Source of the DNA: Chitinophagaceae bacterium
Lineage (GTDB): Bacteria > Bacteroidota > Bacteroidia > Chitinophagales > Chitinophagaceae
Direction: 5' to 3'
DNA length: 64,000 bases
NCBI GenBank assembly: GCA_024508725.1
Contig: JANINS010000004.1
Location: 80,163-144,162, forward strand
A program made the translations under genes and the position numbers. Of this stretch, positions 1 through 64,000 are shown piece by piece. The notes under the pieces are model-generated. The model made no database searches. It was not told where the DNA came from and saw only the letters and a program-made list of their open reading frames with translations. The first letter of the stretch is position 1. Every line of letters starts with the position of its first letter.

Positions 1-390
1 GGAGCAACAGGTGCTCAAGGTCCGACAGGAGCAACGGGTGCTCAAGGTCCGACAGGATCAACCGGAGCTGCTGGAGCAAATGGTGCAACAGGTCCCACTG
101 GTGCAACAGGTTCTCAGGGTCCAACAGGAGCAACCGGTGCTGTGGGAGCCAATGGAGCCACTGGTGCAACAGGTCCCACTGGTGCAACAGGTGCTCAAGG
201 TCCGACAGGATCAACAGGTGCTCAAGGTCCGACAGGATCAACAGGTGCTCAAGGTCCGACAGGAGCAACAGGTGCTCAGGGTCCAACAGGAGCAACCGGA
301 GCTGCTGGAGCGAATGGAGCCACTGGTGCAACAGGTCCCGCTGGAGCTACTGGCCCAACAGGAGCAACGGGTGCTGCTGGTGGAGGTGGA
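1..390 (+). repeat. In-frame collagen-type tandem repeat
   Basis: Tandem 9-base triplet-of-codon units (Gly-X-Thr/Ala) are arranged in higher-order 27-base units of the type GGTGCTCAAGGTCCGACAGG. Several copies between about 180 and 300 are near-identical at DNA level, so the tract can change length by slippage or recombination. Confidence 0.85.
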
Positions 391-735
391 GGACTTTCTC
401 ATACCAATGCAACGGTAGGAGGTACTACCAATATTATCATATCAGATCTTTCGATAAGAACGATCATCTTTAGTTTTGGCGGGTCTGCAGGTGCAGGTTC
501 AACAGTAAATGTGACTATACCATCAGCGTCAAGTTATACAGCAGGCACCATTTTGACGATTGCAGCCTCTGCTTTTGTTACATCCAATCCTGTCATTAAT
601 GTTATTTCACCTGGCAGTACTTATAGTGCAGTTAATTTCAACATGATATCAATGAATAGTCCGGGAGTAAACATTGCAAGTAATTTCACCAATATAGTAA
701 GTGATGGTGTAAGCAAGTGGTATAGATTGCCATAA
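1..735 (+). CDS. Collagen-like Gly-X-Thr repeat protein, 5' end cut by the window
   Basis: The plus-strand frame is open from base 1, so the gene begins before the window. The in-frame ATG at 142 lies inside the repeats and is not the start. Roughly the first 130 visible residues are Gly-X-Y triplets rich in threonine, mainly [18 protein letters not shown] and [12 protein letters not shown] units. A short glycine run follows, then a C-terminal domain of about 115 residues rich in Ser, Thr, Ile and Val and ending in KWYRLP. Bacterial collagen-like proteins of this type are generally exported, with the repeat forming a stalk and the end domain nucleating trimers or binding. That role here is family inference. 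No signal peptide can be seen because the N-terminus is missing. The gene ends at a hairpin terminator 20 bases downstream. Confidence 0.85.
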
Positions 736-754
736 TCAAAAAGTAAAGCTGGAG

Positions 755-790
755 AAGAGGCTGCATCTTAAGAAGGTGCAGCCTCTTTTT
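755..790 (+). terminator. Rho-independent terminator of the collagen-like gene
   Basis: Arms at 755-769 and 773-787 form a near-perfect stem (AAGAGGCTGCATCTT / AAGGTGCAGCCTCTT, one mismatch) with a 3-base loop, followed by a T run. It sits 20 bases after the stop codon. The rest of 736-1033, up to the end of the minus-strand regulator gene, shows no gene or recognisable site. Confidence 0.85.
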
Positions 791-1033
791 ATAAATTGTA
801 CAAGAGTGGTAAACTTATATCATATTTTATCTGGGCAAACACTTCTTGCCTATAATGCAATACTTCAGCTCTCTCAATAACTGCACACCTATTTTTTGAT
901 GTCCGGAAGCCTTTGCTTGTTTTTACAACATACTTATAGATTGATAAATGGCCAAAAGTGAATACTGAACATTTGTTATAAGTTGAAAATGTAAAGAAGT
1001 ATAACTAGTATCACCAGAACTGCAGTGAAAAAA

Positions 1034-4000
1034 TTATAAGCTTTGTTCAGAGAGATTAGCGTATTCGGTTGGTGTTTTTCCAAATTGCTTTTTAAATTCC
1101 TGGCTGAAATATTTCCTGTCGATATAACCTACAGCATAAGCTACCTGGTAAACGGTCATTTGTTTTTGACCAAGTAATTGAGCAGCACGTTTTAAACGTA
1201 TGGACTTAATAAGATCATTGACAGACATATCTGTAACTGCTTTCAGTTTTTTATAAAGAATTGGCTGGCTCATTGCAACTTTAGATGCAAGCATCGCTAC
1301 ACCGAATTGGGGATCTTCAATATGTTCTTCAATGATCGCAATTACTTTATTTAAAAAATCTTCATCAATTGTATTGATAACAGTTTTAGTGGGCTCGAGA
1401 AAAATCTGCTTGCTGAACTTTTGCCGCATCATCAATCTTGAAGCGATAAGATTACGAACCTGAAGCTCAAGAACACGCATGCTGAACGGCTTGGTTATAT
1501 AGGCATCAACACCAGTTTCAAGACCATCTACCTGGTTGTCGGTAGATGCTCTTGCAGTGAGGAGAATAACAGGAATATGAGAAGTCCGTTCATCTGATCT
1601 CAGAGTTTTTGCCAGGGTTAAACCATCCATTTCAGGCATCATAACATCGCTGATGATCAGATCAGGTATATTTTCAAATGCAGATTCAGCACCAGACATG
1701 CCGTTGTTGCTTTCGATAATATTGTACTCATTGTTTAAAGATTCATTTATAAACAAACGTAGTTCATCATTGTCCTCAATCAATAAGATCGTTGGTTTTT
1801 TATTGTTGATCTCTTGCTGATCTTCAGAAGGCGTAAGCAAAGAAATATGCTCTATAAATGATGAGGTTTGGTGACTAGAAGGAATAAGCTCTTTCTCCGA
1901 AAAATGCTGATTGCCTTTTAATAATGTTACTGTAAATATGGTGTGTCCTGCGGATGAATCATTGGCAAGTTCGCTCGTGACAGTAATATTTCCTTTGTGT
2001 AATTCAACTATACTTTTAGATAATGCTAAACCAATACCATATCCGGTGTTATGTCGTGTATCATCATTCACCTGGAAAAAGTTGGCAAACAATCGTTTTA
2101 AATTTTCAGGGGCGATACCTTTTCCATCATCGGCAATCCTGATCTGCACATCTGCTCTTGCTTCTATTATCTCAACAGCAATATTGCCATCATCCGGAGT
2201 GAATTTAAATGCGTTTGTAAGCAGGTTGAAAACAACTTTCTCCATCTGGCGTTTATCAAAATACAATTCAATATTGCTTTCCGAGTGGCTGAAGGTTAGA
2301 TGAATATTTCTGGCATCAGCAGTTTCCTGGAAAGATGAATATATCTCTTCAACAAATCGAACGATATTATTTTTAGTTACATGCAGCGGCAGATTGTTTG
2401 TTTCTGCTTTACGAAAATCCATTAGTTCCTTAACCAGGTTCAGCAACTTGTCAGCATTACTTCTTACATGCTCAAGTTGCTTTTTTTCGAGGTTGTTAAC
2501 TGAGCTATTCAATAATTTCTCTACCGGGCCTGATATAAGCGTCAGATGCGTTTTTATCTCATGCGAAATATTGGTGAAGAAGTTTAATTTGAATTGCTGC
2601 AGTTCATGTTCACGTTTATATAGTTCTCTCATCCAGAAGAATCGCATAAATAAAAATGTAATGGCAATGAGAGTGATCATATAAATACAATATGCCCACC
2701 AAGTTTTCCAGATCGGCGGCAAAACACTCATCTTCAGCGTACTTGGATTATCAATGCATAGTCCATCGTTATTTGCAGCTTTAACCTCGAACGTATAATT
2801 GCCTGGCGGTAAATTATTATAGGTTGCGAATGCATTGCTGGTGTAGCTCCAGTCATTTTCAAAACCTTTCAACCGGTAAGCGTAAATATTCTTTTCCGGT
2901 TTTATATAATTGAGCAATGCAAATTCAATCGTAAATGTGTTTTGATTATGACTAAACTCAATTTCATCTAAAAAATTAATATCCTTCGGCAGGATATTTT
3001 CTTCTCCGTCAATTGATACGACCTTATTAAAAAGTTTTAGCCCGGTAAAAACAATGGCTGCCTTAGAGTTATTGGTCTGGAGATCAGTGGGAGTAAAAGA
3101 GATAAATCCATTATTGCCACCAAAAAACATCTCACCATTCGAGTTCTTGTAAAAAGAATTGTTGTTGAATTTATTTGCACTCAATCCGTCACTCGTAGTA
3201 TAATTTTTAAATGTTTTTTCCTGGATATCAAATTTGCTTAAGCCATTATCTGTACTCAACCATAGATTATCATTGGCATCTTCAAGTATCCCAAGAACAT
3301 TATTATTACGAAGCCCATTTTTATCAGTATAGCTTGTAAACGTTTGTGATTTTTCATTGAACAAACTAAATCCACCATAGTAGGTGCCGATCCATATACG
3401 ATGTTTGCTATCTTCTGTTATACAGTTAATGTAATCTGATTGAAGATTATTCGCATTTTCATTTTGCAGAAAAGTAATTACAGAAGTGCTATTGTTCTTT
3501 AACAGATGTAAGCCAGAGGATGTTCCTATCCATAGATTTTGTTTCGAATCTTCGAAAAGAACGTGAATATTTTTATTGTGAAGTTGCTGTTCAATAGGTG
3601 TAAGAGAGGTTCTGTTATCAAACTGTCCATTTCGTTTTCTCAGGATCGTTAATCCACTTTGAGAACCCACCCAAAAATTCCCTTTATGATCTTCAAGTAA
3701 CGCAACAACTTCATCAAAACTCACCGTTTCTTTACTGCTTTTTTCAACAGTAATGCGTTTGAACTTGTTAGTGTTTCGTTCCAACAGGTTCAATCCACCT
3801 CCATACGAAACACCAACCCATATATTGTTGCTTTTGTCTTTATAAACAACTTTAACCAGGTTAGAACTAATGCTCGAACTGTCGTTGGGAATATTCTTAT
3901 AGCAGGAAAAACTTTTAGTACTCCTGTTATATCGGTTTAGACCTCCACCTTCTGTTCCGATCCACAAATTATCTGCATTGTCTGCGATGATCGAACTTAT

Positions 4001-5113
4001 TACATTATTGCTTAAGCTATTGGAACTTCTTGTGTTTTGATAGATGTGAAATGCAGTATTCTGAGCATAAGAAACATTCAATCCACCATGATAAGTGCCT
4101 ATCCATATCGTACCATTGGCATCCTGGTAAATACTGTGTACAGAGTTGTTGCTTAGACTGGTCTTTATTTCAGGATCATGCTGGTAAGTATTGCTTTGTT
4201 TTGTTACAGGATCGAATACCATTAATCCATCCTGCGTTCCGATAAGCAGTTTGCCGGTATTATCGAGAAATAGCTTTCTGATGCTATTGTTTACAAGCGA
4301 AGATGCTTTACTTGTACTCTGTAGAAAATGGCTGAAGCCTTTAGTGTTTTTGTTGTATAAGTTTAATCCATCTCTAAGTGTGCCTACCCACAAATTCTTT
4401 TGTTTGTCTTCAATGATCGATGTTATATAATCGGCGCTAATACTTGCAGCATCAGCATTGTTATGCAGGAAGGTCGTTATCTCATAATTGCTTCCCTGGT
4501 TATTGATCTTAATAAGACCGGTTGATGTTCCTACCCACAACATGCCATCGCTGCTTTGAAAAACCGTTCGGATATAATTGCCGATAGTTTGATTTGTTTT
4601 GCCAAACATCGACTGGAAACGATTATTCTTTTTGTGCGTCAGCAGGTTTAAGCCGCTTTTTGTACCAACCCATATTCGTTTTTGAATATCCTGGTATAAG
4701 CAGTTGATGGAGCTGTTGTTTAAAGAATGCTGATCTTTTGGGTCGTTAAAAATGCGTTCAAAATTATCTTTTACAGGATCATATTTATTTAATCCATTCG
4801 ATGTTCCTACCCAAAGTGTTCCTTCTTCATCTACCAAAAGAGCATTGATGAGGTTATCGGATAAACTGTATTTATTGGCTGAACTGTATTTATAGGTCTT
4901 GAACCCTATGCCATCATAACGGTTAAGTCCGTAGCGGGTACCTATCCAGATAAATCCTTTTTTATCCTGGGCAATTGCCATTACCGCATTTTGAGACAAG
5001 CCATCCTCAACAGTTAGTTGTCTAAAGCTCAGGTTTTGAGACTGTGCATGAACTGAAAGGATCAATAAGAGAAATCCTGTGAAAATAGATTGAATAATAT
5101 GTCGCAGGCTCAT
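1034..5113 (-). CDS. Hybrid two-component system (HTCS) sensor/regulator of the adjacent xylan locus
   Basis: A one-protein two-component system of 1,359 residues. Order: signal peptide (about 1-25), many Reg_prop beta-propeller repeats with the recurring W(V/I)GT motif (to about 700), Y_Y_Y domain (about 715-790), a membrane helix (about 800-825), histidine kinase with the H box NISHEIK (His about 851), ATPase with DDGKGI and GYGIGLAL, receiver domain with phospho-Asp near 1156 in SDVMMPEMDG, and a C-terminal AraC-type HTH. Family members bind oligosaccharide in the periplasm and switch on the neighbouring polysaccharide locus. The divergent SusC gene at 5453 fits this. The start at 5113 puts the signal peptide at the N-terminus; an in-frame ATG at 5140 would add nine residues. 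The H box reads HEIKTHL, where HE(I/L)RTPL is usual, so the conserved Pro is His. Confidence 0.95.
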   Translation of the reverse strand: MSLRHIIQSIFTGFLLLILSVHAQSQNLSFRQLTVEDGLSQNAVMAIAQDKKGFIWIGTRYGLNRYDGIGFKTYKYSSANKYSLSDNLINALLVDEEGTLWVGTSNGLNKYDPVKDNFERIFNDPKDQHSLNNSSINCLYQDIQKRIWVGTKSGLNLLTHKKNNRFQSMFGKTNQTIGNYIRTVFQSSDGMLWVGTSTGLIKINNQGSNYEITTFLHNNADAASISADYITSIIEDKQKNLWVGTLRDGLNLYNKNTKGFSHFLQSTSKASSLVNNSIRKLFLDNTGKLLIGTQDGLMVFDPVTKQSNTYQHDPEIKTSLSNNSVHSIYQDANGTIWIGTYHGGLNVSYAQNTAFHIYQNTRSSNSLSNNVISSIIADNADNLWIGTEGGGLNRYNRSTKSFSCYKNIPNDSSSISSNLVKVVYKDKSNNIWVGVSYGGGLNLLERNTNKFKRITVEKSSKETVSFDEVVALLEDHKGNFWVGSQSGLTILRKRNGQFDNRTSLTPIEQQLHNKNIHVLFEDSKQNLWIGTSSGLHLLKNNSTSVITFLQNENANNLQSDYINCITEDSKHRIWIGTYYGGFSLFNEKSQTFTSYTDKNGLRNNNVLGILEDANDNLWLSTDNGLSKFDIQEKTFKNYTTSDGLSANKFNNNSFYKNSNGEMFFGGNNGFISFTPTDLQTNNSKAAIVFTGLKLFNKVVSIDGEENILPKDINFLDEIEFSHNQNTFTIEFALLNYIKPEKNIYAYRLKGFENDWSYTSNAFATYNNLPPGNYTFEVKAANNDGLCIDNPSTLKMSVLPPIWKTWWAYCIYMITLIAITFLFMRFFWMRELYKREHELQQFKLNFFTNISHEIKTHLTLISGPVEKLLNSSVNNLEKKQLEHVRSNADKLLNLVKELMDFRKAETNNLPLHVTKNNIVRFVEEIYSSFQETADARNIHLTFSHSESNIELYFDKRQMEKVVFNLLTNAFKFTPDDGNIAVEIIEARADVQIRIADDGKGIAPENLKRLFANFFQVNDDTRHNTGYGIGLALSKSIVELHKGNITVTSELANDSSAGHTIFTVTLLKGNQHFSEKELIPSSHQTSSFIEHISLLTPSEDQQEINNKKPTILLIEDNDELRLFINESLNNEYNIIESNNGMSGAESAFENIPDLIISDVMMPEMDGLTLAKTLRSDERTSHIPVILLTARASTDNQVDGLETGVDAYITKPFSMRVLELQVRNLIASRLMMRQKFSKQIFLEPTKTVINTIDEDFLNKVIAIIEEHIEDPQFGVAMLASKVAMSQPILYKKLKAVTDMSVNDLIKSIRLKRAAQLLGQKQMTVYQVAYAVGYIDRKYFSQEFKKQFGKTPTEYANLSEQSL

Positions 5114-5452
5114 GTTAGGCAGACCTTTCAAATGTGGCAAATATCAGGTTAAAGATAGCCTTATAAGTGATGTTGATGTACTTGGTTAATCATGATTTAG
5201 GTCAGGCTATACATATATATATTATATAACTGCTCAAATCATGGTTCTCCAAAATTCAATTCAATATCCATTATTTTTTTTGAATGAGCATGAGTTATTG
5301 CTTTCGTCTATTCATATTGTTATGGTTTTCAGTTGATTTATAAAATCCCCTCCATTCTTTTATGAAATTCCCCCTGTGGTCATAAGATTATTGATCATTA
5401 GTTACTGAATTTGCACCGGCTATTTTTTGCCTCTCTCTAAATTGATTGCTTT
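5114..5452. promoter_or_regulatory. Divergent intergenic region between HTCS and SusC
   Basis: This 339-base, AT-rich gap separates the minus-strand regulator from the plus-strand locus and should hold both promoters and the HTCS operator. A TA-alternating stretch lies near 5210-5230. TGAATTTG at 5406-5413, 40 bases before the SusC ATG, is one base off the Bacteroidota -7 element TAnnTTTG, but I see no well-spaced -33 partner. No clear operator repeat was found, so the assignment rests mainly on position. Confidence 0.4.
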
Positions 5453-8400
5453 ATGAAAGGAAAAGCTTGCCCGCTGTATTTGTTACTGCTAGTTTTTTGT
5501 ATTACCGTCTCCACGTTAGTTACCGCACAAACCCCGATTGAGGTAAAAGGAACAGTGGTAGATGAAAAGAAAGCTCCGCTGGAAGGTGTCACCGTCACCG
5601 AAAAAGGAATTCAAAATTCAGTACAAACCAAATTGGACGGTTCTTTTGTTATCAAGATCCGTAGTAATGTCGGCTTCACAATGGTATTTACGTATGTTAA
5701 CCACGATACAGTTGAGATGAAGTTTACCGGTAAGCCCGGATCAGCTGTTAATGTGACCCTTAATTCAAGAACTTCATCGCTTGACGATGTTGTGGTGATT
5801 GCTTATGGCAGTACTACCAGGAAACTTGTTGCCAACTCAGTCGTTACTGTTTCTGGAAGACAAGTAGAGGATTTGCCTGTTGCTTCTCCTGCAGAAGCGA
5901 TGATCGGACTTGTTTCAGGTGCCAATATCGCAACACCAAGTGGTGAGCCTGGTCAAAATCCTTACATCCGTATTCGTGGATTGGGATCGATCGGTGCTGG
6001 CAACAATCCATTATTCGTGGTAGATGGTTATCCGCTCAATAACTCCGACAATTTTTATAATATCAATTCTGCCGATATTCAATCTATCCAGGTTTTAAAA
6101 GATGCTGCTGCGGCAGCGATCTACGGAAGCCGTGGGGGTAATGGGATCATCTTAGTTACTACAAAAAGAGGAGCAACAGGCCGAACCAGGTTTGCTGCAA
6201 ATGTTTATCATGGTGTTTCTTCAGTTTCAAGAAGAGTCAAACTTTTAGATAAAGACCAGTACCTCGCTTTTAGTAAAGAGGCGTATGCCAATGCAGGACA
6301 AACCTTCCCTGCAGCTTTGGGAGGAGATCCTTCATTAATGCCAAATACTGATTGGCAGGATGAGATTTTTCAAAATGGTTCACAAGATAATTACCAGATA
6401 TCTGCGTCTGGTGGATCTGAAGCTGCCAGATTTTATATTACGGGAAGTTACTTTAAACAAGTTGGTGTTATAAAAGGAACCTCGTTCGACAGAGCTTTAT
6501 TAAGAGCAACGTTTGATGCGAAGCTTTCAAAGAAATTAAAACTGGGCATCACATTCGCACCAAATTTTACTACAACTCAAACTAAACCTGTACAGGGAAG
6601 TTTTAATAGCTCAACAATTACCAACGGTGGCCAGGCAAACCTTGGTGCCGTTGTAACTGATGCTTTATTGTTACCTCCGGTTATTCCAACACGTACAGCG
6701 AATGGTGATTATGGTCAACTCATCAATAGCTATGGTAATGCAATTGCAATCGGAGGTTTATATAGCCCGATCGCAACACTCGATCTTTATAAGGATAAGG
6801 CAAGTTCGTTTAAAGGATTGATGATATCATTTATGGAATACGAGATCATCAAGAATTTAAACTTTAAAACTTCGTTTGGTGCCGAAGCGATATTCAATCG
6901 TCGTAATTACTATATACCACCAACACTTGCTAATGGAAGTGCACCTAATGCAAACCTGAGTTCTCCTAGTCTTTCAGGTATCAATGCTCAGCAACAAAAC
7001 AGCAATACATACAACTGGGTTTGGGAAAACACGTTGACTTATGCTAAAAAATTGAAAGGTGGTCACAACTTCGATTTTCTCGCCGGATATGGAGCACAGA
7101 AAAATGTTACAGAAGGTGGAACGGTAAGTGGACAAGCATCTTCATATACCAGCGGTGCGTTGGAATTTGTTACTGCAGCTGGTACCATGTTTGGAACAGC
7201 GAGTTATTCATCTAATGCACTAGTGTCAATTTTCGGTCGTGTAAATTACAATTACAAGTCTAGATATATTCTATCTGCAGCTTTAAGAACTGATGGTTCT
7301 TCAAGGTTTGGTTCTGATAACAGGTATGCAACGTTCCCTTCTGTTTCTGCCGCATGGAGAGTGATAGATGAGAAATTTATGAAGCGTTATGCAGGGACTG
7401 TTAGCGAGTTAAAGCTGAGAGCAAGTTATGGTGTTACAGGAAACAACAACATAGGCGATTATAATTGGCAGAGTTATGAGCAGCCGGCGAATTATATTTT
7501 CGGAGCCAATGGGGGTATTCGTAATTATGGTTTTGCTCCTAACTCGGTATCAATAAAAAACCTTACCTGGGAAACAAACAAGCAGGTTGACCTTGCACTT
7601 GAACTCGGATTTCTCAGAAACCGTTTATACTTCACTGTTGAAGCTTATCGCAGAACAACAACAAATCTTTTATTGAACAGGAATGTTCCGGCAGTAATTG
7701 GATTTGCTACCAGAGTTCTGAATAACGTTGGTGAAGTGAGAAACGATGGTGTCGATATCCAGGTACAAACAACCAACATCATTAAGAAAGATTTCAGATG
7801 GACTACCAATGCAAATATTTTCTGGGCTAGGAATAAAGTAATTGAACTGGCAAGTGCATCAGACCAGATACTTTTTGATCCTGTATTTGGATATACATCT
7901 GCTATCAGAGTTATACCAGGATTACCAATGGGTAGCTTCTTCGGTTACAAACAAATTGGTATATACATGAATGCTGCTGATGTATCAAGTAGTGCAGTAT
8001 GGTCTGCCGGTGGTTCTAAACCTGGAGATCTTAAATTCGAAGATGTGAGTGGTCCGAGTGGTAAACCTGACGGAGTGATTGATGCAAACGATATTCAATT
8101 ACTTGGTAATCCTTATCCTAAGTTTTCTTACGGAATGCAGAACAGCTTTACCTATAAAAAATGGTCTTTAAGTATTTCTCTGCAAGGCATTTTTGGTGGA
8201 AAGATCATTAATGGTGTAGACAGGTATGTATATAATTTTTATGGGAAAGTAAATGCAAGAGACCAGGTATTGAACCGTTGGAAATCTGAAGCAGAACCTG
8301 GTGATGGATGGACGCCAAGAGTAGTAGTGAATGCACCTTCGTCTCTAACATCATTCTCTTCTTATGAATTGTTTGATGCTTCTTATCTGCGAATTAAAAC

Positions 8401-8626
8401 TGTACAGATCAGGTATAACCTTCCTTCAAGCTTTATCAAAAAGTTGAAGATACAATCTGCAAGTTTGTATGTGATGGGACAGAATCTGTACACATTCCAG
8501 AAATATTTTGGATACAATCCTGAAGCAAACCTATATGGTAACTCAGTAAATCCAACATATGGTGTTGACCAGGGTTCATATCCATTGAACCGTACCATTA
8601 CTTTCGGAACCAACATTTCTTTCTAA
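5453..8626 (+). CDS. SusC-like TonB-dependent outer-membrane transporter
   Basis: A 1,057-residue outer-membrane channel that takes up oligosaccharides with its SusD partner, powered by TonB. It has a signal peptide ending TVLVTAQ-like near residue 26, a carboxypeptidase-regulatory-like domain (about 29-110, VKGTVVDEKKAPLEGVTV), the TonB-proximal DDVVVIAYG stretch, and a plug domain (about 120-235) with the family signatures IRIRG and IYGSRGGNGIILVTTKRG. The long beta-barrel ends in an aromatic residue (TFGTNISF). It is the first gene of the locus facing the HTCS, and SusD starts 19 bases later, so the pair is co-transcribed. Substrate is not readable from the protein; the GH10 and esterase neighbours point to xylo-oligosaccharides. 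Confidence 0.95.
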   Translation: MKGKACPLYLLLLVFCITVSTLVTAQTPIEVKGTVVDEKKAPLEGVTVTEKGIQNSVQTKLDGSFVIKIRSNVGFTMVFTYVNHDTVEMKFTGKPGSAVNVTLNSRTSSLDDVVVIAYGSTTRKLVANSVVTVSGRQVEDLPVASPAEAMIGLVSGANIATPSGEPGQNPYIRIRGLGSIGAGNNPLFVVDGYPLNNSDNFYNINSADIQSIQVLKDAAAAAIYGSRGGNGIILVTTKRGATGRTRFAANVYHGVSSVSRRVKLLDKDQYLAFSKEAYANAGQTFPAALGGDPSLMPNTDWQDEIFQNGSQDNYQISASGGSEAARFYITGSYFKQVGVIKGTSFDRALLRATFDAKLSKKLKLGITFAPNFTTTQTKPVQGSFNSSTITNGGQANLGAVVTDALLLPPVIPTRTANGDYGQLINSYGNAIAIGGLYSPIATLDLYKDKASSFKGLMISFMEYEIIKNLNFKTSFGAEAIFNRRNYYIPPTLANGSAPNANLSSPSLSGINAQQQNSNTYNWVWENTLTYAKKLKGGHNFDFLAGYGAQKNVTEGGTVSGQASSYTSGALEFVTAAGTMFGTASYSSNALVSIFGRVNYNYKSRYILSAALRTDGSSRFGSDNRYATFPSVSAAWRVIDEKFMKRYAGTVSELKLRASYGVTGNNNIGDYNWQSYEQPANYIFGANGGIRNYGFAPNSVSIKNLTWETNKQVDLALELGFLRNRLYFTVEAYRRTTTNLLLNRNVPAVIGFATRVLNNVGEVRNDGVDIQVQTTNIIKKDFRWTTNANIFWARNKVIELASASDQILFDPVFGYTSAIRVIPGLPMGSFFGYKQIGIYMNAADVSSSAVWSAGGSKPGDLKFEDVSGPSGKPDGVIDANDIQLLGNPYPKFSYGMQNSFTYKKWSLSISLQGIFGGKIINGVDRYVYNFYGKVNARDQVLNRWKSEAEPGDGWTPRVVVNAPSSLTSFSSYELFDASYLRIKTVQIRYNLPSSFIKKLKIQSASLYVMGQNLYTFQKYFGYNPEANLYGNSVNPTYGVDQGSYPLNRTITFGTNISF

Positions 8627-8645
8627 GCAACTAAAGCTGCAAAAA

Positions 8646-10142
8646 ATGAAAACGACAATTTTAAAATATACATCTATAACAGTTGGGATTGTAGCGATGA
8701 TGACGATCTCATCATGCAAAAAAGATTTCATTAATCTTAGTGATCCTACTCGTATCATCACAAGTGAGTATTATAAAGATTCTGCAAGCATGGCAACCGC
8801 AGTTACTGCTGCATATGCTTCTTTGCAAGACATGTATGGTAAAGCCAGTGGTAGCAGGGGCATTTTCCCTTACGCTGAAGTTACCTCTGATAATAGCATG
8901 GCGGTAGTAGAAGGAACAGGGATAGGAGAGTTTGAATATTTCACTTTCACACCTTCGAACCCTGTATTACAATCTTCATGGACAACCATGTATCGTTCCA
9001 TTGCACGTTGCAATGTAGTGTTGGGGCGAATTGATAAAGTTCAAATGAGTGCAGGTGTAAAAAGCCGTTGGCAATCTGAAGTAAAGTTTATTCGTGCCTT
9101 AAGTTATTTCAATCTTGTAAGGATCTGGGGTGATGTGCCTTTGGTTACAACAGAAATTGAAACAGTGGCAGATGCTTATCAGTATGGTAGAAAACCTGCG
9201 GCTGATATTTATGCTCAGATCGAAAAGGATCTCACCGAAGCTGAAGCTGATGCGAATCTGCCTGCAAAATATACATCAAACAACGATCTTGGCAGAGTTA
9301 CCAAGACTGCAGTGAAAGGATTGCTGGCTAAAGTATATCTAACACAAAACAAGTATAGTGATGCTGCTACCAAGTTGAATGACTTTATCACGAGCTACGA
9401 TGGTACTGTACATTCGTTGCTGCCTAACTACAGTGACATATTTCTTACCACTAATGAAATGAATGCTGAGATCGTATTTGCGGTACGTTATACTAAAGGT
9501 AACTCGCCAAGTACCGGAAGTCCGTTCACAAATTATTTTGCATACAGTACATCAAATGCAGGTGGAGTAGGAACCGGATATCTCTATAATACATTGCGAA
9601 AAGATCTTGTAGATACACTACTGGCAAATGGTGCTAATGATAAGAGAACTGCAGCTTCTTATACTACAAGTGGTACCACCTACGGAACTAAAAAATATGC
9701 AGATGTGCCTGCTGCGGATCAGGATGCAGATAATGACTGGATCGTACTTAGGTATGCAGATGTGTTGTTGATGTATGCAGAAGCACTGAACGAACAAAGT
9801 TCTTCTAACGTTTCTACGGCAGTAACATACCTGAACAGAGTTCGTACAAGAGCCGGCCTAACTGCTTTATCGGCTGCTTCATTAGACCAATCATCTTTGC
9901 GTCTTGCAATAGAAAGGGAACGTAGACTTGAATTGAATATGGAGGGACATCGCTGGTTTGACCTTATTAGAACAGGTAGAGCGATAGCTGTAATGAATAA
10001 TCATTTCACTAAATATAACATCAAGTTGAATGCAACTTCTCCGGTCGTTCAGATCGATGCACATCACTTGTTGTTCCCAATACCATTGAACGAGATCAAT
10101 ACTGCAGGATCAGCACTGTTACCTCAGAATCCTGGTTATTGA
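8646..10142 (+). CDS. SusD/RagB-family substrate-binding lipoprotein
   Basis: A 498-residue surface lipoprotein that caps the SusC channel and binds glycans. The N-terminus has a lipoprotein signal with lipobox ISSC (Cys24) followed by KKDFINLSDP, typical of the family. TPR-like helical segments follow (FIRALSYFNLVRIWGDVPLV near 140-160), and the C-terminal SusD signatures LERERRLELNMEGHRWFDLIRTG (split here as LELNMEGHRWFDLIRTG) and LFPIPLNEI are present. It lies directly after SusC. The length is usual for the family and the protein looks intact. Confidence 0.95.
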   Translation: MKTTILKYTSITVGIVAMMTISSCKKDFINLSDPTRIITSEYYKDSASMATAVTAAYASLQDMYGKASGSRGIFPYAEVTSDNSMAVVEGTGIGEFEYFTFTPSNPVLQSSWTTMYRSIARCNVVLGRIDKVQMSAGVKSRWQSEVKFIRALSYFNLVRIWGDVPLVTTEIETVADAYQYGRKPAADIYAQIEKDLTEAEADANLPAKYTSNNDLGRVTKTAVKGLLAKVYLTQNKYSDAATKLNDFITSYDGTVHSLLPNYSDIFLTTNEMNAEIVFAVRYTKGNSPSTGSPFTNYFAYSTSNAGGVGTGYLYNTLRKDLVDTLLANGANDKRTAASYTTSGTTYGTKKYADVPAADQDADNDWIVLRYADVLLMYAEALNEQSSSNVSTAVTYLNRVRTRAGLTALSAASLDQSSLRLAIERERRLELNMEGHRWFDLIRTGRAIAVMNNHFTKYNIKLNATSPVVQIDAHHLLFPIPLNEINTAGSALLPQNPGY

Positions 10143-10179
10143 TTTATTGAACATTAAATAAATTTTTAAAAGATATCAA

Positions 10180-10986
10180 ATGATAAAAAGACTTCTAACA
10201 ATAGTTGCAATTGCAGCATCTATTTCGGCATCTGCCCAATGGAATTATGACGCTAAAAATGTTGAAAGCATCTCGGGTTCTTATAAAGATGTAGGAAAAA
10301 AAGCTACCCTCATCACTACCAATTATTCCGGCAATCCAATGGAAGCAGATAATGATAATTCTGCGGTACAGAACATTGGATTTGATTTCAGGTTTAACGG
10401 GCAAACATTCAACACTTTTGTTTTGAATACAAACGGGTTTATCAAACTTGGGTCTGTAGCACCATCGGCTAAGAACATTTATTACAGCACAGGTATGGGT
10501 GGGGGAAATTCTACAATCACTGCAAAAGACAGTAATCTGCTTTATGCTTTTAACCGAAACATGGTTGCCCAGGAAGGTACAGAGTACAAAGTTATCACAA
10601 CCGGTTCTGCAGGGTCAAAAGTGTGTACGATACAATTCAAAAATTTAAAAGACAACATCAATACTGCTCAATACTCATCTGTTTCTTTTCAAATAAAATT
10701 ATACGAAACAAGTAACGTGATAGAATTTGTTTATGGCGAATGGGAAGCTTCTGGTAATGCACCAGTACTTACTGTTGCTGCTGTAGGTATAAAGGGGAAT
10801 GATATTGAGAGTTCAATAAATGTTGCAAAAGGTTCTGCAATTAAATGGGATGAAACCATGGGGCAGCCTACAAAGCCTTACCAGTTCCTGAATGGTAACT
10901 ACAGTGTGAAGGGTCCAAATTTTGGCAACCGGAATGATGCATTGCCAGGAGAAGGACATACCTATCGATTCACGCCATTGAAATAA
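10180..10986 (+). CDS. Secreted single-module protein, homologous to the accessory module of the GH10 xylanase
   Basis: A 268-residue protein with signal peptide MIKRLLTIVAIAASISASAQ and nothing else but one beta-rich module (about 28-268). It is clearly homologous to residues about 365-605 of the GH10 protein at 15071. Shared blocks include DNDNSAVQNIGFDF, FVLNTNG(F/Y)IKLG, CTIQFKNL, F(Q)(I/V)KLYE, AVGIKG, ES(S)INVAKGS and TYRF/TFRF ends. I recognise no named carbohydrate-binding family. Because one copy is attached to a xylanase and one sits directly behind SusD, where surface glycan-binding proteins are often encoded, a glycan-binding role is the best inference. It has no lipobox and no T9SS tail, so how it stays at the surface, if it does, is unclear. 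Confidence 0.8.
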   Translation: MIKRLLTIVAIAASISASAQWNYDAKNVESISGSYKDVGKKATLITTNYSGNPMEADNDNSAVQNIGFDFRFNGQTFNTFVLNTNGFIKLGSVAPSAKNIYYSTGMGGGNSTITAKDSNLLYAFNRNMVAQEGTEYKVITTGSAGSKVCTIQFKNLKDNINTAQYSSVSFQIKLYETSNVIEFVYGEWEASGNAPVLTVAAVGIKGNDIESSINVAKGSAIKWDETMGQPTKPYQFLNGNYSVKGPNFGNRNDALPGEGHTYRFTPLK

Positions 10987-11036
10987 ACTGATTACGAAAA
11001 CCAAACATATAGCTGCTCCAACTAAAAACGCTTGCT

Positions 11037-13640
11037 ATGAAGAAAATTCTATTAATCATACTGCTCTTTATTGCAGTAACAGGTCAGTCTCAAATTGCCG
11101 GTGATTACCAAAGTGCAGGAAACGTAGCACTAACAAGTGCTACCAACTGGCAAACTTACGATGGTACAAGCTGGATCGCAGCAACTACAGCTCCCAATTC
11201 AGCAACATTGGTTCCCGGAAATACGATCACTGTCTTATCGGGTAATACATGGAATAATACAGCTGCTGCTACAATTCCTGAAGGGGTTACATTTATTTTT
11301 AAAGGAACTGCCGGAACATTTACGCCAAATACCTTAACTATTAATGGTACTTACATACACGCTACAGGCCCTGCTACAGGGTCCAACACAACGCCAAGTA
11401 CTGTTTTTACAGGTGTAAGTACAACCACTGGATTGGGAGCTAATTCTACAGTGATTTATAGGGCATCAGGCAGCTACACGGTACCTACTGCAGCACTTGG
11501 CGGAAGAACCTATAACAATCTTATTTTCGATACCGATGGAACAACCGTTACACAACCTTCATTTGCTGGTCCTGGTTTTACATCTCCTTTAACGATCAAC
11601 GGAACCTTCACTATCGATTCATGGAAAACAGATTTTTATACCTCTGGAAATACTACAGCTGTAAATATTAACGGAGACGTTGTATTAACAGGTTCTTCCA
11701 GTTATCTAAGATTAAGAACTACTACAATTGCAGCAGGAAAATCACTTACAATTAATGCAGGTGATTCTTTAGGCATTGCTCAAGGATTTGCACTTACCAT
11801 TAACGGTACGCTGCTTAATAAAAGCATCAAGCCAATTGCATTTGCAACCAGTTCATCGCTTGTCATTAATGGCACTTTGCAACATGATGCAAATGGTGGA
11901 AGCATTCCCAATTCATCTACAACTTATAATGCTGGCTCTACAATTCTGGTTACCGGGCTTACGAATGTTTCTAATATTCCTGTATTGCCAGCAACGTGTG
12001 CCAATGTAGTATGGAATTGCCCAGGGCAAACAGGATCGAACACTTTTGTAAATACAATAACCAATGCTACTACCATTAATGGTAATCTCACTGTACAATC
12101 AACAGGTACAGCATCTATTTATCTTGGTGGAGCCGGCACAGGTAGAACACTCACAGTTAACGGTAATGTGATAGTGAGTGGAGGAAAGTTAGGTGTGATC
12201 AAACCTACATCAAGTGCTGCGACGGCTAATCAAAATTTTATTGTAAACGGGGATGTGATTGTTTCTGCTGGTGAATTTTATGTTGCTGATGCTTCAGTAG
12301 GTGCTACCGGTTATACAGGTAAAGGATTTTTATCTATTGGCGGAAACCTCAATCATACAGCAGGAACATTTGGAACCGGAGCTACAACACTTGCAGGCAC
12401 AGGTAATATTTCGTTTATCTCAAATAACACAGATAAAACAATCATGACCACAGGCATAGCAGGAGCAACAACTATTAACATAGATAAAACTGCTGCCGGA
12501 ATGATTACACTTACTTCGAACATAACACTTCCATCTTCTGCAACGTTAAACTTTGTAACAGGAAAACTTGCCGTACCAGCGAATACAGTTCTGGAATTAA
12601 GTGCTATTACAGGTGCAAATGCATCAGGTTATATTGCAACACTTACAAGCGGGGCGAATACAGGTAAAGTAAAGATGAGTAGTATAATTAGTGCTACAAC
12701 TTTTCCAGTTGGAACGCTCAATAATTATCTTCCGGTTATTATTAATCCGCTCAGTAGTTCTGATTATCTGGTAGGCGTGTTTGAAGGATTAACTACTAAT
12801 GCAGTTCCAAACGGAACTGCTGTAACAGCTACTCAAAAGCAAACAAGCGTAGATGCAGTTTGGCTTATTAACAGATCATCTTCAAATACTGATAACGCTA
12901 CTATAACAGTAAATTGGCCTGCATCTTTAGAGGGCTCAGCATTCGCTGCTTTAAATAATAACATTGGGTTAGGAACATATACCAATCAATGGCAAAGCTT
13001 TACCGGTACAGGAGATAATACTGCAAATACTGCTACAAACACATTTGATAACTTTTCTGCATTCGCAGTCGGTGGTATTGGTACTACATTACCGGTAACA
13101 ATAACTTCAATTAGTGCAGTTGCTGTTAACGGAAAGATCAATATTTCATGGGAAGTACAGAATGAAACAGGAGTTGAAAAGTATGTGATCGAAAGATCAA
13201 TTGATGGTACTTCATTCGTGGCAATAGAATCCGTTCTTTCAAAGGGTAATTCAACTTCTGCAACATATTCAGCAATTGACAATAATCCATTCAATGGTGA
13301 AAATCTTTACCGAATCAAATCTGTTGACAGATCAGGACAGGTAAAATATAGTGCTGTGGTTAGTGTGAATAATACTTTGAAGCCGAAATGCATGCTATCA
13401 GTAGCACCTAATCCTGTACATGGAAATAACATAAATCTGCAATTAAAGAATATTGCCAGTGATAATTATGCTGTGATCATTCTTAATAATGCTGGCCAGT
13501 TGGTGTATTCAAAAAATATCGGAAATATATCAGGAACAACCACTGTTTCTGTTTTCATTTCAGACTTATCTGAAGGAGTGTATCAGCTAGTGGTAAAAGG
13601 AAGTATTCAGCAATTGCAACAAACAATAATCGTTCGTTAA
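11037..13640 (+). CDS. Large secreted repeat protein with FN3-like domain and T9SS sorting tail (paralogue A)
   Basis: An 867-residue protein: signal peptide to about residue 20, then about 550 residues of Thr/Ser/Asn/Gly-rich strands with recurring (L)TINGT and VNGNVIV motifs, suggesting a right-handed beta-helix or similar solenoid. An FN3-like segment follows (LPVTITSISAVAVNGKINISW, about 683-780), then a type A T9SS C-terminal domain (VAPNPVHG to TIIVR). It is a strong paralogue of the 1,040-residue protein at 17430 across the N-terminal 500 residues (NGGSIPN, NVVWNCPGQ, IYLGGAG, GGKLGVIK). No catalytic motif is visible. A cell-surface or secreted role in binding or presenting polysaccharide is inference from context. 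Its stop overlaps the next start by one base. Confidence 0.85.
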   Translation: MKKILLIILLFIAVTGQSQIAGDYQSAGNVALTSATNWQTYDGTSWIAATTAPNSATLVPGNTITVLSGNTWNNTAAATIPEGVTFIFKGTAGTFTPNTLTINGTYIHATGPATGSNTTPSTVFTGVSTTTGLGANSTVIYRASGSYTVPTAALGGRTYNNLIFDTDGTTVTQPSFAGPGFTSPLTINGTFTIDSWKTDFYTSGNTTAVNINGDVVLTGSSSYLRLRTTTIAAGKSLTINAGDSLGIAQGFALTINGTLLNKSIKPIAFATSSSLVINGTLQHDANGGSIPNSSTTYNAGSTILVTGLTNVSNIPVLPATCANVVWNCPGQTGSNTFVNTITNATTINGNLTVQSTGTASIYLGGAGTGRTLTVNGNVIVSGGKLGVIKPTSSAATANQNFIVNGDVIVSAGEFYVADASVGATGYTGKGFLSIGGNLNHTAGTFGTGATTLAGTGNISFISNNTDKTIMTTGIAGATTINIDKTAAGMITLTSNITLPSSATLNFVTGKLAVPANTVLELSAITGANASGYIATLTSGANTGKVKMSSIISATTFPVGTLNNYLPVIINPLSSSDYLVGVFEGLTTNAVPNGTAVTATQKQTSVDAVWLINRSSSNTDNATITVNWPASLEGSAFAALNNNIGLGTYTNQWQSFTGTGDNTANTATNTFDNFSAFAVGGIGTTLPVTITSISAVAVNGKINISWEVQNETGVEKYVIERSIDGTSFVAIESVLSKGNSTSATYSAIDNNPFNGENLYRIKSVDRSGQVKYSAVVSVNNTLKPKCMLSVAPNPVHGNNINLQLKNIASDNYAVIILNNAGQLVYSKNIGNISGTTTVSVFISDLSEGVYQLVVKGSIQQLQQTIIVR

Positions 13641-15055
13641 TGAAAATTAATTACTGTATATCGATATGTTTTGCTCTTATGCTTAGCTATGCTTCGCTGG
13701 CTCAGCAAAATGAGTATTCTTTTAAAGTGGAAGCAAGTGTTGTTAACAGCAAAGAGAAAACATACGGTCCCTGGAAAACGTATCCTACACGATCTTTCCA
13801 AACATTGGATGGTTTTAAATCATCTAAAGTAAAAACAGATAAGTATGGTGGACGAAAAGATAAAAAGTTAGCAGAGGGCACAGGCTTCTTCACTACAAAG
13901 AAAGTGAATGACAGGTGGTGGTTGCTGGATCCTGAAGGAAATGCTTTTGTCAATGTGGGATTAGTGGCTGTTTCTCCAGCTGCTTCTGAAAGAGAGAAAG
14001 CGGCCTTACAGGAAAAATATGGTGATAACAGCAGGTGGGCTGATGAAACTCATGATCTCTTAGTGAAAAATAAATTCAATGCATTAGGAGCATGGAGTAA
14101 TAATGAGCTTTTCAAAAAATCTGCTTACCAGGATAAAAAGCCACTTACTTACACCATCATTAAAAACTTTATGAGTGATTATGGAAAAAAGCGTGGTGGT
14201 ACATACCAGGAATCGGGTCATATTGGATATCCTGATAGAACCATCTTTGTTTTCGATCCTCAATTTGAAGCTTTTTGTGATGAATATGCCAAACAACTGG
14301 CGGTAAATAAAGATGATAAAAACTTGTTTGGATATTTTTCTGATAACGAACTTCCATTTGAAAGATTATCATTAGACAGATACCTGGCAAAGAAAGATTC
14401 AACTGATCCCGGAAAAATATATGCTTCTCAATGGCTAAGCTCAAAAGGTATTGCATCATCTGCAATAAATGATTCTTTGCGAAACGAGTTCTTAGGTGTG
14501 ATGGCTGAAAAATATTTCTCTGTTGTTTCAAAAGCAATAAAAAAATACGATCCCAGTCATCTGTATCTAGGCAGCAGGTTGCACTCGTATGAATTGCAGG
14601 TAGAGCCTGTATTCAGAGCAATTGGTAAATATGTAGATGTAATTGCGATCAATTATTACCGTGTTTGGACACCTGTTGCAAAGGATATGGCTAATTGGGA
14701 AAGATGGAGCGGCAAACCTTTTATTGTTACCGAGTGGTATGTAAAAGGAGAAGATTCTAAAATGACAAACTATTCTGGTGCCGGCTGGCTGGTACATACG
14801 CAGAATGATAGGGGATTGTTCTATCAGAATTTTTCACTGGCTTTATTGGAGTCTGGAAATTGTGTAGGCTTTCATTGGTTTAAATACCAGGATAATGATC
14901 CGGAGAATAAAAATGTAGACCCTTCCAATACAGATGCAAACAAAGGCATTGTGAATACCTTATACGAAGTCTATGATCCGCTTCTCAAAAAAATGAAGGA
15001 AATAAATGAAAATGTTTATTCCCTGATCGAGTTCTTCGACCAGAGAAAAAAATAA
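13640..15055 (+). CDS. Secreted clan GH-A hydrolase, GH50 (agarase)-like
   Basis: A 471-residue protein with signal peptide MKINYCISICFALMLSYASLAQ. It carries a substrate-edge region WWLLDPEGNAFVNVG and a TIM-barrel-like core with two candidate catalytic glutamates: Glu237 in GYFSDNELPF (acid/base) and Glu365 in PFIVTEWYVKG (nucleophile). The late block GFHWFKYQDND also resembles agarase-type GH50 proteins. The family assignment is from these motifs only. Agarose is an unlikely substrate beside GH10, SASA and uronate genes, so the enzyme may act on another part of the same hemicellulose. ATG overlaps the upstream TAA (TAATG), implying translational coupling with paralogue A. It could belong to a related, less studied clan-A family. 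Confidence 0.65.
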   Translation: MKINYCISICFALMLSYASLAQQNEYSFKVEASVVNSKEKTYGPWKTYPTRSFQTLDGFKSSKVKTDKYGGRKDKKLAEGTGFFTTKKVNDRWWLLDPEGNAFVNVGLVAVSPAASEREKAALQEKYGDNSRWADETHDLLVKNKFNALGAWSNNELFKKSAYQDKKPLTYTIIKNFMSDYGKKRGGTYQESGHIGYPDRTIFVFDPQFEAFCDEYAKQLAVNKDDKNLFGYFSDNELPFERLSLDRYLAKKDSTDPGKIYASQWLSSKGIASSAINDSLRNEFLGVMAEKYFSVVSKAIKKYDPSHLYLGSRLHSYELQVEPVFRAIGKYVDVIAINYYRVWTPVAKDMANWERWSGKPFIVTEWYVKGEDSKMTNYSGAGWLVHTQNDRGLFYQNFSLALLESGNCVGFHWFKYQDNDPENKNVDPSNTDANKGIVNTLYEVYDPLLKKMKEINENVYSLIEFFDQRKK

Positions 15056-15070
15056 AAATCATATCGCTGT

Positions 15071-17425
15071 ATGAAAGATGATTCAAACAGTTCACGCTGT
15101 TTAATAAGGATGCTTTTGCTCCAACTTATCCTGTCGGTAACGATGATTGTGAATGCCCAGGTAGTTGATACAACGTTAAAAGGATTTTCTCCTTATCCAT
15201 TTGGTGCTGCGATTAGTGCTCAATTACTAAAGAATAACAGCCAGTACAGGAATCTTGTTAAAAAAGAATTTAGCAGTCTTACACCCGAAACTGCCATGAA
15301 GTTTGGTGTGATACATCCTGGAGAGAACACATGGTATTGGACTGATGCAGACTCCATTGTTTCTTTCGCACAGCAGAACAATAAAAGAGTACATGGACAT
15401 ACTTTGATATGGCATAATAATGTTCCGGCTTGGGTTACAAATTTCGTTGGTGATTCTGCTGCATGGGAGAACATCATGAAAACGCATATTCAAACCGTAG
15501 TAACACATTTCAAGGGTAAAGTAAAATCCTGGGATGTTGTGAATGAAGCTGTGATAGACAACGGAACGTTGCGTAATTCCATCTGGTTGCAACACCTTGG
15601 ACCAAACTATATTGCAAGAGCTTTCCAATATGCACATGAAGCAGATACCGCAGCGCTTTTATTTTACAATGACTTCAACCATGAAAGCAGCGCAAACAAC
15701 TATGCAAAGTTGTATGGAATTCAAACGCTGTTAACCAATCTGAAGTTAGCAGGCGTTCCAATACATGGAACAGGATTGCAGATGCATGTTAATAAGAACA
15801 TTAACAATAGCAACATTGGTAAAGCGATTGATTCGATGCTTGCCACTGGTTTAAAAGTTCATATCTCTGAGTTGGATGTGGCTGTTAATCCAGAGAATAA
15901 TCAAAGCCTCACTTTCAATGCTACAGTTGCAAGCCAGCAATTTGGGAAGTTCAAATATTTCGGAAGAGTTGGTAAACAGATCAGTGCAGATCAGTTCTAT
16001 GGCATTACAACATGGAATGTAACGGATGCTGATTCATGGATACCGCCAACATATAGTCGTCCTGACTTCCCATTACCCTTCAGTAACACCTATCAAAAAA
16101 AATCTTCTTACCAGGGATTTAAAGATGGAATGCTACATCAATGGAATGCAGCTGCAGCAACAACAGCACAGAGTTTTTTAGGAACCTTTTCAGACCTGGG
16201 AAGCAATGGTAATGCCATTACAACAAATTTCTCAGGTAATGCAATGAGCTTCGATAATGATAACTCTGCTGTTCAAAACATAGGTTTCGATTTTATTTTC
16301 AACGGCACGGCTTACTCTCAATTTGTTTTGAATACAAATGGGTATATCAAACTTGGAGCAAGTGCACCTTCTTCAACATCTGTTTTTTATCCTGCTTACA
16401 ATGGTAATACCGGAAGTGTTATAACTGCTTCTGATATTGACCTGATCTATCCCTATAATCATGATCTTACTGCAGGATCTAGTATTCCCGAATACCGTGT
16501 GTATACTTCAGGAAATCCAGGATCAAGAATATGTACCATCCAGTTTAAAAATCTTTCTGATAAACTTGCACCGGTTCAATATAGCAATATCGAGTTCCAG
16601 GTAAAATTGTATGAAAGCGATAACTCAATTGAATTTATCTATGGTAACTGGATATCAAGTGCCAACACATCTACAGCAGTAACAGCTGCAGTTGGAATCA
16701 AAGGGGTCAATGCTTTTGAGAGTATAAACGTTGCTAAAGGTTCAACTGTTGCATGGAACACATCGCTTTCTACTTCGAATAATTATTATTTCAAGAATGG
16801 CGATTATCCTTTGAATGGACCACAATTCAATTCGAGAAATGCTTTTTTGCCTGAACCCGGCAGAACATTTCGATTTGGTTCATCATCTGTTTTACCCTTA
16901 ACGTTCATAAGCTTTACGGGAGTTGATAAAGGAAATTATATCTCCCTGCAATGGAAAGCTGCCGAAAATGATCTTTTGGGTTTTAGAGTAGAACGGTCTG
17001 TTGATGGAATCAACTTTATCCAGGTTGCTTTCATTAATGCTACCGGGCAAGGCGAGTACCAATATCGTGATTATAATGTTGCTGAAGCTACTGTGTACTA
17101 CAGGCTCAGATCTTTTGATGCTTCGGGTGTTTTTATTTATTCTCCAGTTATCAGGATGCTGCGCAATATGTCAGAATTGTTTGCGGTCACAGCATCAAGT
17201 CCCTTCAGTGATGTGATTCATCTACAGGTTAGAAGTAATAAACAGCAGAAGATATCTGTGTTATGTAACAGCATCAATGGTAGCACAATCACAAACGTTG
17301 ATTATTTGATTAATCAAGGTGTGAATGCTATTCAAATTAAGGTTCCGGTGGTATCTAAAGGAACTTATTTACTGAGAGTTCAAACTGCAGAAAATCAGCA
17401 GACAATAAAAATCATTAAACAATAA
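15071..17425 (+). CDS. GH10 endo-beta-1,4-xylanase with novel accessory module, FN3-like domain and T9SS tail
   Basis: A 784-residue secreted endoxylanase. Signal peptide to about residue 30; GH10 domain about 32-355 with GHTLIWHN, acid/base Glu159 in SWDVVNEAVID and nucleophile Glu267 in HISELDVAV, so the active site is intact. Residues about 365-605 form a module homologous to the stand-alone protein at 10180. An FN3-like segment (about 607-695, LPLTFISFTG) and a T9SS sorting domain (about 700-784, ending TIKIIKQ) follow. The tail predicts export across the outer membrane and surface attachment, so backbone cleavage would occur outside the cell before SusCD uptake. It is the enzyme that best defines the substrate of this locus. 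Confidence 0.95.
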   Translation: MKDDSNSSRCLIRMLLLQLILSVTMIVNAQVVDTTLKGFSPYPFGAAISAQLLKNNSQYRNLVKKEFSSLTPETAMKFGVIHPGENTWYWTDADSIVSFAQQNNKRVHGHTLIWHNNVPAWVTNFVGDSAAWENIMKTHIQTVVTHFKGKVKSWDVVNEAVIDNGTLRNSIWLQHLGPNYIARAFQYAHEADTAALLFYNDFNHESSANNYAKLYGIQTLLTNLKLAGVPIHGTGLQMHVNKNINNSNIGKAIDSMLATGLKVHISELDVAVNPENNQSLTFNATVASQQFGKFKYFGRVGKQISADQFYGITTWNVTDADSWIPPTYSRPDFPLPFSNTYQKKSSYQGFKDGMLHQWNAAAATTAQSFLGTFSDLGSNGNAITTNFSGNAMSFDNDNSAVQNIGFDFIFNGTAYSQFVLNTNGYIKLGASAPSSTSVFYPAYNGNTGSVITASDIDLIYPYNHDLTAGSSIPEYRVYTSGNPGSRICTIQFKNLSDKLAPVQYSNIEFQVKLYESDNSIEFIYGNWISSANTSTAVTAAVGIKGVNAFESINVAKGSTVAWNTSLSTSNNYYFKNGDYPLNGPQFNSRNAFLPEPGRTFRFGSSSVLPLTFISFTGVDKGNYISLQWKAAENDLLGFRVERSVDGINFIQVAFINATGQGEYQYRDYNVAEATVYYRLRSFDASGVFIYSPVIRMLRNMSELFAVTASSPFSDVIHLQVRSNKQQKISVLCNSINGSTITNVDYLINQGVNAIQIKVPVVSKGTYLLRVQTAENQQTIKIIKQ

Positions 17426-17429
17426 CGCA

Positions 17430-20400
17430 ATGAAAAGAATATTGCTGCTCTTAATGACTATACTTTCAATGTTGGGAGTAAGTGCTCAGCAAAACGGAGA
17501 TTACCGAAGTATAGGTTCGGTATCTCTTACATCGTCTACAAACTGGGAAGTGTATAGTTCAGCAACAACAACTTGGTCTGTAGCTGTTGTTGCTCCTAAC
17601 AGTGCATCTCTTGTTAATGGAAATATCATCACTATTCAAGCAGCACATATTTGGAATAATAGTACAGTTTCAACTATTCCCGTTGGAGTTACTGTAGTGT
17701 GTCAATCAACAACGATCGGCACATTCAGTACCACTAATAAGATTGAGTTGAATGGTACCCTTGTGATTTACACCGCAGCTAGCCCTGGAAACATTTTATC
17801 AGGGATGAATATTAATACAGGATCAACTATTATTTACAGAGCTTCTACATCTGTTAAGCCAAGTCCTGTATACGGCGGTAGAACATATTATAATTTAAGT
17901 TTTGACACCGATGCTACTATTACAACACCAGTAAGTAATTCAACTTTTTCACAGCCAGCACCCGGTGCACAATGGACAGTAAACGGTACGTTGTATGTGA
18001 AAGGTTGGTCTGCAAGTTTCTATCACTGTTCTAACACTTTTGGAAATTTCAATGGGGATATAACAATAACTGGAACAGGAACGATCGTAAGATTAAAGAA
18101 TACTACCATTGCTTCGGGAAAAACTTTAACTATCGACGGTGGTGCTACACTTAATCTGGGAGGCACAACATCAGATGGCAGCTGTGGAACTGCTCAATCT
18201 ACAACATTAACCATTAATGGTAGTTTAGTAAACAAGAGCACCAATAACATTGGCTTTACTGCAGCATCTTTAGTAGTAAGTAGTGGCGGAACTTATAAGC
18301 ATGATGTTAATGGAGGTTCAATTCCAAATACGAACACTACTTATAGCGCAGGTTCAACCATTAATGTGACAGGAATAACCAACGTGGCTAATATTCCTGT
18401 CCTACCTACATCATGCGGTAACGTTATTTGGAATTGTGCAGGGCAAAGTTCGTCCAACACGTTTATTAATACCATCTCAAATACCACAACTGTCAATGGT
18501 GATCTTACTATTCAGTCTACGGGAACAGCTACAATATATTTGGGAGGTGCTGCCACATCCAGAACATTAACTGTTACAGGAAATCTTAATGTAACCGGTG
18601 GAAAGTTAGGAGTGATAAAAGCACCGTCTGGTGGTGCTACTGCGAACCAAACCTGTAATGTTAATGGTGATGTGTTAATTAATGGTGGAGAATTCTATGT
18701 TTCCGATGCTAATGGTGTTACATCAACAGCAAAAGGATATTTAAACGTTGATGGAAGTTTAAACCATACTGCCGGCGTTTTTGGCAGTACAGCTACCTCA
18801 GTATCCAACAGTGGTGTCATAACTTTCACAGGTAACAATACTGGTAAAACGATTAGCACTATTGGTTTTTCAAACAATACAAATATCATTATCGATAAGA
18901 CAGCCACGGGTGATATTTCTCTTGCTTCAGCTTTATCTGTCAACGCTGCTTCAAGATTAACCATCCAAACCGGTACGCTAAAACTAAATGCGAACACCGT
19001 CACTTTGAAATCTACTTCAGCTACTAATACTGCACGGGTTTATGTGAACTCAGGGGCTGTAGATCAAAGTGTTTCAGGAAGCAAATTTATTATTGAGCAG
19101 TACATTCCGGGAGGAACCAGGGCTTATCGCTTCTTCGGACATCCGTTTAATCATTCTATCAATCTTAGTGAACTTACAGATGATATAGATATAACAGGAA
19201 CTGATGGTGGCAATATAGCTGGAACAGGATTTACTTCAACAGGATCAAATGCAGCTTCGGCATTCTGGTATGATCCGATATCAGGCAATAGTAATACAAG
19301 TGCAGGATGGATTGCGTTTACAAGAAATGATGGAGTTAATGCTGCAGCTGGTCTTGGTAACACAAAAAACAGCTGGGATCAGGGACAAGGTATCAGAGTT
19401 TTGGTTCGTGGTCCTAAGGGACAGACTGGTATTTTAGGTTCTTCTCCACCTGCTCCGAATGCAACAACGATTTCGTTAAGTGGAAAGATCAATGATGGCA
19501 ACGATGTGCCTGTGAACTTGATAAAGTCAGCTAATTCAGGCTATAACCTGATCGCTAATCCTTATTGTGCTCCCTTAGACATTTACCAGTTCAGAACTTC
19601 TAATAGCAATGAGAATGCAATTGCAGGAAATAATTTTTATATATGGGTTCCATCAGGTGGTGTGAACGGGAAAGGCCAGTATATAACAGGTGACATGACG
19701 AATGCTGGTGAAACATATAGATACATTCCGACATATAGTTCATTCTTTATAGACGTTGCGGCTTCTTCTACAGCTACATTTAGAGAATCGCATAAAGCAG
19801 TTGCATCAACAAATGCTTCATATAGTTTACGTGGCGCATCAACTTCTGCATATGGTAATAATACACTTCAGTTGCAGGTTAGCAGGAATGGAGACTTTGA
19901 AGATCGGATTTTGATCCTTATGAATGATTCTACTGCAAAAGGGATTTTCGACAGCAAGGATGCAAGAAAGCTAGATAACAGTAACCTGAATTTTTACTCA
20001 TTGTCAGAAGACAGTATAAAGTTAGCTATTGACAGAAGACAGGCATACTTGAATAAGGAGGCTATTATCTCACTTGGTTTTACTACAACGTTGACAGCAG
20101 TATACTCAATTGAAGTAAAAGATTTCATGTTTGACCCTGAGACTGTTGTGATTTTGAGAGATAATTTCCTGAATACGGAAAAAACACTTGATAAGGGAGC
20201 AACTTATACTTTCTCAGTTTCCAGTGATTCGGGCTCAATGGGTAATCAAAGATTTCAACTGGTATTTCGAAGAGTTATTCAGTATTCCCCAATACAGCCT
20301 GTTGCTTTTGATTTCAAAGTTTTTCCAAATCCGGCGACGCAAACATGCAAAATATCTTTTACCAATCCACTGCAGGAAGACATACATGTCCTTATAACAA

Positions 20401-20552
20401 CTGCTTCCGGGGTGTTGGTGAGATCGATCGATGCCGGAAGATTGTTGAAGAATACGATTGATGTAGATCTTGATAAACTGAGTAAGGGCATTTATTATGT
20501 TACTGTAGTGTCAACCCTAAATAGGAAAACCCAAAAAATTGTGATTTTATGA
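17430..20552 (+). CDS. Large secreted repeat protein with T9SS sorting tail (paralogue B)
   Basis: A 1,040-residue paralogue of the protein at 11037. The two share signal peptide style, the N-terminal block (SxTNWxxY, APNSAxLVxGNxITI, WNN) and the whole solenoid-like region of about 500 residues. B then diverges: in place of the FN3-like segment it has a domain of about 370 residues starting near residue 545 (FIIEQYIPGGTRAYRFFGHPF), including GYNLIANPY. A type A T9SS domain (FKVFPNPATQTCKISF to TQKIVIL) closes it. No catalytic motif is seen. It starts 4 bases after the GH10 stop and its stop overlaps the next gene by four bases (ATGA). A surface polysaccharide-binding or scaffold role is inferred from context only. 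Confidence 0.85.
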   Translation: MKRILLLLMTILSMLGVSAQQNGDYRSIGSVSLTSSTNWEVYSSATTTWSVAVVAPNSASLVNGNIITIQAAHIWNNSTVSTIPVGVTVVCQSTTIGTFSTTNKIELNGTLVIYTAASPGNILSGMNINTGSTIIYRASTSVKPSPVYGGRTYYNLSFDTDATITTPVSNSTFSQPAPGAQWTVNGTLYVKGWSASFYHCSNTFGNFNGDITITGTGTIVRLKNTTIASGKTLTIDGGATLNLGGTTSDGSCGTAQSTTLTINGSLVNKSTNNIGFTAASLVVSSGGTYKHDVNGGSIPNTNTTYSAGSTINVTGITNVANIPVLPTSCGNVIWNCAGQSSSNTFINTISNTTTVNGDLTIQSTGTATIYLGGAATSRTLTVTGNLNVTGGKLGVIKAPSGGATANQTCNVNGDVLINGGEFYVSDANGVTSTAKGYLNVDGSLNHTAGVFGSTATSVSNSGVITFTGNNTGKTISTIGFSNNTNIIIDKTATGDISLASALSVNAASRLTIQTGTLKLNANTVTLKSTSATNTARVYVNSGAVDQSVSGSKFIIEQYIPGGTRAYRFFGHPFNHSINLSELTDDIDITGTDGGNIAGTGFTSTGSNAASAFWYDPISGNSNTSAGWIAFTRNDGVNAAAGLGNTKNSWDQGQGIRVLVRGPKGQTGILGSSPPAPNATTISLSGKINDGNDVPVNLIKSANSGYNLIANPYCAPLDIYQFRTSNSNENAIAGNNFYIWVPSGGVNGKGQYITGDMTNAGETYRYIPTYSSFFIDVAASSTATFRESHKAVASTNASYSLRGASTSAYGNNTLQLQVSRNGDFEDRILILMNDSTAKGIFDSKDARKLDNSNLNFYSLSEDSIKLAIDRRQAYLNKEAIISLGFTTTLTAVYSIEVKDFMFDPETVVILRDNFLNTEKTLDKGATYTFSVSSDSGSMGNQRFQLVFRRVIQYSPIQPVAFDFKVFPNPATQTCKISFTNPLQEDIHVLITTASGVLVRSIDAGRLLKNTIDVDLDKLSKGIYYVTVVSTLNRKTQKIVIL

Positions 20553-20776
20553 AAGTCTTGAAACCAGTGATCAAAAAGAATTTGTTGCAGACGTTTGTCA
20601 TCATCATGATCTTATTTACTCCATATATAGTAATGGCTCAACCTACTTTCGAGGAGGATGCAGAAGACACTGCAGCTCCTATTGATGGAGGAATTTCTCT
20701 TGTGGTTGCTGCCGGGATTGGGTATGGACTGAAACGTGCCTATAACGCCAGGAATACCAAAAAACCCAAAGATTAG
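20549..20776 (+). CDS. Small PID-CTERM-like sorting-signal protein
   Basis: A 75-residue protein: N-terminal hydrophobic signal (about 12-31, ending VMAQ), an acidic linker EEDAEDTAAP, then PIDGGISLVVAAGIGYGLKRAY and a basic tail. The PIDGG motif followed by a short hydrophobic helix and positive residues matches the PID-CTERM protein-sorting signature I know from Bacteroidota small proteins. Such tripartite C-termini are thought to be processed by exosortase-like enzymes; no such enzyme is in this window. The mature part would be only about 10-20 residues. The start overlaps the paralogue B stop as ATGA, so the two are probably translationally coupled. Confidence 0.75.
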   Translation: MKVLKPVIKKNLLQTFVIIMILFTPYIVMAQPTFEEDAEDTAAPIDGGISLVVAAGIGYGLKRAYNARNTKKPKD

Positions 20777-20783
20777 AACTAGA

Positions 20784-23549
20784 ATGAATGCCAGAGTTCA
20801 AGGTCTAAAAAAATTTTCCTCGATGTTTAATCTATCTGCTATGTGGCGTATAAGAATGTACAGTTTGGCTATAGCTTTTTTTGTATGCATATTTTCGCTC
20901 TTGTTTGTTCAACAGGTTTCAGCCCAGCATCGTCTGAAGGCAACGATCAATAGCAATTGGCATTTCTACAAAGGCGATAACCCTCCGGAAAATCATAGTA
21001 TCTGGCAAAAGATTTCTTTGCCTCATACTTACAACACCATCGATGTTAATGATGATGATCCGGGATATTACAGAGGTAATGCGTGGTATTCAAAAAAGAT
21101 ATTTGTTCCTGCTTCCTGGAAAGATAAAGATGTATACCTGCACTTTGAAGGTGCATCACAGGTGGCTACTGTTTATATTAATGGTAAACAGGTTGCGGAA
21201 CATATAGGAGGCTACAGTGCATTCAATTGCAAGATCAATTCTTATATCTCTTTCGCTGATACACTTACTGCTTTCCAGGTTTTGATCAAGGTGAATAATA
21301 GTCATAACGAAAATATTCCTCCACTCTCTGCAGACTTTACTTTTTATGGTGGCATTTATCGGGATGTTTTTATAGAAGCTATCAATCCAATTCATTTTAA
21401 TGCAGACAACTATGCCTCCAACGGAATATTTATCACCACACCATCCGTTTCAGCAGCATCTGCGAACATCAGGATAAAAGGAGCTGTTTCTAATAATACA
21501 TTATACAAGAGAAAGCTCATCGTAGCCAATACACTTTCAGATGCATCGGGAAAGATCATACAACAATCATCCGATCCGATAGAAGTAATTGAAAACAACA
21601 ATACTGATTTTGCAATTGAGTTAAAGCCGATACGCAACCCTCATTTGTGGTCACCAGAAGATCCATATCTATATAAACTAAGTTCAGTTATAAAAGATGC
21701 TGGTACTAATGAAGTCTTAGATGAAGTGGTGCACCCCATTGGTTTTAGATGGTTCAGCTTTACAGCTGATAAAGGCTTTTATCTTAATGGTAAATCATAT
21801 AAGTTATGGGGAGCTAGTCGTCACCAGGATAATCCCAATATTGGTAACGCTCTTTCAGATGCATTACATATTAAAGATATTAAGCTGCTGAAAGAGATGG
21901 GTGCAAATTTTATTCGTATTGCACATTATCCCCAGGATCCTGCGGTATTGGAAGCATGCGATAGGCTTGGACTATTGGCTGCCATTGAAACACCTATTGT
22001 GAATGCCATAACTGAGACAGACGCTTTCACACAAAATTGCCTCAATATGCAGGTAGAAATGATCAGACAGCATTTCAATCATCCATCGATCATTTTATGG
22101 GCATATATGAATGAGATATTGCTCAGGATGCGATATAATGATGATAAACCCAGGCAGGAAATCTATTTAAAGAATGTTGTAAAGCTGGCTCGTTCATTAG
22201 ACAGCATCACAATTGCTGAAGATGCAACACGATATACTATGTCATCTTTTCACGGTGATATTAATTTGTATTCCCGAACAGGTTTGGCAGCCATTCCACA
22301 AGTGATTGGATGGAATCAATATTCTGGTTGGTATAGTCCGGATATCAAACAGTTTGCTGCTAACATGGATCGACACAGATCATTGCATCCAACTAAACCA
22401 GTGATCGTTTCTGAATATGGTGCTGATGGTGATCCAAGGGTTCGTGGCTTTTTACCTGAACGTTTCGATAAAACACTCGAGTATGAAACTTTCTTTCATA
22501 AAGAATATGTAAAAGCGATACAAGCAAGGCCTTTTATCAGTGGTGCTGCGCTGTGGAATCTTGCTGACTTTAACGCTGAAGTAAGAGCAGAGAGCATGCC
22601 ACACATTAATAATAAAGGATTACTTACAATAGATCGAAAGCCAAAAGATGTTTATTATTTCTATCAGTCACAACTGTTGAAAGATCCTTTTGTAAAAATT
22701 GGTTCTGCTAACTGGCGTCTGCGTAGCGGAATAGAAAATACAAAAGGCGCAAGAGTGTGTACACAAACTGTACAGGTTTTCACTAATCAATCCAAAGTAA
22801 GTCTGGTTATTAATGGAAAACCATTGGATGAACAACATGTTACTGATGGAATAGCTGAGTTCAAAGTTCCTTTTGTTGATGGTCATAATTTGATTGAAGC
22901 AATTATCGAAGCCAATGGCAAAATATCTAAAGATGAAACCGAAGTAAATTTTTTACTTCAGCCATTTGATCTGAAAGACAGTATTCTTTCTTTTAAGGAG
23001 ATCAACATTAGCCTGGGCGATAAACGTTATGTGACCGATGAAAATATGCAACAGGTTTGGTTGCCGGAGAAAGCATACGAAAAAGGAAGTTGGGGTTATA
23101 TAGGTGGTGAACTATATACCATGAAAGATAGTCGTCGTCAACCTTATGGATCTGATAAAAATATTTTACAAACAGATCTTGACCCTGTATATGAGACGCA
23201 GAGAGTAGACATCAAAGAATTTAAACTGGATGTACCTGATGGAAGTTATGAGATAACACTGCACTTCGCCGAACTACTATCATGTGCAATAAGAGATGCA
23301 AATATTTATAACCTGGATAACGGAAAGTTCGTTCAACCGGAAATACCTGAGCCAAGACAGTTTAATGTGATCATCAACAAAAAGAAAGTAATAGAAAATA
23401 TTGGAAATGATAATTACCTGGAAACAGAAACGGCTTACAGCACAAAGGTGATCGTTTATGTGAAAGATGGAGAAGGTATCACCATTCAATTCGATCCAAT
23501 TAAAGGAAAACCTATTTTAAACGGTTTACAGGTAAGAAAAATATTTTAA
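20784..23549 (+). CDS. GH2 beta-glycosidase with C-terminal malectin domain
   Basis: A GH2 enzyme: signal peptide/hydrophobic segment (about 25-47), jelly-roll sugar-binding domain (WHFYKGDNP onward), Ig-like domain, TIM barrel with GASRHQDNP and IRIAHYPQDP, acid/base Glu444 in AYMNEI and nucleophile Glu544 in VIVSEYGADGD. A malectin-like domain ends the protein (about 745-920, including YEITLHFAE and FNVIINKKKV). The open frame reaches back to an ATG at 20736, but that start would overlap the PID-CTERM-like gene by 41 bases, so I use the ATG at 20784, 8 bases after that gene. Exact linkage (galactosidase, xylosidase-like or glucuronidase-like) cannot be read. The lack of a T9SS tail suggests a periplasmic enzyme working on imported oligosaccharides. 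Confidence 0.9.
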   Translation: MNARVQGLKKFSSMFNLSAMWRIRMYSLAIAFFVCIFSLLFVQQVSAQHRLKATINSNWHFYKGDNPPENHSIWQKISLPHTYNTIDVNDDDPGYYRGNAWYSKKIFVPASWKDKDVYLHFEGASQVATVYINGKQVAEHIGGYSAFNCKINSYISFADTLTAFQVLIKVNNSHNENIPPLSADFTFYGGIYRDVFIEAINPIHFNADNYASNGIFITTPSVSAASANIRIKGAVSNNTLYKRKLIVANTLSDASGKIIQQSSDPIEVIENNNTDFAIELKPIRNPHLWSPEDPYLYKLSSVIKDAGTNEVLDEVVHPIGFRWFSFTADKGFYLNGKSYKLWGASRHQDNPNIGNALSDALHIKDIKLLKEMGANFIRIAHYPQDPAVLEACDRLGLLAAIETPIVNAITETDAFTQNCLNMQVEMIRQHFNHPSIILWAYMNEILLRMRYNDDKPRQEIYLKNVVKLARSLDSITIAEDATRYTMSSFHGDINLYSRTGLAAIPQVIGWNQYSGWYSPDIKQFAANMDRHRSLHPTKPVIVSEYGADGDPRVRGFLPERFDKTLEYETFFHKEYVKAIQARPFISGAALWNLADFNAEVRAESMPHINNKGLLTIDRKPKDVYYFYQSQLLKDPFVKIGSANWRLRSGIENTKGARVCTQTVQVFTNQSKVSLVINGKPLDEQHVTDGIAEFKVPFVDGHNLIEAIIEANGKISKDETEVNFLLQPFDLKDSILSFKEINISLGDKRYVTDENMQQVWLPEKAYEKGSWGYIGGELYTMKDSRRQPYGSDKNILQTDLDPVYETQRVDIKEFKLDVPDGSYEITLHFAELLSCAIRDANIYNLDNGKFVQPEIPEPRQFNVIINKKKVIENIGNDNYLETETAYSTKVIVYVKDGEGITIQFDPIKGKPILNGLQVRKIF

Positions 23550-23560
23550 AATTTATTAAG

Positions 23561-26500
23561 ATGAAGTCCGCCAGATATATTTCACTGATTCTTTCACTGA
23601 TATTTTTTGGTGCTTATGATGCAACGTCTAATATCACTCTTCCTCGATTGATCAGTAATGGTGTAGTGTTGCAGAGGAACGTTCCAATACCTGTTTGGGG
23701 TTGGGCATCAGCCGGAGAATCTGTTACGTTGAGTTTTAACGGTAATACATACAATACATCTGCAAACGCAAATGGTAAGTGGGAGGTGAGTATTCCTGCG
23801 ATGCCTTCCGGTGGTCCGTATACTATGATCATTGCCGGAGTTAATACCATCACCTTAACCGATATATTGATTGGCGATGTATACTTCTGTTCAGGACAAT
23901 CGAACATGGCTCATGTAATAAGTACTTCAGCCTCATTATATGCAAATGAAATCGCAACTTCAACCAATTCTAATATCCGGCATTTTAAAGTATCACGCAC
24001 TTACAGCACAACTTTGCAGGAAGATGTTTCATCAGTGAACGGATGGCAATCAGCGAACCCCACAACGGTTTTAAATTTTACGGCTGTGGGATATTTTTTC
24101 GCCAGAGATATATATGCTCGGTACAATATTCCAGTAGGATTGATCAATAGCTCTTATGAAGGCACTCCTGCACAGGCATGGATGAGTCCAGATGGACTTA
24201 GCAATTTTCCTTACTATTTTTCGCAGGCACACAATACAACTAATCCGGAATGGGATCCAATGGTGTTGTATAAAGCAATGGTATATCCTTTTTTAAAACA
24301 ACCACTCAAAGGAATTTTGTGGTATCAAGGTGAGAGTAACAGATTAAAGGCTTATGAATATCGTCAACTCTTTCCTGCTCTTATCAACGATTGGAGAAGC
24401 AAGTTTAACCAGGGTGATATTCCTTTTCTATTTGTACAACTCGCAAATTATCTCGCAATTAAACCCGAGCCACAACAGAGTAATGTTGCCGAATGCAGAG
24501 AAGCACAGAGCATGGCTTTGTATCTTCCAAAAACAGCAATGGCAGTAATACATGATACCAATACTGATACGATCACTCATCCATTAAACAAGAAAGCAGT
24601 AGGAGAGAGACTTTCCCTTGCAGCACAAAACATTATTTACGGCGAAACTACAGTGATTTACAAGAGTCCTTCTTTTAACGCTGCTGCGATTAATGGAAAT
24701 AAGATATCAATATCATTCAAGGATATTGGTACAGGACTAACTATTCAAGGAGGAGCATTAAAAGGTTTTACTATCGCAGGTGCAGACAGACGATTTGTAA
24801 ACGCAACAGCAACACTTGTGGGTAATGTGGTTGAGGTAAGTAGTCCAGAAACTATGAAACCGGTTGCTGTAAGATATGCATGGGCTGATAATCCGATAAC
24901 CGCTAATCTATACAGCAATGAAGACTTGCCTGTTAATTCATTTAGAACAGATAATTGGTCAGGCTTAACTTATTTGGTATCGACAACCCCATCATCATTA
25001 ACAACCCCTTTTATTCCCGGAAATCTTGTTGTATATCGATATAGTACCGGTGATGCAACAAAGGCTTTATCAAGTAGTACTGTCCCGGTTTTTATTGATG
25101 AGTTTGAAACAATACCTTCAGCTTCACCTGTTAAAAGTCTTGCATTACCAACTGTAACTAACGGTACAAATTTCAGAATTACAGGTTTGCCAAAAACAGG
25201 TAGTCCATTGGCTTATGCACCAGAGGGTATACCTGCTTTATCTGCAAATGGACAATATCTGACATTATTTGGTTATGATCAATCTGTGGGAGCTTTTTCA
25301 ACAGGAAGTGTGAATAGAGTTATTGCCAGGATAGATGCTAATGGTAATATCAATAGTTCAACTACAGTTGAATCTGCTTTAGGACAACCACGATGTGCCA
25401 TCGCAGAAGGGAATAATTTCTGGGTTGCAGGGAATGCTACAGGTATAAGGTTAACGAGTTTGGGTCTTACAACAACTACTACACAGGTTGCAGCAAATCC
25501 TGGAGCAAGCAGGAGCTTAGGTGTGTTCAATAATAAACTTTACTGTTTCATTGGAGATGGTAAACTTTATAATTTCAATAATCTTCCACAAACAACCAGT
25601 AGTGTAAATGCTACTGCTTCTTTAGCCAATGCTGCAGGTAATAACCAGTCTGTTTTATTTGATATTAATGGAGATGGAACTGCGGATCTCATGTACATGG
25701 CAGATGATGGTCTGGTAGCAACACCACAAAATGCAGCATTAAGAAAATATGTACTGGTGAACGGATCATGGACAGCAAAAGGAAGCATTACTGCTACCGA
25801 TACTGCCATTATTCATGGATTGAAAAGTATTACCGGAAGAGCTGTTAACGGTTCTGTTGAGCTATATGCAGTTACCTGGGGTAATCAAACGAATTTCGCT
25901 CCATCAATGTTGTTTAAACTGCAAGATGGTAATGCAGCTGGTTCTTCGCTAAGCATTACTACACACAAGCCCGAGATTTTGACAGTTGCAGATACCAACT
26001 CAATGTTTCGTGGAGTGACCTTCACTCCAGGCACCACCGTAAATATTGTTCTCCCATTAAATGAGATTAGGTTGTTTGCAACTACATCAGCATCAGGCAT
26101 AAAACTTAACTGGTCAGTAACTGATGAAAATGATATTGCCCGCTATGAACTTCAATGGTCTTACGATGGGGTTACATTCCAAACCATCTCTTCGCAACCA
26201 AATAATAATGACAGGAATTATTCATGGGTTGATCGGGATCATAATAGTAAAACGAATTACTATCGTATCATTACCCACAAGATTGATGGCGGCAAAACAA
26301 TATCCGACGTCGTTCTTGTAAATAGGAAAGGATTTTCATCAGTTAAATTGTTCCAGGCAAATTCTAATTCGATTATTCTGGAAGCAAAGGTCCCTGCTGC
26401 TGCAAATAGCTTTATAACTGTTACTGATATTCAAGGCAGGATCATTGTTCAGCAGGATCAAAAAATGAATATTGGTAAAAACAATATTGAAATTCTCTTG

Positions 26501-26584
26501 CCTGCTGCTATCTCAGCAGGAATGTATGTAGTGAATTTTGTTATTGGTGATGATAAGATCAGTAACAAAATCATGATAAGATAA
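23561..26584 (+). CDS. SASA-type carbohydrate esterase fused to an extra domain and T9SS tail
   Basis: A 1,007-residue secreted esterase. The N-terminal 460 residues resemble sialate O-acetylesterases: LPRLISNGVVLQRNVPIPVWGW, the SGNH nucleophile Ser114 in CSGQSNM, GILWYQGESN and late His340 in THPLNKKAVGERL. The next gene has Asp two residues before this His (DVHP), but here that position is Ile and the nearest Asp is 336. Residues about 470-840 form a region of unknown type (NLVVYRYSTGD, DINGDGTADLMYMADDG), perhaps a propeller. An FN3-like segment (about 845-915) and T9SS domain (to SNKIMIR) follow. In a xylan locus these esterases likely remove acetyl groups from the polymer outside the cell. 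Confidence 0.85.
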   Translation: MKSARYISLILSLIFFGAYDATSNITLPRLISNGVVLQRNVPIPVWGWASAGESVTLSFNGNTYNTSANANGKWEVSIPAMPSGGPYTMIIAGVNTITLTDILIGDVYFCSGQSNMAHVISTSASLYANEIATSTNSNIRHFKVSRTYSTTLQEDVSSVNGWQSANPTTVLNFTAVGYFFARDIYARYNIPVGLINSSYEGTPAQAWMSPDGLSNFPYYFSQAHNTTNPEWDPMVLYKAMVYPFLKQPLKGILWYQGESNRLKAYEYRQLFPALINDWRSKFNQGDIPFLFVQLANYLAIKPEPQQSNVAECREAQSMALYLPKTAMAVIHDTNTDTITHPLNKKAVGERLSLAAQNIIYGETTVIYKSPSFNAAAINGNKISISFKDIGTGLTIQGGALKGFTIAGADRRFVNATATLVGNVVEVSSPETMKPVAVRYAWADNPITANLYSNEDLPVNSFRTDNWSGLTYLVSTTPSSLTTPFIPGNLVVYRYSTGDATKALSSSTVPVFIDEFETIPSASPVKSLALPTVTNGTNFRITGLPKTGSPLAYAPEGIPALSANGQYLTLFGYDQSVGAFSTGSVNRVIARIDANGNINSSTTVESALGQPRCAIAEGNNFWVAGNATGIRLTSLGLTTTTTQVAANPGASRSLGVFNNKLYCFIGDGKLYNFNNLPQTTSSVNATASLANAAGNNQSVLFDINGDGTADLMYMADDGLVATPQNAALRKYVLVNGSWTAKGSITATDTAIIHGLKSITGRAVNGSVELYAVTWGNQTNFAPSMLFKLQDGNAAGSSLSITTHKPEILTVADTNSMFRGVTFTPGTTVNIVLPLNEIRLFATTSASGIKLNWSVTDENDIARYELQWSYDGVTFQTISSQPNNNDRNYSWVDRDHNSKTNYYRIITHKIDGGKTISDVVLVNRKGFSSVKLFQANSNSIILEAKVPAAANSFITVTDIQGRIIVQQDQKMNIGKNNIEILLPAAISAGMYVVNFVIGDDKISNKIMIR

Positions 26585-26589
26585 TTTAT

Positions 26590-28533
26590 ATGAAAAAGAT
26601 CTTAATATTTTGTGTTTGCATGGTATTGATCAATGCTGCAAATGCACAATTGAAATTGCCTGCATTGGTAAGTGATAGCATGATTTTGCAGCGGGATCAA
26701 CCCATAAATATCTGGGGCTGGAGTTTAAATGGAGAAGAAGTAACAGTTCGGTTCAATAAAAAAAAATATACAGTAACTCCGGCAGACGATAAAAAATGGA
26801 TGGTTGTACTTGATCCTGTAAAAGCCGGTGGTCCATATACAATGTCTATCTCTACTTCAAATAACTCGATAGAACTTAAAGAGATTTTGGCAGGTGATGT
26901 TTGGTTATGTTCAGGACAAAGCAATATGGAATTCACAATGGGCAGGTTGGTGAATAAGTATCCTGAAGATTTTAAAAACAGTAACAATAGTAATATCCGT
27001 GAGTTTCATGTTGACCAGCAGTTCTCATTCTCAACCAAAGAAAACTGTTCAGGTAAATGGAAGGCAGCAAACGAAGCCAACATCGGCAAATTCAGTGCTG
27101 TGGCATATTATATGGTGAAAGACTTGTATCAGAAATATAAGATACCGATGGGTGTTATTCACACCAGCTGGGGTGGCACACCTGCAGAAGCATGGACAAG
27201 CGTTGAAGGGTTAAAGGAGTTTCCGCATTACATAGATAAATACAACTACTTTAAAGACACAGCCAATTACAACACAACATTAAAGGCTGATAAAGCAGTG
27301 CAGGATGCATGGTATAAAAAAGTGAGAGATAATGACAAAGGATTTCAGTCAAATGGAAGTTTCTGGGCTGATCCTAAAACGGATGTTACTGCGTGGCATA
27401 AAATGAATGTGCCCGGCTTTTGGGAATCGCAAGGTGCTGCAGATGTGGATGGTGCAGTATGGATAAGAAAAGAGATCGTACTTAGTAAAGATCAGATTAA
27501 ACAGGATGCAATTCTTGAGTTAGGAATGTTGGATGATAGTGATACCACTTATGTAAATGGTATTAAAGTAGGAAGTTGTCCTAATCGATATGTTCCCAGG
27601 AGATATACTGTTCCTGCATCGTTGTTGAAAGAAGGAACGAATGTAATTGTCATCCGTATCGTTGATACAGATGCAAACGGTGGCTTCATCAAAGACAAGC
27701 GATATCGTTTGATCACAGCCGATGGAGAAGTCGCACTCGAAGGTGAGTGGCAATATCAAATTGGTGTTTCTTTAGCTGCTTTACCGGTTAATACATTTAC
27801 CAGAATGTATTATCAGCCAGCTACATTATTTAACGCAATGATCGCTCCATTAATTCCGTATACTATCAAAGGATTTGCATGGTACCAGGGAGAATCAAAC
27901 TCAGGAAGAGCCATCGAATATGCAAAATTGCTTCCTGCTATGATCAGTGACTGGAGAAACAGGTGGCAACAAGGAGGACTTCCTTTCCTCATCGTTCAAC
28001 TGGCAAACTATATGGCCATTGAGGATCGTCCATCAGATGGTGGCTGGGCATGGATAAGAGAATCGCAACTAAAAGTTTCTCAAACTATTTCTAACACAGC
28101 TCTGGCTGTTGCTATCGACATCGGAGAAGCCAACGATGTTCATCCGCTTAATAAAAAAGAAGTAGGCAGAAGACTTGCACTTGCAGCTGAAAAGATCGCC
28201 TATCATGAAAAGTCTGTGGTGTATAGTGGCCCTGTGTACGAGTCAATGCAGGTAAATGGTAATAAGATCATCCTTTCTTTTACGAATATTGGTAGTGGAT
28301 TAATTTCGAAAAATGGAGAATTAAAACAATTCTCAATTGCCGGGTCAGATAAAAAATTTGTATGGGCCAACGCTAAAATCGAAGGAGATAAAGTGATCGT
28401 ATGGAGCGATTCAATTATTGATCCTCTTGCTGTAAGGTATGCATGGTCAAACAATCCTGCCGGATGTAACTTGTACAATAAAGAAGATCTGCCAGCCACA
28501 CCATTCAGAACAGACAATTGGGAAAAGAAATAA
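26590..28533 (+). CDS. SASA-type (sialate O-acetylesterase-like) carbohydrate esterase
   Basis: A 647-residue SGNH esterase with signal peptide to about residue 20. It has LPALVSDSMILQRDQPINIWGW, nucleophile Ser111 in LCSGQSNMEF, HTSWGGTPAEAW, GFAWYQGESNSG and the catalytic pair Asp516-x-His518 in NDVHPLNKKEVGRRL. A jelly-roll insertion of the GH2 sugar-binding type splits the catalytic domain at about 255-395 (WESQGAADVDGAVWIRKEI), the usual arrangement for large members of the family. It has no T9SS tail, unlike the upstream homologue, and would be periplasmic, finishing deacetylation of imported xylo-oligosaccharides. It lies 5 bases after the previous gene. Confidence 0.92.
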   Translation: MKKILIFCVCMVLINAANAQLKLPALVSDSMILQRDQPINIWGWSLNGEEVTVRFNKKKYTVTPADDKKWMVVLDPVKAGGPYTMSISTSNNSIELKEILAGDVWLCSGQSNMEFTMGRLVNKYPEDFKNSNNSNIREFHVDQQFSFSTKENCSGKWKAANEANIGKFSAVAYYMVKDLYQKYKIPMGVIHTSWGGTPAEAWTSVEGLKEFPHYIDKYNYFKDTANYNTTLKADKAVQDAWYKKVRDNDKGFQSNGSFWADPKTDVTAWHKMNVPGFWESQGAADVDGAVWIRKEIVLSKDQIKQDAILELGMLDDSDTTYVNGIKVGSCPNRYVPRRYTVPASLLKEGTNVIVIRIVDTDANGGFIKDKRYRLITADGEVALEGEWQYQIGVSLAALPVNTFTRMYYQPATLFNAMIAPLIPYTIKGFAWYQGESNSGRAIEYAKLLPAMISDWRNRWQQGGLPFLIVQLANYMAIEDRPSDGGWAWIRESQLKVSQTISNTALAVAIDIGEANDVHPLNKKEVGRRLALAAEKIAYHEKSVVYSGPVYESMQVNGNKIILSFTNIGSGLISKNGELKQFSIAGSDKKFVWANAKIEGDKVIVWSDSIIDPLAVRYAWSNNPAGCNLYNKEDLPATPFRTDNWEKK

Positions 28534-28537
28534 TGCT

Positions 28538-29299
28538 ATGAAAAGAATCATTTGCTTCAATATCTTCCTGTTACTTTCATTTTGCAGTATTGCACAGGTA
28601 GACACAAGCTTTCATATTTATTTACTCGCTGGTCAATCTAACATGGCAGGTCGTGGTGATATCGATTCTATCAGCAAGATCGTACATCCACAAGTGCTCA
28701 TGCTCGATAAAAACAATAACTGGGTTCCTGCTACAGATCCTGTTCATTTTGATAAACCAGTTGCAGGAGTAGGTCCGGCTATTTCTTTCGCTACAGAAAT
28801 GCTGGGTTCAAATCCGAAGATAAGGATCGGCTTAGTTCCTTGTGCATGGGGCGGTTCCAGCATCAAAGTTTGGGAACCCGATTCAGCTTATCTAACAGGT
28901 CATCCTTACGATGATGCAGTTCGTCGTACAAAGATCGCAATGCAGCAAGGTGTATTAAAAGGAATTTTATGGCACCAGGGCGAAAGTGACAATACACCAC
29001 AGGGTGTAGATTATTACATGGAAAAGATCAAAACATTGGTTGCACGTTTTAGAAGCGAATTCAATACTCCGGATATTCCATTCGTAGCCGGCGAGATCGG
29101 TTATTTTGTAAAAAGCCCAAGGATCAACCCCGTTTTAAACCAGATACCTCAGTATATTACCAACGCAGCAACCGTTAGTGCAGAAGGATTAACAGCAAAT
29201 GCAGATCAGATCCATTTTAATACCGCATCTGCCAGGGAGTTGGGAAAGCGTTATGCTATTGCAATAAAACAACTGCAGTTCACATTGATGAGGAAATAA
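28538..29299 (+). CDS. CE6-like acetyl xylan esterase
   Basis: A compact 253-residue SGNH esterase with signal peptide MKRIICFNIFLLLSFCSIAQ. The blocks are those of carbohydrate esterase family 6 / SASA: nucleophile Ser34 in LLAGQSNMAGRG, CAWGGSSIKVW, GILWHQGESDN and the Asp223-x-x-His226 pair in ADQIHFN. Known CE6 members deacetylate xylan, which matches the neighbours. The frame is open back to an ATG at 28439, but that would overlap the upstream gene by 95 bases and bury the signal peptide, so the ATG at 28538, 4 bases after the upstream stop, is chosen. Confidence 0.9.
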   Translation: MKRIICFNIFLLLSFCSIAQVDTSFHIYLLAGQSNMAGRGDIDSISKIVHPQVLMLDKNNNWVPATDPVHFDKPVAGVGPAISFATEMLGSNPKIRIGLVPCAWGGSSIKVWEPDSAYLTGHPYDDAVRRTKIAMQQGVLKGILWHQGESDNTPQGVDYYMEKIKTLVARFRSEFNTPDIPFVAGEIGYFVKSPRINPVLNQIPQYITNAATVSAEGLTANADQIHFNTASARELGKRYAIAIKQLQFTLMRK

Positions 29300-29421
29300 T
29301 TTTTTGATTCCGGCTTCATAACTTTCATCATCATTTGTTGCGTCGCACACTTGTACTTTTAAATCCTTATTCAACATATAGCACACAAACTTTTTTTGAT
29401 TATTCTAAACAGTTCAAATTA

Positions 29422-31650
29422 ATGAGAAGGTATAAACTTTTACTGCTTGTATTAACAGTGATCTCTTTCACCTCACTTCATGCACAAGATCCGGTGATCG
29501 AAAAAAAGGTGAATGCACTGCTAAAACAAATGACATTGGAAGAAAAGATCGGGCAGTTAAATCAATACACCGGAAGAATATTTACAGGTCCGCAAAGCAC
29601 TGAAAAAACCAACCTTCAAACCGAGATAAAAAATGGCTGGGTAGGTAGCATGCTAAACGTGAAAGGTGCCAGGAGTACCAGGGAAGTACAGGAACTGGCA
29701 ATGCAAACTCGTTTAAAGATCCCTCTGTTATTCGGCCTGGATGTGATCCATGGTTATGAAACGATCTTCCCCATCCCTTTAGCCGAAGCAGCATCATGGG
29801 ATATGGATGCCATTAAAAGATCGGCACAGGTCGCAGCAGCCGAAGCTGCCGCTAACGGTATTCACTGGACGTTTGCTCCAATGGTAGATATTGCACGAGA
29901 TCCAAGATGGGGTAGAATAATGGAAGGTGCTGGTGAAGATCCTTATCTCGGCAGTTTAATAGCGATCGCAAGAGTAAAAGGATTCCAGGGAGAACATCTT
30001 GGAGATACATTAAGTATAATGGCTTGTGCAAAACATTTCGCTGCTTACGGTGCAGCGATCGCCGGAAGAGATTACAATGCTGTAGATATGAGTGATGTTG
30101 AACTGTGGCAAACATACCTGCCTCCGTTCAAAGCAGCAGCCGATGCAGGAGTTGGAACATTCATGAACTCTTTTAATACACTTAATGGCATTCCGGCTAC
30201 AGGTAACGATTACCTGCAACGTACGATACTCAAACGTAAATGGAATTTCAAAGGTTTTGTAGTGAGTGATTGGAACAGTGTTGGCGAAATGTTGAAATGG
30301 GGATATGCAAGTGATTCTGCAGATGCTGCCATTAAAGCACTAACGGCCGGCAGCGATATGGATATGGAAGGAAGGATCTATCGCCGTAAACTGGTTCAGT
30401 TGGTAAAAGAAAAGAAGATCAACATCGCACTGGTTGATGATGCCGTGAAAAGAATACTCTATAAAAAATTCGAACTGGGTTTGTTTGATGATCCTTTCCG
30501 TTTTTCGGATGAAGCTCGTGAGAAAACAATAACAAGCGATCCGCAGCACAGGCAAATTGCACGAGATGTTGCCAGGAAATCAATCGTGCTATTGAAGAAT
30601 AATGATCAACTACTTCCATTAGCACCCTCTGATAAAACGATCGCTATCATCGGGCCAGCTGCCAAAGCAAAAAGAGACATGGCTGGCAGCTGGACGGTTA
30701 ATACTGACAGTACAACTTTCATTAGCTTGTATGAAGGATTGGCATCAAGGATGAGTAGTGATAAACTCTTATATGCAAAAGGTGGAACAGTACAACACAG
30801 TACGGGTGAAGAAATAAATGAAGCAGTTGCAGTAGCCACTAAAGCAGATGTTATCATTCTGGCTGTTGGTGAAACCTGGGACATGAGCGGAGAATCAAAA
30901 TCACGTGCCGATCTACGTTTGCCGGGAGACCAGGAAAAACTCTTTACTGCATTACAGCAAACCGGTAAGCCTATCATTGTTGTGATCATGGCTGGCCGTC
31001 CATTAGTCTTTAATAATATTGCGGATAAAGCCCACGCAATTCTATACACATGGTGGCTTGGCAGCGAAGCAGGTAATTCGATCTGCGATGTATTGTTTGG
31101 TAATTACAATCCATCAGCAAAATTACCCGCAACATTCCCGAGATCTGTTGGACAGATACCGCTGTATTACAATCACACCATAACCGGCAGACCATATAAC
31201 ACTCAAAAAAGTAAACAATATTTGTCGGTTTACATTGATGAAGAAAATACACCACGATATGCATTTGGTTATGGACTTAGCTATACAACTTTCGAATACA
31301 GCGATCTGAAGCTGAGTAAAACATCGATTACAAACAATGATTCGATCATCGTTACTTTCAAACTAAGCAATACAGGTATATATACCGGGGAAGAAGTAGC
31401 TCAATTATACCTGAGAGATGAAGTGGCATCTATTGTTCGTCCTGTGAAGGAGCTCAAAGATTTTGCGAAAGTTCAACTGGTACCGGGTGAAACCAAAGAG
31501 ATCAGGTTTGTTATTGCCAAAGAGAAACTTTCATTTTATAATAAGGAGTTGCAATGGGTAACAGAACCAGGAAAGTTCCAGTTGATGATCGGTACTGCAT
31601 CAGACAATATTAAACTCCACAGTTCTTTCGAGCTGGTAAATGGTAAATAA
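29422..31650 (+). CDS. GH3 beta-glycosidase (beta-glucosidase/beta-xylosidase type)
   Basis: A 742-residue enzyme, BglX-like in layout. Signal peptide to about residue 22 (SLHAQ), N-terminal TIM-barrel-type domain with GLDVIHGYETIFPIPLAEAASWD, APMVDIARDPRWGRIMEGAGEDPYLG, KHFAAYG and nucleophile Asp283 in GFVVSDWNSVGE. The alpha/beta sandwich follows, then an FN3-like C-terminal domain (TGEEVAQLYLRDEVAS). Likely role: removing terminal sugars from imported oligosaccharides in the periplasm. Glucose versus xylose specificity cannot be settled by eye. The open frame extends to 29335, but the ATG at 29422 gives a clean signal peptide. The 122-base gap upstream is the largest inside the locus since SusC, so the gene may also have its own promoter. 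Confidence 0.92.
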   Translation: MRRYKLLLLVLTVISFTSLHAQDPVIEKKVNALLKQMTLEEKIGQLNQYTGRIFTGPQSTEKTNLQTEIKNGWVGSMLNVKGARSTREVQELAMQTRLKIPLLFGLDVIHGYETIFPIPLAEAASWDMDAIKRSAQVAAAEAAANGIHWTFAPMVDIARDPRWGRIMEGAGEDPYLGSLIAIARVKGFQGEHLGDTLSIMACAKHFAAYGAAIAGRDYNAVDMSDVELWQTYLPPFKAAADAGVGTFMNSFNTLNGIPATGNDYLQRTILKRKWNFKGFVVSDWNSVGEMLKWGYASDSADAAIKALTAGSDMDMEGRIYRRKLVQLVKEKKINIALVDDAVKRILYKKFELGLFDDPFRFSDEAREKTITSDPQHRQIARDVARKSIVLLKNNDQLLPLAPSDKTIAIIGPAAKAKRDMAGSWTVNTDSTTFISLYEGLASRMSSDKLLYAKGGTVQHSTGEEINEAVAVATKADVIILAVGETWDMSGESKSRADLRLPGDQEKLFTALQQTGKPIIVVIMAGRPLVFNNIADKAHAILYTWWLGSEAGNSICDVLFGNYNPSAKLPATFPRSVGQIPLYYNHTITGRPYNTQKSKQYLSVYIDEENTPRYAFGYGLSYTTFEYSDLKLSKTSITNNDSIIVTFKLSNTGIYTGEEVAQLYLRDEVASIVRPVKELKDFAKVQLVPGETKEIRFVIAKEKLSFYNKELQWVTEPGKFQLMIGTASDNIKLHSSFELVNGK

Positions 31651-31764
31651 TGGTTAGTTAAGAATTAGTAGCGAAAAAAGTCCCCATTTTTACCGAACGT
31701 TGAAGTGAGTGACACAACGAAGACGACATGAAAAACAAATGTAGAAAAACCAAAAAATATTTTA

Positions 31765-32949
31765 ATGAATCTTGAACAAACATGGAGATGGTATGGCCCA
31801 AATGATCCTGTATCTCTGGCCGACGTAAAGCAGGCTGGTGCAACAGGAGTGGTTACGGCATTGCATCATATACCCAATGGTGAAGTGTGGACCACAGAAG
31901 AGATATTAAAACGAAAGTCTGAAGTAGAAGCAGCAGGTTTGGTATGGTCAGTGGTAGAAAGTGTACCAGTGCATGAAGACATTAAGAAACAAACGGGGAA
32001 TTACCTTCAGTACATTGATAATTACAAGCAGTCCCTCAAGAATCTTGGTGCATGCGGTATTGATATTGTTTGTTACAATTTTATGCCGGTGCTGGATTGG
32101 ACAAGAACAGATCTTGATTACCCGATGCCCGACGGATCAACAGCGTTGCGTTTTGAAGCTGCCGCATTTGCTGCGTTCGAATTGTATTTATTAAAAAGAC
32201 CCGGAGCAGAAGAAAGTTATAATGAAGATCAGAAGAAAAAAGCAAAGCAATATTATGAGGAACTGAGTGATGCGAACAAAGCTTTGCTGGTAAAGAATAT
32301 TATTGCAGGATTACCAGGTTCTGAAGAAGGATATACAATCGAGCAGTTTTTAAAAGTGTTGGAAACGTATAATGGTATTGATGCAACGAAGTTGAAAGAG
32401 CATCTTTTCTATTTTCTGCAACAGGTAATTCCGGCAGCAGAAGAAGCTGGTGTGTTGATGTGTATCCATCCTGATGATCCGCCATATCCTATACTGGGTT
32501 TACCGAGAGTGGTGAGCACGGAACAGGATATTGTTGAGATATATAACGTTGTTCCAAGCAGAAATAATGGATTAACATATTGTACCGGTTCGTTTGGTGT
32601 AAGAGCAGATAATGATCTTCCGGGAATGATTGAAAGACTTGGCGATCGCATTCATTTTATTCACCTGCGTAGTACAAGAAGAGATGCTGATGGTAATTTC
32701 CATGAAGCAGATCATTTAGATGGAGATGTAGATATGTATGCTGTAATGAAGGCTTTAGTGAAAGAGCAACAAAAAAGAGCTGCTGCAGGAAGAAAAGATC
32801 TGCGTATGCCATTCAGGCCGGATCATGGACACAAGATGCTGGATGACCTTAAAAAGAAAACCAATCCAGGCTATTCTGCCATTGGAAGATTGCGTGGCCT
32901 TGCAGAATTACGAGGACTGGAATTGGGTATCAGGCGAAGTATGGCTTAA
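31765..32949 (+). CDS. uxuA: Mannonate dehydratase
   Basis: A 394-residue cytoplasmic enzyme that dehydrates D-mannonate to 2-keto-3-deoxy-D-gluconate in hexuronate catabolism. Family blocks are clear: N-terminal [26 protein letters not shown], metal-site region [41 protein letters not shown] and C-terminal [14 protein letters not shown]. Length is normal. It is the last gene of the locus and ends at a strong terminator. Its presence implies that glucuronic acid is released from the polysaccharide, as from glucuronoxylan. Uronate isomerase and mannonate oxidoreductase genes are not in the window and must lie elsewhere. Confidence 0.96.
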
Positions 32950-32965
32950 GAAATAGCAGGATATA

Positions 32966-32996
32966 AAAAACCTCGAAGTCAACCTTCGAGGTTTTT
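32966..32996. terminator. Bidirectional terminator between uxuA and the reductase gene
   Basis: A perfect 13-base inverted repeat (AAAAACCTCGAAG / CTTCGAGGTTTTT) with a 5-base loop at 32966-32978 and 32984-32996. It has T runs on both strands and is placed between convergent genes, so it can stop transcription from both sides. Confidence 0.9.
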
Positions 32997-33016
32997 ATTT
33001 TTTAGATCATGAAGGT

Positions 33017-33571
33017 TTATGCTTTAACATGTTTAGCAACCCAGGAAGTATAAGCTTCAATGAATTTATGGAGGAAACTTGCTGTTGAGTCATTTGTTAT
33101 GTTGCCTTCTTCATCAAACAACTTTGCTGCTCCACCAATATACGCTTCTGGTTGTTGCAGGGTAGGCACATTCAGAAATACAAGCGATTGTCGCAAGTGA
33201 TGATTTGCGCCAAAGCCACCCATATTGCCGGGAGATACACTGATTATCGCACCAGGTTTATTATCCCATACACTTTTTCCATACGGACGAGAACCTACAT
33301 CGATCGCATTTTTAAGAACGCCTGGTACAGAACGATTGTATTCCGGCGTTATAAATAGTAATCCCTGGCATTCGCTTACCTGCTGGCGAAATGTTTGCCA
33401 TTGTGCAGGAGGATTTACATCGAGGTCTTCGTTGTACAAAGGCAGTGATCCGATATCGATGATTTGTAATTGGAGCGAATCTGCTGCCATTTTGCTAAGT
33501 GCCTTTGCCATTTTCAGGTTGAGCGATGCTTTGCGTAAGCTTCCTACGATAACTGCAATTTTATAAGGCAT
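33017..33571 (-). CDS. NAD(P)H-dependent FMN reductase
   Basis: A 184-residue flavodoxin-like reductase. The FMN phosphate loop is near the N-terminus (VIVGSLRKASLN), followed by LPLYNEDLD, the signature FITPEYNRSVPGVLKNAIDVGSRP and a SPGNMGGFGANHHLRQSL block. Relatives transfer hydride from NAD(P)H to FMN and reduce quinones, azo compounds or chromate; the physiological substrate is not evident. It is a monocistronic minus-strand gene with no link to the sugar locus apart from sharing the terminator. Confidence 0.92.
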   Translation of the reverse strand: MPYKIAVIVGSLRKASLNLKMAKALSKMAADSLQLQIIDIGSLPLYNEDLDVNPPAQWQTFRQQVSECQGLLFITPEYNRSVPGVLKNAIDVGSRPYGKSVWDNKPGAIISVSPGNMGGFGANHHLRQSLVFLNVPTLQQPEAYIGGAAKLFDEEGNITNDSTASFLHKFIEAYTSWVAKHVKA

Positions 33572-33775
33572 GGTGCAATATTTTTAGTTTAGTGTTTAAT
33601 ACAAACGATCCCTTTACACTAAGATCGTTTATTTATTACATCTGAAGCATTGCACCAATTAATTTGGCGACCAGTATCATAGCAGCCACCTTCATAACAC
33701 CTCCTGATGAGCTTCCTATTTGCTTCATACCTGGTTCATGTTAAAAACGGCAGTGCTTTTGCATTTAACACCTGC

Positions 33776-34252
33776 ATGGATAAAGCAATAAAGCAAAATG
33801 CATCGATGCAGCGTGTGGCGCAACTCACCAGGTTGATGGACAAACAGTTTGTTATTCCAGGTACTAATTTGCGTTTTGGACTGGATGGCATATTGGGCTT
33901 AATACCTGGCTTTGGTGATGTGTCCGGCTTTGCTGTGTCATGTTATCTTATTGCCGTGATGGCAAAGAATGGCGCCAGCAGCTATGTGATGGCAAGAATG
34001 GTATTGAATGTACTTATCGATACGATCATCGGTTCTATTCCTTTTATCGGCGATATATTCGACTTTGCTTTCAAATCAAACAGTCGCAACCTGCGACTGA
34101 TGCAGGAACATTTTGTAGAAGGACGTCACCGTGGCAGTGCCTGGAAATTGATCATACCAATCATCATCATTTTATTGCTGATCATGATCGGTGGAATATG
34201 GCTGGCATGGACACTGGTAAGCCGTTTATTTAATGCAGGTATTTTTGAATAA
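33776..34252 (+). CDS. DUF4112 family membrane protein
   Basis: A protein of about 158 residues. The core TRLMDKQFVIPGTNLRFGLDGILGLIPGFGDVSG and the repeat-like IGSIPFIGDIFDFAFKSNSRN are the signature of DUF4112. The C-terminus is a strongly hydrophobic helix (about 120-150, IIPIIIILLLIMIGGIWLAW). Function is unknown for the family. The frame is open to 33707, but the 23 extra residues are unlike the family and the ATG at 33776 places MDKAIKQN directly before the domain. It converges with the kinase gene at 34278 with no visible terminator between. Confidence 0.85.
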   Translation: MDKAIKQNASMQRVAQLTRLMDKQFVIPGTNLRFGLDGILGLIPGFGDVSGFAVSCYLIAVMAKNGASSYVMARMVLNVLIDTIIGSIPFIGDIFDFAFKSNSRNLRLMQEHFVEGRHRGSAWKLIIPIIIILLLIMIGGIWLAWTLVSRLFNAGIFE

Positions 34253-34277
34253 GTACATACTGAGGTAGCTTGTTCAT

Positions 34278-37205
34278 TTATTGCGTATTACTGTATCCAC
34301 TCTTCTTTTGTGCCTTTAACCATGCATCATATAAAGCAGATGGTAAAATAATTCTTGTAATGTTTCCAGGATTTGAAACAGAATCGGAAGCTGGTTCCAT
34401 GTACAGCGATATAGTATCGGAAGAAAAGTGACTTAAGGCTTTTATTCGTTTGCTAATCAGTTCCATGCCCCGACTTCTTCGACCTGTATTCCGTTTCATT
34501 GACCTGCTGTTATCAATTCCGATTCCGTTATCCTTGATCGAGATATGCAGATGATTATTTTCTTCTTTCATAACAATTTCGATCTCACCGGTTGTATGAG
34601 AAGGCATTATACCATGCAGCACTGCATTTTCGAGTAAAGGTTGAATAATCATGGTTGGTATCATCCATCCCTCTACGTCAAGATTATCAGCAATGTTAAT
34701 TGAGTAGCTGAACTTATCTGTGAATCGCATTTGTTCCAGTCGAAGGTATATTTTGATATTTTCTATTTCCTGGTCAAGCGGAATAAATGATTGATGTGCA
34801 GCCTCAAAGTTTTTCCTTATCAGTGAAGCGAAATCACTTAAATAATGATTTGCCTTGTAACGATCCTGGACGTTTATATAATGTTGAATGCTATTTAGGG
34901 CATTGAACATAAAATGAGGATTCATCAAAGAAGTGAAGGCCTGTTGTTCCAATGAAGCGGTTTGCAGAACAGCCATTTCTTTTACAATCTTTGCTTCTTT
35001 TCTTTTTCTTATACGGCGGGTTATGATATAAATGATTAATAATTGTATAATGCCGATAACAATCAGCCAGAACCAAAATGTTTTCCAGAAAGGCGTATCG
35101 ATCTTAAATTCAACAAATAGTATATCGTTACCTGAGTTGCCATTTACATCTACGGCTCTCACACGAATTTTATGAAGTCCGCTGTTGAGTTGCAAAGTGA
35201 GTGTTCTGCCTGGAAGGTCTATCCAGCCTTTGGATTCATCAATAGAATATTGAAGGTTTCTAAAGTGTCCATTTAATTCTATTGCTGCAAATTGCATGGC
35301 GATATCCTGTTGTTCATGTGTAAGATGATAATGTGTGGTGATCATTGTATCTCGTTGATTGATACTGATACGTACTAACTTAACAGGGATATTAAACTTA
35401 GGCAAATCAAAATGTGGAGGTATAACTGATAGTCCACTCCCGGTAGCCACATACATTGTATCGTTCACGTACAACAGGTCGTTGATTTCATTGCTCTTTA
35501 AACCATCATTTATTGATAGGTTTTGAATGGAATAACCGATCGTGTTATTGTCCAGCTTATAAGTAATGATGCTTAGTCCTTGTGCGGTTCCTAACCATAC
35601 CTCTCCAGGTTTTCCGGAGCTTATTGTACGGCAGGCTTTGCTAATGATACCTTGTGTATTATCTATAGCGGATAGTACCATTCCATTTTTTATAGCAACT
35701 ACTCCGTTTCCTGAAGTGGCTGCCCAAACAATACCATCAGGAGTAATACAAAGTGCTGCGATCCTGTTCGCTAATAAGGGGTTTAATGATGCAAGAGAAG
35801 TGAATTTATTATTGTTATAATTGTAAGTATGCAAGCCATCGGTAGAACCCATATAAATAAGCCCGTCTTCAGTCTTCGTTAAAGCGGTAACTCTCTTATA
35901 TCGAAAACTATTTATGGTTTTGTTTGTTCGTGTATTTATAATTACTATTCCACCACTGCTACCAACTATTAGAATGGAGTCGTTATACAATAGCCCCGTT
36001 TTACCAGCCGGATATGCAACTGCCCTTTTATAATTAAGGAAAATACCATCTTCCGAGATTGTGTAAACCTGGTTGGCAGCTATGATGATCTTTCGCTGAC
36101 GTGAAGGTGTTTTTTTTATCACCTCGTGTTTAATAATTTTTCTTTTTGTTATCTCTATTACCTCACCATAATAATTACCTGCCAATAAACTTGATCCTTT
36201 CGTAGCAAGGCTTATAAAATTCGTTCTGCTGAACCCAGCAGGCATTTCAATAGAAGCCATCTGCTTTTTGCGATATACCAAAAGTCCTTTATCAATTGTA
36301 CTGATCCAGGTGTTCTCTTTACTATCGTTATAATATCCATTGGGTAAATAGGCACCACTGTAGATATTATCAAGCTTTCCGTTCGATTTTTCGTACACAT
36401 AAACTTTACCGGAATTAGTAATCACGTAAAATTTTGATCTTGTAAACGAGAGGTGAAAAAAAGGTTCAAGGGTTTTTATGGTATCTGTTTTAAATCGTAA
36501 CGGATCGGTTTTAAAGCCGGAATAGATTAATAAATAATTATCATTTTTTTTATAAACAAAAAAGCGATTGTTGTCAAAGAGAAGAAAATAATAACCCACA
36601 TGATGCCTGTTGGTTTCTACACTGTCTATGTTTTCTCCATCCAATGTTTCACCTATATAACTACGTTTGTTAAGGCTTCTCCACCAGAGGACGGAACCAG
36701 TTTTGGTTGTACTGATATAGATCTGGTTACGTCGATCGTAATCATGTCTCTCTGATACTTTTTTATTGATAAATATTGTTGATCCGTTTTCATTCTGGTA
36801 CCTTACACCACCATTTGGTAGAGCAAAAAGAATCATACCGGTTGTTCCAAACATTTTTAGTGTGCTGTCTTCCTTTGAACTGATAAATCGATTTCTCACC
36901 TCGTCAAAATATGCAGGACCCTGTTTAAAGCAGTTGATCCATATTGTTCCATCATTTTCCTTGGCGATTTGTAATACTTCATTATCGGGTAAGCCATGTT
37001 CTGTAGTAAACACCTGGAAATACCTGCCGTCGAATCTTGCAATACCTGCATCTGTGGCGATCCATAAAAAACCATGATCATCTTCAATACATTGATACAC
37101 ATGATTGCTGGGCAAACCATCGTTAACCGTAAAAGCAGTGTACTCCTGTGCTAAGGTAGTTTGCAGAAGAAGTATAAGCGAAATGCATGTGCAGAAGGCT
37201 TTCAA
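34278..37205 (-). CDS. LytS-type sensor histidine kinase with periplasmic propeller domain
   Basis: A 975-residue membrane sensor kinase. Signal peptide to about residue 19, Reg_prop beta-propeller repeats (VNDGLPSNHVYQCIEDDHGFLWIATDAGIARFDG onward, to about 630), Y_Y_Y-like domain (about 635-700), a membrane helix (about 705-735), a His_kinase domain with phospho-acceptor His764 in NPHFMFNALNSIQHY, and an ATPase domain with DNGIGIDNS and RRSRGMELISKRI. The cognate LytTR regulator lies 38 bases upstream in the same transcript, regulator first. The ligand is unknown; the large divergent operon at 38277 is the likeliest target by position. Confidence 0.93.
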   Translation of the reverse strand: MKAFCTCISLILLLQTTLAQEYTAFTVNDGLPSNHVYQCIEDDHGFLWIATDAGIARFDGRYFQVFTTEHGLPDNEVLQIAKENDGTIWINCFKQGPAYFDEVRNRFISSKEDSTLKMFGTTGMILFALPNGGVRYQNENGSTIFINKKVSERHDYDRRNQIYISTTKTGSVLWWRSLNKRSYIGETLDGENIDSVETNRHHVGYYFLLFDNNRFFVYKKNDNYLLIYSGFKTDPLRFKTDTIKTLEPFFHLSFTRSKFYVITNSGKVYVYEKSNGKLDNIYSGAYLPNGYYNDSKENTWISTIDKGLLVYRKKQMASIEMPAGFSRTNFISLATKGSSLLAGNYYGEVIEITKRKIIKHEVIKKTPSRQRKIIIAANQVYTISEDGIFLNYKRAVAYPAGKTGLLYNDSILIVGSSGGIVIINTRTNKTINSFRYKRVTALTKTEDGLIYMGSTDGLHTYNYNNNKFTSLASLNPLLANRIAALCITPDGIVWAATSGNGVVAIKNGMVLSAIDNTQGIISKACRTISSGKPGEVWLGTAQGLSIITYKLDNNTIGYSIQNLSINDGLKSNEINDLLYVNDTMYVATGSGLSVIPPHFDLPKFNIPVKLVRISINQRDTMITTHYHLTHEQQDIAMQFAAIELNGHFRNLQYSIDESKGWIDLPGRTLTLQLNSGLHKIRVRAVDVNGNSGNDILFVEFKIDTPFWKTFWFWLIVIGIIQLLIIYIITRRIRKRKEAKIVKEMAVLQTASLEQQAFTSLMNPHFMFNALNSIQHYINVQDRYKANHYLSDFASLIRKNFEAAHQSFIPLDQEIENIKIYLRLEQMRFTDKFSYSINIADNLDVEGWMIPTMIIQPLLENAVLHGIMPSHTTGEIEIVMKEENNHLHISIKDNGIGIDNSRSMKRNTGRRSRGMELISKRIKALSHFSSDTISLYMEPASDSVSNPGNITRIILPSALYDAWLKAQKKSGYSNTQ

Positions 37206-37243
37206 TTAGCTGGTTTAGATGTATAAGTTACGTAAACTATCCA

Positions 37244-38029
37244 CTATTTACCAAACATGAGGCTGGAGGATTTCATCTTTTCCAGAAAACTATCAAGTTG
37301 TCGGCGACTAATACTCCATTGGTTGCCGTCAGTCATTTTAACGATACCTCCATCTGTGCTTGAATATTCCTTTATGTATCGTAGATTAACGATGTACGAT
37401 TTGTGTATTCGTGCAAATAAAGAAGTGTCTAGTAAATCTTCAAAGTCTTTCAGGGTTTTGCTGATCACCATTTTTTGCATATTACTCAAATGAATGATTG
37501 TATAATTACTGTCTGCCTGCAGCGAAACGATATCGTCTACTTCAATAAAGATGATACCACCTAATTGGGGTAAAGCTATTTTCTTTGGCAAGCCTTTTAG
37601 ATGAACTGTTTGTAGTAATGCCTGCAATAATTCCTGATTCTGATCTTTTGATGTATCGTTGTTGTCAAACGAAGACTTAAGCTTTTCTACTACAAGCTGT
37701 AACTCTTCGATCTTAACGGGTTTTAGAAGATAATCCAGTGCATTTGCTTTAATTGCTTGTATGGCATACTGATTATAGGCCGTTACAAATATTACTTTGA
37801 AGTGTTTTTGCGAAAGACTGCCGAGTAATTCAAATCCGTTCTCTCCCGGCATTTCAATATCGAGAAAGATCACATCAGGCGTATTGGTTTTGAGCCAATC
37901 TCTTGCTTCTATGGCATTCCTGGCTTTAGCGCAAACCTGTATGTTATCACAATCGTTCTCTAATAAAAAAGAGAGACTTTCCAGGTTATTGCTCTCGTCA
38001 TCTACTAATAAAGCCTTTATCATTTTCAT
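37244..38029 (-). CDS. LytTR-family response regulator
   Basis: A 261-residue regulator with a receiver domain (acidic pair in ALLVDDES, phospho-acceptor Asp57 in DVIFLDIEMPGENG, Lys in LLKPVK) and a LytTR DNA-binding domain in the C-terminal half (IFIEVDDIVSLQADSNYTIIHL, LDTSLFARIHKSYIVNLRYIKEY). It is transcribed with the LytS-type kinase at 34278 and divergently from the operon beginning at 38277. An in-frame ATG two codons later (MIKALL) is an equally possible start. LytTR domains usually bind pairs of direct repeats; such repeats lie in the upstream gap. Confidence 0.94.
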   Translation of the reverse strand: MKMIKALLVDDESNNLESLSFLLENDCDNIQVCAKARNAIEARDWLKTNTPDVIFLDIEMPGENGFELLGSLSQKHFKVIFVTAYNQYAIQAIKANALDYLLKPVKIEELQLVVEKLKSSFDNNDTSKDQNQELLQALLQTVHLKGLPKKIALPQLGGIIFIEVDDIVSLQADSNYTIIHLSNMQKMVISKTLKDFEDLLDTSLFARIHKSYIVNLRYIKEYSSTDGGIVKMTDGNQWSISRRQLDSFLEKMKSSSLMFGK

Positions 38030-38096
38030 ACCATAGGAAAGATACTTAATGTTGATGTCCCGCTTAATTATTTGAGCAAGTAATCTGTCTGGATGT

Positions 38097-38165
38097 GTGA
38101 GTGATGAAAATTGGTGAGTGAATGGTTCTACGAAGTTTTATTGACAGGAGTTCACCATTCACTCA
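38097..38165. promoter_or_regulatory. Direct and inverted GTGAGTGA-type repeats in the divergent gap
   Basis: GTGAGTGATG at 38097-38106 is repeated as GTGAGTGAATG at 38114-38124. In addition TGAGTGAATGGT (38115-38126) has an exact inverted copy ACCATTCACTCA at 38154-38165, 27 bases away. The cluster lies between the LytTR regulator and the giant operon, where an operator is expected. LytTR proteins typically use two direct repeats, so the direct pair is the more telling element. The binding role is inference. Confidence 0.45.
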
Positions 38166-38276
38166 TTCTATCGCTTAGTTCACACAACCGCCACTGCCAA
38201 TTACACATGCCCGGTTGTAGTGGCTTTATGTCTTGTTTACTTTAGTCGTTGTTACGTTGTTAAACATTTCCGCCCA

Positions 38277-41200
38277 ATGAAAAAAGCCTGCTCCCTTCTT
38301 TTGATAATCATTTGCGTTTGCGCAAAAGCACAAAACTATCCTGTAACGGGTATTACCATCAGCTTGCCTTCGAATCCTGATCCAAAAACACTGAACTGGA
38401 AAAGCGGAACATCTATGTTAACCATAACAGCCAACGCAAAAATGGTTAATGGAAGAGTTCTTGAAACTGCTGAAACAAGTAAAATACTTGTAACCATCAA
38501 AAAGGCTGGCAGTAAGGTATGCGGTATCTATACAGCATCCACTGCACCTGGTGCCAGTTTTACCACAGCCACAAAGGTCTGGAGCGGAAATAACGCTGTT
38601 TCGTTATTAGGAGAGGATTGTACACTCATTCCCGGTGATTACGAATTATGTGTTCAGTTCTTTAATCCACAAGGTTCTATTCCGTTGAGTGCCGAGAAAT
38701 GTAAGAGCTTCACCATTGCGTCTGCTGAACAGGTGTACACAGCACCTCAGAATATCTTACCTACTGATGCCTCGATATTTAATACATCGATGGCAACCCA
38801 ACCAGTGTTATTTAAATGGACATCTGTAATGCCCAATCCCTCAGAAGTTGTTACATACCGGTTAAGGGTTTGGAAAATAAACAGTAATCAAACGCCAACC
38901 CAGGCCATGAATCTTAATCAACCTGTAGTTACAAAAGATGTTGTAGGAGCAACACAAACACACGTGATCAATTTAATGGATGCTTCTTGTTTGTTACCAT
39001 CGTCGTGTGATTTTGTTTGGCAGGTGCAGGCAATGGGTTCAGGTGGAAAATTCTTTGGTGCCAATAATGGAAAAAGCAATTTCACTGTTTTTGGAACAGA
39101 AAAAAATAATACACCACCAATTGCTCCATGTAATGCGATATCTAAAGCCTGGGCTATTGGTGATGAGATATTGCTTTCCGACGATTTCGTAATGAAACTG
39201 AATGCGGTACCTGCAGTAACAAATGATTCACTAACAGGAACAGGTATTGTTCGTGTAAAATGGCTGGGCATTTTCAACGTTAAGTTTAAGAAGATAGTGG
39301 TGAATGCACAGAATAAATTATGTGCCGGAGCAGTTTATACCAACTCAGATCCCAATCTTGTATATCCCACACAGTTTCTAATTAATGCTACCAATGTAAA
39401 TGTTGTAGGAGGATGGACAATAGATAAAATAAAAGATGTTGCCCATTGGGTAAAATCAAACACTACCACTAAGCCTTTGATTGCAGCGGCAGATGAAGTA
39501 GATGGCTTACTTACAGCTGTGCCGATCGATATGCCTGTAGGTTATTTTAAAGATGGCGATACCGCAACTTCTATCGGCTTCACCGAAATGATATTTCGGC
39601 CTGATTATGCAGAGTTCGAAGTGATTGCTTCTTTGAATACTAATAAGATGTTCAAGAGCACCAGCCCATTGTTTGGAACGAACGCAATTGCACTACAAGG
39701 TTCGGGTATTAAATTTAAAAGCACAGGACTGAAGGGGATTGTTGGTTCTATCAAGTTATTGGAAACCCTGGTTGTTTCGTATAGTAATAGTGGAACCGAA
39801 AATTTGAAACTTACTTTCCATAAAGAAGAACCCGGGCACACAGGAAATGGAATTGTATTCAGTGCCAATAACAATGATTACTGGAAATTCAACTTTGATA
39901 TCAGTGCCGATCTGCCAAGAGAATGGCTGATTCCGGCAAACAAAAATACCAGCAATGTAAAGATCAATTTCCAGGCACAGATATCAAAATGGAACGACTT
40001 TGTACTCCAGGGAACTTTGCCGGATTGCATCATACCAAATTCAAATGGGCTGGGTGTTAAATCGGGTATCATTGCTTACGATCATTCATACACTTCAAAT
40101 CCTATCGGGATGGTATTTCCCGCAAATTATGCTGGCAATACCAACAGCTTCTTCTCTGGTTTTTACGTCAAGACTTTTAAACTAACATTGCCAGACCAGT
40201 TAAGAAGTTATGCTGATACTTCGAAAGACATAGAAGTTGAAGCTGAAAACCTGATCATCGATGAATACGGTGTTTCAGGGAAGATCTTTGCAAACGATAT
40301 TGTGAGTTTTCCTAAAGCCAATGTTGGAAATCTTGGAGCCAGTATCGATACAGTTAGTGTAAACCTTGCCAATAGTGTATTAACTCAAGGCAAGATAGCC
40401 GGTTCGATCACATTACCACTCAGTTCTTCAGCCAGTGTGAATGATGCTATTAAATATAGTGCGTTACTCATTCCAGCGGTAAATAATAATTACCTGCAAC
40501 AATCATCCAGCCTGGTATTTACATTGAAACCGGGGAATGACATCACATCTAAGTTTCTTGGTGATGGTAAACTGCAGATCAATCAAACTTCCAGTCTAAG
40601 CCTTTCACTGTCTAAAGTTGATAGCCAGCGAACAGTCATTTTCAATTTTGATCTGAATGGGAAAGTATATTATCCTACCGGAAAGATCATCGATCCGGGA
40701 AATTTACCACTTGACCTCGACCTCTCTTGCAAGTTCGAACATCTTGGAATGTATTACAGAAAATCGAAGGTTGACAGTTTTGCATTGAATGTTGGCAACT
40801 GGTCTTTTGCCAGTCCGCAAAAAAAGCTTTGTGGTTTTGCGTTTACAATTACCAGTGTTGATCCTAAAATAGAGCCGATAAGTGCAGGCACCGAAAAGCA
40901 ATACCTGTTTAAAGGAGGGATTGATGTAGCAGCCAAGATCAATATTGGTAGCGAAAATTCAAACGTGAACATTAGTGGTGATACTAAAATTGCATTGGTG
41001 GGAGCGATAGAATCTTCTCAATATACGCCACCATCTGGTCCCAACACAAGCAGTATAGCCAATATGAATGTGTTAACTGCTCAACTTCAAACACCTTCGA
41101 ATCTCGATCCAATGAATCCAGGGGCAGCTATGAATGCAGTTAAAGAAGATTATGGCTTTCTTACACAGCTTAAGCCGAAGTACCTGGGTGTACAGGTAAA

Positions 41201-43160
41201 GAGCATTAGTATCGATGTTACTACTGCTGCAGTTAAGATCAAAGGCAAGGTTGACTTTTATAAAAAGGATATTAAATACGGTAATGGATTCAAAGGTGAG
41301 ATACAGGCAAAGTTCACGACGATAGATCTTGCTATTCAGGCAGGGGCCATCTTTGGTAACACTAAATACATTCCTAATAATAGCGGTAACGGATTTAAAT
41401 ACTGGATGGTCGAAGCTCAGGCAAACATACCACCACCTGGTATTGTATTCATGACAGGAGTAGCATTTCGTGGTTTTGGGGCAGGTGTCTATAGCCGGAT
41501 GAAAATGACACCGCCTGCCACATTTAATCCAACCACTGCAGCCGCCAGTACATTTGCCGGTGCTGTATTTACACCTGATGAATCTGTTAAGATGGGTTTC
41601 AAAGTAAAAGCTATCATAGCCACCACACCTAAAGAGGAAACATTCAATGGAAGTGTTGCACTTGGTGCAGAATTCAACATGAATGGTGGAATGAACTTTA
41701 TACAGTTCGATGGTCTTTTTAATTGCGGTGCTAAAATAGGGCAGGAGAATAAAGCCTTTGCAAACGGAGCGATCTATGTTCAGTACGATTTTCCAAACAA
41801 GATATTCAGCATGAACTCACTGTTAAATATCAACGCGGATCCTATTACTACACCAACAGCTATTTCTACACGGTTGTATGTAAACAGTAAGCAGAACAAA
41901 TGGTATTTCAAAAGCGGAACTCCTGATACACCAATGACGGTTAAGATCGATAATCTGCTTGTTCAGTCTTATCTAATGTTCGGTAACGATCTGGGCAATG
42001 ATATTCCAAAAGGTTTTATGAAGCAAACCCGTGACGGCTTTGCCGGGATCGGTTATAGTCTGCCTACATTCAACGAGACTGCGACGGGAGATAATAAATA
42101 CCAGTCTGCAAAAGGATTTGCTTTTGGTTTAGGAATCAGTCAGAAAAAGAGTGATAGCTATAACGTTTGGAATGTTAATAAAAATAATAAGGCGGATGTA
42201 AGCTATCTTATCACAGCAGGAGGAGAGATCGATGCATCATTATTACAATATGCGAACTGCCAGGGCTTTGGAGATGGATGGCGAGCCAAGATGAGTATTG
42301 CCGTATATGCAGGAGCGAGTCTTAGTTATACTGGTAAACTTCTGGGACAAAGTATCAGTGGCACACTTGCAAGTGCTAAGGGTTCGGTATATGCGACTGC
42401 AGAATTTCCTAAGCCCACATATTTAGAGGGAGAAGTAAATGGCGATATAGAAATTCTGGATATAGTGAAAACTGGTTTTCATAAATCGTTTGTAATGGGA
42501 AACCAGTGTGTCGGCACAGAGCTTTCTCCAGATCCCTCGATAACAGTATATGAGCAGCAAAATGCGGTTGACTCTCTTAACTATACACTTATAAAAAACA
42601 TTGTTACGCCAGGCACAAACAATGTTTCCCGTATTCCCACTTTTGCTGTTGTCTTAAATTATCCTTTTAACGAATCGTTTGATGTGGACGAACAACAATC
42701 ATCTGGCGAGATCAAGACACGTACTTTCCGGGCCACCTATACCGCTACATTAAAACAAGATTCTACCGGAGGCAGTGGGTCTGTAACTACAAAAGCAAAA
42801 AGTCTCACAGCTTCAGCTAAAGTTAGCAGCATGAGTAATACATCCGTAAGCAACAATTCGTCAACGCCAGCTAATGTTGTTACTATTTCAGCTGGTGGGG
42901 TAGATCCTATCGGTGCTAAGAAATTCGTGCTTACAAAAACGGGTCCCCAGGTTACGCCATTAAAAGCAAATACCAGTTATCACTTTCAGATCACAGGGAA
43001 ACTTGAAGAGAAAATAAATGGCAACTGGGTGCAGGTTAAAAAGAAAGGAACAAATATCAACATTATACAAACAGCGCATTTGTGGTTTAAAACGAATAGT
43101 GATCCGGTGAACAATGTTGTTAGTGGAACAAATACGGTTCCTACTGGTGTAAAAAAGTAA
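38277..43160 (+). CDS. Giant secreted beta-rich protein of unknown function
   Basis: A 1,627-residue protein with signal peptide MKKACSLLLIIICVCAKAQ; the ATG at 38277 is preferred over an in-frame start at 38220 because it begins this signal. The N-terminal 260 residues (LIPGDYELCVQFF, FKWTSVMPNPSEVVTYRLRVWKI, FVWQVQAMGSGG) are homologous to the fourth gene of the operon. The rest is a long Ser/Asn/Gly/Lys-rich beta region. From about 650 to 1,450 it has alternating patterns like a barrel or solenoid (QAKFTTIDLAIQAGAIFGNTKYIP, GVAFRGFGAGVYSRM). No T9SS domain, lipobox or catalytic motif is seen. It is the first gene of a four-gene operon with an FN3 protein and an outer-membrane barrel, suggesting a cell-envelope assembly. 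Confidence 0.85.
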   Translation: MKKACSLLLIIICVCAKAQNYPVTGITISLPSNPDPKTLNWKSGTSMLTITANAKMVNGRVLETAETSKILVTIKKAGSKVCGIYTASTAPGASFTTATKVWSGNNAVSLLGEDCTLIPGDYELCVQFFNPQGSIPLSAEKCKSFTIASAEQVYTAPQNILPTDASIFNTSMATQPVLFKWTSVMPNPSEVVTYRLRVWKINSNQTPTQAMNLNQPVVTKDVVGATQTHVINLMDASCLLPSSCDFVWQVQAMGSGGKFFGANNGKSNFTVFGTEKNNTPPIAPCNAISKAWAIGDEILLSDDFVMKLNAVPAVTNDSLTGTGIVRVKWLGIFNVKFKKIVVNAQNKLCAGAVYTNSDPNLVYPTQFLINATNVNVVGGWTIDKIKDVAHWVKSNTTTKPLIAAADEVDGLLTAVPIDMPVGYFKDGDTATSIGFTEMIFRPDYAEFEVIASLNTNKMFKSTSPLFGTNAIALQGSGIKFKSTGLKGIVGSIKLLETLVVSYSNSGTENLKLTFHKEEPGHTGNGIVFSANNNDYWKFNFDISADLPREWLIPANKNTSNVKINFQAQISKWNDFVLQGTLPDCIIPNSNGLGVKSGIIAYDHSYTSNPIGMVFPANYAGNTNSFFSGFYVKTFKLTLPDQLRSYADTSKDIEVEAENLIIDEYGVSGKIFANDIVSFPKANVGNLGASIDTVSVNLANSVLTQGKIAGSITLPLSSSASVNDAIKYSALLIPAVNNNYLQQSSSLVFTLKPGNDITSKFLGDGKLQINQTSSLSLSLSKVDSQRTVIFNFDLNGKVYYPTGKIIDPGNLPLDLDLSCKFEHLGMYYRKSKVDSFALNVGNWSFASPQKKLCGFAFTITSVDPKIEPISAGTEKQYLFKGGIDVAAKINIGSENSNVNISGDTKIALVGAIESSQYTPPSGPNTSSIANMNVLTAQLQTPSNLDPMNPGAAMNAVKEDYGFLTQLKPKYLGVQVKSISIDVTTAAVKIKGKVDFYKKDIKYGNGFKGEIQAKFTTIDLAIQAGAIFGNTKYIPNNSGNGFKYWMVEAQANIPPPGIVFMTGVAFRGFGAGVYSRMKMTPPATFNPTTAAASTFAGAVFTPDESVKMGFKVKAIIATTPKEETFNGSVALGAEFNMNGGMNFIQFDGLFNCGAKIGQENKAFANGAIYVQYDFPNKIFSMNSLLNINADPITTPTAISTRLYVNSKQNKWYFKSGTPDTPMTVKIDNLLVQSYLMFGNDLGNDIPKGFMKQTRDGFAGIGYSLPTFNETATGDNKYQSAKGFAFGLGISQKKSDSYNVWNVNKNNKADVSYLITAGGEIDASLLQYANCQGFGDGWRAKMSIAVYAGASLSYTGKLLGQSISGTLASAKGSVYATAEFPKPTYLEGEVNGDIEILDIVKTGFHKSFVMGNQCVGTELSPDPSITVYEQQNAVDSLNYTLIKNIVTPGTNNVSRIPTFAVVLNYPFNESFDVDEQQSSGEIKTRTFRATYTATLKQDSTGGSGSVTTKAKSLTASAKVSSMSNTSVSNNSSTPANVVTISAGGVDPIGAKKFVLTKTGPQVTPLKANTSYHFQITGKLEEKINGNWVQVKKKGTNINIIQTAHLWFKTNSDPVNNVVSGTNTVPTGVKK

Positions 43161-43166
43161 TTTAAA

Positions 43167-45305
43167 ATGAATGCCATGCGTAGAAGTCTTTTGATAATAA
43201 TTTTTGTAATCAACCTGCTGGTCCTTTCTATTAGTGTCATGGCCCAACAAACAGAACGGCCGGAGGTGGCATTAGTTGCAAGAAGCTATGCAGATCATAT
43301 TGATCTTCGTTATTATCCTGCAACTGCATCTTTATTTAACCGGGGAAACAAGGTCGGCTACATTGTTGAAAAAGCGATAAAGGTTAAAGGCAAACTCCTG
43401 AGCCAGTTAAGTTTCCAACAGCTAAAAGGATCACCATTTAAACCCTGGACTGATGATAAATGGCAGTCAGCTTTTGAAAGTATAGATCAATCTGACACCA
43501 CCCAATTACAACTTGCAGCATTTGCAATGGGTTTTACAAATCCAAATGCAGTAACCACCTCATCTAATGTTATGGAAAATGATCTGCAATCGTTGAAAGA
43601 AAGCAGCGATAAGGCAGAGAATAATTTTTCTTTTGTAATGCTTGCTACAAGCAGAAGCAAGCTTGCTGCCGAAGGCTCTGGTTTACGTGTTTCAGATAAA
43701 GATGTGATAAAGGGAAACATGTATGTATATAGGATCAGGCTCAATGACCAGGGCAGAGCAAACTGGACGTATGTCGAAATACTGTGCGCCGATTTCAAAG
43801 ACACTTATTTGAGAAATGATCGGGCAATTGTGTTGAACGAAGGAGACAGAATGATCAATTTTACTTTCCCTAAATCAAATGAATATTTTGCTTATAATGT
43901 TTTTCGCTCTGGTGATGGAAGCACATACATGAAAATCACAGATGCTCCTTCAGTAAGGATCAAGCCGGAAGGTTACGAAGGCCCAATGGATTTTGGCTTC
44001 AACGATTCAGGATTGATTAATTACAAAAAGTATCACTACAGGGTAACTGTTATAACTCCTTTTGCAGATGAGATGGTGTTGAGTGAGTTTACTGCTATTC
44101 CTAAAGACAAAACACCACCAACTGCTCCCTTTCTAAGATCGGCTGAACATATTGCTCCAAAGAAAGTACAGTTAACATGGGAGATACTCTCTAACAGCGA
44201 TAACGATATAAAAGGTTTTATTGTGAGCAGGAGTAACGACGAAAAAGGAGGATATAAAGCCATCACTCAAACATTACTACCGGTAACTGCAACAACCTTT
44301 GTTGATGAAACTTTCACCACCGATGGAACCAACTTCTACGTTGTGGATGCCATAGACAGTGCAGGCAATATCGGACGATCATTTCCTGCTTATGTAACCT
44401 TGATCGATTCTACACCCCCTGCAGTTCCGGTGATCTCAAGTGCAGTGATCGACTCTTTGGGGAAAGTTATCATTAAAGTACAGCCCAATACAGAAAAGGA
44501 TTTTATGGGCTACCAGTTATTAAAAGCCAACGCTGCCGAACATGAGTTTTCAGTTGTTGAAGAAACATATAAAGACAGCCTTGGGGCAACAACATTCGTA
44601 CTGTCTGATTCAACAACATTGAAATCGCTCACCAGAAACATTTACTATAAACTGATCGCTTTCGATACGCATTTTAATCAATCACAACCATCCAGGATCA
44701 TTCAACTGGCGAGAAGGGACACCATTCCTCCTGTGAGTCCGTTGATCACAGACTATACTATCACAGACTCATCTGTACAATTTCAATTCGTAAATTCTGA
44801 AAGTGAAGATGTAGCCCGTAATATTTTGCTTCGCCGGGTCAAAGGCAAACTTTTATTTGATTCGATATTTTCTAATTCAGATACTACCGTCACATTCTTC
44901 GTGGATAGTAAGATCACACCCGGAGAAACCTATGAGTATGCAATGGTCGCAACTGATCAGGGCGGACTCACCTCCAAGTTGTCTAATACAATAATCCTAA
45001 AAACACTCTCAAACACCAGGTTGCCATCAGCAATAGTTTCAGTTGAATATAATAAAGATGAAAGAACCGTATTGCTTCAGATTAAGACAGATCCAGCGCT
45101 GGAAGGTAAAAAAGTGAACGCAGAAATATATAGAAGCATAGGTAATGGTGAATGGAGACTTATTCAAACACTTGATATAACTAAAGGAAAAATATTCACT
45201 GATAAAAACATTGATAACAAAACTGAGACGAATTACAGTGTAAGACTTATTGACTCATCCGGAAAACAATCCAACTTCAGCAATGAAGCCCGGGTAATAT
45301 TTTAA
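43167..45305 (+). CDS. Secreted protein with C-terminal fibronectin type III domains
   Basis: A 712-residue exported protein (signal peptide ending SVMAQ near residue 27). The N-terminal 300 residues are of unknown type and begin PEVALVARSYADHIDLRYYPA. From about residue 310 there are four FN3-like units with starts PPTAPFLRSAE, PPAVPVISSAV, PPVSPLITDYT and LPSAIVSVEYN, each with the typical (D)xxGYxxxRS and SNxxxV endings. No catalytic motif is seen. It lies 6 bases after the giant gene and 3 bases before the barrel gene. A role as a structural adaptor in the same assembly is inference. Confidence 0.85.
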   Translation: MNAMRRSLLIIIFVINLLVLSISVMAQQTERPEVALVARSYADHIDLRYYPATASLFNRGNKVGYIVEKAIKVKGKLLSQLSFQQLKGSPFKPWTDDKWQSAFESIDQSDTTQLQLAAFAMGFTNPNAVTTSSNVMENDLQSLKESSDKAENNFSFVMLATSRSKLAAEGSGLRVSDKDVIKGNMYVYRIRLNDQGRANWTYVEILCADFKDTYLRNDRAIVLNEGDRMINFTFPKSNEYFAYNVFRSGDGSTYMKITDAPSVRIKPEGYEGPMDFGFNDSGLINYKKYHYRVTVITPFADEMVLSEFTAIPKDKTPPTAPFLRSAEHIAPKKVQLTWEILSNSDNDIKGFIVSRSNDEKGGYKAITQTLLPVTATTFVDETFTTDGTNFYVVDAIDSAGNIGRSFPAYVTLIDSTPPAVPVISSAVIDSLGKVIIKVQPNTEKDFMGYQLLKANAAEHEFSVVEETYKDSLGATTFVLSDSTTLKSLTRNIYYKLIAFDTHFNQSQPSRIIQLARRDTIPPVSPLITDYTITDSSVQFQFVNSESEDVARNILLRRVKGKLLFDSIFSNSDTTVTFFVDSKITPGETYEYAMVATDQGGLTSKLSNTIILKTLSNTRLPSAIVSVEYNKDERTVLLQIKTDPALEGKKVNAEIYRSIGNGEWRLIQTLDITKGKIFTDKNIDNKTETNYSVRLIDSSGKQSNFSNEARVIF

Positions 45306-45308
45306 GAT

Positions 45309-47039
45309 ATGACCATGAAACTGCTCCGTACCCTTTTTCCTGTTTTAATGTTTATTGCATGTACATGTGTTCGTGCACAGGATGCACCGAAGAAAAAGCT
45401 GCCAGTAAAGCTTACGGGAACCATGGGATTTACATATGAAGGTTATGGCTTGCATCTTCAACCTCCTGGCAGTAATGTATATAGTTCACGAAAGCCATGG
45501 AATCAATTACGTTTCATATTTACCCCAACCTTGCAGGCAGGAAAATTCAGCATGCCCATTAATTTCAATTTTGCTGCAATGGCTAACAGCATTGCAGGTC
45601 CGTATGCAGGATTGAAAAATCAATCGGTTGGTCAATTCTTTACAAATCCAGCGAACAATTTTGGTTTAAATCCAAAATATAAGTGGGCTGAACTACAGTT
45701 AGGAACGCAGTATCTAAAATACTCTGATCTTTCTACAGGAGACGTCGGCATCTTTGGTGCAGGATTCGATCTCCGGCCTAAAACATGGCGATTTAAATTC
45801 TTTACAGGCACATCACAGCAAGGAATTAATTATGCAGCAACACCATTACCTGGAGTTACAGGTGCTTACAAACGAAATCATGTGATGTTTTCTATCGGAA
45901 ATGAAAAAGAGAATAAGTATAATTTTTCCCTCAATTTCTCCAAAGCAAAAGATAAAGTATCCTCTGTTACTTCGCCGCCTTTATTCGTTATGCCCCAGGA
46001 AGGTGTTACTGCAAGTATTGTGGCAGATGTGTATATGAACAAAGGTTGGTACGTTAAAACAGAAGCAGCACATGCTTATTTTACAAGAGATCTTTATCAG
46101 CCTTTATCTCCGGGATTCAACAATTCATTCAAACCATTTCTTACAGGCAGAACATCCACAGGAAAAGACTGGGCAGGTAACGCTTCTCTGGGAAGGAAGT
46201 CAAAGAACTTTGATATAGCTTATGTTACAAAATATATAGGTGCAGGTTTTCAAACAATGGGTTATCCGTACCTGCAGCCAGACAGATGGGACAATACCAT
46301 CAGTACTCGCATTAATACCTGGAAAAACAAAATGAATATTGTTGCCAGCATTGGACAACGTGTAAATAATATCAGTAATACATCTTTAACTACTAAGCAG
46401 TTTATCGGCAATCTTAACTGGTTCATACAATTTTCTGAAAAGTTCAATACCAATATTTCTTATAACAATTTTGGCTTCACTGCTGCAAGTGGAACAAACC
46501 CATATGGGTTGAAGAACGTAAGTAACGATCTTTCGGTAAGTTCGGGTTACAACTGGAAAAATTCAAAACGTATGAACATGCTCAACTTCAGTTGGAATTT
46601 CAGTAAGTATAATGAACGTGATGTTATTACAGGTATAACAACATCAAACAATACGCATACACTATTGTTGAGTTATGTACCTACTTATTTTAACAGTACT
46701 ATTTCACCAGATTTCAGTGTTTTATACTTCAACGACAAATTACCTGCGGTTAAAACTTCACTGTTCACACTTAGTTCAGGTCTTACAGCTCCTGTATTAA
46801 AGAAGCGGGCCGACATCAGGGCTCAGCTTCAATACACAATAGGAAAATTAAACAGTTATTCTGCTAATAAGAATTTCGTTGCTTCTTTTAATGCAGATTA
46901 TCGTCTCACAAAAAAATTGCTTTGGAACATTTTTCTTAGCACGAACTACTTTAAATACGGAGATGAACTGGGTACTCCATTACTCGGAGCCAATTATCTT
47001 GAATCTAATTATCGTACAGGATTACTATACAAATTTTGA
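45309..47039 (+). CDS. Predicted outer-membrane beta-barrel protein
   Basis: A 576-residue protein with signal peptide MKLLRTLFPVLMFIACTCVRAQ after a short MT start. It has dense alternating hydrophobic/polar strands rich in aromatic residues (PINFNFAAMANS, WRFKFFTGTSQQG, MLNFSWNFSKY) and ends in an aromatic residue (GLLYKF), the usual outer-membrane insertion signal. It could be the membrane anchor or pore for the two secreted proteins encoded just upstream. I do not recognise a named family. Confidence 0.82.
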   Translation: MTMKLLRTLFPVLMFIACTCVRAQDAPKKKLPVKLTGTMGFTYEGYGLHLQPPGSNVYSSRKPWNQLRFIFTPTLQAGKFSMPINFNFAAMANSIAGPYAGLKNQSVGQFFTNPANNFGLNPKYKWAELQLGTQYLKYSDLSTGDVGIFGAGFDLRPKTWRFKFFTGTSQQGINYAATPLPGVTGAYKRNHVMFSIGNEKENKYNFSLNFSKAKDKVSSVTSPPLFVMPQEGVTASIVADVYMNKGWYVKTEAAHAYFTRDLYQPLSPGFNNSFKPFLTGRTSTGKDWAGNASLGRKSKNFDIAYVTKYIGAGFQTMGYPYLQPDRWDNTISTRINTWKNKMNIVASIGQRVNNISNTSLTTKQFIGNLNWFIQFSEKFNTNISYNNFGFTAASGTNPYGLKNVSNDLSVSSGYNWKNSKRMNMLNFSWNFSKYNERDVITGITTSNNTHTLLLSYVPTYFNSTISPDFSVLYFNDKLPAVKTSLFTLSSGLTAPVLKKRADIRAQLQYTIGKLNSYSANKNFVASFNADYRLTKKLLWNIFLSTNYFKYGDELGTPLLGANYLESNYRTGLLYKF

Positions 47040-47042
47040 AAA

Positions 47043-47876
47043 ATGAAAAGAACTATTATTCTAACAGTGATGTTATTAGTCATTGGCCGGATAAATGCAC
47101 AGATCACCACTTCGTTAACGGTTAGTCAGCCTTCCGCAACACTTAGTGAATGGTCAGCGAACAACAGTACTATTATATATATAGCAGATAAATCGGGAGC
47201 AGTTGGTCCCCAACAAGTGATCATCAAAACTGAGATGAAAACATTGGATGGAGAAATAGTAGCCACAAAAGATCTCGCAAGGTCACAGGTGTACACACTT
47301 GCAGCAGGCACACGAATATTCTATGCAAAAGACGTGGTCCCACTGGATGTAATGACCTTTGCCGGGAGCTATCAAAATTCTCTGATCAAAACAGGGCAAT
47401 TACCTGCAGGAACATATCAATTAAGTGTACAACTCGTGGAGCCGGGAACCTTTATGCCCTTGACGCCGGTTCTTTTGAGAACGTTCAACCTTACAGCTTC
47501 GCAATTACCTTATTTGATCATGCCTGTAAATAATGATAGTTTAAATGCAAAAGCTGCTGAAACAGCGATCATATTCAGATGGACTCCACTAATTCCTCAG
47601 GCACAGGTACAGCCATATTATCGTTTGCAGGTATTTCAGATATTGCCTTTTCAGCAGCCACTTCAGGCATTGCGTGGAAACCAACCGGTACTTGATCAAT
47701 TGCTTCGTGGACAAACACAGTACATTTGGCGATCTCAGTTACCTTTTGCTACAGATACCACGGCAAGAAAATTTATCTGGACTATTCAAACACTTAATGC
47801 TAATCAACAGCCTTATATTCAAACAACGGGTAATGGCGAAAGCAGGAGCGAACCTTTTATCTTTTTTATAAACTAA
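47043..47876 (+). CDS. Secreted protein homologous to the N-terminal region of the giant protein
   Basis: A 277-residue exported protein (signal peptide to about residue 19, INAQ). It shares an ordered set of motifs with residues about 100-260 of the giant protein at 38277: (P)AGTYQLSVQLVEPG versus PGDYELCVQFFNPQG, IIFRWTPLIPQ versus VLFKWTSVMPN, YYRLQVFQI versus TYRLRVWKI, NQPVLDQLLRGQTQYIW versus NQPVVTKDVVGATQTHV, and FIWTIQTL versus FVWQVQAM. It is the last gene of the operon and is followed by a strong terminator. A shared fold that binds the same partner (perhaps the barrel) is a reasonable inference. Confidence 0.82.
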   Translation: MKRTIILTVMLLVIGRINAQITTSLTVSQPSATLSEWSANNSTIIYIADKSGAVGPQQVIIKTEMKTLDGEIVATKDLARSQVYTLAAGTRIFYAKDVVPLDVMTFAGSYQNSLIKTGQLPAGTYQLSVQLVEPGTFMPLTPVLLRTFNLTASQLPYLIMPVNNDSLNAKAAETAIIFRWTPLIPQAQVQPYYRLQVFQILPFQQPLQALRGNQPVLDQLLRGQTQYIWRSQLPFATDTTARKFIWTIQTLNANQQPYIQTTGNGESRSEPFIFFIN

Positions 47877-47888
47877 ATAAGTTGCTAA

Positions 47889-47922
47889 AAAAAGCCTCGA
47901 AGAGAAATCTTCGAGGCTTTTT
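47889..47922 (+). terminator. Terminator of the four-gene operon
   Basis: A perfect 15-base stem, AAAAAGCCTCGAAGA / TCTTCGAGGCTTTTT, with a 4-base loop and T run, 12 bases after the last stop codon of the operon. The core CCTCGAAG is the same as in the terminator after uxuA. Confidence 0.92.
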
Positions 47923-47940
47923 GTGATCCCGCTGGGATTA
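47923..47940 (-). other. tRNA 3'-end-like fragment, possible attachment scar
   Basis: Read on the minus strand this is TAATCCCAGCGGGATCAC, which looks like the T-arm 3' half plus acceptor end of a tRNA. No cloverleaf can be drawn around it. Integrative elements commonly target tRNA 3' ends and leave such copies. It marks the start of the accessory stretch; the attachment role is inference. Confidence 0.35.
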
Positions 47941-48104
47941 AATAAGATTCATTTTTATTCAGAAAACACAGTGATAATCAATGTGCTTTACAATCTTGAT
48001 TTCCTCTCTCGCCCTTTTGGTGAAACGTCCGCGTTTCGAATCACTTTGATTCAATACGAAAATATGAGTTTTTTGCGTTAACTGAAAGCACCAAACTTTT
48101 GGCT

Positions 48105-48518
48105 ATGGGACTCCGCTATTCCAAGCAGCGTCAGGTGCCAACTGCTCCTGCGCCGAAATACAATCCAAGTATTCCTCTCCAATCCAACTATTCAATCGCT
48201 TTGTTGGCCGAGCAAATTGAACACTTAACAGGTGAGATAACCAATATAAGATTACTAATGATTGACCTATTGAAACAAAACGCTGAGATGAAATTGGACT
48301 TGTTAGCCGAAGGTGACACCGACTACTTCACGATTGAAGATGTGAAAAGATTTTTCGACATATCGGCGAGGCTTCAGCAACAAGATCGAACAGATAAAAA
48401 GCTAGGTTATCTGAAGAAAAAAGATGGATCGAAAATTTTGTACTCCAAAGAACATATTAAGGGATACCTAGCAAATGAATTTGAAGAGCACCGAGCCTAT
48501 ATAAAGTCAAAAAAATGA
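48105..48518 (+). CDS. Small helix-turn-helix (excisionase-like) protein
   Basis: A protein of about 137 residues. An N-terminal amphipathic region (about 28-68, probable coiled coil: LLAEQIEHLTGEITNIRLLMIDLL) is followed by a winged-helix-like segment YFTIEDVKRFFDIS, GYLKKKDGSKILYSKEHIKGYL. This resembles the HTH_17/MerR-like DNA-binding proteins found beside tyrosine integrases of Bacteroidota mobile elements. No integrase gene is present in the window, so it may be left over from such an element. The ATG at 48105 is used; a TTG two codons upstream is in frame. Confidence 0.65.
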   Translation: MGLRYSKQRQVPTAPAPKYNPSIPLQSNYSIALLAEQIEHLTGEITNIRLLMIDLLKQNAEMKLDLLAEGDTDYFTIEDVKRFFDISARLQQQDRTDKKLGYLKKKDGSKILYSKEHIKGYLANEFEEHRAYIKSKK

Positions 48519-48603
48519 GTTGTAAGGTAGGAGAGACTAAGGGAATGAACCTTTTGTTGTAAACTGGTTGCATTCCAATGATTTATCACACATCAAAAAT
48601 TCA

Positions 48604-48628
48604 ACTCACGAAAGAACTCACGGAAAAT
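48604..48628 (+). repeat. Paired CTCACG repeat, left copy
   Basis: ACTCACGAAAGAACTCACGG followed by AAAA. The two CTCACG units start 12 bases apart (48605, 48617). A matching pair with the same A-rich tail lies at 52368-52391. Such paired short repeats resemble arm-type sites of tyrosine recombinases; that reading is inference. Confidence 0.5.
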
Positions 48629-48746
48629 TTCGAATTCCTTCTGAGTCAAAAGTAAACAAATTAAGAATGTGTTTTTAATTCCAATATTCCAAACAACATA
48701 TTTTGAATTAACCATGCTTAGGTCGAATTTGCATGAGTGAGACATA

Positions 48747-48893
48747 GATTATGCCGGAAACGCTGTGCGTTTATTAGCTTAACATGGAGCAGCGAACTGC
48801 AATGAGTTAGGTGTGAGTATTATTTCAGGCGTAGCTGGGTTGATTGGAAATGATAAAACTACTTACTTGGGTTCGAGTATGGGGTTCAAATAA
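48747..48893 (+). pseudogene. Possible decayed effector C-terminus
   Basis: In one frame this reads as two short open stretches separated by a single TAA at 48780-48782, the second ending at TAA 48891-48893. The composition (VSIISGVAGLIGNDKTTYLGSS) resembles the hydrophobic ends of RHS-associated toxins. There is no start codon or upstream context. It may be chance; support is weak. Confidence 0.25.
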
Positions 48894-49246
48894 TTGACTG
48901 GGTTGATAATCTCTTAATTTTAGAAATTGGTCATATATTATTTGCAAATAACGCAATTAAGCTGGAGCTTCTGTCCCTAAGTTGTCTATGCGAATATCTT
49001 ACAATCCTTCACATTAGTCATTAGTCACGTCTCTGAACATTGGGAAACAGATTTAGAAGAGAATAATGAATTAGAATCAGCTTTAAGGCACTAAATTTTT
49101 TAATTAATGTTTAGTGACCGTAAGTTCATGAATCAGCTTTCAAATATGCTGAGACGTATGATGAATACAATTTGGTAACGTTAAGTTAATATAAGTACCG
49201 ATTTCCTAATTATACATTTGTCGCTTTAATAACAGAACTACCCCCA

Positions 49247-50641
49247 ATGCGCTACTTAGTTGGCTTGGCAATCCTTTTCTGCACATTTGCAGCTAGTTCG
49301 CAAAACGTGCCTACTGATAGAGAAACAAAAAAGTTTCTCTTATGTATAAATTCAAGGTCAACATCTCTTCAAAAGAGCATAACTAAGAAGCAGAATAAGC
49401 TTATAGCTAAACTTCGTAGAGAAGAACTAAAGCTATATCGCATAATAAAGAAAAAAGATACTGCATTTGCAGAAACTTATCTAAATAGTTTAGAAGAATT
49501 CTACAGTAGTACTCAAAAGCAGTATAAGGATAGTTCAAACTTTCCAAAAGTCGAAGAATACATCCCATTACTAGATACACTTAGGACTGCGATGAATTTT
49601 CTTGAAGGCTCTGAATTGAGTGGTGCGTTAAAGGCAGATTTAAAAAGCTCCGGAATAGCTCTTCAAGTTCTTAACAAAAATATAAGTCTAGCTAAAGAGT
49701 GTACATCATTATTTGAGCGAAGGAAACAAGAATTAAAGATCCAACTTGAACGGCTCGGACTTGCAACCAAGTTGAGAAATATTAATAAGTGCCTCTATTA
49801 TCAGCAAGCACAATTAAATGAATACAAGAGAATACTTAGTGATTCGAAAGTGGCTGAGCAAAAGGTTTTATCCGCCTTACGCGAGAATACTGCATTTCAG
49901 CAGTTTCTAAAAAGGAATAGTCAACTTGCACGAATTTTCAACCTTCCAGAAAATTACGGATCAGCTGAATCTATTTCCAATCTACAAACTCAAAGTGCAA
50001 TAGCGAGTTCCCTTGGTCAGAGGGGTATGAATAGTAATATAACCCCGGCTACATTATTTCAACAAGTATTTCCTATTCAGCAAGAACTGAGTAAGTCTAA
50101 AGAATTGCTAAGTAGCGTTAGATCTGATGATCTTGACAAGATGGACTTTAAACCGAATTCACAAAGAGTGAAATCGTTTTTTGGAAGACTTGAATATGGC
50201 TTTAACATTCAAAGTCAAAGGAGTAGTTCGTGGATGCCAACTACGAGTGACGTGGCCGTAAGTCTTGGTTACAAACTTAATGATAAGAGTGTCATCGGGG
50301 TAGGCACGGCATACAAATTAGGATTAGGACAGGGACTGAAAGATTTCCAAATCACAAGTGAAGGAATAGGTCTTAGAAGTTACCTGGATTTGAAGTTGAA
50401 AGGTAACTTTTGGATTTCCGGCGGATACGAGCAAGATTTTCATAATCGCTTTTCGAGTATTTCTGTTCTTAAAGATGTCAATGCGTGGCAAAGGAGTGGT
50501 CTAATCGGAATTACAAGAAAGATTCCTTTAGGAAAGAGGAAAGCGAGTAGAGTTCAATTACTCTGGAACTTTTTGTCGAGAAATAATATACCACGATCAC
50601 AGCCTATCATATTTAGGTTAGGTTACGATTTCAGTAAATAA
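49247..50641 (+). CDS. Secreted coiled-coil protein with C-terminal outer-membrane barrel, RHS-associated
   Basis: A 464-residue protein with signal peptide to about residue 19 (ASSQ). Residues about 30-300 are highly charged and helical with heptad patterns (KKQNKLIAKLRREELKLYRIIKKK, FERRKQELKIQLERLG). From about 310 there are amphipathic strands (FGRLEYGFNIQSQ, VAVSLGYKLNDKSVIGVGTAYKLGLG, GNFWISGGYEQDF) ending IIFRLGYDFSK, typical of a small outer-membrane barrel of eight or so strands. It sits 20 bases before the RHS-type gene, so it may anchor or export that effector. I do not recognise a named family. Confidence 0.75.
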   Translation: MRYLVGLAILFCTFAASSQNVPTDRETKKFLLCINSRSTSLQKSITKKQNKLIAKLRREELKLYRIIKKKDTAFAETYLNSLEEFYSSTQKQYKDSSNFPKVEEYIPLLDTLRTAMNFLEGSELSGALKADLKSSGIALQVLNKNISLAKECTSLFERRKQELKIQLERLGLATKLRNINKCLYYQQAQLNEYKRILSDSKVAEQKVLSALRENTAFQQFLKRNSQLARIFNLPENYGSAESISNLQTQSAIASSLGQRGMNSNITPATLFQQVFPIQQELSKSKELLSSVRSDDLDKMDFKPNSQRVKSFFGRLEYGFNIQSQRSSSWMPTTSDVAVSLGYKLNDKSVIGVGTAYKLGLGQGLKDFQITSEGIGLRSYLDLKLKGNFWISGGYEQDFHNRFSSISVLKDVNAWQRSGLIGITRKIPLGKRKASRVQLLWNFLSRNNIPRSQPIIFRLGYDFSK

Positions 50642-50661
50642 TCAACTCTTTATTGGATAAT

Positions 50662-51093
50662 ATGAAACAGATCTTTTTTTTGATTCTTTTTTCTTGTGTC
50701 TACGCATTATCATTTTCACAGATTGATTATGACAACAGGTTTAAGCAAATTATACCTCCTGTTCCAAACGCTGGATCTATAGCGGATGTATCAAAGTTTA
50801 GTTCAGTTGATTACTCGGGAGTACCAAACGTGGAGGTTCCGATTTACAATGTTAATTCAAAGGCTGTAAGTGTACCTATCAACCTTAGGTATAATGCTAG
50901 CGGAATTAAAGTTAGAGATATTGCAAGTTGGGTTGGCTTGGGCTGGTCGCTATCTGTAGGAGGGTCTATTTCAAGAACTGTGATCGGGAATCCTGACGAC
51001 AGATATTATGATGAACCTGGCGGAAGTGGACCTAGTGCTAGCTATCGACTCAGAAAAGGATGGGTCTATTCGAGAGGTTGTGCCGATGCTTGA
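50662..51093 (+). pseudogene. N-terminal remnant of an RHS-type repeat protein
   Basis: Signal peptide MKQIFFLILFSCVYALSFSQ, then the characteristic opening of large Bacteroidota RHS/YD-repeat proteins: IIPPVPNAGSIADVSKFSSVDYSGVPNVEVPIYNV, VPINLRYNASGIKVRDIASWVGLGWSLSVGGSISRTVIG. Intact members continue for a thousand or more residues with YD repeats and a core domain. Here the frame stops after 143 residues, and the sequence passes directly into what looks like the C-terminal tip of the same kind of protein in the +1 frame (from about 51050). An internal deletion, with loss of frame, is the simplest reading. The ATG at 50662 is preferred over an in-frame TTG at 50653. Confidence 0.75.
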
Positions 51094-51625
51094 CGATGTA
51101 GAAGTTAGTTCTGCCAAGTCTCCAAAAGCAAAACCAGTTCAAGCCGATTGGACTTCTGCTAGCAACATAAGTAGCTATGGTGGAGCCGCACATACCATTT
51201 ACGAGAAATTAATTTTTAATAGACACCGTTTTGAATATAAACCTTCTAAGGGCCCGAATGCCGGAAAATGGGTGCCAATTTGGAAAACTAATAAGCTAGG
51301 GGAAACCATAAGGTATGTTGACGCACTGCCGGAAGAAGGATACCAAGTTTTAAAGAATTCTAAAAATGCTGTTGCCAAATATGCAAACGGAAAAAATTTG
51401 ACTAGGGCTGGAAAAGTTATAGGTACGATTGGTATAATAGCTTCAGTATACGACGGCGTAACATCAAAAGATGGATGGAAAAATCATCATACAGCCGATG
51501 TGGTAATAGGTGTAGTTATGACTTTTGGACCTGTTGGCTGGATTGGAGGTTTGACTTGGTTTGCAGCAGATATGATAACCCAGGGAATCACAGGAAAAAG
51601 TATTACTGAAAATTTATTTGATTAA
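51008..51625 (+). pseudogene. C-terminal effector tip of the deleted RHS-type protein
   Basis: Open frame without its own plausible start; real similarity to RHS tips seems to begin near 51050 (EKDGSIREVVPMLDDVEV). Residues up to about 120 form a polar region (HTIYEKLIFNRHRFEYKP, GKWVPIWKTNKLGETIRYVDALPEEGY). The end is hydrophobic and Gly-rich (LTRAGKVIGTIGIIASVYDG, HHTADVVIGVVMTFGPVGWIGGLTWFAADMI, SITENLFD), a pattern common at the ends of Bacteroidota polymorphic toxins and suggestive of a membrane-active tip. The exact activity is unknown. It may be a silent cassette or dead remnant, as the upstream fusion is out of frame. Confidence 0.6.
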
Positions 51626-51638
51626 ATTGCTTAAGAAT

Positions 51639-52025
51639 ATGTACAATCTGTCGTTTTATATTATCTATCGAACATTAAATGCTCTAGGAGGTAAAGACTC
51701 GGTGTTTACTGCAACTCTTTTTACCACTGTATTGATAGGTCTGCATCTCATGGGAGTCGGAGCAATTTTGGTTTATTTAAATGTGATCGACTCATTTCCA
51801 CGATTTAGTGATTCTTCTTTTTATAATAAATTGTATTTGTACATACCCAGCCTCGTGTTAGTGGGACTTGTCTTCATGTACTTTACTAAAGAAAGAGCTA
51901 AAAGAATAATTGAAAAATATGAGCAAAGAGACCAAGCAATATCATTCCTCAATGTTTTGTTTTTCCTAGTCTTATTAGCTGTACCAATTTTCTTATTAGC
52001 GACAATCGACGTAAGAGGTAAATAG
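51639..52025 (+). CDS. Small multi-pass membrane protein in immunity position
   Basis: A 128-residue protein with three hydrophobic segments (about 20-45 TLFTTVLIGLHLMGVGAILVYL, about 65-85 LYLYIPSLVLVGLVFMYF, about 102-122 FLNVLFFLVLLAVPIFLL) and a charged cytoplasmic-type loop KERAKRIIEKYEQRDQ. It starts 13 bases after the effector tip, the usual location of an immunity gene, and a multi-pass membrane immunity protein would fit a membrane-active toxin. No database family is recognised. The ATG at 51639 is used; a TTG at 51618 would overlap the effector frame by 8 bases. Confidence 0.65.
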   Translation: MYNLSFYIIYRTLNALGGKDSVFTATLFTTVLIGLHLMGVGAILVYLNVIDSFPRFSDSSFYNKLYLYIPSLVLVGLVFMYFTKERAKRIIEKYEQRDQAISFLNVLFFLVLLAVPIFLLATIDVRGK

Positions 52026-52057
52026 GTCTCGATTAAAGAACATTTTTTATTATTATA

Positions 52058-52094
52058 ACAAGCCCTTGCATACAACGCAGGGGCTTGTCTCTTT
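52058..52094 (+). terminator. Terminator after the immunity-position gene
   Basis: Stem ACAAGCCCTTGC (52058-52069) / GCAGGGGCTTGT (52077-52088) with one mismatch and a 7-base loop, followed by a pyrimidine run CTCTTTC. It lies 32 bases after the stop. Confidence 0.75.
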
Positions 52095-52544
52095 CAGTTT
52101 GGGTGCTAACAATAAATCTTTTTTGCAGGTTTAATAACAAACTTTCACAATTAGCGAACATGTAGATAATTTAAAGCCAATTATAGAGCATAAAGCTGAT
52201 GATTTAATTAGAATTGTTTCCTTTGCATCTTTGCTGTTGATATGCAAATCAGTAGAAGTATCCTATATGCGGTTCCAACTTTTTCGTAAAATCTTAGAGG
52301 TCTCCGGAATCGAACCTTTCACATGACGGCTTATTAATGACCTAATTACGGAAGAGCCTTCCTTAGGACTCACGAATTGCTCACGAAAATTCCTGAATAT
52401 AGGATATGCGAACGTGTTAGTACGAGAGTAGAATAATAATAATCATTGATCCGACGGGAGGGAGGTCTGCTGGATTCTGATTTTGCAAGTAGCCTGTGAT
52501 AACACATACTTTGGATGGATATACCCGATTCTTCAGCCTTTTTA
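52095..52544. other. 450-base gap without gene; tRNA-like fragment and CTCACG repeats
   Basis: No credible gene is seen. On the minus strand 52296-52320 reads AAGGTTCGATTCCGGAGACC, which looks like a tRNA T-arm and 3' end, but the T stem does not pair and no cloverleaf forms. The second CTCACG pair lies at 52369-52385. The gap probably contains the right-hand scar of the accessory stretch. Confidence 0.45.
52368..52391 (+). repeat. Paired CTCACG repeat, right copy
   Basis: ACTCACGAATTGCTCACGAA followed by AATT. Units start at 52369 and 52380, 11 bases apart, with the same CTCACG(g)AAAATT tail as the pair at 48604-48628. Together they bracket the coiled-coil, RHS-remnant and immunity-position genes. 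Confidence 0.5.
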
Positions 52545-52718
52545 TTAAAAATTGTCCTTTCTTTCTATATCCACTGGAATATCACCTTCTTCGTCTTTCT
52601 TTTTTTTGTAGTCCTGGTTTTGTTGCGATTCAAATGCTTTTCTGTCTTTTCGATTTTGGATGATAACAAAACACAAAACGATCACTACAAACAAGATGAT
52701 CACAACATAAGTTAACAT
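52545..52718 (-). CDS. 57-residue single-pass membrane protein
   Basis: Minus-strand frame starting ATG at 52718 (MLTYVVIILFVVIVLCFVII, one membrane helix) followed by a highly charged tail (QNRKDRKAFESQQNQDYKKKKDEEGDIPVDIERKDNF, given here only as a Lys/Glu/Asp-rich stretch ending RKDNF). The clean hydrophobic/charged division and good stop argue for a real small gene. The opposite-strand frame at 52515-52715 is its shadow. No family is recognised; small proteins of this type often associate with membrane complexes. Confidence 0.6.
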   Translation of the reverse strand: MLTYVVIILFVVIVLCFVIIQNRKDRKAFESQQNQDYKKKKDEEGDIPVDIERKDNF

Positions 52719-52888
52719 GGTAATTGTTTTAGAACATTAAGCTATTAGATATAATTCAGGAAAGAGTTGACGATCATCAGTTGCAAGCAGAATTAATCTT
52801 CCGTTAGCAATGGCTTTACATTATGTTCATAGATCAAACACATCTTTGCTCTGTCATTAGCAAGCAAGCAATTTCTCATGAAGCTCAA

Positions 52889-52914
52889 AAGCCTTTCTGT
52901 TCTCAGAAAGGCTT
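52889..52914 (-). terminator. Hairpin terminator after the 110-residue minus-strand gene
   Basis: Perfect 11-base stem AAGCCTTTCTG / CAGAAAGGCTT with a 4-base loop, directly beyond the stop codon at 52917. On the minus strand it is followed by a short TTTT run, so it most likely serves that gene. Confidence 0.7.
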
Positions 52915-52916
52915 AT

Positions 52917-53249
52917 TTAGTTAAGGTAAGGAGCAATCTCCTTTGAAGTATATAAGTGCTTTTCAATTGCTTTACCGATAGCTTGTAGAAATGAATCTGA
53001 GCTACGTGTTAAAGCATCTTTCCATGAATCATTTTTCTCTTCTGATATCGGATGAGGCGTAAGATGATAGCAGGCTTCTATCTCTGTTATGCCATTGCAC
53101 GTGATCTTTCTGATTCCTGATACTTTAAACAGTTGAAAGCTTTTAGATAAAGTGGTGATCACAGCCTGGTATTTCGTTGATGTACCTGCCAGATAAGTGT
53201 TGGTTTCTTCATTGTAATGAAACTCGATAGCAAAAGGATGCTGGAGCAT
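52917..53249 (-). CDS. Hypothetical protein, 110 residues
   Basis: I do not recognise this protein. It has no signal peptide or membrane helix. The N-terminal half reads as beta strands (FAIEFHYNEETNTYLAGTS, YQAVITTLSKSFQLFKVSGIRKITCNG) and the C-terminal third as charged helix (SWKDALTRSSDSFLQAIGKAIEKHL), suggesting a small soluble cytoplasmic domain. It is a single minus-strand gene with a hairpin terminator after the stop. Confidence 0.65.
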   Translation of the reverse strand: MLQHPFAIEFHYNEETNTYLAGTSTKYQAVITTLSKSFQLFKVSGIRKITCNGITEIEACYHLTPHPISEEKNDSWKDALTRSSDSFLQAIGKAIEKHLYTSKEIAPYLN

Positions 53250-53465
53250 ACAACTAAATTTTCCTCTATACTACTATTGTTTTCGAAGCTTGTAAAATGA
53301 AGCTCATTATCAAATTCTTAAGTAATTATTGTGTGGAAAAGCCGTGCAGAACCATCGATTTATGCAGAGCCGGTCAACTCAATATTAAGAAATTGTTACC
53401 TGTAGTTGACTTTACTTGCAACAGCCGATAAGACTGTTTAATTTGATACTTCGAAATCATTTTTT

Positions 53466-53960
53466 ATGAGATGGGAAACAGTGCCTACCAATATATCCGA
53501 CCTTGAAGAATATCAGTTAACCGATGGAGATCAGGTTAGGGTCACAGTAAAATACAACGCACAGCAGCATACTGCCCGGATAAATACAAATGATAGTAAA
53601 CGGATGTTTTTCATTCAACAACATGCAGGAATTCTGAAAAGTAAAACCGTTTTCACAAACGAGTATGGTGTAGAGATAGGTAAGCTCAGCACCGATAACT
53701 TTCACAATAACATTTATACATTGGATCTTCAGGGAAAAAAATACCATATTGCTTATCGCCACGATTCCGATAATGAACTGGTAGTATATAAGAAATCAGT
53801 GAACGATCCAATAGCCAAATGTGGAATGCAGGCAGAAAATAATAAAACGTATGAAGACTTAAGCTCAAAAGCGTTTACTAATCTTTCATCACTGATACTT
53901 GGGCTTTGCTGGTATTTGTTTAGTCCTGTAACCGAACACATACCAGAGTTAGCTGCATAG
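53466..53960 (+). CDS. Hypothetical protein, 164 residues
   Basis: No family recognised. A polar beta-rich domain (about 1-115, VRVTVKYNAQQHTARINTND, FTNEYGVEIGKLSTDNFHNNIYTLDLQGKKYHIAYRHD) is followed by a moderately hydrophobic segment near the C-terminus (AFTNLSSLILGLCWYLFSPV, about 136-156). The middle resembles a tubby/LURP-like strand pattern (EYGVEIGKL, YTLDLQGKKY, NELVVYKKS), but this is weak. It converges with the small gene at 53962; the stops are one base apart. Confidence 0.65.
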   Translation: MRWETVPTNISDLEEYQLTDGDQVRVTVKYNAQQHTARINTNDSKRMFFIQQHAGILKSKTVFTNEYGVEIGKLSTDNFHNNIYTLDLQGKKYHIAYRHDSDNELVVYKKSVNDPIAKCGMQAENNKTYEDLSSKAFTNLSSLILGLCWYLFSPVTEHIPELAA

Positions 53961-53961
53961 A

Positions 53962-54180
53962 TCAGTCTCTTTTTTTCCTGAAGAGCATTTCAACATATTT
54001 CTGTGGAGCAAAAAAGTAAACAGCCAGTCCAAGACCAACTGCAATTGACAGACAGATGATAGCTGATTCTTGTAGTTCATCGATATCTATATCATGAAGC
54101 ACCCAGTTTTTTAGTTCAATTGCAAGGAACATCATCGGCACGAAAGCTGAAAAAAGCGAGGCTGCAATTCTCTTTTTCAT
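53962..54180 (-). CDS. Small two-helix membrane protein
   Basis: A 72-residue protein starting MKKRIAASLF at 54180; an in-frame start at 54204 adds eight residues. Two hydrophobic helices (about 5-22 and 40-58, ICLSIAVGLGLAVYFF) are separated by an acidic loop DIDIDELQES, with a basic tail FRKKRD. No family is recognised. It converges with the gene at 53466. Confidence 0.55.
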   Translation of the reverse strand: MKKRIAASLFSAFVPMMFLAIELKNWVLHDIDIDELQESAIICLSIAVGLGLAVYFFAPQKYVEMLFRKKRD

Positions 54181-54311
54181 AATTGTAAAGATACACAATA
54201 GCAATAGTCTAATCTGTTGCGTAACAATTCCATCACATTATCATCATACTAGCATAATGTTTCGCTAACGGTCTGTTCATAAGTGGATGGGAGATTTGAA
54301 AAACCTTCCTG

Positions 54312-55199
54312 ATGGAAAGACGTTCAGTTGAAGTGGTAGTGGTGAGTGATCTTCATCTCGGCACTTATGGATGCCATGCAAAAGAGATCATCAATTATCT
54401 TAAAAGCATCTCTCCCCAGATACTTATTCTTAATGGCGACATAATCGATGGCTGGCAATTTAGCAAACGATACTTTCCCGCATCTCACATGCAGGTGATC
54501 AAAGAGATCATTTCTCTTGCCGGCCAGGGAACAAGAGTGATCTATATTACCGGCAATCATGATGAAATGCTGCGTAGATATAGCGATATACAGCTCGGTA
54601 ATTTTCAACTTACTGATAAAGTGGTTATGGAGATCAATGGCAAGATGACGTGGATATTTCATGGTGATGTTTTCGATGCTACCACTAAAGGTTCAGCTAA
54701 GATCATGGCAAAGCTTGGTGGTCATGGATACGACTTGCTCATTCTACTCAATCGTTTCATCAACTGGTGGCTTAGACTTTTTGGTAAGGACAAGATGAGC
54801 CTGAGCAAGAAAGTAAAATCTGCTGTAAAAGAAGCCGTTGCCTGGATCGACAATTTTGAACAGACTGCTGCAGAACTGGCAATTGAAAAGAAATATGATT
54901 ATGTGATATGTGGACACATTCATCAACCACAGATACGTGAAATAGAAACCAAAGAGGGTAAAGTAACCTACCTCAACAGTGGTGACTGGGTCGAGAACCT
55001 TACATCACTGGAATATCATCACGATGAGTGGAAAATTTACCATTACAACGAAGAATCATTCAAAAATAACAATCAAAAATTTGATAAGAAATTACCCCAG
55101 CTTGAAGTGGTAAAGAACGATATCGACATGTATATCAATACGCTTTCATTAAACAATCCGGCTGCATTTGCTCCCTTTATTCAAAACCTAAACAAATGA
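54312..55199 (+). CDS. UDP-2,3-diacylglucosamine diphosphatase-like metallophosphoesterase
   Basis: A 295-residue calcineurin-like phosphoesterase with all metal-binding blocks in order: VSDLHLGTYG (Asp13, His15), NGDIIDGW, GNHDEMLRRY, FHGDVFD, CGHIHQP and NSGDWVE. The WQFSKRYFP and insert with LGGHGYDLLILLNRFINWWLRLFGK are typical of the LpxH-like UDP-2,3-diacylglucosamine pyrophosphatase-related group common in Bacteroidota. Whether it is the lipid A enzyme or a paralogue with another lipid substrate cannot be told. Its stop overlaps the next start (ATGA), linking it to the glycosyltransferase, which supports a role in a lipid or glycolipid pathway. Confidence 0.85.
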   Translation: MERRSVEVVVVSDLHLGTYGCHAKEIINYLKSISPQILILNGDIIDGWQFSKRYFPASHMQVIKEIISLAGQGTRVIYITGNHDEMLRRYSDIQLGNFQLTDKVVMEINGKMTWIFHGDVFDATTKGSAKIMAKLGGHGYDLLILLNRFINWWLRLFGKDKMSLSKKVKSAVKEAVAWIDNFEQTAAELAIEKKYDYVICGHIHQPQIREIETKEGKVTYLNSGDWVENLTSLEYHHDEWKIYHYNEESFKNNNQKFDKKLPQLEVVKNDIDMYINTLSLNNPAAFAPFIQNLNK

Positions 55200-56269
55200 A
55201 GATCCTTTACTCAGTACAGGCCACAGGAAATGGACATATTGCAAGAGCGATAGAACTACTTCCTTTTATGCAACAATACGGAGAGGTTGATGTATTTCTC
55301 AGTGGAAGCAATAGTACGCTGGAGTTCGACCTGCCGATAAAATATCGAAGTAAAGGTTTGAGCTTATTCTACGGTAATCGTGGTGGACTTAATTACCTGA
55401 GGATGGCAAAAGAATTCTCACCCTTGCGAATATTTAAAGAAGCGAATCAGCTTCCGGTAGAGAAATATGATATCGTGGTGAATGATTTTGAAAGTATCAC
55501 TGCCATGGCTTGCAAACTAAAAAAAATTCCTTTCGTTCATTTTGGTCACCAGGCAAGTTTTGCCTCAGCAAATACACCACGCCCTTTAAAAAAAGATCTT
55601 GCAGGTGAGTTCCTGCTTAAATATTACGCTGCTGCTGAACACAACATCGGTTTGCATTTTAGTTGTTACGATAAAGACATTTACTCACCCATTATTAAAT
55701 CAACTATTCTTAACGCAACGCCTGTAGATAAAGGTCATGTAACGGTTTATCTCTCTCATTATAGCGATGAGGTCGTGGTTGATCAATTGCTGAAGGTGAG
55801 AGATGTACAGTTTCATGTGTTTAGTAAGAAAGAAAAGCAGCCTCGCCGAATGGGCAATGTGTTATTGATGCCCGTAAATAATCAATCATTCAATATTAGT
55901 ATGATATCTTCAGCCGGAGTGATCACAGGTGCTGGCTTCGAAACACCCGCAGAAGCACTCTTTCTTGGAAAGAAATTACTTTGCCTTCCTATCTTAGGTC
56001 AATATGAACAGCTTTGCAATGCCGCTGCATTAGAGCAATTCAACGTTACCATAATCGAAAAGATTAGTGAGCTTTTCTCTTTCCAGGTTAAGATGTGGAT
56101 CAATGGCATCGCTCCTAAACAACTCACTTTATCAAAGTCTACTTTAGATATATTAGAACTGGTGATCAACAAGGCTTTTTCTCACAAATCCAACAAAAGC
56201 GATTTTAATTTTGATAAGCTTCTTACACCGTCAGATATTTCATTTCCTCTAACCGGATATTCTGCCTGA
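55196..56269 (+). CDS. MurG-like glycosyltransferase
   Basis: A 357-residue GT-B-fold enzyme. The N-terminal glycine-rich loop YSVQATGNGHIARAIEL is the type seen in the MurG/GT28 superfamily and related diacylglycerol glucosyltransferases. The C-terminal donor-binding block VITGAGFETPAEALFLGKKLLCLPILGQYEQLCNAAALEQ includes the GxxExxEAL-like motif and the QxxNA contact. It is coupled by ATGA to the phosphoesterase upstream and followed one base later by GH1. A glycolipid sugar transferase is the best guess; acceptor and donor are unknown. Confidence 0.8.
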   Translation: MKILYSVQATGNGHIARAIELLPFMQQYGEVDVFLSGSNSTLEFDLPIKYRSKGLSLFYGNRGGLNYLRMAKEFSPLRIFKEANQLPVEKYDIVVNDFESITAMACKLKKIPFVHFGHQASFASANTPRPLKKDLAGEFLLKYYAAAEHNIGLHFSCYDKDIYSPIIKSTILNATPVDKGHVTVYLSHYSDEVVVDQLLKVRDVQFHVFSKKEKQPRRMGNVLLMPVNNQSFNISMISSAGVITGAGFETPAEALFLGKKLLCLPILGQYEQLCNAAALEQFNVTIIEKISELFSFQVKMWINGIAPKQLTLSKSTLDILELVINKAFSHKSNKSDFNFDKLLTPSDISFPLTGYSA

Positions 56270-56270
56270 C

Positions 56271-57623
56271 TTGTCGTTTACTCCTGTACATCGAAAAAAT
56301 TTCGGTAACAACTTCCACTGGGGAGTTGCCATCGCTGCTGCACAAAACGAAGGTGGTTTTCTGGAAGATGGGAAAAGTATGAGCATCTGGGATGCCTTTG
56401 CAAGAAGACAAGGGAAGATCAGAGGATCACATACACCGTTTGTCGCAGCAGATTTTTATCACCGCTATAAAGACGATCTATTGCTTGTTAAAGCACTCGG
56501 ATTTAACAGCTTTCGTTTTTCTTTGTCATGGGCAAGAATACTTCCGGATGGAACTGGTAAAACCAACAAGCAGGCGATAGCCTTTTATCATAAAGTGATA
56601 GATGAATGCCTGAAACTTGAGATTACACCCTTCGTTACGATATATCATTGGGATTTGCCAAATGTGTTGGAAAAAGAAGGTGGTTGGACAAGTACACTGT
56701 TTCAAAAATGGTTTGCCCGTTACGTTAAAGTTTGTGCTGAAAACTTTGGTGATAAAGTCAAGAACTGGATTATCTTAAATGAACCGCTCAGCTTTACTGC
56801 ACTTGGATATATGATGGCTCAACATGCACCAGGTAAAAGAGGTTTATTTAATTTTTTTCCTGCGATTCATAATGCTGCTCTTGCACAGGCAGAAGGTGGA
56901 AGGATCGTTCGTGAGTTGGTGCCGAACGCTTATATCGGAACTACATTTTCCTGTTCCGAGGTCATTCCAAATACTCAACGGGAAGAAGATATAAAAGCAG
57001 CGGGCAGATTAGATATTTTGATGAATCGTTTGTTCATAGAGCCTGTATTAGGATTGGGATATCCCAGGGATGATCAATTTCCTTTTATTCAAAAACTAGA
57101 AAAATATACACATGCCTGGCGCTATACTGAGAAAATGTATTTCAAATTTGATTTTATAGGTTTACAGAACTACTTCCCTGTAACAATAAAATATAATGCA
57201 TTGATGCCTGTGATCAACGCTTCGCAGGTAAATGCTAAAACGAAAGGAGCACCACATACAGATCTAGGTTGGGAGATCAATTCAGAAAGTTTTTATCGAA
57301 TCATCAAAAAATTCTGGATGTACGGAGGTGTAAAAGAGATCATCATTACCGAGAATGGAGCATCGTTTAAAGACAAATTAGAAAATGGAGTAGTGAAAGA
57401 CGATAAACGCATTGCTTATTTTCAAACACATTTACGTGCAATGCAAAAAGCAAAGAAAGAAGGCGTGAATCTGAAAGGATATTTCGCATGGACACTCACC
57501 GATAATTTCGAATGGAACCTCGGCTATTCAGCAAGGTTTGGATTGGTACATGTTGATTTTAAAACGCAACTAAGAACGATCAAGAATTCCGGTCATTGGT
57601 GGAGAGCGTTTCTGCAGGATTAA
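56271..57623 (+). CDS. GH1 beta-glycosidase (beta-glucosidase type), TTG start
   Basis: A 450-residue GH1 enzyme without signal peptide, hence cytoplasmic. Blocks: FHWGVAIAAAQNEGGF, FRFSLSWARILPDG, TIYHWDLPNVLEKEGGW, acid/base Glu171 in ILNEPLSF, nucleophile Glu361 in IITENGASF and FAWTLTDNFEWNLGYSARFGLVHVD. The start appears to be TTG at 56271, since the first ATG comes after the conserved N-terminal strand. It lies two bases after the glycosyltransferase stop. GH1 beside a glycosyltransferase and a phosphoesterase, away from any SusCD pair, hints at turnover of an internal glucoside or glycolipid. Confidence 0.92.
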   Translation: MSFTPVHRKNFGNNFHWGVAIAAAQNEGGFLEDGKSMSIWDAFARRQGKIRGSHTPFVAADFYHRYKDDLLLVKALGFNSFRFSLSWARILPDGTGKTNKQAIAFYHKVIDECLKLEITPFVTIYHWDLPNVLEKEGGWTSTLFQKWFARYVKVCAENFGDKVKNWIILNEPLSFTALGYMMAQHAPGKRGLFNFFPAIHNAALAQAEGGRIVRELVPNAYIGTTFSCSEVIPNTQREEDIKAAGRLDILMNRLFIEPVLGLGYPRDDQFPFIQKLEKYTHAWRYTEKMYFKFDFIGLQNYFPVTIKYNALMPVINASQVNAKTKGAPHTDLGWEINSESFYRIIKKFWMYGGVKEIIITENGASFKDKLENGVVKDDKRIAYFQTHLRAMQKAKKEGVNLKGYFAWTLTDNFEWNLGYSARFGLVHVDFKTQLRTIKNSGHWWRAFLQD

Positions 57624-57668
57624 GAAAACTTAACATTGGAAAGCATAACTCAAACTTACTTTTAAACG

Positions 57669-59753
57669 GTGAAAAAGCATTTCATACCCCGTGATATCAG
57701 CTGGCTTGCCTTTAATGCACGAGTGTTACAGGAAGCAAATGATCCTTCCGTTCCGCTTAAACAACGATTGCGTTTCCTCGGAATTTTCTCAAATAACCTC
57801 GATGAATTTTTTCGTGTAAGGGTGGCAGCCCTTCGTCGTATGATCGAAGTATCGGGTAAGAAAACAAATTTTCATTTAGAGTCAGATCCGCAATCAATAA
57901 TAGACCAGATCCAGTTTATTGTACTGCAACAGCAGAATGAGTTTACCCGTATCTGGGAAAACATTTTAATCGAACTTAAGCAGCAAAAGATATTCTTGCT
58001 CAACGAAACACAACTCAATAACCAGCAACAGGAGTTTGTAAAACGTTTTTTCGAAGAGAATGTTCGTTCCAATATCATTCCGCTGATGATCGAAACACTC
58101 CCTTCGCTCCCTTACCTGAGAGATAAAAGCATTTACCTGGGTGTGGTTTTACAAAAGAAAGATTCGACGTACGAACAAAAATATTCACTCATCGAAGTGC
58201 CCGGAAGTTATATCGGAAGGTTTGTTGAATTGCCTTCTTCAGGTAATGAACACAATATTATACTGCTGGAAGATATCATCCGGTTCAATCTTCCTTACAT
58301 CTTTTCTTACTTTGGTTATGATACATACAAAGCCCATGTGTTTAAGGTTACAAAAGATGCAGAGATAGATATCGATAATGATATCGCAACATCTTTTATA
58401 CAGAAGATCGAAAAAGGATTAAAGGGTCGCAGGAAAGGGAAAGCTGTACGTTTTGTGTACGATAAAGAAATGGATGCAGGGCTGTTGGAATACCTCATTC
58501 ATAAACTTAATCTCTCGAAAAAAGACAATATCATTCCGGGTGGCCGCATTCACAACTTCAGGAATTTTATGGATTTTCCTGATGTATTTCCAAGGCAAAC
58601 TTTACGCAAAGCTTCGCTAATACATCCTGCCTTACAACATTCACTTCGTGTAACAGATGTGATATTGCAACAGGATGTAATGCTACATTTTCCATATCAC
58701 TCATTTGATGCAGTAACCGACCTGTTACGTGAAGCTGCCATTGATGCTGATGTAGTGTCGATCAGGATCACTGCTTATCGACTTGCAGGTAATTCGAAAG
58801 TGATCAATGCATTGATCAATGCTGCAAGAAATGGTAAACATGTAGAAGTGATGCTGGAATTGCGGGCAAGGTTTGATGAAGAGGCCAATCTCGAGTGGAA
58901 AGAGAAGCTGGAAGAAGAAGGTGTGAAAGTTTTTGTTGGGATGCCGCATCTGAAAGTGCATGCGAAGATCTGTGCCATTCGAAAACGTGTTGGTAAAAAG
59001 ATCATTCAATACGGATTTGTAAGCACCGGTAATCTTAATGAATCTACTGCCAAAGTGTACAGCGATCATTGCCTGCTCACTTCTGATAGAGGAATAATGA
59101 CAGACATTGCAAGAATATTCCGCTATTTTGAAAACCCTAAGGACAATGAAGCTGTCTTAAGATCATGCAGAACACTGATACTTTCTCCTGTGAAGATGCG
59201 GAAGGAAATGGAAATGTTGATACATAAAGAGATCAGACATGCCAAAGCTGGTAAACCAGCTTCCATTATCTTAAAGCTCAATTCCCTTAGCGATGAACAG
59301 TTAATTGCAAAACTATACGAGGCTGCAGCAGCAGGAGTAAAAGTTCAGTTGATTATCAGGAGTATCTTCTGTTCTGTATCGGATGCAAAAAAGATCAAGG
59401 GAGATATTCAAGCGATCAGTATTGTTGACGAATACCTGGAACATTCAAGAATACTTTTATTCCAACATGGTGGGAAGCAGAAAATATTTATTTCATCTGC
59501 TGATTGGATGGTGCGAAATATCGATCATCGAATCGAAGTAACGGCTCCGGTTAAAGACAAAAATATACGCAAAGAACTCGTTCAGTTCTTAAAGATTCAG
59601 CTATCTGATAACGTAAAAGCAAGAGTGCTTGATCATGCATTGAAAAATCGTTACGTTACATCTTCAACTAAAAAGAAGATCCGCTCTCAACTGGAGATAT
59701 ATAATTTTCTTGAACAGCAACGTAGCAGTGAACAAACACTCAACACCAATTAA
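57669..59753 (+). CDS. ppk1: Polyphosphate kinase 1
   Basis: A 694-residue enzyme that reversibly polymerises ATP gamma-phosphate into polyphosphate. N-terminal domain ISWLAFNARVLQEAND and RLRFLGIFSNNLDEFFRVRVAALRR, head domain, and two phospholipase-D-like C-terminal domains: HLKVHAKICAI holds the expected phospho-acceptor His, and EHSRILLF the second conserved His. YGFVSTGNLNESTAKVYSDH and DWMVRNIDHRIEV are intact. The start codon is GTG at 57669 (MKKHFIPRDISWL). It follows GH1 by 45 bases and may be in the same transcript. Confidence 0.96.
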   Translation: MKKHFIPRDISWLAFNARVLQEANDPSVPLKQRLRFLGIFSNNLDEFFRVRVAALRRMIEVSGKKTNFHLESDPQSIIDQIQFIVLQQQNEFTRIWENILIELKQQKIFLLNETQLNNQQQEFVKRFFEENVRSNIIPLMIETLPSLPYLRDKSIYLGVVLQKKDSTYEQKYSLIEVPGSYIGRFVELPSSGNEHNIILLEDIIRFNLPYIFSYFGYDTYKAHVFKVTKDAEIDIDNDIATSFIQKIEKGLKGRRKGKAVRFVYDKEMDAGLLEYLIHKLNLSKKDNIIPGGRIHNFRNFMDFPDVFPRQTLRKASLIHPALQHSLRVTDVILQQDVMLHFPYHSFDAVTDLLREAAIDADVVSIRITAYRLAGNSKVINALINAARNGKHVEVMLELRARFDEEANLEWKEKLEEEGVKVFVGMPHLKVHAKICAIRKRVGKKIIQYGFVSTGNLNESTAKVYSDHCLLTSDRGIMTDIARIFRYFENPKDNEAVLRSCRTLILSPVKMRKEMEMLIHKEIRHAKAGKPASIILKLNSLSDEQLIAKLYEAAAAGVKVQLIIRSIFCSVSDAKKIKGDIQAISIVDEYLEHSRILLFQHGGKQKIFISSADWMVRNIDHRIEVTAPVKDKNIRKELVQFLKIQLSDNVKARVLDHALKNRYVTSSTKKKIRSQLEIYNFLEQQRSSEQTLNTN

Positions 59754-59925
59754 ACACTCATCTCACTATCTGTGCCCATAACTTTTGTTTAACGATTCGG
59801 TAATCTGCTCCTAACGATTTCTTCACATACGCAAAGCAGTTTTGCATCGTCTCAGCCAGGCTAACGCTAACAATACATTCTGTTGCCTGCTGCAGTAATC
59901 TTACCCGACAACGCAATTCATTATT

Positions 59926-62900
59926 ATGGAAAATATGCTAAAGCTCCATAGGATATTCCTATGGCTGATCATCATCTTGTGTTTATCGCTGCAGATCAGT
60001 ACTGCACAAACTTCAACTGCAAGCATCTCAGGTCTTGTTCGAAGTGATGCTGGTGTTCCTGTTCCAGGAGTAACAGTGAATGCACTCATCGAAGGAAGAA
60101 ATGGTAGTGTAACAGTAACAAATAGTAAAGGTGAGTTCGCATTTAAAGATCTTGTTCATGGAAAAAATTATAGCCTCAGCTTTAATCATATCAACTATGA
60201 GCCGTTATTGCTCACAAAGCTGGTAGCAGGCAAGATCGATTCAATAATTACTGTAACACTGATTGAAGGCGGTAATAAGTTAAATGAAGTAGTAGTTACT
60301 GCACTTGGTATTAAGAGAGATCAAAAGGCATTGGGATATGCTGCACAACAATTGAGCAGTCAGGATATTAACAATGCAAGAAGCAACAACTGGTCATCAG
60401 CTTTATCAGGAAAGGTAGCCGGATTGCAACTGATTTCTCCAGGTTCTGGTCCTGTGAATTCAACACGTATTTCTTTACGTGGTGATGGTTCTTTAAATGC
60501 AGAAAGCAACCAGGCTTTGATCGTTGTTGATGGAGTGCCTATACAAAGTGGTGGAACTTCTTCTGGCGTTAATAATGCTTATGGTGCAGGTAGTGGAAAT
60601 GATGTCCCCGTAGATTTTGGTAACGGATTGCAGGATATTAATCCTGATGATATAGAATCGATCACCATTCTAAAAGGTCCTGGTGCAACTGCTTTATATG
60701 GAAGCCGTGCAGGTGGTGGAGCGATCCTCATCACTACTAAATCAGGAAGCAGGAAAGACAAAGGCATTGGTATAACCATCAATTCAAATATCAGTATCAA
60801 TACTGTATTGAAGTGGCCGGCATATCAATATGAATATGGCCAGGGAACTGGTACAGCTTTGAACAGTGCAGGCCAGCCATATTATTCTTATGGCGCTACT
60901 GCAGATGGTGCAAGTACAAGTGGTACGAGTAGTGCATTCGGACCAAAGTTCAATAATCAAATGTATTATCAATACGATCCTGCAAACGAAGGGAGAGGAA
61001 ATGATCGTACCCTATGGAGACCTTATAAAGACAATATCAAATCATTCTGGAGAACCGGTTATACTATTACAAATAACATCTCGTTGGAAGGTGGTAATGA
61101 TAAAAGTTCTGTAAGAGGCTCTATCACTCATACAAAAAATGAGTGGATCATGCCGAACACTGGTTATGAAAGAATCACTTTACAAACTGCTCTGAACCAG
61201 AAAATATCAGACCGTCTCAGGATGACGGCTAAGGTGTCGTATACGAATAAGAAAAGTGATAACCTGCCAGCTACAGGATACAACAACCAATCGATCGCTT
61301 ATTTTATGATCTTCCAGAATCCCAATGTAGATCTGCAGTGGTATCGTCCTATCTGGAAAAGAGATCAATACAAACGTACACAGATACATCCTTTCAGCAG
61401 TTTCATCGATAATCCATTTCTTATTGCTTACGAAATGACGAACTCTATGAACAGCAACAACGTGATAGGTACCGTTGCTTTCAACTATGAGTTTACAAAG
61501 AAACTCGATGCAATGGTAAGAGCCGGGATGAATCTTAATGATGAAAACAGGGAAATGCGTCGTCCTTTCAACACTGCTAATTTCTTAAATGGATATTATA
61601 AGCAGCAAAGTATCTCATCGCTGGAAACAAACATTGATATATTGGTTTCATATAAAGAAAAGATCGCAAAGAAATTAGATGTAAGACTTTCTGCAGGAGG
61701 AAATGCAATGGCTTCAAATTACCAGGCCATGAATGCTTATATCGATGGTCTTGTAGTGCCGGATGTATATAAGCTAACCAATGGTTTGGCGAATCCTACA
61801 TTGATGGTAAAAGATGCCAATCGTAAAGTGAACAGTTTGTATGGTTTGGCAGCATTCAGCTACCAGGACAAATATTTTATAGACTTCACTTGCAGAAACG
61901 ATTGGTGGAGTACGTTGCCAATGACGAGTAATTCACTCTTTTATCCATCAGTAAACGCCAGTACAATATTGAGCGAAGTGTTTCAATTCCCTTCACAGAT
62001 ATCATATCTTAAGTTGAGAGCATCTGTTGCACAGGCAGGCTTTGATGCCAAGTCTCCTTACATGACAAGAAAATATTACGAGCAAAGTGAGTTTGCCGGA
62101 TCTGCAACAGCACCAACCATTTTATTCAACGATCATCTTTTACCTGAGAAACAAACCAGCTTCGAAACCGGAATTGATTTGCGATTACTGAAAAGCAGGA
62201 TCAAACTAGACCTCACGTATTATCGCAACACCACGGTTAACCAGATATTGGATGTGCCTGTTGATCCCTCAACCGGTTATTCAAGAAAAGTGATCAATGG
62301 TGGTAAAGTAAGAAACACCGGGGTTGAAGTAGTGCTTAGTACAAAGAACATTGATAGAAAATATTTCGATTGGCAAACAACCATCACCTGGTCTAAGAAC
62401 AATAATAGAGTGATATCACTTCCACAGGAGATCGAAAGCGATTTTCTCATCATCAATATCGGGGGTAATGCAACACAACAAACCCGTGTAGGTGGAACTT
62501 CAGGCGATATTTATGGTTTTGGTTTCCTGCGTAATGAAGAAGGTAAGATCATTTATAATGCACAGGGTTTACCAGAAAGACCGGTTGATGTGCAATACAT
62601 AGGCAGTGCTTATCCGGCATGGAAAGGTGGTGTTCAAAACGAGTTCAGTTTTAAGAATTTCAGATTCAGCTTCCTTGTAGATGGGCAGTATGGTGGCATT
62701 ATCTATTCTCAAACACACCATAAAATGACTGAGCAGGGTAAACTGGAACATACACTCAGGGGAAGAGAAGAAGGTTACATCATTGGAGATGGTGTTGTAA
62801 GAGATGCTTCTGGTAAATACCAGCCTAACACAGTTAAAGTGCTTCCTTCCGTTTATTATGCTGACTATTATCGCAGGGCAAATGTTGAAGCAAATTCTTT

Positions 62901-63147
62901 CGACGCATCTTTCTTAAAACTCAGAGAAGTTCGCATTGAATATTCACTTTCTAAAAAATACCTGGGTCGTTTCTTCAAAGGTGCAAGTCTCGCTCTTTAC
63001 GGAAGAGACCTCTTAATGATCACCAGCTTCCCAATGTTCGATCCCGAAACGGCTGCATTAAATGGTACAACCATAATGCCCGGAGTGGAGATGGGACAAA
63101 TGCCTTCTACCAGAACAATGGGAGCCAACCTTACATTAAAATTCTAA
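59926..63147 (+). CDS. SusC-like TonB-dependent transporter of a second locus
   Basis: A 1,073-residue outer-membrane transporter: signal peptide to about residue 28 (LQISTAQ), carboxypeptidase-regulatory-like domain (ISGLVRSDAGVPVPGVTVNAL, about 34-115), LNEVVVTALGIKRDQKALGY junction, plug domain with ISLRGDGSL, VDGVPIQSG, ILKGPGATALYGSRAGGGAILITTKSG, and a barrel ending MGANLTLKF. The KRDQKALGYAAQQL variety of plug differs from the SusC at 5453, so the two are distant paralogues. A SusD-like gene follows 10 bases later. The substrate cannot be judged because the rest of the locus lies outside the window. Confidence 0.94.
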   Translation: MENMLKLHRIFLWLIIILCLSLQISTAQTSTASISGLVRSDAGVPVPGVTVNALIEGRNGSVTVTNSKGEFAFKDLVHGKNYSLSFNHINYEPLLLTKLVAGKIDSIITVTLIEGGNKLNEVVVTALGIKRDQKALGYAAQQLSSQDINNARSNNWSSALSGKVAGLQLISPGSGPVNSTRISLRGDGSLNAESNQALIVVDGVPIQSGGTSSGVNNAYGAGSGNDVPVDFGNGLQDINPDDIESITILKGPGATALYGSRAGGGAILITTKSGSRKDKGIGITINSNISINTVLKWPAYQYEYGQGTGTALNSAGQPYYSYGATADGASTSGTSSAFGPKFNNQMYYQYDPANEGRGNDRTLWRPYKDNIKSFWRTGYTITNNISLEGGNDKSSVRGSITHTKNEWIMPNTGYERITLQTALNQKISDRLRMTAKVSYTNKKSDNLPATGYNNQSIAYFMIFQNPNVDLQWYRPIWKRDQYKRTQIHPFSSFIDNPFLIAYEMTNSMNSNNVIGTVAFNYEFTKKLDAMVRAGMNLNDENREMRRPFNTANFLNGYYKQQSISSLETNIDILVSYKEKIAKKLDVRLSAGGNAMASNYQAMNAYIDGLVVPDVYKLTNGLANPTLMVKDANRKVNSLYGLAAFSYQDKYFIDFTCRNDWWSTLPMTSNSLFYPSVNASTILSEVFQFPSQISYLKLRASVAQAGFDAKSPYMTRKYYEQSEFAGSATAPTILFNDHLLPEKQTSFETGIDLRLLKSRIKLDLTYYRNTTVNQILDVPVDPSTGYSRKVINGGKVRNTGVEVVLSTKNIDRKYFDWQTTITWSKNNNRVISLPQEIESDFLIINIGGNATQQTRVGGTSGDIYGFGFLRNEEGKIIYNAQGLPERPVDVQYIGSAYPAWKGGVQNEFSFKNFRFSFLVDGQYGGIIYSQTHHKMTEQGKLEHTLRGREEGYIIGDGVVRDASGKYQPNTVKVLPSVYYADYYRRANVEANSFDASFLKLREVRIEYSLSKKYLGRFFKGASLALYGRDLLMITSFPMFDPETAALNGTTIMPGVEMGQMPSTRTMGANLTLKF

Positions 63148-63157
63148 CCAAACGATC

Positions 63158-64000
63158 ATGAAAAAAATAAACATCCTATTTATATTTTTTGCCATCCTTG
63201 GTATCGCTACTTCCTGTGAAAAAGGTTTCGAAGAGATCAACACCGATCCCAACAGGATATCAACCATCAGCCCCGGAACATTATTAAATCCTGCTATCTA
63301 CGAGTTGGCAAGTTTCAACATGCAGAAGTGTGATGATATCACTTTCGATCTGATGCAGGTAGCACTTAACTTTCCAAGTCCTACCGGTGGCATTCATCGT
63401 TACGAGATCACTGAAAATACAGGTAGCAGCATCTGGAGCACTTATTACAGGTGGTTGAATAATATTAAAGAGATCAGGATCGCTGCTGATAGTGCAAAGG
63501 ATGCGAATTACAAAGCCATTGCAATGACTTTGGAAGCATGGGTATATTCTAATCTTACAGATTGCTTTGGTAACATCCCGATGGAAGAAGCTGTAAGAGC
63601 CGACGAAGGAGTGCTTCAACCAAAGTATAATACACAAAAAGAAGTGTATACTAAGATCATCTCTGATCTTGATTCTGCCAACAAACTGTATAACACATCT
63701 AAAGCAATGGTATACGGTACTGATGTACTGTACGGTAATAATGTTTCCAACTGGAAAAGATTTACCAATTCATTGCTCATGCGATTATTGCTTCGTGTGT
63801 CTAATAAATCAGATTTTGATAGTTGGACAAAGCTTAATGCGATGATCGGTAATCCAACACAATATCCTGTATTCACTGCAAACGATCAGTCGGCAATTCT
63901 TAAGTTAACAGGTATTACGCCACTTATTTCTCCATGGGGTCGTCCTCAGGATTTCACAACAGGCAGAGCGGCAGGAAAGTTTTTCTTTGACAGCCTCAAT
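63158..64000 (+). CDS. SusD-like lipoprotein (SusD-like_2 type), cut by the window end
   Basis: The ATG at 63158 opens a frame that runs without stop through base 64000 (281 codons seen). Lipoprotein signal MKKINILFIFFAILGIATSC with lipobox ATSC (Cys20), then EKGFEEINTDPNRIS, the typical start of the SusD/RagB-like_2 group. ALEAWVYSNLTDCFGNIPMEEAV (here split as WVYSNLTDCFGNIP) and SLLMRLLLRVSN are further signatures. It pairs with the SusC just upstream. Confidence 0.92.
   Translation, partial: MKKINILFIFFAILGIATSCEKGFEEINTDPNRISTISPGTLLNPAIYELASFNMQKCDDITFDLMQVALNFPSPTGGIHRYEITENTGSSIWSTYYRWLNNIKEIRIAADSAKDANYKAIAMTLEAWVYSNLTDCFGNIPMEEAVRADEGVLQPKYNTQKEVYTKIISDLDSANKLYNTSKAMVYGTDVLYGNNVSNWKRFTNSLLMRLLLRVSNKSDFDSWTKLNAMIGNPTQYPVFTANDQSAILKLTGITPLISPWGRPQDFTTGRAAGKFFFDSLN

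Follow-up and report, generated by a model that had tools for sequence, protein, structure and literature searches.

An unnamed extracellular module shared by a stand-alone protein and a GH10 protein in a Chitinophagaceae PUL

Two copies of one module in a PUL

The window, by which we mean the whole 64,000-nucleotide stretch of Chitinophagaceae DNA analysed here, carries a PUL that adjoins the gene of a hybrid two-component regulator (1034–5140, minus strand); all other genes described below lie on the plus strand. A SusC/RagA TonB-dependent transporter (5453–8626; TIGR04056, 819 bits) is followed by a SusD family protein (8646–10142), in which a lipobox, ...TISSCKKD, can be recognized by eye. 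Directly adjoining the end of susD, a gene at 10180–10986 encodes a 268-aa protein composed of a signal peptide, MIKRLLTIVAIAASISASAQ, as judged by eye, and a single module (residues 26–264) that ends 4 residues short of the C-terminus. The same gene run continues with an 867-aa T9SS protein bearing a Por_Secre_tail (11037–13640; order kept in two other genomes), a 471-aa enzyme (13640–15055), a 784-aa GH10 protein (15071–17425) and a 1040-aa T9SS protein (17430–20552). The 471-aa enzyme, which we take to be a GH50, has no Pfam match; its relatives include PDB 5t3b, 'Glycoside Hydrolase' (E 6e-64), and beta-agarases. Genes 3' of the run (20736–32949) encode a GH2, three SASA-type esterases, a GH3 and a mannonate dehydratase (UxuA). 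These last enzymes would fit acetylated glucuronoxylan, and we name xylan as a putative substrate only, because an agarase-related enzyme lies in the same PUL.

The GH10 protein consists of a GH10 domain (residues 43–351), a second copy of the module (residues 364–602), a linker region and a weak T9SS sorting domain (residues 711–782), which sits at the expected place and scores below the cut-offs of both Por_Secre_tail (21 versus 27 bits, Pfam) and TIGR04183 (20.9 versus 23 bits). The genome also has a gene for the SprA translocon (2427 bits). BLASTP paired residues 20–264 of the 268-aa protein with residues 357–602 of the GH10 protein (124/247 identical, 50%, with 3 gap positions; 244 bits, E 7e-80), and this homology is independent of the family profile described below, which scored the two copies at 309 and 278 bits and was partly built from them. 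The shared stretch is one real module of about 240 residues, present once in each protein. Within the GH10 gene it occupies 16160–16876, as given by the profile envelope and BLASTP. The initial annotation had placed this copy at coordinates with which the envelope agrees, and had described a long set of colinear motifs common to both proteins; the five motifs that it quoted are indeed colinear in the BLASTP alignment.

Both forms were found again in two further genomes with the gene order kept, which excludes a chance match for the pair. The stand-alone copy shares 78% and 71% identity with its orthologs, and the GH10-borne copy 77% and 76% with its own and 60% with a second GH10-borne copy in genome G231. 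The GH10 fusion occurs in the three genomes with this PUL; one of these, G231, has it twice, and there one of the two proteins carries CBM96 in addition to the module. In all three the stand-alone form lies directly behind susD. Among the hosts collected, the stand-alone form was confined to this PUL locus type; SusC and SusD neighbours were sought with one query each, a check that divergent homologs may escape. Neither window copy reached any Pfam or NCBIfam cut-off or matched a CBM family in Pfam-A, in line with the earlier remark that the module bears no known CBM signature, and the 268-aa protein had zero Pfam matches even at E≤1. This protein has neither a T9SS C-terminal sorting domain (no match in a Pfam/NCBIfam search) nor a conserved lipobox that would explain how it reached the cell surface.

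A large family of T9SS-exported Bacteroidota proteins

We defined the family by a profile of about 230 positions with the motifs IGFxFxFNG...NGxIxLG and FQxKLYExxNxIEFxYG, and took a full-length match as membership; both window copies and the Flavobacterium johnsoniae RemA/RemZ chain gave such a match. At E≤1e-15 the profile matched 78 of 296 sampled Bacteroidota genomes, about a quarter, and a single-sequence search at E≤1e-6 matched 92 of 294 family genomes. The genome of the window has at least five profile matches. Since up to eight candidates per genome were scored in the single-sequence search, and up to about seven and nine in the profile searches, copy numbers are lower bounds.

Hosts were drawn, non-randomly, from the top of the match list, and 63 of 66 stretches gave 76 host frames once hosts below 60 bits were dropped (L178, L191 and L195 yielded none). 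Two frames, L052 and L053, possibly represent a single gene split in half, and L046, L047 and L048 are almost identical to one another although they come from different genomes. The module starts within the first 60 residues in 69 of the 75 hosts with an intact start, and of 46 hosts scanned as one batch, 37 had a T9SS tail; hosts with GH10 or an M6 peptidase domain, and those of Sortilin type, carry the module internally rather than at the N-terminus. The placement of the window pair in this large family, which has no name, is near certain. Its modules, about 210–245 residues long, normally come first after the signal peptide in Bacteroidota proteins exported by the T9SS. In the literature searched, where subscription papers are thinly covered, no listed work names the module.

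Partner domains are varied. GH10 was present in 4 of the 76 host frames, all from this PUL type, with GH10 and module positions compared for the listed part of 252 GH10 places. Of the 76 hosts, 64 were scanned with Pfam (leaving out two each from L005 and L036, and L043, L047, L048, L052, L157, L158, L177 and L179), and no glycosidase family other than GH10 was among the families listed for them; for the batch of 46 among these, the 25 of 34 families listed included neither a GH nor a CBM. The nearest glycan-linked partners were LamG (lectin/glucanase fold) in three hosts and the neuraminidase-associated BNR_assoc_N in 3/46. Other partners were PKD, fn3, CARDB, MAM or P-domains and the M6 peptidase domain, and some hosts lay in viral contigs. 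With GH10 restricted to one PUL type, recurrent attachment to carbohydrate-active enzymes was not found. The label of the initial annotation, a new xylan-binding module, is therefore not supported for the family; partners unrelated to polysaccharide enzymes, which that annotation had named as grounds for abandoning the idea, largely prevail, and the GH10 fusion in the PUL stays. No CBM model scored above cut-off among 36 members, CHB_HEX_C_1 appearing in one of them at E 0.011. Matches to F5/8 type C (2/36, best 4.9e-4) and to S_tail_recep_bd (2/36, best 0.01) were set aside as too weak and scattered.

Fold, gliding-adhesin and viral relatives

Six of the 36 members weakly resembled the first third of the NIDO (nidogen-like) domain (PF06119): the six rows seen all fell within NIDO positions 2–55, and every score lay below the gathering cut-off (best 22.8 versus 25 bits). 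At E≤0.1 NIDO was absent from the other 30, and neither window copy matched it, whereas in the genome of the window one NIDO match falls inside a module-profile match. This likeness, below cut-off as it is, suggests that the family is probably a distant relative of NIDO. An AlphaFold model from 5 sequences was poor (pLDDT 57; best VIA Z 4.7), and one from 23 sequences was fair and all-beta (pLDDT 76.6, pTM 0.84). For the latter, Foldseek against the PDB gave no match below E 0.27 and VIA a best Z of 5.0 (4zle), and no solved fold stood out in either search. Many VIA rows at Z 3.7–5 were mutarotases and enzymes with domains of supersandwich type, and a galactose-mutarotase-like beta-supersandwich may be kept as no more than a lead for the predicted fold. 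In a viral structure library, four proteins matched at E≤0.001, two from uncultured Caudovirales phages and two nameless.

The profile matched residues 23–226 of the F. johnsoniae chain 8gl6_D (1436 aa; E 1e-34), in which we know of no GH10 domain. The PDB copy labels this chain RemA, and the paper speaks of RemZ (Fjoh_0803), a T9SS substrate of gliding-adhesin type of which only the C-terminal domain is reported to be well resolved (PMC10994853). Because of this C-terminal restriction, 8gl6 appears to offer no solved structure of the module.

Profile searches also recovered module copies in viral contigs, some without an evident signal peptide, and found the module there together with the CHU_C domain. 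The viral members were found with the profile only, as a tblastn search with the 268-aa protein returned nothing from 50,697 phage records that bear a name. The best PHROGs match of the 36 members had E 0.0013, and the 'tail fiber' matches, to phrog_18345 in 2/36 (best 0.0013) and phrog_18703 in 1/36 (0.0087), were discarded as weak. A terminase search was also positive in 6 of 14 control genomes, so that a terminase hit by itself is no proof of a free phage; the search for CHU_C was positive in 0/14.

Possible roles of the PUL pair

In the tree, the seven PUL module copies form one group (94/89) that adjoins T9SS/CARDB hosts. Five residues are PUL-specific invariants against ten non-PUL hosts that we chose as near relatives, and three of the five are aromatic (W21, W188 and Y234; hypergeometric P 0.068), with W at position 188 also in one of the ten. 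The aromatic excess is weak, and we treat the idea that the PUL copies have an aromatic platform as a lead, not evidence; carbohydrate binding by these copies is possible.

We read the module, with moderate confidence, as an adhesion-type extracellular beta module that was recruited once into the PUL and duplicated there. The copy taken up, most simply once, would have resembled the modules of T9SS/CARDB proteins and then been duplicated, one copy becoming tethered behind the GH10 catalytic domain and the other a separate small secreted protein; the tree and the gene order in three genomes support uptake and duplication. The module would be an adhesive unit that contacts a surface or matrix. 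Placed between enzyme and T9SS tail, the GH10-borne copy could hold the exported enzyme to a glycan, be it the substrate or a polysaccharide of the cell's own surface, and the stand-alone copy could supply a further binder with that specificity, periplasmic or released and not attached to an enzyme. On a rough estimate, an adhesion or ligand-binding role has a little better than an even chance, and direct binding of the PUL's own polysaccharide falls clearly short of one. Direct binding of xylan would be one version of the adhesion reading, not the established one.

A new xylan-specific CBM, by which the tethered copy would direct the GH10 enzyme to xylan and the free protein would capture xylan for the PUL, appears rather doubtful to us. 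It would account for the GH10 fusions of the three PUL genomes, including the pair in G231 and the one with CBM96, for a stand-alone copy behind each susD, for the three aromatic residues that set PUL copies apart from the chosen relatives and for the neighbouring UxuA, GH2, GH3 and SASA-type esterases, if these act on acetylated glucuronoxylan. It sits poorly with the few GH10 hosts, with members in an M6 peptidase, an adhesin-type protein and viral contigs, with the agarase-related enzyme of the same gene run and with the lack of any CBM model above cut-off. The strongly preferred first place after the signal peptide, among highly diverse partners, could likewise fit a plain folding or spacing role, the module then being a cap, a spacer or a secretion-compatible N-terminal domain of T9SS proteins with no ligand of its own; we consider this unlikely, given that the module is internal in the GH10, M6 peptidase and Sortilin-type hosts, forms a protein by itself in three PULs of this type and occurs in viral contigs, in some cases with no evident signal peptide.

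Among the hosts collected, the two forms accompany each other in the three PULs and were seen nowhere else, and they group together in the tree, as would be expected if the free protein docked onto the GH10-borne module, or onto its dimers, and so assembled enzyme complexes at the surface. The free form has no export tail, however, and we know of no evidence for oligomerisation in this family, and we regard such docking as improbable. The initial annotation had put the stand-alone gene at the place of SusE/SGBP-type proteins. Its position directly after susD stands, but the reading of its product as a surface glycan-binding lipoprotein of this type was rejected: the sole Cys is residue 149, the lipobox cysteine is absent from the window and L005 proteins, the IAAC at residues 11–14 of the G231 ortholog is not common to the others, and Pfam gave no match. 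With no lipid anchor the SGBP argument fails, and this reading, largely refuted by the sequence, has hardly any probability left.

A wider proposal extends the adhesion reading to a single surface-recognition domain that would serve gliding and adhesion, act as the recruited tether of a PUL enzyme and sit on phage proteins that bind the same polymer, either with the host's T9SS tag or, where a signal peptide is missing, as possible virion parts. We think it decidedly speculative and more likely wrong than right. Were it true, an adhesin module would have given rise, in the PUL pair, to a new family of carbohydrate-binding proteins, and a single fold could reveal both the ligand and the receptor of the phages. 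As it stands, a domain of about a quarter of the sampled Bacteroidota genomes, found in an adhesin-type protein, a peptidase, a xylanase and viral contigs, lacks a Pfam/NCBIfam cut-off match in the copies scanned. The 268-aa protein is a natural single-domain construct for it and, if the module binds a glycan, would point to a ligand shared by an entire class of surface proteins that use the T9SS.

Several known systems can be set beside the pair. CBM4/9 and CBM22 are carbohydrate-binding modules of GH10 xylanases; the window module resembles these and CBM96 in its tethering to a GH10 domain, but matches no CBM model above cut-off, and most of its hosts seen are non-enzymes. SusE/SusF and SGBP are surface lipoproteins whose genes, like that of the 268-aa protein, lie behind susD, whereas the latter has neither lipid anchor nor Pfam match. 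The F. johnsoniae chain 8gl6_D carries a full-length module, likewise placed behind the signal peptide. CHU_C, on the module-bearing viral contigs, is presumably a T9SS type B domain. Cryophage is likewise reported to encode proteins with a T9SS sorting domain, but there the domain is of type A and is found on an endoglucanase, a GH39 and a PA14 protein (PMC7468147).

A module shared by two proteins of a GH10 locus

The window encodes two proteins with a common, beta-rich module of ~240 residues: a stand-alone protein of 268 amino acids (10180-10986), in which the module spans residues 26-264, and a 784-amino-acid GH10 protein (15071-17425), in which it occupies residues 364-602 between a GH10 domain (43-351) and a weak type IX secretion system (T9SS) sorting domain (711-782; both Pfam). 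Both coding regions are as described in the initial annotation, and the common module is confirmed, with 247 aligned residues at 50% identity (E 7e-80). Pfam returned no match for the 268-amino-acid protein, and in NCBIfam it hit just one model, for a xylanase/feruloyl esterase, and that weakly (E 3.4e-4; 18.9 bits, where the cut-off is 1200).

Both genes lie in a polysaccharide utilisation locus (PUL) that runs from a hybrid regulator through SusC, SusD, the stand-alone module protein, an 867-amino-acid T9SS protein, a 471-amino-acid enzyme and the GH10 protein to a 1040-amino-acid T9SS protein, with GH2, three SASA-type esterase genes, GH3 and a mannonate dehydratase further on. The 471-amino-acid enzyme (13640-15055), encoded between both module genes, has no Pfam match; among solved structures the best match is 5t3b, an entry named 'Glycoside Hydrolase' (E 6e-64), and agarases rank next. 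We take 5t3b and the agarases to be members of GH50 and hence call this enzyme GH50-like. The order SusC, SusD, stand-alone module, T9SS protein of 862-867 amino acids, GH50-like enzyme, GH10 plus module and long secreted protein is repeated in a Chitinophagaceae MAG (L005) and in genome G231 (stretches L036 and L037), where a second GH10-module protein, this one with CBM96, comes next after the conserved run. Xylan is a fair guess for the substrate, and the agarase-related enzyme makes a different polymer possible. Among the esterases, the mechanically called start of a 286-amino-acid SASA-type protein runs into the preceding esterase gene (28439-28533), and an internal ATG (MKRIICFN) is the likelier start. 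Elsewhere in the window (50653-51625), a short frame whose first part is of RHS type is directly followed by a frame resembling an RHS tail region, the repeat part seemingly missing as judged by eye.

The stand-alone gene had been noted to lie where SusE/SGBP-type proteins are encoded; an identity of that type is not borne out. Its signal peptide ends in ...SASAQ and its first cysteine is residue 149; the L005 ortholog has no cysteine before residue 111, and Cys14 of the G231 ortholog is absent from the other two proteins. The lack of a lipobox cysteine in the window and L005 proteins rules out a SusE-type lipoprotein; by eye, the SusD of the same gene run has a lipobox. A T9SS tail was looked for in the 268-amino-acid protein and not found. 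Having neither lipobox nor T9SS tail, the protein is predicted from its sequence to be periplasmic or to exit by some other route.

Family spread and partner domains

The module is found at four places in its own genome by single-sequence search and at five with a 36-sequence profile. Matches occur in 92 of 294 genomes of the same family, Chitinophagaceae (E<=1e-6), and profile matches in 78 of 296 genomes across the phylum (E<=1e-15). Stretches taken around the top matches yielded 76 host frames, that is, module-containing frames of at least 60 bits, from 63 of 66 stretches. The module starts within the first 60 residues in 69 of the 75 hosts with an intact start; of the six exceptions, four are GH10 proteins, one is a Bacteroidales M6 peptidase (L006) and one a Sortilin/GEVED protein (L153). 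Two frames of more than 3300 residues (L157 and L158, from genomes G089 and G261) carry five divergent copies each.

Pfam scans covered 64 of the 76 hosts (46 together, 17 singly, plus the window proteins). Among the 46, a T9SS tail was present in 37, BNR_assoc_N, a neuraminidase-associated domain, in three, and PKD, fn3, Ig-like, P-domain, MAM and GBD_T9SS were other frequent partners; no glycosidase or CBM appeared among the 25 of 34 families listed for this set. The 17 singly scanned proteins add CARDB, LamG (three), GEVED, M6 and one GH10 with CBM96. Searching with the GH10 domain (phmmer) placed GH10 in four of 76 host frames, every one in this PUL type, and SusC and SusD homologues were located in four of 66 stretches, of which three represent this PUL. 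GH10 by itself is common: 128 of 294 genomes contain it, with 252 matches in total.

In a tree of 67 modules, midpoint-rooted for drawing only, the seven PUL copies form one group (94/89; 93% of bootstrap trees), just under the program's star; the starred set (95/98) comprises these copies and three T9SS proteins with CARDB matches. The simplest account is a single recruitment into the PUL followed by duplication.

Module proteins on viral contigs

Profile retrieval from IMG/VR gave 80 loci, the best 80 of 87, and by a local search every one of them carries the module in an open frame (58-142 bits). Of 32 of these records that were searched, 19 have a terminase match (18 above cut-off), 14 have the CHU_C T9SS domain, and eight, of 84-291 kb, have both. 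By coordinates, CHU_C falls inside the module frame in each of the 14 (L079:4770-7223, L113:4707-7226, L103, L106, L107, L112, L121, L069, L117, L125, L059, L095, L100 and L119). The L079 protein (817 amino acids) combines the module with SprB repeats, a PKD-like domain and CHU_C, and that of L059 (429 amino acids) has module and CHU_C. Such proteins are possibly phage cargo for the host T9SS; phage-encoded T9SS cargo has been reported for Cryophage (PMC7468147). A second group (L058, L096, L098, L099 and L061) consists of 316-328-amino-acid proteins with the module at the very start and no evident signal peptide, which, for L058 and L098 among others, suggests virion proteins.

Structure and relation to known adhesins

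An AlphaFold2 model built from 23 sequences is all-beta (pLDDT 76.6, pTM 0.84); its loops at model residues 85-96 and 206-226 are poorly predicted. Used to search solved folds, it found none that stands out (best Foldseek E 0.27, best VIA Z 5.0); many VIA rows were mutarotase-like domains. W21, W188, A216, Y234 and P246 are invariant in the seven PUL copies, and each occurs in no more than one of ten selected relatives. Three of the five are aromatic, as would be expected of a sugar-binding face, but the excess has P about 0.07 and Y234 falls in a poorly predicted loop. The PUL subclade has a testable chance of binding the polysaccharide of its locus.

The module had been proposed as a new xylan-binding module. 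It is real and has no name in the libraries used here, but the xylan-binding label overreaches: the family is widespread on T9SS and viral proteins, and only four of 76 hosts carry GH10. The PUL copies are instances of a surface module, common on T9SS and viral proteins, that was recruited locally. We infer an adhesion role, in which the module would hold exported proteins against a polymer as its ligand.

The NIDO model gave weak matches in six of 36 members, confined to NIDO positions 2-55 and below the membership cut-off, which suggests a distant relationship. The single NIDO match in the genome (C4:63575-63718, on the same contig) lies inside a module-profile match (C4:63434-63970), a further module copy in a 3954-residue open frame ~16 kb upstream of the window. 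The closest characterised relative is 8gl6_D, a 1436-amino-acid chain whose residues 23-226 match the profile at E 1e-34. The PDB copy names it RemA; the text consulted does not state which substrate belongs to which entry, so we treat the chain as RemA/RemZ, gliding-adhesin-type T9SS substrates of F. johnsoniae. RemA has been described as a lectin-domain adhesin (PMC12618676).
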